A stretch of 29,196 nt of DNA from a virus: IMG/VR virus record IMGVR_UViG_3300028571_000085, positions 1 through 29,196 of that record; one strand, given 5' to 3'. The translations under genes were made by a program, and so were the position numbers. The notes under the pieces are model-generated. The model had not been told where the DNA came from. It was given only the letters and a program-made list of their open reading frames with translations, and did no database searches. Of this stretch, positions 1 through 29,196 are shown piece after piece (position 1 is the first letter of the stretch; every line of letters begins with the position of its first letter).

Positions 1-1
1 A

Positions 2-868
2 TTATTTTTAGCTAACGCAGAGAATCTATCTCAAAACTATAGTATTGAATGTTACCCCGTATCTCAAGACTGGGTAATGGGAACAGGTAAATTTCTAGAT
101 AACCCTATAACAGATAATGGAGTATGTTGGACAAACACAGGTCCAGGGGATGCATCACCTACATGGAATCCTGCCGTAGGAACAATGCAGTATCTGTTTA
201 CAACAGGGGGAGGAACATGGAACACTTCATATAAATCAACTCAAAGTTTCGACTATACTCTAGATAAGGACATAAACATAAATGTAACGAGTGCTGTATT
301 ACAGCTGTTTACCGGATCAATAAGTAATTACGGATTTATAATAAAACACTCGGGATCAGTAGAACTAAATACAGGATCATATATCGATCTTAAATTCTTT
401 TCCGCAGACACACATACAATATATCCACCATGCCTTGAATATAAATGGAACGACTTTTCATTTAATACAGGAAGCAATACAAATGGATTTATCACTAGTG
501 ATAATTTCGTTATTAATGTAGGTAATAATTTAGGAGAATTTAAAAGAGATACGAAATATAATTTTAATATTAAAGCTAGAGATAAATTTCCTACCAGACA
601 ATTTACAACATCATCAGTATACCTAAACTGGAAATACCTACCTACATCATCATACTGGGCTATTCAGGATTATAAAACAACAGAAATGATAGTTGATTTT
701 GATGATATATATACTAAAATAAGTGCAAATAGTAACGGAAACTATTTTACAGTATATATGAATGGGCTACAGCCGGAAAGAACATATAAATTACTGGTTA
801 AGGCCGATATAAGTGGTAGTGAAGAAGTGGTTGTAGATAATAATATCCTATTTAAAATAGTAAGATAA
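2..868 (+). CDS. Virion structural protein, 5'-truncated by window edge
   Basis: The frame is open from base 2, so the ATG at 77 is probably internal: the 25 codons before it read as good protein (ending YPVSQDWV) and run smoothly into MGTGKFLDNPITDNGV. At least 289 residues are visible. The protein is rich in Ser, Thr, Asn and aromatic residues, with alternating beta-strand-like patterns, and has no signal peptide or catalytic motif that I recognise. The YPVSQ-W-MGTG-DNPIT segment resembles a conserved segment I recall from phage virion proteins, but I cannot name a family. The stop overlaps the next start (TAATG at 866-870), so translation is probably coupled to the next gene. A tail or baseplate role is inferred from the neighbouring genes. 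Confidence 0.75.
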   Translation, partial: LFLANAENLSQNYSIECYPVSQDWVMGTGKFLDNPITDNGVCWTNTGPGDASPTWNPAVGTMQYLFTTGGGTWNTSYKSTQSFDYTLDKDININVTSAVLQLFTGSISNYGFIIKHSGSVELNTGSYIDLKFFSADTHTIYPPCLEYKWNDFSFNTGSNTNGFITSDNFVINVGNNLGEFKRDTKYNFNIKARDKFPTRQFTTSSVYLNWKYLPTSSYWAIQDYKTTEMIVDFDDIYTKISANSNGNYFTVYMNGLQPERTYKLLVKADISGSEEVVVDNNILFKIVR

Positions 869-1209
869 TGTCACAAGAGATAAATCTATATAAAGAAGTA
901 TACGGTCAGAATACATATAAAAGAGTAGTTGATACACAGTTTACTCAACTAGTACAAGCCACTACTGATCAAATAGAAGAAGACGATACTGTAGAGAGAT
1001 TTTTTGAATTATATGAACAGTTATTCTTTCAAATACCGCTTACTGGAGAAATAAATTCACATGAATATTTAGTAAACAGAAGCTCAGAATATCTAGGGGG
1101 ATCAGTTATAACAGATAATGAAAAAGCTTTAATTCAAGAAATTAATAGTTTAAGGCAGCAGTTATTAGAAGCAAATACCAATTTAATAGAGATAAGTAAG
1201 CTAGGATAA
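868..1209 (+). CDS. Small virion-associated protein with C-terminal coiled coil
   Basis: A 113-residue acidic protein between two structural genes, joined to both by 1-base TAATG overlaps, which suggests coupled translation in a fixed ratio. The first part (about residues 1-75) has no motif I recognise. The last 30 residues (EKALIQEINSLRQQLLEANT) show heptad-spaced Leu and Ile and should form a coiled coil. This would suit a trimeric tail or baseplate connector, or a chaperone for the very large protein encoded next. The function is inferred from position only. Confidence 0.7.
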   Translation: MSQEINLYKEVYGQNTYKRVVDTQFTQLVQATTDQIEEDDTVERFFELYEQLFFQIPLTGEINSHEYLVNRSSEYLGGSVITDNEKALIQEINSLRQQLLEANTNLIEISKLG

Positions 1210-4200
1210 TGGAAATAATAAATGTAAATTATTTAGGCTCTAACCCTGAATTTCAAGAATACAATAATAAAGACATTTCTTTAATTAATTATAATGTTAT
1301 ATCAAGAAATTTTGGAAATGGAGATGATTATATAGAATATTTTATATATGACCTAAACAATAATTTACTTACATCTAATTATAATGTAACAACATACTCG
1401 ATAAAGAACGCTGATGTAGTTCTTAACGAAAGTAATATTCTTGTCCTAAACCCAGATCAAGATGTTATTAATGAAGGATTTGATAGAGGAGCAGTAAATA
1501 TAACCTATAATTTCTTTAGAAAATTATTTAACAGCAGTGAACTTAGTAAGTTCTGGATAGGAGATATATCTAACGACAGAACAGAATTAAGAATATTTAG
1601 ACAAGATCTATCTAATGACGAACTAGAGGCACTATTTAACGAATACAACCTGTATTCATCTACTAAAACATATTATCCGGACTTCTATTTAAATTTCGGC
1701 GATAATAAAACTATAATAGGAGTTAATATAGCATATGCATTAGTTGACAATCAAGCAAGTATATTAATTAAACTATACGAGCAACTGCCCGATATATTCA
1801 CCGAAAAGGATACATTATGGCTGGTAGACAAGCTAAGCGAACCTGCTACATATAATATCGATATACAAGTTCCTGCTGAGCAGATTATTAATACTAATAC
1901 TCTAAGAGGACCTAATTACGATATTGAAATCACTGAAAAAGTGGGTCAAACTATAGGATATACATCTTTAAATTCCCTATTTAGTAATTCACTATCATCA
2001 TCATATAGACAGTTAAAAAGTTTAGTAGACGAAAAAGGATACGATATTAATGTCGAATATACTGATTTTAGTAAATTTATACACTTCTCATCTGCAGTTG
2101 AAAGAATTACTAATTTTGCATATAAAATACAATTAATTGAAAGCTACAACTCAGATATATTATCCCTTAATACAGTATTAGGAAATACCGGAACCATATC
2201 TAGCAGTGTTTCCCTACTACAGAATAAAATAGATGATATAGTAGAAAAATTTGACGGATATGAATATTACCTATATTTCAACTCAGGATCCGAAGTATGG
2301 CCTAAATCATCCAGTAATAAACCATATACACTTTATTCATATACAAGCAGTCAGGCTATTAATTGGCTAGGAGGAATAAATACAGTACCAACAGCAACTA
2401 CTCATAGCATATTATATTCCGGATCAGTATACGACTCCAATAATAAAGACTGGGTATTAAATACTATACCATTATATCTAAAAGAAGATCCAAACAATCA
2501 ACCATATCAGATTTTCTTAAGCATGATAGGTCAGCACTTCGATAACATATGGATTTATATAAAAGATATAACTAATAGGTATCAAGCAGATAATAGCTTA
2601 GACAAAGGGATTTCAAGGGATGAGGTAGGTGACGCTTTAAAGGATTTAGGTATTAAATTATATACCAATACCAACATATCTGACAATATATTTTATTCTC
2701 TAATAGGCACAGGTCCAACTAATAGCCTATTGCCTCCAACCGGTTCAGAATTAATAACAAGCTATGTTACTTCATCTGAAAAAACAATGCCTGCTGATGA
2801 TATTACTAGTGAATACTATAAAAGAATATATCATAATATTCCATACCTACTTAAAACCAAAGGTACTAGAACAGGACTAAAATCCCTTATTAATTGCTTT
2901 GGTATACCGGACACTATTTTACGAATCAATGAATTCGGAGGATCTGATAAACTAGAATCTACCCCAGATCAAATACAAAACGATTTTATAACATCATATT
3001 GGAACAAAGGATCACAATACGTAAAAGTACCATGGGGTCCTTCTCAATTCGCATTCCTAAGTAGTAGTTACAACAACATCGTACCCGACACTATTGAGTT
3101 TAACTTTAGAAACATTTCAGGATATCCGACATCTAGTACTTATTATACTCAATCATTATTTCAAGTAGGAACTGATCAGAACCTTCAATTTGGAGTTAAT
3201 TTACAATATAATCCATCATCCAGTATTCCAGGAGACCCCGATGAATATTACGGTAATATAAAACTATACCTTAGCGGTAGCTACGGATTCGCTACATCTA
3301 GTCTTATATCTCTTCCATTCTTTGATCCAACTCAATGGTGGAATATTATCATAAAAAGAGAAGTAGGAGGAATTGCAGGACTAAATCCCAGTATTAATAA
3401 TATTTATACTGTATCAGTAAAAAATTCATTATACAATCAAGACGGAAACGTTAATATAGGATTTACAGGATCTTCAAGCATTATAGCATCAGGATCTACT
3501 TCATCTAGCTATAACAGTTCCTGGCAAACACATTATACAGGTTCATTACTACATAACGGATATTTAGGAGGTTACGACAGTAATAACGTATTATCACCAA
3601 ATAATACAAGATATCAAGGATTATTACATGAATTTAGATACTGGATAGAACCATTATCCGAAAGTATTCAATCAATACATGCTCAAAACATTAACGCATA
3701 CCCTGGTAACGATCCATCTTCATCACAATATTCATTAATATACAGATTACCTCTAGGTGACACTAAATATTACCCTACATCAGAACAAACGATTATAACT
3801 GATTATAATTATAACGGAGGTATATTAAGAAAATATAATGTATCCGGAAGTACAATAAACTCAATACACCCGGCAATTAGCGGCACTTTTTATATTTCAT
3901 CATCCAATATAGAAGTTAGTAATGTAGGATCATTCATAAGCGCCAGTACATCTATTAGTTACGGACTATTTCAACCGACCGGATCTAAAGAATTTATATC
4001 AGAGCAGCTATATAACCTAATATCAACACCTTCTACAGGATTAAATCAAAAAGTAAATAATAAAATAAACGTTATACAGGAGCAGGAACTATCTGGAAGC
4101 TTGTTATCCAGAGATGTTACCCTTCAAATATATAACGATAATATATCAAGAAATTCATATGATATTGAAGTAGGTTTTTCACCAGCCGACCTAATATCAG

Positions 4201-6008
4201 AAGATATTGCAAATCAATTAGGATATTTTAACATTGATGAGTATATAGGGAAACCTTCAGATCAATACCAAGATATATACCAAGACTTACAGGTCTTAAG
4301 AAAGACATATTTTCAAAAATATATTAGCTCATTTAAACTATGGGATTTCGTAAGATTAATTAAATACTACGATAATTCTTTATTTAAAATGATGAAAGAT
4401 TGGGTACCTGCAAGAGCAAATCTATCTACAGGTATTATAGTTAAATCTCACATATTAGAAAGACCAAAATATAAGAGAAATGAACCAATAGCCAGCTTCA
4501 ATGAATATTCAGGATCAATAGATATGATATCCATATCAGGATCAAATCCTGAAGGTGAATACATAAATTCAGATTATATTGCTAGTATTACTACATCATT
4601 AGGATATATATCCCAGCCTAAGAATGATAAAAGAGAGCCATTTACCGGCGAATTCGGAGGATCCGAAATATATATAACAAACGGTGAATTTCTAGACTAT
4701 GAAGTATCTAATATTATAACATCACAGTCAGCCGGATTTGTGACATATTCACTTAACCCGCTATTGAATAATGTTTCATCAAGTAGAAAATCAGATAATA
4801 TATTAGATATAGATTATTCTTCAAACCCGAATATTCCGGTTAATAACGGTATAATAACCGGAGCTATAAATCAATACTATAATAGAGTACAAACATTTAA
4901 TCCGGAGCTATTAAACAGTATATACTGGCCTTTTGCTGAGGTACAGGATTCTGATTATAGTTCATTTAGATATACTAATATTAGATATAGCGGAAGTAAA
5001 ACTATAAGTAAACAATATAACGTTTATACTAGTGCATCTAGTAACTGGTCAGGAGATGATTCATACGGCAAAACCCCAGCAATCGATCACTATGTTAAAA
5101 AATTAGGACTATTCACTCAGGTAGAATCTAGCTCCATATTACCGGGAAGAAATAACGCATCTTTAATATACTTAGTAAACCAAGAAGGTGATTATGTTTC
5201 TCTAGATGAGAATAATAATAATTGGGAAGAAGTACAAAATACATTTAAAAAAGGATATTCTACTATAAATCTATTTGACACAGAAAAGTACTCTAATCAA
5301 AAAACAACTAACGGAGCTAAAAATATATTCGATAGCGGGTATTCCTATTATCCTATACTATATTTTACAGGATCAGCTAGTACTGCAAGTTTTGAAAACT
5401 CTGAAGGAAATTTAGCTTATTATGCTAAAGCTCAAAATTCCGGAAGTACTTATTTTATTAGCGGAAGCTCAGCATTAGATTTTCCGTTAATTACGTCCGG
5501 AAGTACAGTAATAGTTTCTAAATTATTCAATCAGGTAATTGAAGGAGCTGAATATTTTAGATCCGGAGGTATATCAGCAGGATCTGAAGCAACATATTCT
5601 GTGCAGGAAACAGCGGCTCACCAAATAAATACTTCCTTTGATTTTAATATATCAATATCAGATGCCGTTACTACTCCAATGACATGGAAATTAGAAGTAC
5701 TTAACGGAAATACAGTAATAGGATCTGATACCGGATCATTTAATGTTGTACCGCCTACACCGTCATTACAAGTAGTCGTAAGCAGTATTAGTAAGAATGA
5801 AATATGTACTACATACATTGCCCCTATAACTGTTTACTCTAGTACAGATTCTATAAGTGAGGGATCTACAATATACACTAGTTCAGCCAAAACACCAGGA
5901 ACAGAACTAACAGGACAATTGTTTATAATGCTGTATAGCAGCTTCCAAGATGTATTCGGTATAAGTTCATCAACAGGAGTAGTTCAATTTAACGAAGGTC
6001 AATGCTAA
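1209..6008 (+). CDS. Giant virion protein with LamG-like domain and C-terminal Cys-bounded module
   Basis: At 1599 residues this is the largest gene in the window. The N-terminal third is an unrecognised structural region. Residues about 544-578 contain YLLKTKGTRTGLKSLINCFG followed by IPDTILRINEFGG, a block I recall as conserved in large phage structural proteins. Residues about 620-835 look like a concanavalin/LamG jelly roll: TIEFNFR at the start, FFDPTQWWNIIIKRE in the middle, then GLLHEFRYW near the end. Later parts are Ser/Gly-rich (repeated SGS, GSS). The last 70 residues (about 1530-1599) start with EIC, contain VYSS-(x)7-GSTIYTSS, and end in Cys as the final residue; a related module ends the protein at 8536-9735. 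I infer a baseplate or fibre protein with carbohydrate-binding potential. Calling it an enzyme is not supported. Confidence 0.85.
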   Translation: MEIINVNYLGSNPEFQEYNNKDISLINYNVISRNFGNGDDYIEYFIYDLNNNLLTSNYNVTTYSIKNADVVLNESNILVLNPDQDVINEGFDRGAVNITYNFFRKLFNSSELSKFWIGDISNDRTELRIFRQDLSNDELEALFNEYNLYSSTKTYYPDFYLNFGDNKTIIGVNIAYALVDNQASILIKLYEQLPDIFTEKDTLWLVDKLSEPATYNIDIQVPAEQIINTNTLRGPNYDIEITEKVGQTIGYTSLNSLFSNSLSSSYRQLKSLVDEKGYDINVEYTDFSKFIHFSSAVERITNFAYKIQLIESYNSDILSLNTVLGNTGTISSSVSLLQNKIDDIVEKFDGYEYYLYFNSGSEVWPKSSSNKPYTLYSYTSSQAINWLGGINTVPTATTHSILYSGSVYDSNNKDWVLNTIPLYLKEDPNNQPYQIFLSMIGQHFDNIWIYIKDITNRYQADNSLDKGISRDEVGDALKDLGIKLYTNTNISDNIFYSLIGTGPTNSLLPPTGSELITSYVTSSEKTMPADDITSEYYKRIYHNIPYLLKTKGTRTGLKSLINCFGIPDTILRINEFGGSDKLESTPDQIQNDFITSYWNKGSQYVKVPWGPSQFAFLSSSYNNIVPDTIEFNFRNISGYPTSSTYYTQSLFQVGTDQNLQFGVNLQYNPSSSIPGDPDEYYGNIKLYLSGSYGFATSSLISLPFFDPTQWWNIIIKREVGGIAGLNPSINNIYTVSVKNSLYNQDGNVNIGFTGSSSIIASGSTSSSYNSSWQTHYTGSLLHNGYLGGYDSNNVLSPNNTRYQGLLHEFRYWIEPLSESIQSIHAQNINAYPGNDPSSSQYSLIYRLPLGDTKYYPTSEQTIITDYNYNGGILRKYNVSGSTINSIHPAISGTFYISSSNIEVSNVGSFISASTSISYGLFQPTGSKEFISEQLYNLISTPSTGLNQKVNNKINVIQEQELSGSLLSRDVTLQIYNDNISRNSYDIEVGFSPADLISEDIANQLGYFNIDEYIGKPSDQYQDIYQDLQVLRKTYFQKYISSFKLWDFVRLIKYYDNSLFKMMKDWVPARANLSTGIIVKSHILERPKYKRNEPIASFNEYSGSIDMISISGSNPEGEYINSDYIASITTSLGYISQPKNDKREPFTGEFGGSEIYITNGEFLDYEVSNIITSQSAGFVTYSLNPLLNNVSSSRKSDNILDIDYSSNPNIPVNNGIITGAINQYYNRVQTFNPELLNSIYWPFAEVQDSDYSSFRYTNIRYSGSKTISKQYNVYTSASSNWSGDDSYGKTPAIDHYVKKLGLFTQVESSSILPGRNNASLIYLVNQEGDYVSLDENNNNWEEVQNTFKKGYSTINLFDTEKYSNQKTTNGAKNIFDSGYSYYPILYFTGSASTASFENSEGNLAYYAKAQNSGSTYFISGSSALDFPLITSGSTVIVSKLFNQVIEGAEYFRSGGISAGSEATYSVQETAAHQINTSFDFNISISDAVTTPMTWKLEVLNGNTVIGSDTGSFNVVPPTPSLQVVVSSISKNEICTTYIAPITVYSSTDSISEGSTIYTSSAKTPGTELTGQLFIMLYSSFQDVFGISSSTGVVQFNEGQC

Positions 6009-6026
6009 TAATTAATATTATATAAG

Positions 6027-6773
6027 ATGCCAAATATATCATTTTCAAAAACATTTAATGTAGACATACCATCAGTAAATCTTATTCAAGGTAATAATAT
6101 TAAATTTAGATTAGTATTAGATACACCGGCTATAAATAATTTTACTGCATCATTAAGTCAAGGGAGTGCTACTATATCATCACTAGCTCCTTCAACAGGA
6201 TACTCATCAGTATTTAGTCCATATATAGATGCAGTAGCCACCTCTGGAAGTGCTTCATCTATAATATTTACTTCCGAAATAACTGACTTTTACGGAAGTA
6301 CATATCAATTCGAACCCAATCCTACCGATAATACCATACCGAGTAGTAGCCTGTATTCCACTTATGGAGATGTAGATTATCCATTCTTATTAAAACTATT
6401 CGATATATTTATTGTATATCTCTCCGACGGAACATTTGTTGAGTATAGAATCGTTGATGCTAGTATAGTTTCTAATAAATTAGAGGTAACATTAGATAAA
6501 CCTATATCTAATTTATTAAAAAATAATATAACTAATAATACATTTAAAAGGATGACATTCTTAACTAGAGTGGAAGATGAAACAAATATAATTCTTGAAT
6601 TTAAGAAAAAGAACGGTAAAACATCATATGGATTTATCATACCAGAAAACATAGACCCTGCAGTATTAAAAAATATAGATATAATATCTAAAGAAGTTCA
6701 ATCTAAATTACTTAGCAACCAACCAATAGTTCAGGTAAACAGCATTGATACATTAAATGGTGGAGATTTTTAA
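6027..6773 (+). CDS. Conserved-looking virion protein, unknown function
   Basis: 248 residues, starting 18 bases after the giant structural gene at an ATG preceded by A/T-rich sequence without a Shine-Dalgarno. The N-terminal half (about 1-120) is Ser/Thr-rich and beta-like. The middle (about 120-175: FIVYLSDGTFVEYRIVDA) looks like a small beta domain, and the C-terminal part (about 185-240) is mixed alpha/beta with KKKNGKTSYGFIIPENI. I see no catalytic motif, signal peptide or transmembrane segment. Its place in an unbroken run of structural genes suggests a tail or baseplate component; I do not recognise the family. Confidence 0.7.
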   Translation: MPNISFSKTFNVDIPSVNLIQGNNIKFRLVLDTPAINNFTASLSQGSATISSLAPSTGYSSVFSPYIDAVATSGSASSIIFTSEITDFYGSTYQFEPNPTDNTIPSSSLYSTYGDVDYPFLLKLFDIFIVYLSDGTFVEYRIVDASIVSNKLEVTLDKPISNLLKNNITNNTFKRMTFLTRVEDETNIILEFKKKNGKTSYGFIIPENIDPAVLKNIDIISKEVQSKLLSNQPIVQVNSIDTLNGGDF

Positions 6774-6809
6774 AATTATTAATATTTATTATAGACAAAA
6801 CATAAAAAT

Positions 6810-7466
6810 ATGGGATATTTAGATAATACCAGTGTAGTAGTAGACGCTATACTAACAAAAAAAGGTAGAGAATTATTATCACGAAACGATGGATCGTTCC
6901 GAATTACACAATTTTCATTGTCTGATGATGAAGTAGATTATACACTATATAATCCAAACCATCCTTCTGGCTCAGCATATTACGGTGAAGCTATAGAAGC
7001 TATGCCAGTATTAGAGGCTTTTCCTGATGATAACGAAATAATGAAATATAAGCTAATAACACTACCAAGAGGTACTGCTAAAATACCTGTGCTTGATATT
7101 GGTTATACATCTATTAGTCTTAAGCAAGGAGCTTCATTAGCAATTACCCCTCAAACATTAAACTATTTAGGTGCAACATCTACATTCGAACAATCAGGAT
7201 ATATTGCAACTATCGGTGACGTTAGGTTAATGTCATCATTTAACGGTACAGGAATTAATACAACCGAAGCTGTTTCTGCTAATTCTACTACAACTATTGG
7301 AACTAATGTAAGTAAAACAGTAATAGGTGCAACAATCAACCTAACAGCTACTACAGTCAATACATTATTCGGAACACAAACACAACTTCAAACCAATTTA
7401 ATAGTTATCGGTAGAGATTCTGGAGCTAGAATTACTATTCCTATTACAATCATTAAACAACAATAA
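6810..7466 (+). CDS. Conserved phage virion protein (MGYLDNTSVVVDAILTKKGRE type)
   Basis: 218 residues. The N-terminus, MGYLDNTSVVVDAILTKKGR followed by ELLSRNDGSFRITQFSLSDDEVDY, resembles a strongly conserved start I recall from uncharacterised structural proteins of large marine phages; I cannot assign a named function. The C-terminal half (about 110-218) is a Thr/Ile-rich beta-repeat-like region ending TIPITIIKQQ. The gene is preceded by a TATTTATTATA motif at 6783-6793 and an A-rich leader just before the ATG, so a promoter may sit in this 36-base gap. Co-linearity with the flanking genes supports a role in tail or baseplate assembly. Confidence 0.72.
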   Translation: MGYLDNTSVVVDAILTKKGRELLSRNDGSFRITQFSLSDDEVDYTLYNPNHPSGSAYYGEAIEAMPVLEAFPDDNEIMKYKLITLPRGTAKIPVLDIGYTSISLKQGASLAITPQTLNYLGATSTFEQSGYIATIGDVRLMSSFNGTGINTTEAVSANSTTTIGTNVSKTVIGATINLTATTVNTLFGTQTQLQTNLIVIGRDSGARITIPITIIKQQ

Positions 7467-7478
7467 TAGATATAAAAC

Positions 7479-8522
7479 ATGAGCTTTGTAAATATAGATC
7501 CAACAGACTTCGTAGTAAGTGCAGATTCAGTCACTGCACCAGCTTGGGGTACTAACCTACCAATATTAACACAATTTTATACGTCAAGTATTACTTCAAG
7601 TTCGCCTACATTTTATGTAGATGCATACGCATCTGGAAGTACTGACACTACTCCTCAATTTTCTATCGCTTACGGTCATCTTTCAGGATCAGGTTCAGAG
7701 TATTATAACGATTTAGTAATAGGATATAGTCCTTCTAGAACCACATATGGCCAGTACAGAACCCTAGTATACGGGGATGAAAACACTAATTTTAATTTCG
7801 GTACAGGAAATACTAATTCTAGTGATATATTAGTAATAAATGTCAATAGAAGTAAATATAAAGAAAAACTATTTCTATCAACATTTAATTTATACTTAAG
7901 CGGATCATCAGGCAGTGTTCAATTAACCAATAATAGCGTAACATCTACAGTAGTTAACTTTTTAGATTGCGGTAGGGTATATGATATCGTGAGCGGAAGC
8001 AACGGGTCGCCAACAACATCTACACCTGTTTCATCATCAAGCGTCTTAGCCGGATATACTCCTTCCGGATCATACGGATTATACTTGCCGGACGTAGGTC
8101 TAATCGTAGTAAATCCAAGAGCACTTGCATTACCATTCGTATCTGGAGGTATAGGATTAGCAATGGGTACATCTGCTAACACCAATCAAGCAAACTATTT
8201 AAAACTATATCAAGCTATTAAAGTAGGAGCTAATCCGGTTCTTAACACAGGATTCCAGCTCAATAGTGAAGAAACAATATCATCAGATTTTATATTTGTT
8301 AGGGTAAGAAATAGTGATTATAATTACAGCACAAATCCGTCTATGATTAGCGGCAGCGGGGAATTAGTATATCCGACATTAATTAATAATCCGCAAACAT
8401 ATATTACAACAGTAGGATTATATAATGATAATAACGATCTTTTAGCTGTTGCTAAGCTATCAAAACCATTAGTAAAAGATTTTACAAAAGAAGCATTAGT
8501 TAGAGTTAAGTTAAATTGGTAA
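7479..8522 (+). CDS. Two-domain virion protein, unsplit paralogue of the next two genes
   Basis: 347 residues in two parts. Domain A (about 1-255) contains KYKEKLFLSTFNLYLSGSSG and, later, LPDVGLIVVNPRAL. The same pattern occurs in the following gene ([19 protein letters not shown], then [12 protein letters not shown]). Domain B (about 258-347) contains GFQLNSEETI, then NPSMISGSG, YITTVGLYNDNNDLLAVAKL and ends in alternating hydrophobics. It matches nearly the whole protein encoded at 9767-10051 (NPSAVSGSSG, YVTSVGLYSPANELLVIGKL). This gene therefore appears to be the fused A+B form of what downstream are two genes. A tail or fibre-base role is inferred from context. No enzyme motif is visible. 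Confidence 0.78.
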   Translation: MSFVNIDPTDFVVSADSVTAPAWGTNLPILTQFYTSSITSSSPTFYVDAYASGSTDTTPQFSIAYGHLSGSGSEYYNDLVIGYSPSRTTYGQYRTLVYGDENTNFNFGTGNTNSSDILVINVNRSKYKEKLFLSTFNLYLSGSSGSVQLTNNSVTSTVVNFLDCGRVYDIVSGSNGSPTTSTPVSSSSVLAGYTPSGSYGLYLPDVGLIVVNPRALALPFVSGGIGLAMGTSANTNQANYLKLYQAIKVGANPVLNTGFQLNSEETISSDFIFVRVRNSDYNYSTNPSMISGSGELVYPTLINNPQTYITTVGLYNDNNDLLAVAKLSKPLVKDFTKEALVRVKLNW

Positions 8523-8535
8523 ATCGTAATGAACA

Positions 8536-9735
8536 ATGAGTTCTGCAGTAAAATCAATAAGATCTTCAGATATAAGTACAGTTCCTTATAGAGTAAATAA
8601 ACAATTTACTTTTGAAAGTAGTTCATTTTCACAAAATGGAATTATTGGTTATTTAGGATATCTTGAAACAGGATCTGCATTAGATCAATTAGATGAACAT
8701 CAGCTAATATACTACTCAATAAGGCAGTTATATTATGGAGGTGAAATAACTAGCTCCATATTAATAGATAATACAAGCGGGTCACACTATGATAATTACC
8801 AGCAATCTACAGCTGCATCAGGAACGTTTGAATACGAAATAAAAAACTTTCCAACAGAAAATAGATCTGAAATAAGAGCATTATCTATTCCGCAATCATT
8901 ATACGGTGAAAAATTAAAGCCAAGTACTTTTATATTACAGGATAATACTGGCAGTTATTACATAGTAGATGACAGTAACGGTAACTTATTCGATATTATA
9001 AGCTTACCTAATCCATATGTTGTTAACGGTGAAATTCAATCAAATTATTTTGAAAATGTAAACATTAATGCGCTACCGAAAGTAGGAAATGTATTTTACG
9101 CACATGGTATTGCTGTTATAACAAATCAAAATTATCTAAACATATTTCCAAAAGATTGTACACTAACAGGAGGAGTTGTATATCTCATTCCTACACCTAC
9201 ACCTACTCCAACACCAACAGCAACACCAACACCAACACCAACACCAACACCAACACCAACACCAACTGCAACTGCAACTCCGGTACCTCCTACAGCAACA
9301 CCAACACCAACTGCAACTCCGGTACCTCCTACAGCAACACCAACACCAACTGCAACACCAACACCAACACCAACTGCAACACCAACACCAACTGCAACAC
9401 CAACACCAACTGCAACACCAACACCAACTCCAACTGCTTATCAATATGGGTTATATGGTTATGCTGATAGTGCAGGAGAAGCTTGTAGTCAAACAGGAAC
9501 TTATGTACAATTTGGCCCTCCTCAATTACAGGTATTTTCAACATCTGCTACACCTAGTGGTGTAACAATATTTTATAATGATAATACAATTCCACCAAAT
9601 AATCCATATGTTCTTTCTGGAACTCCAGATGGTAAATATATATTATTTTCACTAGCATCTGATATCCCACCTGTTTATTATTTTGGATATTATAATAGAA
9701 CAACTGGTGCTATAACTTCAGTTAATGCTTGTTAA
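8536..9735 (+). CDS. Modular virion protein: domain A, Thr-Pro linker, Cys-bounded tip module
   Basis: 399 residues. Residues 1-218 form a domain paralogous to the N-terminal part of the previous gene product. Residues 219-301 are almost entirely Thr-Pro, with some Ala and Val: an extended, rigid linker. Residues 302-399 form a compact aromatic-rich module with a Cys near its start (EACSQTG), a [17 protein letters not shown] core and Cys as the last residue. It resembles the C-terminus of the 1599-residue protein. The build (anchor domain, proline-rich stalk, exchangeable tip) suits a fibre or decoration protein that touches the host surface; that is inference. The codons of the linker and tip end in T or A more evenly than in the upstream half, compatible with insertion of foreign sequence. 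Confidence 0.82.
9190..9438 (+). repeat. Thr-Pro coding minisatellite (ACACCA hexamer array)
   Basis: 249 bases, all in frame, built mainly of the hexamer ACACCA (Thr-Pro) with ACTGCA/ACAGCA (Thr-Ala) variants. Inside it a 39-base block centred on CCGGTACCTCC occurs twice in tandem (CGGTACC at 9281 and again at 9320). All unit sizes are multiples of three, so slippage would change linker length without shifting frame. The repeat also keeps other frames open on both strands, producing spurious ORFs. Confidence 0.95.
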
Positions 9736-9766
9736 TAATATAAAATAAAAATATAATAAATAAAAT

Positions 9767-10051
9767 ATGTCATACACACTATCATTTAAATCAGAAATAT
9801 CATTATATGAAGTTCAAGTAAGATGTCATGTAAATGAAAATGAATTTAATCTAACACAGAACCCCTCAGCAGTATCTGGTTCATCTGGTTCGTTATATGA
9901 TTTTGTAACCGGCTCTGATTTTGATCCATATGTTACTTCCGTAGGGTTATATAGTCCAGCTAATGAATTATTAGTGATAGGAAAATTAGCTCAACCATTT
10001 AGAATGCCTTCAAATACAGATGTTACATTTATAATAAGATACGATAGTTAA
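9767..10051 (+). CDS. Stand-alone domain B virion protein
   Basis: 94 residues, nearly all of them alignable by eye with the C-terminal 90 residues of the protein at 7479-8522. Shared features include F-L-SE near the start, NPS-(A/M)-(V/I)-SGS, Y-(V/I)-T-(S/T)-VGLY, N-(E/D)-LL and K-L-(A/S)-(Q/K)-P. It contains no known catalytic motif. It lies 31 A/T-only bases after the Thr-Pro protein, whose domain A is the partner found upstream of domain B in the unsplit paralogue. The simplest reading is that the pair of genes derives from a duplicated A+B gene interrupted by the linker and tip module. The B domain probably still joins the same virion structure as a separate chain. Confidence 0.75.
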   Translation: MSYTLSFKSEISLYEVQVRCHVNENEFNLTQNPSAVSGSSGSLYDFVTGSDFDPYVTSVGLYSPANELLVIGKLAQPFRMPSNTDVTFIIRYDS

Positions 10052-10117
10052 TAATTAAATTAATTGATATATTAAATAAAAGTAAACAAGTAAAATTTTT
10101 AATTTATAAAATAGTTT

Positions 10118-10576
10118 ATGTTACAAGTCCATTCAAACTTTACTGTTGAAAATCTAATCAACAATGAAAATTTTAATATTAATAATTATGAAGGTTATAT
10201 TTATATGACTTCATTTCTTGATACTGATAGACGATATATCGGTAAGAAAAATTTCTTTCATAATAATAATGTCAAATTAGGTAAAAAAGAATTAACAAAT
10301 CTACCAATTACTAGAGGTAAAAAACCAACTAAAAAGAAAGTTACTAAAGAATCTGATTGGAAAACATATTATGGCTCTGCTCAAGAAGTTAAAGATTTAT
10401 TAAAAGTTACTCCTAAAGATAGAATTGTGCGTTCTATACTTCATATTTGTAAAACTAAGAAAGAGCTAACATATTATGAATGTAAATATCTATTTCAATA
10501 CGGTGTTTTGGAACAAAACGACAGATATATTAATGATAATATTTTAGGAAAGTTTTATAGAAAAGATTTAGTTTGA
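10118..10576 (+). CDS. SegE-like GIY-YIG endonuclease
   Basis: 152 residues. GYIYMTS (residues 26-32) and RRYIGKK (39-44) make the paired GIY...YIG motif of the GIY-YIG nuclease fold. SDWKTYYGS and ELTYYECKYLF follow, then NDNILGKFYR near the end, as I recall for the phage group annotated SegE-like GIY-YIG endonucleases. These are related to T4 Seg homing endonucleases, which cut DNA and spread themselves between related phages. The protein is short and shows no clear separate DNA-binding domain, so it may be a housekeeping nuclease rather than an active mobile gene. It sits alone between the structural block and the primase with gaps of 66 and 30 bases. Confidence 0.72.
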   Translation: MLQVHSNFTVENLINNENFNINNYEGYIYMTSFLDTDRRYIGKKNFFHNNNVKLGKKELTNLPITRGKKPTKKKVTKESDWKTYYGSAQEVKDLLKVTPKDRIVRSILHICKTKKELTYYECKYLFQYGVLEQNDRYINDNILGKFYRKDLV

Positions 10577-10606
10577 TATCTGAAAAATAATAACTATATT
10601 TAGTTT

Positions 10607-11557
10607 ATGAATAATAGTATGGTTTTATTAGGACTAGTTGAAAGCGTATTAAATAAAGGAAAACATACATCTAGAGCAAATTATGCATTTCATTGCCCTT
10701 TCTGTCATCACCATAAACCTAAGCTAGAAATAAATTTAGAACCTAACAGTAAAGGAGAAAATACATGGCATTGCTGGACATGTGATAGTAAAGGTAAAAC
10801 TATATATTCTCTCTTTAAAAGACTGGATGTCTCTAAAGATAAATTAGATCAGTTAAAGTCACATATAAAATATATTCCCGCGGAGAGAGAAGGGGATACT
10901 AAGGAAGAATTTAAAGTAGAGTTACCTAAAGAATTTAAATCACTAATTAATCCAGCAGGTAATACTGTAACGTTAAGACAAGCTATAAAATATACTAAAA
11001 ATAGAAATATATCAAACAGTGAAATTATAAAATATAATATAGGATACTGCAGCTCAGGTAAGTATAATAATTCAATAATAATACCATCATACGATAAAAA
11101 CGGTAATATAAATTATTTTATATCTAGATCCTTTGAAATAGATCCTGCACGTAAGTATAATGCCCCTAGATGTAATAAAAATGAAATAATAGGATTAGAA
11201 TATCTTATTAATTGGAATGTACCTATTATATTATGTGAAGGGATATTTGATGCAATAGCTATAAAACGCAATGCTATACCATTATTCGGTAAATCTATAT
11301 CTCAGGCATTAATGATGAAATTAGTTGAAAATAACGTTAAAACAATTTATATAGCATTAGATAATGACGCCTTAAAAGATGCATTAAAGCACTGTGAGAA
11401 GTTAATAAATCTAGGTAAACAAGTATATCTGATACAACTATATGATAAAGATCCATCAGATATTGGTTTTGAACAATTCACAAAATTATTACACACCGCA
11501 ACTCAATTAACCTTTAGTGATTTATTTGCTAAAAAGGTAGAACTAACTTATGGATAA
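10607..11557 (+). CDS. DNA primase, CHC2 zinc finger plus Toprim
   Basis: 316 residues. The N-terminal zinc-binding domain has CPFC (Cys30, Cys33) and CWTC (Cys56, Cys59), the C-x2-C pair arrangement of phage primase zinc domains. The Toprim core has CEGIFDAIA with Glu211, and ALDND with Asp252 and Asp254, the acidic residues expected to bind magnesium. It should make RNA primers for lagging-strand synthesis beside the phage helicase. No helicase domain is fused, and length and layout resemble stand-alone T4 gp61-like primases. It overlaps the following exonuclease gene by 8 bases, which suggests a small replication/recombination operon. Confidence 0.88.
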   Translation: MNNSMVLLGLVESVLNKGKHTSRANYAFHCPFCHHHKPKLEINLEPNSKGENTWHCWTCDSKGKTIYSLFKRLDVSKDKLDQLKSHIKYIPAEREGDTKEEFKVELPKEFKSLINPAGNTVTLRQAIKYTKNRNISNSEIIKYNIGYCSSGKYNNSIIIPSYDKNGNINYFISRSFEIDPARKYNAPRCNKNEIIGLEYLINWNVPIILCEGIFDAIAIKRNAIPLFGKSISQALMMKLVENNVKTIYIALDNDALKDALKHCEKLINLGKQVYLIQLYDKDPSDIGFEQFTKLLHTATQLTFSDLFAKKVELTYG

Positions 11558-12350
11558 TGAAATTCAATTAGCAAAAGATTCAAATATAATATTAGATCCA
11601 AATATAAAAAGACTAGTAGAATATAGTGAAGACTCTAAGCAGATTAATATACTAGATACTAGATTTTATAAAAGGAACGATAAATTTTATCCATCCGTAA
11701 CATCAGTATTAAACTATTTTCCTAAAAATCAATTTTTTTATGGATGGTTAAAAGATGTCGGACACAATGCAGAAATTATAGCTAATAAAGCAGCTAGTGA
11801 AGGCACTGCAGTGCATAAAGCGGCTGAGAAATTACTAAAAGGAGAAACAATCAACTGGATAGATAGTAGAGGAAATGTTATATATAATCTATTAACATGG
11901 AAAATGATACTAAGATTTGCCGATTTCTGGGAAACAAACAAACCAGAATTAATAGCAATGGAATATCACTTATTTTCTGATGAACATGAATATGCCGGTA
12001 CAGGTGATATTATATGTAGGTTTAATGGAGAGATATGGCTAATAGATATTAAAACATCTAATTACCTACACACAAGCTACGATCTACAGTTAGCCGCATA
12101 TGCAAATGCATGGAACGAAACACACAACGAGTCTATAACACAAACAGGAATTATTTGGTTAAAAGCACATACACGAGGTTCAGATAATCAAGGTAAGAAA
12201 ATTCAAGGTAAAGGATGGCAGTTAAAAGAAGTAGGTGAAATTGAAAAAAACTTTGATATGTTTAAAAAGATATACGATATTTACAAGCTAGAAAATCCGA
12301 ATATGAAACCCTATAGCGAGACGTTACCAACATCGGTTAAGCTATCATAA
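11550..12350 (+). CDS. PD-(D/E)XK exonuclease, RecB/Cas4-like
   Basis: 266 residues with the full motif series of RecB/Cas4-type nucleases: His89 in EGTAVHKAAE, Glu138 in the AMEYHLFS strand, Asp153 in GTGDII, Asp166 and Lys168 in WLIDIKTS, then the QLAAYANAW helix (Gln180, Tyr184). FYPSVTSVLNYF near residues 47-57 is also typical. It probably degrades or resects DNA for recombination, replication or host DNA breakdown. No Cys cluster is visible, so an iron-sulfur (true Cas4) form is not supported. Coupled translation with the primase is likely from the 8-base overlap. Confidence 0.85.
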   Translation: MDNEIQLAKDSNIILDPNIKRLVEYSEDSKQINILDTRFYKRNDKFYPSVTSVLNYFPKNQFFYGWLKDVGHNAEIIANKAASEGTAVHKAAEKLLKGETINWIDSRGNVIYNLLTWKMILRFADFWETNKPELIAMEYHLFSDEHEYAGTGDIICRFNGEIWLIDIKTSNYLHTSYDLQLAAYANAWNETHNESITQTGIIWLKAHTRGSDNQGKKIQGKGWQLKEVGEIEKNFDMFKKIYDIYKLENPNMKPYSETLPTSVKLS

Positions 12351-12358
12351 ATAATTAC

Positions 12359-12371
12359 TATTTATTATAAA
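12359..12371 (+). promoter_or_regulatory. Recurrent TATTTATTATAAA motif, possible phage promoter
   Basis: A 13-base A/T motif in the 30-base gap before the first leader-bearing gene. The same or nearly the same string lies at 6783, 15963, 21985, 21999 and 26197, each just upstream of a start codon. It is weakly reminiscent of T4-type late promoters (TATAAATA), but chance is a real alternative at this base composition. Confidence 0.3.
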
Positions 12372-12380
12372 GGCATAATT

Positions 12381-13343
12381 ATGATTAAATTAACAGATAT
12401 ACTAAATGAATTACTTATTGAAGGCGGAAATGTATTTAACGATACATCTCCAATTAAAAAGGAAAATATAGATCCTACATTAAATGTATTTATAACTGAA
12501 TTATCAAATATATTTCCTAAAAAAGTTGCATCTTTTAGGAAATTTGAAACACTAGGATCAGTAGGTAAAAAGCCAGTATCTGGTGATATTGACCTAGCAT
12601 ATGATATAGAAAATCTTATGCCTAACGGTAAACCAGATCTTGTAGGATGGGGAATCGATCCATATGAATTTAGAATATCTGTAGAAAAAATACAAAAAAG
12701 AGCTAGAACAGCTACATTACAACAATCACAGTTAAAAGCTATGATTGAATTTATCGGTAGTAAAATAAATGAAACTAGTGATAATATTCAAGTAGATTTA
12801 AAGCAGTCTGGATCCGGATCAATGTTTTGTAAAGTAATACAATATGATATTACAGGAGATGAAACTAATAAAACAGTACAGGTAGATGTTAATATAGGTG
12901 ATGCTAAGTGGTTAAGATTTAGCTACTACTCAGCAACATATAAAGGAAACGTAAAAGGGCTTCATAGAACTCAATTACTGGTAGCATTGTTTAATCATAA
13001 AGGTAAAATGTTTAAACACGCACAAGGAGTATTAGATAGAGACACTAGAGAGATAGAGGCTAAAACTCCGGAAGAAACATTACAGTTATTAAATAGATTA
13101 TATAGAATAAATTTAGATCAATCTACATTAGATGATTATTTTAAGCTGATGGAAGTGCTTAGAAAGAATTTAGCTGAAGATGATTTACATAGTATATATG
13201 ATATATACTTAAAAATATTAGACTCTACTAGAGCAGATATACCAGAAGATTTACAACAATACTGGATAGAAAACAAAGAAAGATTAGGACTAAAAGGTAA
13301 CTATTTACCAGAAGATTCAAAATTAATTCAATATAAAAAATAA
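12381..13343 (+). CDS. Pol-beta-type nucleotidyltransferase with head-targeting-like leader
   Basis: 320 residues. The first 14 residues, MIKLTDILNELLIE, are a short amphipathic helix shared with unrelated proteins in this window. LIE is followed by Gly, fitting the (L/I)-x-E/(A,G,S) cleavage rule of T4-like prohead protease. The enzyme follows: GGNVF, then LGSVGKKPVSGDIDLAYD with Gly59-Ser60 and Asp69/Asp71, the hGS...DxD signature of the DNA-polymerase-beta nucleotidyltransferase superfamily. A later VQVDVN strand may supply the third acid. Similar proteins are annotated as nucleotidyltransferases in other phages; the acceptor (tRNA, protein or small molecule) is unknown. The stop directly abuts the next start (TAAATG), and the next product begins with a second nucleotidyltransferase. 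Confidence 0.8.
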   Translation: MIKLTDILNELLIEGGNVFNDTSPIKKENIDPTLNVFITELSNIFPKKVASFRKFETLGSVGKKPVSGDIDLAYDIENLMPNGKPDLVGWGIDPYEFRISVEKIQKRARTATLQQSQLKAMIEFIGSKINETSDNIQVDLKQSGSGSMFCKVIQYDITGDETNKTVQVDVNIGDAKWLRFSYYSATYKGNVKGLHRTQLLVALFNHKGKMFKHAQGVLDRDTREIEAKTPEETLQLLNRLYRINLDQSTLDDYFKLMEVLRKNLAEDDLHSIYDIYLKILDSTRADIPEDLQQYWIENKERLGLKGNYLPEDSKLIQYKK

Positions 13344-15383
13344 ATGTCAGGTTCAGCAGGAGGTAATAGAGTAACAAGAAATGCAGTTCAAAGAACTGTA
13401 GATTCATACATTAAAAATATACTAAGTAAATACCCAGCATATAAAGATGCTAAGATATCTGGGTCATATAACACAGGAGCAAAAGAGGATTTTGGTGATA
13501 TTGACCTAATTGTTACATTACAAGGGGAAGATAAAAAAGCTATTAAACAAGATTTAGCGTCTTTTTTTAGTAAACAACCTGATGATATAATCATACCATT
13601 TAAAAGTGATAAATATAAAGGTAAAAAATCACTATCTACAGGAGAAATAGTAACAATATTATATCCTATAGAAGGATTAGAAGGTGAGTTTGTTCAAATA
13701 GATAATATGATATCTACTTCTGATGAAGAATCTACCTTTAAAAAATCCTTTTTAGATTATCCTGCTGAAATTCAAGGATTATTATTAGGATTAGTTAAAG
13801 TTGTATTAATAGAAGAAGATCCAACAGAAATTTTTAATAGACTATATATAAAGAACATATCTAAATTAGAAGATAATCAAGAATTCGAATTTAATTTATC
13901 AAGTGCAGGTCTAACATTACGTAAAGTAACCTTAACACCAGAATACAAAGAAACAGCAAGAGAAGATATTTGGAAGAGCTCTAACTGGGAAGATGTAAGA
14001 AAACTACTTAAGAACTATAAAATAGATGAAGATTTTGAAACTCTATTAAATAGTTTAACCAATAATTTAAAAAATGAACGTTCTAAAAACAGAATAAAAG
14101 GTATTTTTAAATCAATGATATCTGTAAAATCTGGAGAAGTAGGAACACCAAAAGGAGATAAAAAAACACAATCAATACAAAAAGTTCAAGATTTATTAGA
14201 ATTTATGAACAATATAGGTAAAATTATTGCAGAAGATGTTGTAAATGAACCAGGAATGTGCTTCTATCCAGGAGGATTTAAACCACCTCATAAAGGTCAT
14301 TTCGAAGCAGCTAAAGATTTAGCATCTAGAAACTATATAACCCAGGTAAATGTTATTATAGGTCCTAAAGAAAGAGACGGAATAACTGCAAAGGAAAGTT
14401 TACAAATATGGAAATACTATTTACAAGCAGAACCTAATCCAAAAATTACAGTTAAAATAGCCGATACTGTATCACCCATTAAAGATATATATGATTTTAT
14501 TGCAGTTCATCCTGAATTAAACCCAGTATATGTAGCAGGAGGTAAAGATGAAGTAGATGACTTAGGGTATTTTAAATCATTAACTAAAGCTTTCGGAGAA
14601 AGAGTAATACCAATACCTATTGAAGAGAAATTTGGTAGAATATCTGCATCATATACAAGAAATCAACTAAGGGCAGGTGATATTGAAGCGTTTAAGCAAA
14701 CCCTTCCGGATTCAGTAATACAAAAAGGATATTTTGATGATATATTTAAAATGCTATCGCCGATAATTAAAGAAAACTTTGAGATTAACTTAGCAACTAA
14801 TGAGAATAGTACTATAAAGAAGTACCTAGAAGAGTTTGCTGAATATTGCTATGATGTCCTAGATATTAATAATAGACCGCTAATAAAAGTTATAACAGAT
14901 GATTCATATACTGAACAATATAATAGCTTCGGAGGGTACTCACCATTAGAAAATCAAATATACATTTCAGTAAATAAAAGAAATCTAGCAGATATATTAA
15001 GAAGTTTATGTCATGAAATAGTTCATTCTAAGCAAAATGAAATTAATATATTATCTCAAGAAGATGGTTCAACAGGGTCAGATATAGAAAACCAAGCAAA
15101 CTCTATAGCCGGTATTATTATGAGACATTACGGTCAATTAAAACCAGAAATATTTAAATTAAGTCAGGTTCTAAGTGAAGGAATGACAAAAGTTAAAACA
15201 TTACAAAATATTGTTAAAAAGCACCATATTAAAAATGAAAATTCATTGATGGATGAATTAAAAAAAGGAATAGAAGTAGAAAAGGAACATACAACAAATA
15301 AAAAAGAGGCAGTTAAGATAGCTTTAGATCACCTATATGAAGATCCTAAATACTACACTAAGCTATCATCACTAAATTTATAA
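13344..15383 (+). CDS. Multidomain protein: nucleotidyltransferase, HxGH adenylyltransferase-like, zincin, C-terminal helix
   Basis: 679 residues with four recognisable parts. (1) Residues about 1-130: Pol-beta-type nucleotidyltransferase, with ISGSYNTGAKEDFGDIDLIV (Gly40-Ser41, Asp52/Asp54). (2) About 305-465: HxGH nucleotidyltransferase of the nicotinamide/cytidylyltransferase type, with FYPGGFKPPHKGHF (His316, His319) and ISASYTRNQL as the ISxxxxR-like motif. (3) About 480-600: zincin-like metallopeptidase, with LCHEIVHSK (His557, Glu558, His561) and a possible third ligand Glu582 in IENQAN. (4) About 630-679: ELKKGIEVEKEHT...ALDHLYEDPKYYTKL, a segment I recall from several phage proteins (possibly DUF5661, unverified). 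The stretch GKIIAEDVVNEPGMCF at the start of part 2 looks like a buried gene start, suggesting a fusion of once separate genes. Confidence 0.8.
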   Translation: MSGSAGGNRVTRNAVQRTVDSYIKNILSKYPAYKDAKISGSYNTGAKEDFGDIDLIVTLQGEDKKAIKQDLASFFSKQPDDIIIPFKSDKYKGKKSLSTGEIVTILYPIEGLEGEFVQIDNMISTSDEESTFKKSFLDYPAEIQGLLLGLVKVVLIEEDPTEIFNRLYIKNISKLEDNQEFEFNLSSAGLTLRKVTLTPEYKETAREDIWKSSNWEDVRKLLKNYKIDEDFETLLNSLTNNLKNERSKNRIKGIFKSMISVKSGEVGTPKGDKKTQSIQKVQDLLEFMNNIGKIIAEDVVNEPGMCFYPGGFKPPHKGHFEAAKDLASRNYITQVNVIIGPKERDGITAKESLQIWKYYLQAEPNPKITVKIADTVSPIKDIYDFIAVHPELNPVYVAGGKDEVDDLGYFKSLTKAFGERVIPIPIEEKFGRISASYTRNQLRAGDIEAFKQTLPDSVIQKGYFDDIFKMLSPIIKENFEINLATNENSTIKKYLEEFAEYCYDVLDINNRPLIKVITDDSYTEQYNSFGGYSPLENQIYISVNKRNLADILRSLCHEIVHSKQNEINILSQEDGSTGSDIENQANSIAGIIMRHYGQLKPEIFKLSQVLSEGMTKVKTLQNIVKKHHIKNENSLMDELKKGIEVEKEHTTNKKEAVKIALDHLYEDPKYYTKLSSLNL

Positions 15384-15385
15384 AC

Positions 15386-15961
15386 ATGAGTAATTCAGGT
15401 GAGTTAAAAAAAGAATTTGCACAAAAAGATGTGCAAAGAATGAGAAATATAATAACAGGCAGAACAGGAGAAAGAACATCTGTTCAATCTGGTTATGAAA
15501 AACAAAAGGCATATTATAAAGAAGGAGATATTTGGGAAGAAAATAACAAGCAATGGACTATAAAAGATGGTATCAAGCAGTCTGTTACCAAATTTGATAA
15601 ATTAAAAAAATTAGTTGTATTACCATACTCATGTCCTGAATGTAATAAGCATATGTCTGCAACAGAATTAAACAAAAAAATGTATAGTATACATAATATG
15701 TGCTTTGATTGCGTGATAAACATGGAAACAAAATTAAAAATTGAAGGCAAATATATGGAATATCAAAAATCCTTATTAAATGCTAATAAAAACGATATAT
15801 TAATAGACCTTGAACAAGTATTAGATAACTGGATCAATGAATCAGATTCATTTATATCAGAAGACGGTGTAGTAGAATCATGGTCTAAAGGTAAAGGTAA
15901 TGAAGAATTTTACAGAATTAGTAAGGAAAATATTAAAAAACTAAAAGAGAAAGAAATATAG
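15386..15961 (+). CDS. Zinc-finger phage protein, unknown function
   Basis: 191 residues, starting two bases after the previous stop. About residues 30-65 contain a GDIWEENNKQWTIKDGIKQ block. Next come CPEC (about residue 84) and CFDC (about residue 110), a pair of C-x2-C knuckles separated by about 22 residues that should bind one zinc ion. The C-terminal half is helical and charged. I recall similar uncharacterised phage proteins but no established function. It has no shared leader, unlike several neighbours. The next gene follows after 28 bases containing a TATTTATTAATAAA motif. Confidence 0.7.
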   Translation: MSNSGELKKEFAQKDVQRMRNIITGRTGERTSVQSGYEKQKAYYKEGDIWEENNKQWTIKDGIKQSVTKFDKLKKLVVLPYSCPECNKHMSATELNKKMYSIHNMCFDCVINMETKLKIEGKYMEYQKSLLNANKNDILIDLEQVLDNWINESDSFISEDGVVESWSKGKGNEEFYRISKENIKKLKEKEI

Positions 15962-15989
15962 ATATTTATTAATAAAAAATACTTTTATT

Positions 15990-16637
15990 ATGCCTGCAAA
16001 AAGTAAAGCACAACAAAAATTCATGGGTATGGTTCATGCATCACAAAAAGGTGAAATGAAACCTAAAGGTGCAGTATCAAAAGCTGCTAAATCTATGACT
16101 AAAAAATCAGCAACTGATTTTGCCTCAACTAAACATAAAGGACTACCTGAAAAATTAAAAGAAGGTGTAGGAAAAGGAGAACCAATTTTTTTTCATTATG
16201 TTTTAGAACCAGAAGATCACACATCTAAAATATCAGACCTAGTACATGGAGTTCATGTTGTTAAATTCGGAAAAGAAATGGGTGAAGGTAAATTTGAAAA
16301 CGATAAAGGTATTGTTGGTAAAATTTATGGATATTACATGGATGAAGAAGAAGCAAGTGATACAGCTAAAGAATTAGTTAAAGGACTTCATGAAACAGCA
16401 TCAATGCTAGAAGCTAAAAAAGCTACAGTTACTGATGCTTTACAGAAAAAAATTGACGAATTGCAGAAAAATGCAGAAGAACATTTAAAATTAGCTAAAA
16501 AAGAACCGGAAAATGGTGAGAAACATCACGATAAAGCTCAAGCAATATTAGCTAGAATAAAAGTATTAAGAAAAAAGCATAAAATGGTAGAAGGATCTAA
16601 AAGAGAAATTATATCATTAGAAGAAACTGAAAAATAA
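15990..16637 (+). CDS. MPAKSKAQQKFMGM-type protein (DUF3008-like N-terminus)
   Basis: 215 residues. The start MPAKSKAQQKFMGMVHASQK and the following Lys/Ala-rich stretch to about residue 55 match the small family I recall as DUF3008, of unknown function and found in bacteria and phages. Middle residues about 60-130 form an acidic alpha/beta region (HVVKFGKEMGEGKFENDKGI). The last 80 residues are a long charged helix or coiled coil rich in Lys and Glu. This gene joins the family domain to extra C-terminal sequence. The stop and next start overlap (TAATG). Confidence 0.72.
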   Translation: MPAKSKAQQKFMGMVHASQKGEMKPKGAVSKAAKSMTKKSATDFASTKHKGLPEKLKEGVGKGEPIFFHYVLEPEDHTSKISDLVHGVHVVKFGKEMGEGKFENDKGIVGKIYGYYMDEEEASDTAKELVKGLHETASMLEAKKATVTDALQKKIDELQKNAEEHLKLAKKEPENGEKHHDKAQAILARIKVLRKKHKMVEGSKREIISLEETEK

Positions 16638-16999
16638 TGGAGTCAATTAATCAATTAATCTCAACTATATTCGCTTCTAGAACACAAGCACATATATTTC
16701 ACCTACAAACCAGATCATTCGCCCAGCATCAAGCACTAGGAGCGTACTATGACAGTATAATTGATTTAGTAGATAGATTTATAGAATCATATCAAGGTAA
16801 ATACGGTATAATTAGAGGGTATTCATCACCTGCAATATTCAGAGAAGATGATGATACAGTAAAATACTTTGAAGGATTAGTTAAATTTGTAGAATTAAAT
16901 AGAGAAAGAATACCTCAAGATAGTTATTTACAAAATCAAGTAGATGAAATAGTATCATTAATAGAATCTACATTATATAAGTTAAAAAGTTTAGCATAA
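16637..16999 (+). CDS. Small helical protein (DUF5856-like)
   Basis: 120 residues, predicted almost wholly helical. ASRTQAHIFHLQTRSFAQHQ followed by ALGAYYDSIIDLVDRFIESYQG recalls a phage family I remember as DUF5856, with a ferritin- or Dps-like look (His and Asp/Glu spaced along helices: H19, H22, H31, D39, D43). Metal binding or four-helix packing is plausible but unproven. Translation is probably coupled to the upstream gene by the one-base overlap. Confidence 0.7.
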   Translation: MESINQLISTIFASRTQAHIFHLQTRSFAQHQALGAYYDSIIDLVDRFIESYQGKYGIIRGYSSPAIFREDDDTVKYFEGLVKFVELNRERIPQDSYLQNQVDEIVSLIESTLYKLKSLA

Positions 17000-17002
17000 T
17001 AC

Positions 17003-17761
17003 ATGGAAAAGGTTAATGAAGCAAAAAGTACTTGCTGCGGTAAATGCGGGCACATGCATGTTAAAGGTACTTCATGCCCTAAACCCTTCCTAACTGGTAA
17101 ACGTCACTGCAGAAATCGTAAAAACGAAAGTATAATTAAAGGTTCATTAAGTGAATTACTAGAAGATGATTGCTGTTCAAGAAATATTATTAATGAAGGT
17201 CCTCAATTAATAAAAGAATCATTACTTTCAGAAGGATTACAGTATCATATCGATAATAATCTGCCTTTAAGAGAAAATACTTACCGTCCTTTATCTGATA
17301 ATTACTTTGAATTATTCAGAGAAGCAAGAAAATTATATACCGAAGGTTTACTAAAAGTAAGCGAAGAAGATGCCGAGCTATTAGAATCTAATATCGGTGA
17401 ATTTGGAGTTTATAACGGAGTAACAGTACCGTTAGATTATGTTTTTGATATAGATGAACTAATCAATGAGATAAAACATAGAGGTAAAGAGGTAAAATTA
17501 AATAAACCTAAAAGAGGAGGATCTAAAAAGTTTTATGTTTACGTAAAAGATCCTAAATCTAAAAATATTAAGAAAGTATCCTTCGGAGGTACTACAGGAT
17601 TGAATGCAAAAATAAATAATCCTGAAGCAAGACGAGCTTTTGCTGCCAGACATAAATGTGCTCAAAAGAAAGATAAAACTAAACCAGGATACTGGGCATG
17701 TAGATTACCTCGTTACGCAAAACTATTAGGAATGAATACAACTTTTGGAGGATTCTGGTAA
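17003..17761 (+). CDS. Composite Cys-rich protein with several prohead-protease-like sites
   Basis: 252 residues. The N-terminus has a Cys/His cluster (CCGKCGHMHVKGTSC, then HC at about residue 36) likely to bind zinc. About 45-85 comes a segment carrying INE-G, IKE-S and LSE-G, all fitting the (L/I)-x-E/(A,G,S) rule of T4-like prohead protease. About 95-150 is an acidic domain (FREARKLYTEGLL, then LLESNIGEFGVYNG). The C-terminal 85 residues form a basic domain (KKFYVYVKDPKSKNIKKVSF, then ARHKCAQKKDKTKPGYWACR) that I recall as recurrent in phage proteins of unknown function. The build suggests a head protein processed during maturation (inference). The next gene begins one base after this stop. 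Confidence 0.72.
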   Translation: MEKVNEAKSTCCGKCGHMHVKGTSCPKPFLTGKRHCRNRKNESIIKGSLSELLEDDCCSRNIINEGPQLIKESLLSEGLQYHIDNNLPLRENTYRPLSDNYFELFREARKLYTEGLLKVSEEDAELLESNIGEFGVYNGVTVPLDYVFDIDELINEIKHRGKEVKLNKPKRGGSKKFYVYVKDPKSKNIKKVSFGGTTGLNAKINNPEARRAFAARHKCAQKKDKTKPGYWACRLPRYAKLLGMNTTFGGFW

Positions 17762-17762
17762 C

Positions 17763-18269
17763 ATGATTAAATTAGGCGATATATTAAACGAGCTTCTTTG
17801 TGAAAAAGAAGATAGATGTAAACGTATCGCCGATAAAAGATATGATAAACCATCAGCTTATAAATCCGGCGCAATAGTAAGATGCCGTCAAGGTAAGATC
17901 TGGAAAGATTTAAAAGAAGAAATAGAAGATCCAACTATTGAATGTGAAAACTGTAATCATAGTTGGAAAGTAAGTCAATCAGATCCATCCGATTTATATA
18001 TTTGTCATACATGCGGATTTGATAATAGTAATGATTTAAAAGAAGAAGAATCATTACATAAATGGTTTTCTAGACAAGGCGGAGAAGGTAAATCTAGAGG
18101 ATGGGTTGATTGCAATACATGTAAGAAAGATCCTAAAACCGGTAGAAAAAAATGCAAGCCTTGCGGTAGACAAAAAGGTGAAGATCGTGCAAAGTATCCT
18201 TCTTGCCGACCAACACCATCACAATGTACAAGGGAAGGAAAGTGTACAACTTGGGGTAAAACAAAATGA
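17763..18269 (+). CDS. Leader-bearing Cys-rich zinc-ribbon protein
   Basis: I choose the ATG at 17763 (168 residues) over the one at 17745, because it lies just after the upstream stop and gives the leader MIKLGDILNELLCE, nearly identical to that of the nucleotidyltransferase at 12381. After the leader come RIADKRYDKPSAYKSGAIVR (a motif I recall from other phage proteins), a zinc ribbon CENC...CHTCG (about 58-84), then a Cys-rich basic tail: GWVDCNTCKKDPKTGRKKCK with further Cys. About 12 Cys in all suggest two or more metal sites. Nucleic-acid binding is plausible from the basic charge. Its last four bases (ATGA) overlap the next start. Confidence 0.75.
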   Translation: MIKLGDILNELLCEKEDRCKRIADKRYDKPSAYKSGAIVRCRQGKIWKDLKEEIEDPTIECENCNHSWKVSQSDPSDLYICHTCGFDNSNDLKEEESLHKWFSRQGGEGKSRGWVDCNTCKKDPKTGRKKCKPCGRQKGEDRAKYPSCRPTPSQCTREGKCTTWGKTK

Positions 18270-18595
18270 TAAAATTAGTAGACTTAATTAAAGAAGAAAA
18301 AATTACCGACGAAAAATTCGAAGAATTTGCTGTTACTAGAGGTAAAGGTGCTGCTAAAATAGCATCAACTGCTCAAGAAAAAGGCGGATTATCATTACTA
18401 ACTTGGCATCATTTTAAAGTAAAAGCCCCGTACTATAAAAAAGCTGAAGAGGGTAAATTTGATAAAGAATCAGGTATAAAAGAGTTTGAAAAAACCTTAA
18501 AAAGTATATCCTTGAATATGACTCAAATAGAATTCCAAAGAGAAGTAGGAAGATTAGAAGTTCTAGGTGAGCTTATCATTAAATCTAAAAAATAA
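18266..18595 (+). CDS. Leader-bearing small protein, unknown function
   Basis: 109 residues, beginning MIKLVDLIKEEKITDE, a variant of the shared leader that lacks a good protease site after Glu. The body (GAAKIASTAQEKGGLSLLTW, then FKVKAPYYKKAEEGKFD, and a Leu-rich C-terminal helix EVGRLEVLGELIIKS) recalls a common uncharacterised phage protein. No catalytic motif is visible. Translation is coupled to the upstream gene by an ATGA overlap. Confidence 0.72.
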   Translation: MIKLVDLIKEEKITDEKFEEFAVTRGKGAAKIASTAQEKGGLSLLTWHHFKVKAPYYKKAEEGKFDKESGIKEFEKTLKSISLNMTQIEFQREVGRLEVLGELIIKSKK

Positions 18596-18600
18596 AGATA

Positions 18601-19224
18601 ATGCTAAATGAGAACATTCCATTTTTTAAATGTCTCGTAAAAGAATCTTACTTCACAAAAAATCCAAAAGATTCTAATAAGTATCATAATGCTTACGCTT
18701 TCGGAATACAATCAATAACAGGTAAAATTCTCACCTTCCATATCATGACTGATTACGGAATGTTAAGATCCAGAGTACCTCTATCAGAAATCTATTTAAA
18801 AGAACCTAAAAAAGATATACCATATTATTATAAGCAATTATGGGATTGTTTTGATAACGATGTATCTATTACAACTTATAGCTTTTTAAAAGAAAATAAA
18901 TGTAAAGTTATATTAAGAGATAAGACTTATGTCTGGGCGACATATTTATTTACAGTAGATTGGCAAAACAATCCATATTCAGACGAACCTACTGATTATA
19001 AATGCGGACATGTATTAGTATCTGATGATGGATACTTATTATGTATGCCTAATAATAGGATATTCTGGAAAGATTCTAACTGGATTACTAAAGATTTTCC
19101 AATAGAACCAAAAAGTATTAAGGTAGATACAGAGCTATTATCTGTAGAATCAGTATCAGATAGATGGGTAACTGAAGATACAGATTCCTTTTATTATGAC
19201 ATAAAAGAAATAAATAATGATTAA
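18601..19224 (+). CDS. Conserved-looking phage protein, unknown function
   Basis: 207 residues, mostly beta-like, with many Trp, Tyr and Cys. Notable segments are FHIMTDYGMLRSRVPLSEIY, LFTVDWQNNPYSDEPTDYKC and PNNRIFWKDSNWITKDF. I recall similar segments in other phages without a known role. No leader is present. It overlaps the following leader-bearing gene by 8 bases, so the two are probably translated together. Confidence 0.7.
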   Translation: MLNENIPFFKCLVKESYFTKNPKDSNKYHNAYAFGIQSITGKILTFHIMTDYGMLRSRVPLSEIYLKEPKKDIPYYYKQLWDCFDNDVSITTYSFLKENKCKVILRDKTYVWATYLFTVDWQNNPYSDEPTDYKCGHVLVSDDGYLLCMPNNRIFWKDSNWITKDFPIEPKSIKVDTELLSVESVSDRWVTEDTDSFYYDIKEINND

Positions 19225-19531
19225 AATAATTGATATATTAAAAGAAGCACTTTCGGAAAAAAAACGAAAAGGATTATGGTATTATATTAATCGTAAAAAG
19301 AAATTAGGAATAAAATCATCACCTAAAAACTCTAAAAAATATAAAGCAGCAGTAAAAGCAGGTAAAGAATTATCTAATGAAGGAATTGATGATCCTGTAG
19401 AACCAGGCATTCTTAAAAAAAGATTAGGTAAGTTATCTTGTACTAGAGTTAAGGCTGAAAAGGCAAAATTAAAAGATAAAGGTACTCACTACGCAAAAGC
19501 ACTACAAAGATATATAAACTATCACTGTTAA
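19217..19531 (+). CDS. Leader-bearing basic protein
   Basis: 104 residues. It begins MIKIIDILKEALSE, the shared leader, followed by a strongly basic body: KKRKGLWYYINRKKKLGIKS, then KKYKAAVKAGKEL. The C-terminus KKRLGKLSCTRVKAEKAKLK followed by GTHYAKALQRYINYHC is a small helical domain that I recall at the ends of several phage proteins. The charge would suit DNA contact inside the head if the leader targets it there; both points are inference. Confidence 0.74.
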   Translation: MIKIIDILKEALSEKKRKGLWYYINRKKKLGIKSSPKNSKKYKAAVKAGKELSNEGIDDPVEPGILKKRLGKLSCTRVKAEKAKLKDKGTHYAKALQRYINYHC

Positions 19532-19536
19532 TAATA

Positions 19537-19797
19537 ATGAATCCATATAAAGATTTAGAAGTTACAGATTTTTACATTATAAGAGAATTCTATCAAGATA
19601 TAAATCCAATAGAACTAAAATGGCACAGGGATAATGAAAATAGAATTATAGAAATTCAAGGTAATACTGATTGGAAAATACAACTAGAAAACAATTTACC
19701 AGTATCTATAAATGATCCGATATTTATACCTAGAGGATCATACCATAGAGTTATAAAGGGTACTAATAATTTAAAATTAAAGATATATAAAAAGTGA
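19537..19797 (+). CDS. Small cupin-like protein
   Basis: 86 residues. WHRDNENRIIEI, then NDPIFIPRGSYHRVIKGTNN, give the pattern of a single small cupin barrel, with possible metal ligands His and Glu in the first motif (H-x-D-x-E) and His in the second. Compact phage proteins of this look are usually unannotated; the substrate is unknown. Its TGA stop overlaps the GTG start of the next gene (GTGA), the only GTG start I accept in the window. Confidence 0.65.
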   Translation: MNPYKDLEVTDFYIIREFYQDINPIELKWHRDNENRIIEIQGNTDWKIQLENNLPVSINDPIFIPRGSYHRVIKGTNNLKLKIYKK

Positions 19798-20204
19798 AAA
19801 AACAATTAATTAACGAAGCATTCAGATTGCAGCAGCTAGCTGGTATTCAGCCTATTAATTCTTTAAATGAAAAATTAGATGATGTTGGACGTGAAGATTC
19901 TGATGTCGATAATGATGGAGATGAAGATGAAAGTGATGAATTTATACTTAAACGCCGTGAACTTATTAGTAAAAATATGAGTGAAGGTGAAGATCACGAA
20001 GTAGCAATGGCTCAATCAAGTCTAAAAGCTATTATTAGCTCAGCTTCTCAATTAATGAATAAAATAGGTCAGGAAGAAATTAATATACCTGCCTGGATTC
20101 AGGATCACATTACCAATTCAGAAAACTATATCGAACAAGCTAATCAAGGATATCATCAATTATGTGATAAAGGAGAAGAAGATGTTGAAGTATCTATAAT
20201 GTAA
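19794..20204 (+). CDS. Acidic helical protein, GTG start, possible head-processing site
   Basis: 136 residues from GTG at 19794, overlapping the previous stop. The N-terminus (M)KKQLINEAFRLQQLAGI has INE followed by Ala, a good match to the T4 prohead-protease rule. After about residue 22 comes an Asp/Glu-rich patch (EDSDVDNDGDEDESDEF), then a helical region about 65-136. The patch DVDNDGDEDE resembles a dockerin/EF-hand style calcium loop (D-x-D-x-D-G-D), so calcium binding is possible. Small acidic helical phage head proteins often serve as scaffold or core; that role is inference. Confidence 0.66.
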   Translation: MKKQLINEAFRLQQLAGIQPINSLNEKLDDVGREDSDVDNDGDEDESDEFILKRRELISKNMSEGEDHEVAMAQSSLKAIISSASQLMNKIGQEEINIPAWIQDHITNSENYIEQANQGYHQLCDKGEEDVEVSIM

Positions 20205-20207
20205 AGA

Positions 20208-20693
20208 ATGAAGAAGAAAGAAATATTAAGGTATATTATTAAAGAAGAAGTAACTAGATTCTTAAAAGAACAAGAAGAATCTGTACAGATTACTTTTGAA
20301 ACTAATCCGTTAGAATATATTTTAATAAAATATCCTTCACTACAAAAGACATTAATTAATCTAATGTCGGATGCATTTAAAGACTATCTGACAGGAGTAT
20401 ATATAATGGCTCCTAAGCCGACTACATTTAAAATACTACTACATAACGGTCAATATTTTTACCTAACATATTTAGGTAAAGCATATGAATGTGAAGTATC
20501 CGGTAGAAAGTATTATTTAATGGGTATTGGAGAAAAACAACGAGCAATATTAGCTATAGCTAATTTATTAAAATTAGGAAGGCCATCCTCAAGTGAAGGG
20601 CCTTCAAGTGAAATATCGGCTGGAGAAGAAGCTACATCTCCTGCAGCAGAGACTCCACCTTCTCAAGCTGAAGAAGAGAAAACTGAATCATAA
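20208..20693 (+). CDS. Phage protein with low-complexity acidic tail
   Basis: 161 residues. MKKKEILRYIIKEEVTRFLK is a helical, loosely leader-like N-terminus. The core (about 30-125: YPSLQKTLINLMSDAF, TGVYIMAPKPTTFKILLHNG, then YYLMGIGEKQRAILAI) is an alpha/beta domain I recall from other large phages without a function. The last 35 residues are Ser/Glu/Pro/Ala-rich and probably disordered. It starts three bases after the preceding stop. Confidence 0.7.
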   Translation: MKKKEILRYIIKEEVTRFLKEQEESVQITFETNPLEYILIKYPSLQKTLINLMSDAFKDYLTGVYIMAPKPTTFKILLHNGQYFYLTYLGKAYECEVSGRKYYLMGIGEKQRAILAIANLLKLGRPSSSEGPSSEISAGEEATSPAAETPPSQAEEEKTES

Positions 20694-20734
20694 GTTGATT
20701 AATTGAGATATTATAGTTATTATTAGCTACTGAA

Positions 20735-21676
20735 ATGATAAAACTGAGCAATATATTAAAAGAGGTTATGAAAGAAGATGATAAAGAAGTATTATCCGGT
20801 AGCACTATCTACGATGATGTAATTAAAAAAGAATTAAAAGTAGAAGAGATACCAAGTGTTAAAGGTAAATATAAATTAGGAGTTTCTGGAAAGATAAATC
20901 CAGCTGATTTACAAATATTTAAACAACTATATAAAGTATCACCGCCTAGAAAAAACAAAGAAATAGGATCTGCAGGATCTCAAGGATCTGGAAACGGAGA
21001 AATAGCATTATATTGGTTATTAAAAGGTAGTGGGTATAATGATATTATAGATTCTAGAGAAAATAATCAACCGGATTTAAAAATAGGAAATGTAGGCATT
21101 GAGGTTAAATCTGTAGATACAAAAACATTCCAGCTAGGTAGATTTGCCTCTGTACAGCCTATTAAAGGATTATTAAACAGTCTATTTAGCATATCAGAAT
21201 TATTACAGGATGTAGAACATTCAGAAAAAGAAAATGTAGTAGCTGAAATTAAATCTAAAACAGTAGATTCTAGTAATTTTAGTATTGAAGATATTAAAAA
21301 TGCATGTAAATTATGTATAGATTTTTTTAATCAAATTAAAAAACATAAAGATTTAACTGTTTTTCCTATAGTTAAAAACGCATATAATAAAATTAGAATA
21401 TTATTTGATCAGATACCTAAAGATATAGATAAACACACTCCAGAAACCCTAGCAGCCGGATTACTTAAATTATTATTAATAGGATTACTAAACAATAAAC
21501 CAGGAATCGGAGGGTATTTTATTAATATAAAAGAAGATGGTGAACTAGAATGGTACAAAGTTACAGAAGAAAATATTAGTAAAATATCTAACGAAAAAAT
21601 ATTAACTAAAGCAGCTATCAACATTAAACAATCATCTGTATCTATCAAACCAGAATTATTTTTCGGTAAAAGTTGA
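20735..21676 (+). CDS. Leader-bearing PD-(D/E)XK nuclease-like protein
   Basis: 313 residues. It begins MIKLSNILKEVMKED, the shared leader. The catalytic core is visible at about 85-130: Glu89 in GNGEIALYWLL, Asp114 in NQPDLKIG, and Glu123-x-Lys125 in GIEVKSVD. This is the E...PD...ExK arrangement of restriction-endonuclease-like nucleases. The rest is helical with no DNA-binding motif I can name. If the leader sends the protein into the head, a nuclease delivered with phage DNA could attack host DNA or counter defence early in infection, but this is inference. It is preceded by a 41-base A/T-rich gap and followed by a gap with two TATAAATA matches. Confidence 0.76.
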   Translation: MIKLSNILKEVMKEDDKEVLSGSTIYDDVIKKELKVEEIPSVKGKYKLGVSGKINPADLQIFKQLYKVSPPRKNKEIGSAGSQGSGNGEIALYWLLKGSGYNDIIDSRENNQPDLKIGNVGIEVKSVDTKTFQLGRFASVQPIKGLLNSLFSISELLQDVEHSEKENVVAEIKSKTVDSSNFSIEDIKNACKLCIDFFNQIKKHKDLTVFPIVKNAYNKIRILFDQIPKDIDKHTPETLAAGLLKLLLIGLLNNKPGIGGYFINIKEDGELEWYKVTEENISKISNEKILTKAAINIKQSSVSIKPELFFGKS

Positions 21677-21679
21677 TAA

Positions 21680-21713
21680 TATAAATAATTTTTCATATAA
21701 TTAGTTATAAATA
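21680..21713 (+). promoter_or_regulatory. Two TATAAATA boxes, candidate T4-type late promoters
   Basis: The 42-base gap before the next gene holds two exact copies of the T4 late-promoter octamer TATAAATA, at 21680-21687 and 21706-21713. The first is well placed to give a short leader before the ATG at 21719; the second is too close. The high A/T content makes a chance match possible. Confidence 0.35.
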
Positions 21714-21718
21714 AAGTC

Positions 21719-21970
21719 ATGAGTAAACAAGAATCAAGCCGAATTAAATCATTTAAAACACCTGAAGGAATAAAAATTAGTACATATATTTCTCAAGGAA
21801 AGAAACCTACCTATCATTCATTAGAAGGACCAGCGATTAAGTATCCTAAACATATGAAAAAATCAGATGAGTATTTTATATATGGTATTCCATATTCTAA
21901 AGAAAGATGGTTAGAATTAAAGAACGATGTTAAGGTAACAACCAATCCGTTTCCTACAGATAACGTTTAA
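21719..21970 (+). CDS. Small protein with GPAI...YFIYGIPYS motif
   Basis: 83 residues. HSLEGPAIKYP followed by EYFIYGIPYSKERWLEL recalls short beta-hairpin repeats in phage proteins where 'GPA' is followed by 'W-Y-(I/L)-NG'. The function is unknown. It has no shared leader. The next gap (21971-22006) contains two overlapping TATTTATTAT strings. Confidence 0.65.
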   Translation: MSKQESSRIKSFKTPEGIKISTYISQGKKPTYHSLEGPAIKYPKHMKKSDEYFIYGIPYSKERWLELKNDVKVTTNPFPTDNV

Positions 21971-21984
21971 TTACATTTTTATGA

Positions 21985-22008
21985 TATTTATTATAAAATA
22001 TTTATTAT
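21985..22008 (+). promoter_or_regulatory. Double TATTTATTAT motif before gene at 22007
   Basis: TATTTATTATAAA at 21985-21997 is followed at once by TATTTATTAT at 21999-22008, the second running into the start codon. This is the densest instance of the recurrent intergenic motif. Its role, promoter or leader element, is unknown. Confidence 0.3.
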
Positions 22009-22561
22009 GGAATTTAACTACAAGCAATTCTTAACCGAAAACAAATTAACTAACCAGTCTAAAGTTAAATCATTATTTGAAAATAAAATAAATGAAGAAG
22101 AAGATAATGATGAATTTCAAGATGAGCCTAATTCAAAAGACATTAAACCCAGTAAAAGCACCGATAATTTAGCTGAAAAATTATATCAATTAGCTTCATT
22201 ATTAAAGCGTAAAGATGAATTAGTGTCTAAATTTAAATCTAATGAAATTAATTTCGATCAATATAAGCAAATGATCGGCAATATTCCACAGAAGATTAAA
22301 ACTTTAAGAGCAGATATTGAAACATTAGAATCGCAAGCAGCAGGGAATATGGATGAATCTAAAGATAAAAAACATATGCAAGAAGTATCTTATGAAACTT
22401 TAGAAAGAATGGAAGGGTTAATAAATAGAAGAGATCTAGAACTATTTAAAAATTCTTTAGAAAATATTACGAATGAATTGGAACAAGAAGGTTTTGAACT
22501 TTCTGATATTAAAGCATATATACAAAGAGAGCTTGATGAAATATTAGGAATATATAAATAA
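22007..22561 (+). CDS. Coiled-coil protein with T4 internal-protein-like N-terminus
   Basis: 184 residues. The start MEFNYKQFLTE has the same spacing of Tyr, Phe, hydrophobic and Glu as the capsid-targeting sequence I recall for T4 internal proteins (MKTYQEFIAE). The residue after Glu is Asn, though, so cleavage there is doubtful. The rest is charged and helical, with a coiled coil about 60-110 (LYQLASLLKRKDELVSKFKS) and another at the C-terminus. It is a plausible head core or internal protein lying directly upstream of the terminase gene. Confidence 0.72.
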   Translation: MEFNYKQFLTENKLTNQSKVKSLFENKINEEEDNDEFQDEPNSKDIKPSKSTDNLAEKLYQLASLLKRKDELVSKFKSNEINFDQYKQMIGNIPQKIKTLRADIETLESQAAGNMDESKDKKHMQEVSYETLERMEGLINRRDLELFKNSLENITNELEQEGFELSDIKAYIQRELDEILGIYK

Positions 22562-22565
22562 AATA

Positions 22566-22629
22566 ATAACATTAGTTATAGGTTACTATAATATTTATAT
22601 ATATAATAATTTATATAACCTAATGTTAT
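22566..22629. repeat. Inverted repeat spanning the terminase leader
   Basis: ATAACATTAG at 22566-22575 is the exact reverse complement of CTAATGTTAT at 22620-22629, which overlaps the terminase start codon at 22628. The 44 bases between are almost pure A/T. In RNA the arms could pair and hide the start, or in DNA they could bind a dimeric regulator. No U-run follows, so a terminator is unlikely. Confidence 0.5.
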
Positions 22630-24235
22630 GTCTCAAGATAATACGCCTAATCAACTATCAATAAAAGAAGCAATTAAGCAGGAATTTGTTAAATGTGCAA
22701 CAGATCCTGCTTATTTTATGCGCAAATATTATATGATCCAGCACCCCAAAAGGGGTCGAATACAGTTTGCATTATATCCATTTCAGGAAAAAGTACTAAA
22801 ATTATTACAAAACAATGAATATACAATAACTAACAAATCAAGACAGTTAGGTATATCAACGTTAGTATCTGCATATTCTCTATGGTTAATGTTATTCCAT
22901 AGAGATAAAAACGTATTAGCTATTGCAACCAAACAGGAGACAGCTAAAAATATTGTAACTAAAATTAGGTTTGCATATCAATCTTTACCAAACTGGTTAA
23001 AAATAAAAACAGTTGAAGATAACAGGTTAAGTCTAAGATTAGCGAACGGTTCACAAGTAAAAGCTGTTGCAGCATCACCGGATGCAGGCCGCTCTGAAGC
23101 TGTATCATTACTTATATTAGATGAAGCAGCCTTTATTGAAAACATTGATATAATATTTACAGCCGCTCAGCAAACATTAGCAACTGGAGGGCAATGTATT
23201 GCTGTTTCTACACCGAATGGTACTGGTAACTGGTTCCATAAAACATTCTCAGCATCTCAATTAAGTGAAAATAAATTCATACCCATATCATTACCTTGGA
23301 CAGTTCACCCGGAAAGAAATCAAACATGGAGAGATGAACAAGATAAAATCCTAGGTATAAGAGCAGCAGCTCAAGAGTGTGACTGTTCATTCACCACATC
23401 GGGTGAAACAGTAATTGAACCTACAATATTAAACTGGATAGAATCTAACACAATAGAAGAGCCTATCGAGAAAAGAGGAATGGATGGTAATCTATGGATA
23501 TGGGAACCAGTTGATTATAATAAAAATTATGCAGTAATAGCTGACGTTGCAAGAGGAGATGGAAAAGATTACTCTGCATTTCATATTGTTGATATCGAAT
23601 CAAACACCCAAGTAGGAGAGTATAAAGGTCAAATAGGAACTAGAGAATATGGTAATTTATTAGTAGGTATTGCAACAGAATATAATGATGCATTACTAGT
23701 AATAGAGAATAATAATATAGGATGGGACGTTGTTCAAACAGCAATTGAAAGAGGGTATAGAAACCTATATTACTCACCATCATCTGATCTAGCACTAACA
23801 AATGTAGAGATGTATCTTAATAAATTTAACTCCGGAAACGGAATGGTACCTGGTTTTTGTACGAATTTAAAAACAAGACCTCTTGTTATTTCGAAATTAA
23901 TCTCTTATCTTAATGAAAGGTCTTTAACAATAAAGTCTAAAAGAACACTATCAGAACTAAGAACCTTTATTTGGAAAAACGGCAGAGCACAGGCTATGGA
24001 TTCATATAACGATGATCTAGTCATACCGCTATCTATAGGAATGTTCTTAAGAGATACGGCTTTAAAATTTATGCAGACAGGCGAAGACTTAGCACGAGCT
24101 TCACTAAATGGAATGGGTAAAACAGGTAATAATGGCGGGTTTCAAATTTATAGTCCTAGTGATTATGGAGGTCAGAATCCATGGAATCAAACTAATATTT
24201 ACGGCCAACAAGAAGATCTTAGTTGGTTAATATAA
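22628..24235 (+). CDS. Terminase large subunit, T4 gp17-like
   Basis: 535 residues. This is the packaging motor ATPase and headful nuclease that docks on the portal and drives DNA into the prohead. The ATPase has Walker A KSRQLGIST (residues 70-78) and Walker B LLILDE (161-166) with catalytic Glu166, then STPNGTGNWF as the coupling motif. The RNase H-like nuclease has ADVARGDGKDYSAFHIVD (Asp306), VIENNNIGW (Glu360) and a later YNDDLVIPLSIG acidic site. It is somewhat shorter than T4 gp17 (about 610 residues) but has both domains. It lies 20 bases before the portal gene, an order common in T4-like phages once gp18 and gp19 are moved elsewhere. No small terminase is recognised in the window. 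Confidence 0.95.
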   Translation: MSQDNTPNQLSIKEAIKQEFVKCATDPAYFMRKYYMIQHPKRGRIQFALYPFQEKVLKLLQNNEYTITNKSRQLGISTLVSAYSLWLMLFHRDKNVLAIATKQETAKNIVTKIRFAYQSLPNWLKIKTVEDNRLSLRLANGSQVKAVAASPDAGRSEAVSLLILDEAAFIENIDIIFTAAQQTLATGGQCIAVSTPNGTGNWFHKTFSASQLSENKFIPISLPWTVHPERNQTWRDEQDKILGIRAAAQECDCSFTTSGETVIEPTILNWIESNTIEEPIEKRGMDGNLWIWEPVDYNKNYAVIADVARGDGKDYSAFHIVDIESNTQVGEYKGQIGTREYGNLLVGIATEYNDALLVIENNNIGWDVVQTAIERGYRNLYYSPSSDLALTNVEMYLNKFNSGNGMVPGFCTNLKTRPLVISKLISYLNERSLTIKSKRTLSELRTFIWKNGRAQAMDSYNDDLVIPLSIGMFLRDTALKFMQTGEDLARASLNGMGKTGNNGGFQIYSPSDYGGQNPWNQTNIYGQQEDLSWLI

Positions 24236-24255
24236 TATATTTATATTTATAACAA

Positions 24256-26190
24256 ATGGCAGAATCAAACGTATTTAGTAGATTAAAAAGATTATTCTCT
24301 ACAGATGTAGTAATAAGAAATATTGGTGGGAACCAACTTAAAGTAATAGATACCGATCGAATTCAAACAAACGGCGTATTACAAACCAATGCCCTGGTCG
24401 ACAGGTTCAATAGAGTATATACTACATCAAACTCATACGCATACAACCTTAACACTAGTCAGAACTATCAGACTATGCGCGTCCAGCTCTACTCTGACTA
24501 CGAAGCTATGGATACAGACGCTATTATTGCATCAGCATTAGATATTGTATCTGACGAATGTACACTAAAAAATGAACAAGGAGATGTGCTTCAGATTAGG
24601 TCATCTGATGAAAACATTCAAAAAATACTATATAATTTATTTTATGATGTATTAAATATAGAATTTAATTTGTGGTCATGGATTAGAAATATGACCAAAT
24701 ATGGAGATTTTTATCTTAAATTAGAAATTGCAGAAAAAATAGGAGTATATAATGTAATTCCATTCTCAGCGTATACAATCGTAAGATTAGAAGGTATCGA
24801 TATTAGTAATCCTTCTTATGTACAATTTAAATTTGATCCGACTGCAGTATCAGGAGGCACTTCTGGATATATGGCAACATATTCTGGAATGATAGAAGGT
24901 AAAGATGGAATAACATTTGAAAATTATGAAATGGCACATTTCCGCTTATTAGGAGATGTAAATTATTTACCATACGGAAGGTCCTATTTAGAGCCTGGAA
25001 GAAAAATATTTAAACAAATGGTGTTAATGGAAGATGCGATGTTAATTCACCGTATAGTAAGAGCACCAGATAAAAGAGCATATTATGTTAATGTTGGAGC
25101 TATTCCTCCTAATGAAGTAGAGACGTATATGCAAAGAATGATCTCTAAAATGAAGAAAATTCCTTTTGTAGATCCAAATACAGGTCAATATAATCTTAAG
25201 TATAATATGCAAAATTTACTTGAAGATTATTTTATACCAGTTAGAGGTAACGATACATCTACTAGAATAGAAACTGTACCCGGATTACAGTATAACGGAA
25301 TAGAGGATGTTGCATATCTAAGAGATAAATTATTTGCCGCATTAAAGATCCCTAAAGCGTTTATGGGATATGAAAAAGATCTAACAGGTAAAGCAACCTT
25401 AGCTGCAGAAGATATAAGATTTGCAAGAACAATTGAAAGAATTCAAAGAATCGTACTATCGGAGCTAACCAAAATTGCACTAATACATTTATATACTCAA
25501 GGATATACAGCAGAATCACTAACAAATTTCGAACTATCCCTTACTACTCCATCTATAATATACGATCAAGAAAGAGTAGCGTTAATGAAAGAAAAAGTAG
25601 ATTTAGCAGCTCAAATGACTGAAAACAATCTATTTCCTAGTGACTGGATATACGATAATTTATTCCACTTAAGTGAAAATGAATATGACGAAATTAGAGA
25701 TTTAATATTAGAAGACAAAAAGAGACAATTTAGGTATACTCAAATTGAAACCGAAGGAAACGATCCTTCAGAGTCAAATCAAGCATATGGCACCCCACAT
25801 CAAATCGCAAGTCTATACGGAGGAAACTCAGTAAGAACTGCCGCATCAAAAGTACCTTTAGGATATAACGAAAAAGACCCGAGTGAGCCTATTAAGGTAC
25901 CAGGAAGGCCTCAATCTAGGGCTTCATTTATAAACACTGCAGATGATCCACTAGGTAGAGATAGAATGGGCTCATACGATATGAAGGCAAAACCATCATC
26001 AGGAGAGGATGCTACAGGTAAAACAAAATATATTGGAGGCTCACCTTTATCGTTAGAAAGTAAACAAGCGCAAATAGTTTATTATACTAATAAATCAATG
26101 TTTGATAAAATTAATGTAAATCACAAAGTTAATTTATTTGAACAAAGTGATTTACTAGACGAAGATAATATTATTAGTGATATTCAATAA
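24256..26190 (+). CDS. Portal vertex protein, T4 gp20-like
   Basis: 644 residues. It forms the ring at the head vertex through which DNA enters and leaves and on which terminase docks. The order of features fits gp20: an N-terminal YSDYEAMDTDAIIASALDI block, then WSWIRNMTKYGDFYLKLEI, then DAMLIHRIVRAPDKRAYYVN and GQYNLKYNMQNLLEDYFIPV, and LTGKATLAAEDIRFARTIER followed by IQRIVLSELTKIALIHLY. The last 130 residues or so extend past the usual core and are charged and Gly/Ser-rich. The TATTTATA-like sequence at 24238-24251 precedes the start. It is longer than T4 gp20 (about 524 residues). Confidence 0.93.
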   Translation: MAESNVFSRLKRLFSTDVVIRNIGGNQLKVIDTDRIQTNGVLQTNALVDRFNRVYTTSNSYAYNLNTSQNYQTMRVQLYSDYEAMDTDAIIASALDIVSDECTLKNEQGDVLQIRSSDENIQKILYNLFYDVLNIEFNLWSWIRNMTKYGDFYLKLEIAEKIGVYNVIPFSAYTIVRLEGIDISNPSYVQFKFDPTAVSGGTSGYMATYSGMIEGKDGITFENYEMAHFRLLGDVNYLPYGRSYLEPGRKIFKQMVLMEDAMLIHRIVRAPDKRAYYVNVGAIPPNEVETYMQRMISKMKKIPFVDPNTGQYNLKYNMQNLLEDYFIPVRGNDTSTRIETVPGLQYNGIEDVAYLRDKLFAALKIPKAFMGYEKDLTGKATLAAEDIRFARTIERIQRIVLSELTKIALIHLYTQGYTAESLTNFELSLTTPSIIYDQERVALMKEKVDLAAQMTENNLFPSDWIYDNLFHLSENEYDEIRDLILEDKKRQFRYTQIETEGNDPSESNQAYGTPHQIASLYGGNSVRTAASKVPLGYNEKDPSEPIKVPGRPQSRASFINTADDPLGRDRMGSYDMKAKPSSGEDATGKTKYIGGSPLSLESKQAQIVYYTNKSMFDKINVNHKVNLFEQSDLLDEDNIISDIQ

Positions 26191-26223
26191 TGTACATATT
26201 TATTATTAGTATATACTATTTAC

Positions 26224-27087
26224 ATGAGTACTATTAAAAAGCATTCTAAATATAAAAACACCGGAATTCTGTTTGAACTATTAGTAAGACAGGTAACCTC
26301 CGATATGATGTCCAATCAAGACTCTAAAGCAGTATCTATTATAAAAAAATTCTTTAAAGGAACAGAAATGTCTAAAGAATATTCATTATATAATACCATT
26401 ATTAATGCACCTAAACTTAGCGAAGGAAAATCTGAATCATTAATTAACGTTGTATTAGAGCAGAGTAAAAAATTACAAAAAGACAAATTAAATAAAGAAA
26501 AGTATAATCTTATTCGAGAGATTAAAAAACATTACGATGTAGAAAACTTTTTCAAAGCTAAAATTGATAATTATAAATTATCTGCTGCTATATATAACCT
26601 AATAGAATCTACCAATGATAAATCCTATACAGATACAAAAACTATTGTTGTAAATAAATTAACTATTTTAGAACACGTAACTAAAGAGTTAATGAATGAG
26701 AGTAAAATAGAGAAAAAAGCAGTAGAAGAATTTATGAAGGAAGATAAAGATATTAGAATTCTTGCTTATAAAATACTAGTAGAAAAATTCAATACAGAGT
26801 ATAACAGCCTATCTGATGAACAAAAATCAATACTAAAAGAATATATAAATAATATATCAGATACAAAACAACTAAAGGTATTTCTAAATAATAAGATATC
26901 AGAAGTTAAATATGAAATAGAAAATTTAATACCTAAAATAGAAGATAAAGTTACTACAATTAAACTAAATGAAGTAGTAACTCTTATAAAACCTATTTCA
27001 GAAAGACAATCAATAAAAGAAGATAATTTAGTTTCGTTAATGCAGTATTATGAATTAGTTAAAGAAATTAAACTATCATTAAAATGA
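26224..27087 (+). CDS. Helical head-region protein, unknown function
   Basis: 287 residues, nearly all helical and rich in Lys, Glu and Ile. It opens MSTIKKHSKYKNTGILFELL, a start I recall from uncharacterised T4-like marine phage proteins next to the portal gene. Several amphipathic helices follow, with no enzyme motif. Its place directly after the portal, where T4 has prohead core and protease genes, suggests a role in prohead assembly. The stop overlaps the next start (ATGA). A TATTTATTATTA motif lies in the 33-base gap upstream at 26197-26208. Confidence 0.75.
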   Translation: MSTIKKHSKYKNTGILFELLVRQVTSDMMSNQDSKAVSIIKKFFKGTEMSKEYSLYNTIINAPKLSEGKSESLINVVLEQSKKLQKDKLNKEKYNLIREIKKHYDVENFFKAKIDNYKLSAAIYNLIESTNDKSYTDTKTIVVNKLTILEHVTKELMNESKIEKKAVEEFMKEDKDIRILAYKILVEKFNTEYNSLSDEQKSILKEYINNISDTKQLKVFLNNKISEVKYEIENLIPKIEDKVTTIKLNEVVTLIKPISERQSIKEDNLVSLMQYYELVKEIKLSLK

Positions 27088-27617
27088 ATAACGATAAGCT
27101 AAAACATTTTATTAAAAAGCAGGTATTAGAGTATATAAAGGTTGAAGAAGAGTCTTCAACTGGAGGTGAAGGTTATTTAGGTAAGACTGCATATAATCCA
27201 AATAAGAAAGCACAAGGAACAGCGCATAATTATTTAAAAAATAAAATGGGCTGGAAAGATGCACCGTCAGTACCTAACCGTCCTTCTAAAATGATTGATT
27301 ATATACAACTGTTTGAAGATGATAATGAAATAGAAACTATTCAAGATCCAAGAATTAAAGAATTAACAAACGAAAACTACTCTAAATTTAGAAACGAAAC
27401 TAAAACCAGATCTAAATCAGAACATTACCATAAAGCAATTTTAGAAGTTAAAAAAAGAACTAACGAGCTTAATAAATTATTAGAATACGCTATCAGACTA
27501 AAAGAAGAATTGAACCAGGTTGACGAAATTAAGTCATCTAGGCACACTTTAAATGCATTAGATAAGGTTACCGAAAACATTAAAGAGGTATATATCAAAG
27601 CTAAAAAATTAAAGTAA
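27084..27617 (+). CDS. Head-region protein with C-terminal coiled coil
   Basis: 177 residues. A helical start MNNDKLKHFIKKQVLEYIKV is loosely leader-like. A Gly-rich segment (STGGEGYLGKTAYNPNKKAQ) precedes a KNKMGWKDAPSVPNRPSK block, and the last 90 residues form charged helices and a coiled coil (ELNKLLEYAIRLKEELNQVD). It is coupled to the previous gene by ATGA. After its TAA the same frame stays open for another 45 codons of clearly protein-like sequence, described as the next feature. Confidence 0.72.
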   Translation: MNNDKLKHFIKKQVLEYIKVEEESSTGGEGYLGKTAYNPNKKAQGTAHNYLKNKMGWKDAPSVPNRPSKMIDYIQLFEDDNEIETIQDPRIKELTNENYSKFRNETKTRSKSEHYHKAILEVKKRTNELNKLLEYAIRLKEELNQVDEIKSSRHTLNALDKVTENIKEVYIKAKKLK

Positions 27618-27755
27618 ATCGCAAAGGTTAAAGGAGGAAGAGCAGCTAATACAGGAACTAAAGTAACATTTGGTAAGAGAAGAATAGGTAAATTTAAAAA
27701 AAGACAAAACAAACACAGCAGTGTAGGTAAAAAATATAGAGGACAAAGTATATAA
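27618..27755 (+). CDS. Putative 45-aa basic protein with ATC start, or read-through extension
   Basis: Directly after the TAA at 27615-27617, in the same frame, 45 codons read (I)AKVKGGRAANTGTKVTFG, then KRRIGKFKKRQNKHSSVGKK and YRGQSI before TAA. Fifteen of 45 residues are Lys or Arg and none is acidic, a composition unlikely for random A/T-rich sequence. No ATG, GTG or TTG starts it. The codon after the stop is ATC followed by GCA AAG, just where M-A-K would be expected, and abutting stop-start pairs occur elsewhere (13341-13346). Options are an ATC start, UAA read-through joining it to the upstream coiled-coil protein, or an ATG changed to ATC by mutation or sequencing error. DNA or scaffold binding is inferred from charge. 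Confidence 0.6.
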   Translation: MAKVKGGRAANTGTKVTFGKRRIGKFKKRQNKHSSVGKKYRGQSI

Positions 27756-27762
27756 TTAAAAT

Positions 27763-29196
27763 ATGAAACCAATACAAAATCAATATCAGGACCTTTTAGA
27801 AGGTAAAATGTCTAAACATAACTTTTTAAATAATATTAAAAGTACATTATCACAATATGTTTCTAAAGGAAATTCCTACGAAGACGCTATTAGCATATTA
27901 AAGAGTAAAAGAATATTGTCTGAAGTTAAACCTAATGAAATAGATACAGTACAAGACAAAAAAGGAAACTTTACTAAACGAATCAAATTATCTGATAAAG
28001 ATAAAAAAACTGTTGGAAAAGTTCAAGCGTTAATGGCTAAAGAAAAACCATTAAAAGAAATGTTCTCATCATCTCTAAAGCCAAATAGTAGTTATGAATA
28101 TAGCGGAGGTGCAGAAACAGAAATATTAAAATATGTTGGTAAAAGACAAGATAATCCTGATATCAAAGTAGGATCTAGTATGGGTAAAGGACATATCTTT
28201 CAATGGCCTGATGGTAAGTATTTTGAATTAGGTCCAATATCTGTTATGAAATATATTAACAAGATAGATAATGAAGAGGATGAAGAGATAATTAATAGAT
28301 ATGACCGTGAACAAGAAAAACATGCATTACCTGGTGGAAATATATACGAAAGTGTTGAAATGCCTGCAAATCTAATAGCAGACATTGATAAAGTAAATCC
28401 ACTTGAATATAATACAGGATTAGATTATGAATTAGATTTATCAGGAGACTTTTCAGCAGAGAGCTTAGTTAAATGCGCTAAAAAAGTTGTTAAGAATTTA
28501 AAGAAAAATCCTATATATTATACTAATTTAAAAGCTGAATTAACTCAGAAAATTAACAATAAAAAAGTAATATCTTCTGAGTATACTGAATTAAAAAAAG
28601 ATAATCAAGTAGATAAATTAAATCAATTAAAATCTATAGTTAAGAAAGAAATTGCTAACACTAAGACATCTTTAAGTAAGCAAGAAAAAGCATCTAAAGC
28701 AATGCCAAAAGGTGTTAAGTTAATGAAAGAAGAAAAAGAACAAAAACCAAAACTATCTGCAAAACTGATACAAGGTATAATTCAAAAAAGCGGAGGTCCT
28801 CGTAAAGATTTATATTATACAGAAGATTTAAAAGATGGGAATGTATATGTTATAAGTAAAAATCAAGGAATGTATGATTTAGTAGGAAATGCTAGAAAAA
28901 ATATAGAAAAATACTTTGATATACAAGAAGAGTCTGAAAATTTAGAAGATAGATATTGGTACGAATATATTATTAAACCTAATCCTGATAAACCATATCC
29001 AACACAGCCTAAAGCTGATATCGATTTAAATATAGATGATATTTTTGAAAATAACGAAAAAGAAAGAGCACCAAAACTATCTGCAAAACTGATACAAGGT
29101 ATAATTCAAAAAAGCGGAGGTCCTCGTAAAGATTTATATTATACAGAAGATTTAAAAGATGGGAATGTATATGTTATAAGTAAAAATCAAGGAATG
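27763..29196 (+). CDS. Large repeat-containing head-region protein, 3'-truncated by window edge
   Basis: Starts at ATG 27763 after an A/T-rich leader and stays open to the last base (478 codons, no stop). The N-terminus MKPIQNQYQDLLEGKMS has LLE followed by Gly, fitting the T4 prohead-protease rule. Middle parts include KGHIFQWPDGKYFELGPISV (about 147-166), GDFSAESLVKCAKKVVKNLK followed by KNPIYYTNLKAEL, and long charged helices. From residue 329 a 108-residue unit begins PKLSAKLIQGIIQKSGGPRK and contains YVISKNQGMYDL; it restarts at residue 437 and is cut by the window end. The function is unknown; position after the portal suggests a prohead or head-internal role. Confidence 0.78.
   Translation, partial: MKPIQNQYQDLLEGKMSKHNFLNNIKSTLSQYVSKGNSYEDAISILKSKRILSEVKPNEIDTVQDKKGNFTKRIKLSDKDKKTVGKVQALMAKEKPLKEMFSSSLKPNSSYEYSGGAETEILKYVGKRQDNPDIKVGSSMGKGHIFQWPDGKYFELGPISVMKYINKIDNEEDEEIINRYDREQEKHALPGGNIYESVEMPANLIADIDKVNPLEYNTGLDYELDLSGDFSAESLVKCAKKVVKNLKKNPIYYTNLKAELTQKINNKKVISSEYTELKKDNQVDKLNQLKSIVKKEIANTKTSLSKQEKASKAMPKGVKLMKEEKEQKPKLSAKLIQGIIQKSGGPRKDLYYTEDLKDGNVYVISKNQGMYDLVGNARKNIEKYFDIQEESENLEDRYWYEYIIKPNPDKPYPTQPKADIDLNIDDIFENNEKERAPKLSAKLIQGIIQKSGGPRKDLYYTEDLKDGNVYVISKNQGM
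28746..28872 (+). repeat. 127-base exact direct repeat, copy 1
   Basis: Identical base for base to 29070-29196, 324 bases (108 codons) downstream and in the same frame. The bases before the two copies differ (A at 28745, C at 29069), so the left border is real. The right border cannot be seen because copy 2 ends with the window. Confidence 0.95.
29070..29196 (+). repeat. 127-base exact direct repeat, copy 2 (at window end)
   Basis: Identical to 28746-28872, including all third codon positions, and reaches the final base. A contig that ends exactly on a repeat of internal sequence is what a de Bruijn-graph assembler produces at an unresolved tandem repeat, so the true copy number and sequence beyond this point are uncertain. 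Confidence 0.93.

Follow-up and report, generated by a model that had tools for sequence, protein, structure and literature searches.

Why should phage proteins with unrelated bodies open with the same ten residues? In the window analysed here (the whole 29,196-nucleotide stretch of the IMG/VR virus record IMGVR_UViG_3300028571_000085), five plus-strand genes begin with variants of MIKLxDILxE, and the starts and N-termini given for them in the preliminary description all match. The leader is MIKLTDILNELLIE, opening with MIKLTDILNE, at 12381..12422, MIKLGDILNE at 17763..17792, MIKLVDLIKE at 18266..18295, MIKIIDILKE at 19217..19246 and MIKLSNILKE at 20735..20764. Among the 31 window genes, ten N-terminal pairs share at least 5 of 9 identities at positions 2-10, against a mean of 0.16 and a maximum of 2 in within-protein shuffles, and six pairs share at least 6 of 9 against a shuffle mean of 0.004. 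Chance is excluded as the origin of this likeness.

For the body behind the 12381 leader (12423..13343, plus strand), delimited by homologue junctions and a fold search, Foldseek gives a nucleotidyltransferase fold of the DNA-polymerase-beta type (prob 1.00, E 4e-5), in agreement with its earlier naming as a nucleotidyltransferase. The second leader stands on a zinc-ribbon or PSAYKSGA-type protein with a CxxC...CxxC pattern (17763-18269), the third on a 109-aa protein of unknown function (18266-18595) with 29 related sequences in the fetched loci, itself included, and the fourth on a 104-aa basic protein (19217-19531) whose C-terminal ~50 aa form a module recurring at the ends of other proteins, several of which also carry the leader. 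The fifth protein (20735-21676), previously called a PD-(D/E)XK nuclease, retains invariant P-D...E-x-K residues but gave no structural match in a fold search, and the label is thus a putative one at the level of the motif; its homologues L146, L106 and L154 have other N-termini in place of the window leader. In both of the proteins modelled with AlphaFold, residues 1-21 are predicted, with low confidence, as a short helix that stands clear of the folded body.

A back-translated pattern scan of IMG/VR returned at least 141 distinct MIKLxDILxE proteins among the matches listed, essentially all at gene starts, and the leader proteins listed fall into at least 63 body families unrelated to one another by BLAST. 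A scrambled version of the pattern matched 6 stretches. Loci selected by their portal gene, without reference to the leader, together with stretches of the phages immuto and Mel-JY01, contained 44 leader proteins in at least 16 body clusters against 0.22 expected. Both sets contradict the refuting case set out earlier, that of a leader confined to one homologous domain in relatives. Clustering of tagged proteins gave 84-85 body families, 20 of them with at least two members, with distinct Pfam folds among them; constant bodies also exchange leader class, occurring with either a class C leader or a class B/A leader. Alignment of 86 representatives gave the consensus MIKLxDILxE followed by no conserved sequence. 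Among 46 N-termini chosen by M[IVLM][KRSNT][LIFM] alone, so that a hydrophobic position 4 is there by selection, position 7 is hydrophobic in 96%, position 8 in 98% and position 10 is Glu in 89%, while positions 5 and 9 vary; a hydrophobic position 4 is also conserved in the leader matches of the portal-selected loci. A literature search for the leader strings returned nothing in the papers covered, named phages yielded no DNA match to the 12-22.5 kb region, and tblastn with three leader body families matched Flavobacterium phage immuto as the only named phage. A looser hxxhhxE expression was enriched across whole genomes (18 in immuto against 5.7 shuffled) and was discarded as too permissive for naming cargo gene by gene.

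The leader is probably a T4-type capsid-targeting propeptide, equivalent to that of the T4 internal head proteins. The T4 capsid-targeting sequence (CTS) reportedly occurs, according to Mullaney and Black, on IPI, IPII and IPIII and in the propeptides of Alt and gp24. It is likewise an N-terminal element of about ten residues, with hydrophobic positions 4, 7 and 8 and Glu10 in an (L/I)xE motif, and it too is joined to bodies of no common origin, in phages that encode a gp21-type protease along with a portal, terminase and capsid protein of T4 type. In T4 IPIII CTS mutants, residues 4 and 7 affect targeting and residues 8 and 10 processing (PMC9026906); these are the positions conserved in MIKLxDILxE. 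IPII and IPIII start MKTYQEFIAE, and the nearest T4 match residue by residue is the gp24 propeptide, MAKINELLRE↓S (K3, I/L4, D/E6, I/L7, L8, E10; the arrow marks the junction), although gp24, a known gp21 substrate, is a vertex protein and not cargo. Unlike the T4 system, the one described here has the consensus MIKLxDILxE, dozens of cargo families and several leader classes per genome, and the window leader is known from sequence alone. In the window, most of the predicted cargo genes are clustered upstream of the terminase gene. The phages phiKZ and SPN3US also process their head and ejection proteins at Glu, but in that other phage group the propeptides often exceed 100 residues and the S80 protease recognizes SxE or AxE; the diverged paralogues gp53 and gp54 have identical N-termini (PMC5694885).

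In this reading the leader is a short helix, tied through a flexible linker to a protein that is independent in other respects. The helix would dock on the scaffold core while the prohead assembles, so that unrelated proteins are packed together in the head; a gp21-type protease would then cut after (L/I)-x-E, usually at Glu10 and at Glu14 in the 12381 family, releasing the body within the mature head, from which it would be ejected with the DNA to act early in infection. Of the head-cargo tag first proposed, the leader itself, its modularity, its agreement with CTS positions and the protease gene of relatives are observed; for the MIKLxDILxE proteins of the window phage, we infer docking, cutting, packaging and ejection into the host.

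One indication of a cut comes from the 12381 family, in which leader loss or change of length falls exactly at (L/I)xE↓GG. The leader-bearing members read MIKLISIVKQILME↓GGNVF, MISLVGILKDIISE↓GGNVF, MIKLTDILNELLIE↓GGNVF and MIKLKDILLE↓GGNLF, with the junction Glu invariant, and the leaderless immuto homologue begins M↓GGNVF. These junctions shift the predicted boundary in the window protein from Glu10, whose following Gly had been taken to fit the T4 rule, to Glu14 (LIE↓GG). The residue after Glu at 17763, 19217 and 20735 had been regarded as an obstacle, mostly without foundation, because T4 gp21 recognizes (L/I)-x-E and requires nothing further (PMC9026906) and the equivalent cleavage site (V/IxE) of the major capsid protein in this clade conserves the Glu and takes Q, S, A or T after it. 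The window encodes a T4 gp17-type large terminase (22628..24235, plus strand) and a T4 gp20-type portal (24256..26190, plus strand), the syntenic immuto homologue of which is annotated gp20, and stops before the gp21-like protease gene that was expected beyond 29196. This gene is present at the matching place downstream of the portal in a sister contig, L002 (phrog_207, E 8e-48, with conserved H/S/D residues), in immuto and Mel-JY01, and in all six leader-bearing contigs of at least 135 kb. It was not found in six shorter leader-bearing contigs (63-102 kb), which also yielded neither terminase nor Gp23-type capsid protein and look like fragments.

Other leader types accompany MIKLxDILxE on the plus strand of the window. 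The looser candidates at 22007, 20208 and 27763 have held up, whereas 27084 is weak and was set aside. The class A leader MEFNYKQFLTE (22007..22039) is nearest to the T4 IPIII CTS (YKQFLTE compared with YQEFIAE) and the class B leader MKKKEILRYIIKE (20208..20246) resembles MKKSELVKLIKEE and MKKSQLRQIIKEA of immuto; both classes occur on other bodies in relatives. The leader-like start of a putative prohead-core gene, MKPIQNQYQDLLE↓G (27763..27801), is kept as roughly MxxIQxQYxxLxE↓G in the syntenic gene of relatives, where the protease gene sits just downstream. A fourth class, absent from the preliminary description, opens the protein at 19794 (MKKQLINEAFRLQQLAGI..., GTG start); this class D leader, MKKQLINEAFRLQQLAGIQPINSLNE (19794..19871), is of a type carried by other bodies in L002 and immuto. 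In the record of immuto, a cultured phage, leader starts open the genes at 24569 (MIKLIDLLTE↓S), 103366 (MISIYNILKE↓V) and 112261 (MRLLELLRE↓A), and starts of FLVEN or FLTEN type those at 103806, 117631 and 118632.

Virion data come from T4-like cyanophages in which unrelated virion enzymes carry an MK-x-F-x-x-FL-x-E leader. All five S-CREM2 genes with a T4-type CTS were detected by mass spectrometry in the published virion proteome, among them a SAM hydrolase, a kinase and a cytidylyltransferase, as was one of two such genes in S-SCSM1 (together 6/7, p about 6e-4); these counts concern FxxFLxE leaders of class A or T4 type, like that of window gene 22007, and not MIKLxDILxE. In the parts of these studies available to us, enzymes are reported in virions with no leader named, and the S-CREM2 authors do not exclude co-purification. 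A search for a virion proteome of any MIKLxDILxE-bearing phage found none.

An uncut amphipathic helix with another destination, such as the membrane, replication compartment or baseplate, is an unlikely alternative. The leader would form a short helix of amphipathic character, its hydrophobic residues lying at 4, 7 and 8, and some tagged bodies are cell-wall hydrolases; left unexplained, however, are the near-invariant Glu10 with conservation ending right there, the exact (L/I)xE↓GG junctions and the sister-leader proteins in virions. The persistence of sister-leader enzymes in mature virions also argues against the tagged proteins being prohead-core assembly factors or scaffolding helpers, later destroyed or expelled, with no ejected effectors among them. 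We consider this quite improbable, as many of the bodies belong to enzyme types characteristic of host takeover, although processing cuts the T4 core proteins gp22 and gp67 into fragments, most of which are lost from the head (PMC9026906), and the start of the 27763 core gene resembles the leader.

It is very improbable that the shared start serves expression at the nucleotide level, for instance as a translation-initiation or 5' regulatory cassette, and not as a protein signal: 231 leaders comprise 216 distinct 30-nt sequences and synonymous variation is free at most codons, even if GAC encodes Asp in 58% of cases in leaders versus 18% in bodies and the third base of codon 7 is identical in 92%. 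Duplication of one gene, with the leader as part of a homologous domain, would suit the one large single-linkage cluster of about 59-61 tagged proteins, but is scarcely credible beside the number of families, their distinct folds and the exchange of leaders on constant bodies; single-domain homology is ruled out by the many unrelated families and the lack of conservation after the leader.

If the leader is a capsid-targeting propeptide, sequence could reveal head cargo in uncultured phages through ten recognizable residues. The head-carried proteins that T4 is known to inject number only a few, and those of other phages have so far been found through virion proteomics. The at least 63 flagged body families, most without a known domain, would be candidates for a part in anti-defence or in taking over the host early on, and the leader would offer a mechanistic explanation for the puzzling enzymes found repeatedly in cyanophage virions. 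Tagged-body domains include ART-PolyVal (firm for L151 only), NUDIX, RNase_T, a zeta-toxin-like kinase and RimK, and resemble head-delivered effectors. L002:4005 was suspected from HETS...GI..NGL to be an Alt-like ADP-ribosyltransferase and was rejected for want of Pfam or PHROG support; PADLOC matches were mostly weak and were given no weight as functional evidence. Peptidoglycan hydrolases account for at least two of the tagged bodies (L162, L103), and enzymes of this kind are not necessarily carried in the head.

It is possible, if somewhat short of probable, that T4-like phages infecting aquatic bacteria use several parallel labels (MIKLxDILxE, FDLKKFLVEN-type, MKKSQLRQIIKEE-type and LAGIIxE-type) to load a large, fast-exchanging injected arsenal, of well over a hundred families by present counts, with the leader spreading as a small DNA cassette. 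The parallel classes may have different core partners as docking sites, and any new gene could then turn into head cargo by gaining a leader cassette. The codon bias of the leader fits such a spread.

The window, an IMG/VR fragment of 29,196 bases, derives from a T4-superfamily phage with a gp17-like terminase and a gp20-like portal. Among named phages, Flavobacterium phage immuto and Microcystis phage Mel-JY01 come closest (terminase 57% and 51% identical, respectively). The ten-residue leader MIKLxDILxE (class C), reported in the preliminary description on the products of the genes starting at 12381, 17763, 18266, 19217 and 20735, is real and far above chance expectation. A profile built from these five leaders and searched against 1,088 proteins, from portal-selected loci and the immuto and Mel-JY01 stretches, gave 44 matches versus 0.22 expected; these lay on 16 body clusters and not on one domain. 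Scanning IMG/VR with the exact codon pattern for M-I-K-L-x-D-I-L-x-E recovered at least 120 stretches (scrambled control, 6) and at least 141 distinct proteins, none of those listed having the leader within a long upstream-open frame. Their bodies formed at least 63 BLAST families, rising under looser leader definitions to at least 84–85 families (20 with two or more members) among at least 231–234 proteins, counts that exaggerate independence wherever remote homology escapes detection. Pfam alone distinguishes RimK ATP-grasp, ART-PolyVal, NUDIX, RNase_T, zeta-toxin-like kinase, phosphoribosyltransferase, M23/lysozyme and other domains among the tagged bodies, and alignment of 86 representatives gave the consensus MIKLxDILxE with no conservation beyond it. 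Membership of the leader in a single homologous domain is contradicted by the BLAST families, the distinct Pfam domains and this loss of conservation. The sister contig L002, whose portal is 99% identical to that of the window, encodes another five MI(K/R)L leaders (1762, MIRLGDILNE; 2925; 3242; 4005; 6291) on bodies that only partly overlap the tagged set of the window, together with leaders of classes A, B and D. In L191, five consecutive genes (3733-7909) have the leader in common and then diverge, four of them with the longer start MIKLxDILxEYKxNxPxKY.

The leader is best read, from its sequence and by analogy, as a putative head-cargo address tag of the T4 type. Ten residues suffice for targeting of T4 IPIII, with positions 4 and 7 governing targeting and positions 8 and 10 processing, and the prohead protease gp21 cleaves after L/I-x-E (PMC9026906). 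Among 46 N-termini of relatives chosen on positions 1-4 alone, position 7 was hydrophobic in 96%, position 8 in 98% and Glu10 present in 89%, while positions 5 and 9 were variable. The leader thus resembles the T4 capsid-targeting sequence (gp24, MAKINELLRE; IPII/III, MKTYQEFIAE) in its hydrophobic positions 7/8, its Glu10 and its occurrence in phages with a gp21-type protease, but its consensus is new and its cargo list far larger. Going by the T4 precedent, the leader proteins would dock on a partner, be cut and be ejected. The start of the T4 DNA end protector gp2 (gene 2; L087, 16062-16886), MAIFQIINES, fits the same hxxhhxE core. MIKLKDIL leaders on peptidoglycan hydrolases (L162, 1725-2969, M23 and tail lysozyme; L103, 7278-8033, Hydrolase_2) are not accounted for by simple cytoplasmic delivery.

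Virion data were found in the literature consulted for cyanophages, where they concern the leader type of window gene 22007 (class A, MEFNYKQFLTE), and for no MIKLxDILxE phage. Restricting the T4-type core [FYL]xxF[LIFM]xE to the first 16 residues, we found it in five S-CREM2 genes, encoding SAM hydrolase (MKDFDSFLEE), gp13 (MKDLHSFLTE), APH kinase (MKRFDAFLTE), gp136 (MQTFSMFFSE) and cytidylyltransferase (MKNFSSFLTE). Every one of these products appears among the 52 virion proteins tabulated by mass spectrometry in the S-CREM2 report (PMC10665884; hypergeometric 7e-4, against 0.44 predicted by the motif rate), and a Cas9-like protein in that table has the core at about residues 18-25. The S-SCSM1 virion list includes an NMNAT starting MKSFLQFLKEA and lacks a second leader gene. 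Pooled, six of the seven leader genes were in the virion, with p ~6e-4 being somewhat optimistic because the search pattern was fixed after viewing T4 and S-CREM2 N-termini, S-SCSM1 serving as a later test. The S-CREM2 authors, in the sections available, proposed that the proteins are encapsidated, named no signal for this and left co-purification possible (PMC10665884). Window gene 22007 (YKQFLTE) has the same leader type as these proteins, and MIKLxDILxE is a parallel type.

The gp21-like protease sought downstream of the window is present where L002 continues past the window end (phrog_207, E 7.6e-48), and the relatives' proteases conserve His, Ser and Asp residues. This family occurred in 6/6 leader-bearing contigs of at least 135 kb and in 3/9 shorter ones; searches of the six negative contigs matched no terminase or Gp23-type capsid protein, which is consistent with, though no proof of, their being genome fragments. 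The residue after Glu at 17763, 19217 and 20735 had been thought to violate the cleavage rule, a doubt not borne out by the capsid proteins of the clade. In these, the equivalent of T4 Glu65, the gp23 cleavage residue ending a 65-residue propeptide (PMC9026906), is invariant; the residue after it is Q, S, A or T and hence not limited to Gly. The 12381 family has a constant body starting GGN(V/L)F, preceded by MIKLTDILNELLIE, MIKLISIVKQILME, MISLVGILKDIISE or MIKLKDILLE; in immuto nothing but the start Met precedes the body, and stop codons lie upstream. In its 14-residue leader forms Glu10 varies and the Glu adjoining GG is constant; the conserved feature of the junction is (L/I)xE. Leaders are also swapped on a GKQVGTLYHFT body (MIKLLDILKEITE or MKKSQLKQLIKEEILKALNE) and on a PTQ(N/D)xELN body (class C or MDNFDLRKYLAE), and several phosphatase homologues start without one. 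In both proteins modelled with AlphaFold, residues 1-21 form a low-confidence short helix and linker ahead of the folded body.

Other shared segments were observed. A C-terminal module of about 50 residues (DPVEPGILKKRLGKLSC...AKALQRYINYHC) occurs in window 19217-19531, L002 4005-5087, L134, L051, L095 and immuto 113188, otherwise different proteins of which several also have the leader; it is possibly a second shared signal or a DNA-binding tail. Homologues of the 20735 body (L082 16532, L146 107, L106 1089, L154 1606) and an immuto gene lack the leader and share the start KGYPDxNNPxDxxLL, which may be a further N-terminal signal. Window 29070-29196 exactly copies 28746-28872 (127 bases) in the same open frame. 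As 127 is a common assembly k-mer, this repeat probably arose as an artefact at the assembly end, and where the 27763 ORF ends is not trustworthy. A 45-residue basic core-type gene (MAKVKGGRAASS...) at L002 13445-13582 has its window counterpart at 27618-27755, overlooked by ORF finders because ATC replaces ATG. Finally, the putative tail-region protein at window 8536-9735 contains a long PTPTPTAT repeat that generates spurious ORFs in other frames.

Follow-up and report, generated by a model that had tools for sequence, protein, structure and literature searches.

The window, that is the whole 29,196-nt stretch of viral DNA analysed here, carries an orthologue of a small, strongly basic gene from the head cluster of T4-like environmental phages, and this copy has probably, though by no means certainly, lost its start codon recently and is now decaying or expressed at most weakly. 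The frame in question (27618-27752 on the + strand, 45 codons; to 27755 with its TAA stop) reads ATC GCA AAG ... ATA TAA and translates as IAKVKGGRAANTGTKVTFGKRRIGKFKKRQNKHSSVGKKYRGQSI followed by the stop. ATG, GTG and TTG are absent from it, and an in-frame TAA at 27615-27617, the stop of the 177-aa ORF 27084-27617, lies directly before the ATC, all of which agrees with the preliminary description of this region. The 145-bp unannotated gap that the frame fills is by far the largest between plus-strand genes of the window, the rest measuring 66 bp or less. No second copy of the small basic gene was found elsewhere in the window, and a promoter and terminator scan of 27400-28000 found neither.

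Features of the head-gene region of the window
Feature	Position	Strand	Basis or remark
Terminase large subunit	22628..24235	+	Pfam Terminase_6N
T4-type portal protein (gp20)	24256..26190	+	Pfam Portal_T4
Conserved 287-aa gene 3' of the portal gene, no function assigned	26224..27087	+	
Upstream 177-aa gene, no function assigned; TAA directly 5' of the ATC	27084..27617	+	
Small basic head-cluster gene, copy with its stop codon; putative remnant or ATC-started	27618..27755	+	Homology, synteny
ATC at the family's start-codon position	27618..27620	+	Other 204 loci: ATG 202, GTG 2
AGT ATA (Ser-Ile) versus GGT AGA (Gly-Arg) in close relatives	27747..27752	+	Family columns 99% G, 93% R
Downstream gene, running off the contig end (478-aa frame); the L004 version has 549 aa; in relatives the prohead protease gene comes next	27763..29196	+	

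Two repeat structures were observed in the contig. A 141-bp repeat occurs at 28732-28872 and 29056-29196, both copies inside the 478-aa frame, where they encode LIQGIIQKSGGPRKDLYYTEDLKDGNVYVISKNQGM; the two differ at four positions, all within the first 14 bases, and the contig terminates in the second copy, which leaves an exact 127-base repeat at its very end, the pattern expected where k-mer assembly halts at a repeat. Separately, the ORF at 8536-9735 contains a low-complexity stretch (9160-9440) encoding a run of short-unit repeats.

The queries for scanning IMG/VR were family alignments and the products of the 177-aa gene and the portal gene, and the loci obtained were searched with profiles built in this analysis. 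A homologous small gene was present in 206 loci, including the window and its own fetched copy (L001); the other 204 encode 109 distinct proteins, some loci overlapping because the same contig was fetched more than once. As its translation aligns with this family in hundreds of viral contigs, the 45-codon frame is, by sequence comparison, not a chance frame. Family members are orthologous genes of 40-47 aa on T4-like phage contigs, located after the portal gene and ahead of that for the prohead protease; they have the consensus MAKxKG..KxxFGKRxxGKAxKSxNKHxxxxKxYRGQGR, a Lys+Arg content of about 34% and a median net charge of +12. In most relatives with enough DNA beyond the portal gene, the small gene lies 1.4-3.3 kb downstream of the portal gene, with a 177-aa-type gene on one side and a 478-aa-type gene on the other; in L004 the latter is followed by the prohead protease (Peptidase_S77), one acidic gene and the major capsid protein Gp23. 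A single copy is present in every one of 18 large records, and two more distant records (L085, L091) hold none. An identical 40-aa member, MAKIKENNNKVSFGKRKRGSAKKSFNKHTPREKAYRGQGR, recurs in 46 fetched loci (L204-L256), many of them on small contigs. Among genome contigs, the family was matched by two MAG loci only, one labelled Chitinophagaceae, too few for naming a host; the closest isolate portals belong to Flavobacterium phage immuto and are 58% identical to that of the window.

In the sequences compared, the window copy is tied to this unnamed family (L013, L005, L018, L020 and others) by homology and synteny, and it is set apart by its altered start and tail. It resembles the relatives in sequence, length, charge and gene position, matching the core KxxFGKRxxGKxxK..NKH....YRGQ with a profile score of 52.7 bits and lying, as they do, downstream of the portal gene between the 177-aa-type and 478-aa-type genes. 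It keeps 17 of the 20 columns with conservation of 90% or more, departing at M1, G44 and R45. Whereas all of the other 204 loci have an ATG or GTG start, the window is the sole exception with ATC; likewise, nearly all relatives end in or near GQGR/GQGK (103 of the 109 distinct proteins have this C-terminus), whereas the window copy ends in GQSI. In place of the window's TAAATCGCA, the five contigs closest to it in this region have TAAAATGGCA. The preliminary description had supposed that ATG GCA AAG would be normal here, and relatives indeed carry ATG GCA AAA or ATG GCA AAG at this place. Its suggestion that a small basic gene really exists here and goes unnoticed for want of a start is likewise borne out by homologues, which occupy this position as independent genes starting with ATG, and the check that it proposed for stops, frameshifts or lack of conservation in relatives left the gene standing.

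We propose that a real and conserved gene, usually single-copy and orthologous to the small basic head-cluster gene of T4-like environmental phages, has had its start codon changed to ATC and the near-invariant Gly-Arg at its C-terminus replaced by Ser-Ile. Most likely, initiation would thereby cease or fall to a trace level, the peptide would not reach useful amounts, and the copy, released from constraint, would be drifting toward loss. In L006, a close relative represented by a 7.5-kb contig, this place no longer holds the gene and its two neighbours adjoin directly, so that it can evidently be lost here. Any loss in the window would be recent, given the 17 intact conserved columns and a frame free of stops and frameshifts.

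Substitution patterns suggest that nonsynonymous change on the window branch exceeds the family's usual constraint, albeit on small numbers. Pairwise, L005, L009 and L008 differ by 0-2 nonsynonymous and 5-8 synonymous changes, compared with 7 nonsynonymous and 5 synonymous differences between the window and L013; when codons are polarised by hand, the window branch receives about 6 nonsynonymous changes and 1-3 synonymous ones. Taking the window-branch dS as about 0.09, half of the portal dS of 0.18, the Poisson probability of at least six nonsynonymous changes is 0.0004 at a dN/dS of 0.1, 0.013 at 0.2 and 0.18 (not significant) at 0.4, an excess that involves few substitutions and includes two changed codons in a variable stretch. 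The downstream gene is itself fast-evolving (dN/dS about 0.47 versus L013), so the contrast holds against the terminase, portal, 287-aa and 177-aa genes (0.03-0.14) and not against every neighbour. At columns that are at least 95% conserved, the small gene departs at 2 of 15, compared with 1 of 471 in the terminase, portal and 287-aa proteins together (Fisher p 0.003). The open frame is no argument for function, as it stays open in 62% of simulations with eight neutral substitutions.

The strongest competing explanation, which we hold to be possible but clearly less probable than a lost start, is a functional ATC-initiated gene with low or regulated peptide amounts, comparable to Listeria rnhC (ATC) or infC (ATT). 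ATC starts do exist: that of Listeria rnhC was experimentally confirmed in a 2026 study, and work cited there reports weak ATC initiation in E. coli (PMC13068326). The frame is open, and its intact columns include the whole FGKR..NKH..YRGQ core. However, a start other than ATG or GTG occurs in no other matched locus, an exact-pattern search with the window's ATC junction found no shared ATC in IMG/VR, from which near-identical records may have been withheld, and the near-invariant C-terminal GR is lost along with the start while nonsynonymous change is raised. We give slightly less weight again to the tentative reading of a gene still alive, in which a weak ATC start particular to this lineage of T4-like phage keeps the dose of a basic head peptide low.

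An error in base calling or assembly at 27618-27620, possibly also at 27747-27752, with an ATG in the real genome, we regard as unlikely. This is a metagenomic contig with a visibly assembly-limited end, but the whole pattern would need three independent substitutions at conserved codons, and the good conservation of the neighbouring head genes argues against general sequencing error. Identity to L013 and L012 is near 92-93% on both sides of the gene, with no breakpoint inside it, and L013 has one extra base before its ATG relative to the window, which makes for more than a one-base difference between the two sites. ATC initiation and assembly error, both named in the preliminary description, keep some probability; each is less likely than a recently inactivated copy, an option it did not list, in view of the lost GR and of nonsynonymous change raised relative to the terminase, portal and 287-aa genes. 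Its third option, programmed read-through of the TAA at 27615-27617 to extend the 177-aa protein by a basic tail, is very improbable: the stop is in the same frame immediately before the ATC, and L005, L007 and L008 (TAG ATG GCA) share this layout of stop and start, but relatives do not keep a fixed frame relative to the upstream gene, the small gene having its own ATG in another frame than the upstream stop in L002, L003, L004, L009, L012 and L013, and no fused protein was seen.

A replacing copy may lie elsewhere in the genome of the window virus, since Flavobacterium phage immuto has a gene resembling PHROG phrog_516 at a distance of about 10 kb ahead of its portal gene. When loci lacking a significant family match were searched with a relaxed profile, a small gene with MAK...RPGVHAKxK...YxGQG was recovered in L063 and L092 (6472-6609), and both relatives match phrog_516 (48 aa, no function assigned) weakly; in L092 this gene is closely followed by another, the beginning of which is similar to that of the gene downstream in the window. 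The phrog_516 core RPGVHAK nevertheless differs from the FGKRxxGKA..NKH core of the window's family, the window gave no match to phrog_516 at E <= 1, and a literature search turned up nothing on phrog_516. A second profile, phrog_17967 (41 aa, no function assigned), was matched weakly and in register by 5 of 16 family members, including the C-terminal half, at E values of 0.006-0.1, below a convincing threshold; the window protein did not match it. Searches of Pfam and of solved structures gave no match, NCBIfam gave weak matches only (E 0.086 or more), and tblastn of the window protein and one family member against phages gave none, where the low-complexity filter perhaps masks such K-rich queries. 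An AlphaFold model of the L013 relative contains one helix (20-39) and is too poor to use (mean pLDDT 58.5, pTM 0.19).

Position and charge suggest that the family may serve as a prohead-core or internal-head peptide, perhaps binding DNA or other nucleic acid. In T4, the small genes for gp67 and gp68 sit between portal and prohead protease, and their products are degraded by that protease. Both are prohead core proteins present in hundreds of copies, gp68 not being essential (PMC9958956). The likeness to the window's family is one of gene position, with no sequence relation shown, and the family is short and strongly basic.

Taken as a family, these genes constitute a widespread, tiny and basic component of the head-assembly cluster of environmental T4-like phages, for which Pfam and NCBIfam hold no model and PHROG offers weak matches. 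The window copy would neatly illustrate the loss of a start codon from a frame that has stayed open, a kind of copy that gene finders drop silently. If the ATC does initiate, it would represent an unusual form of dosage control in a virion gene.
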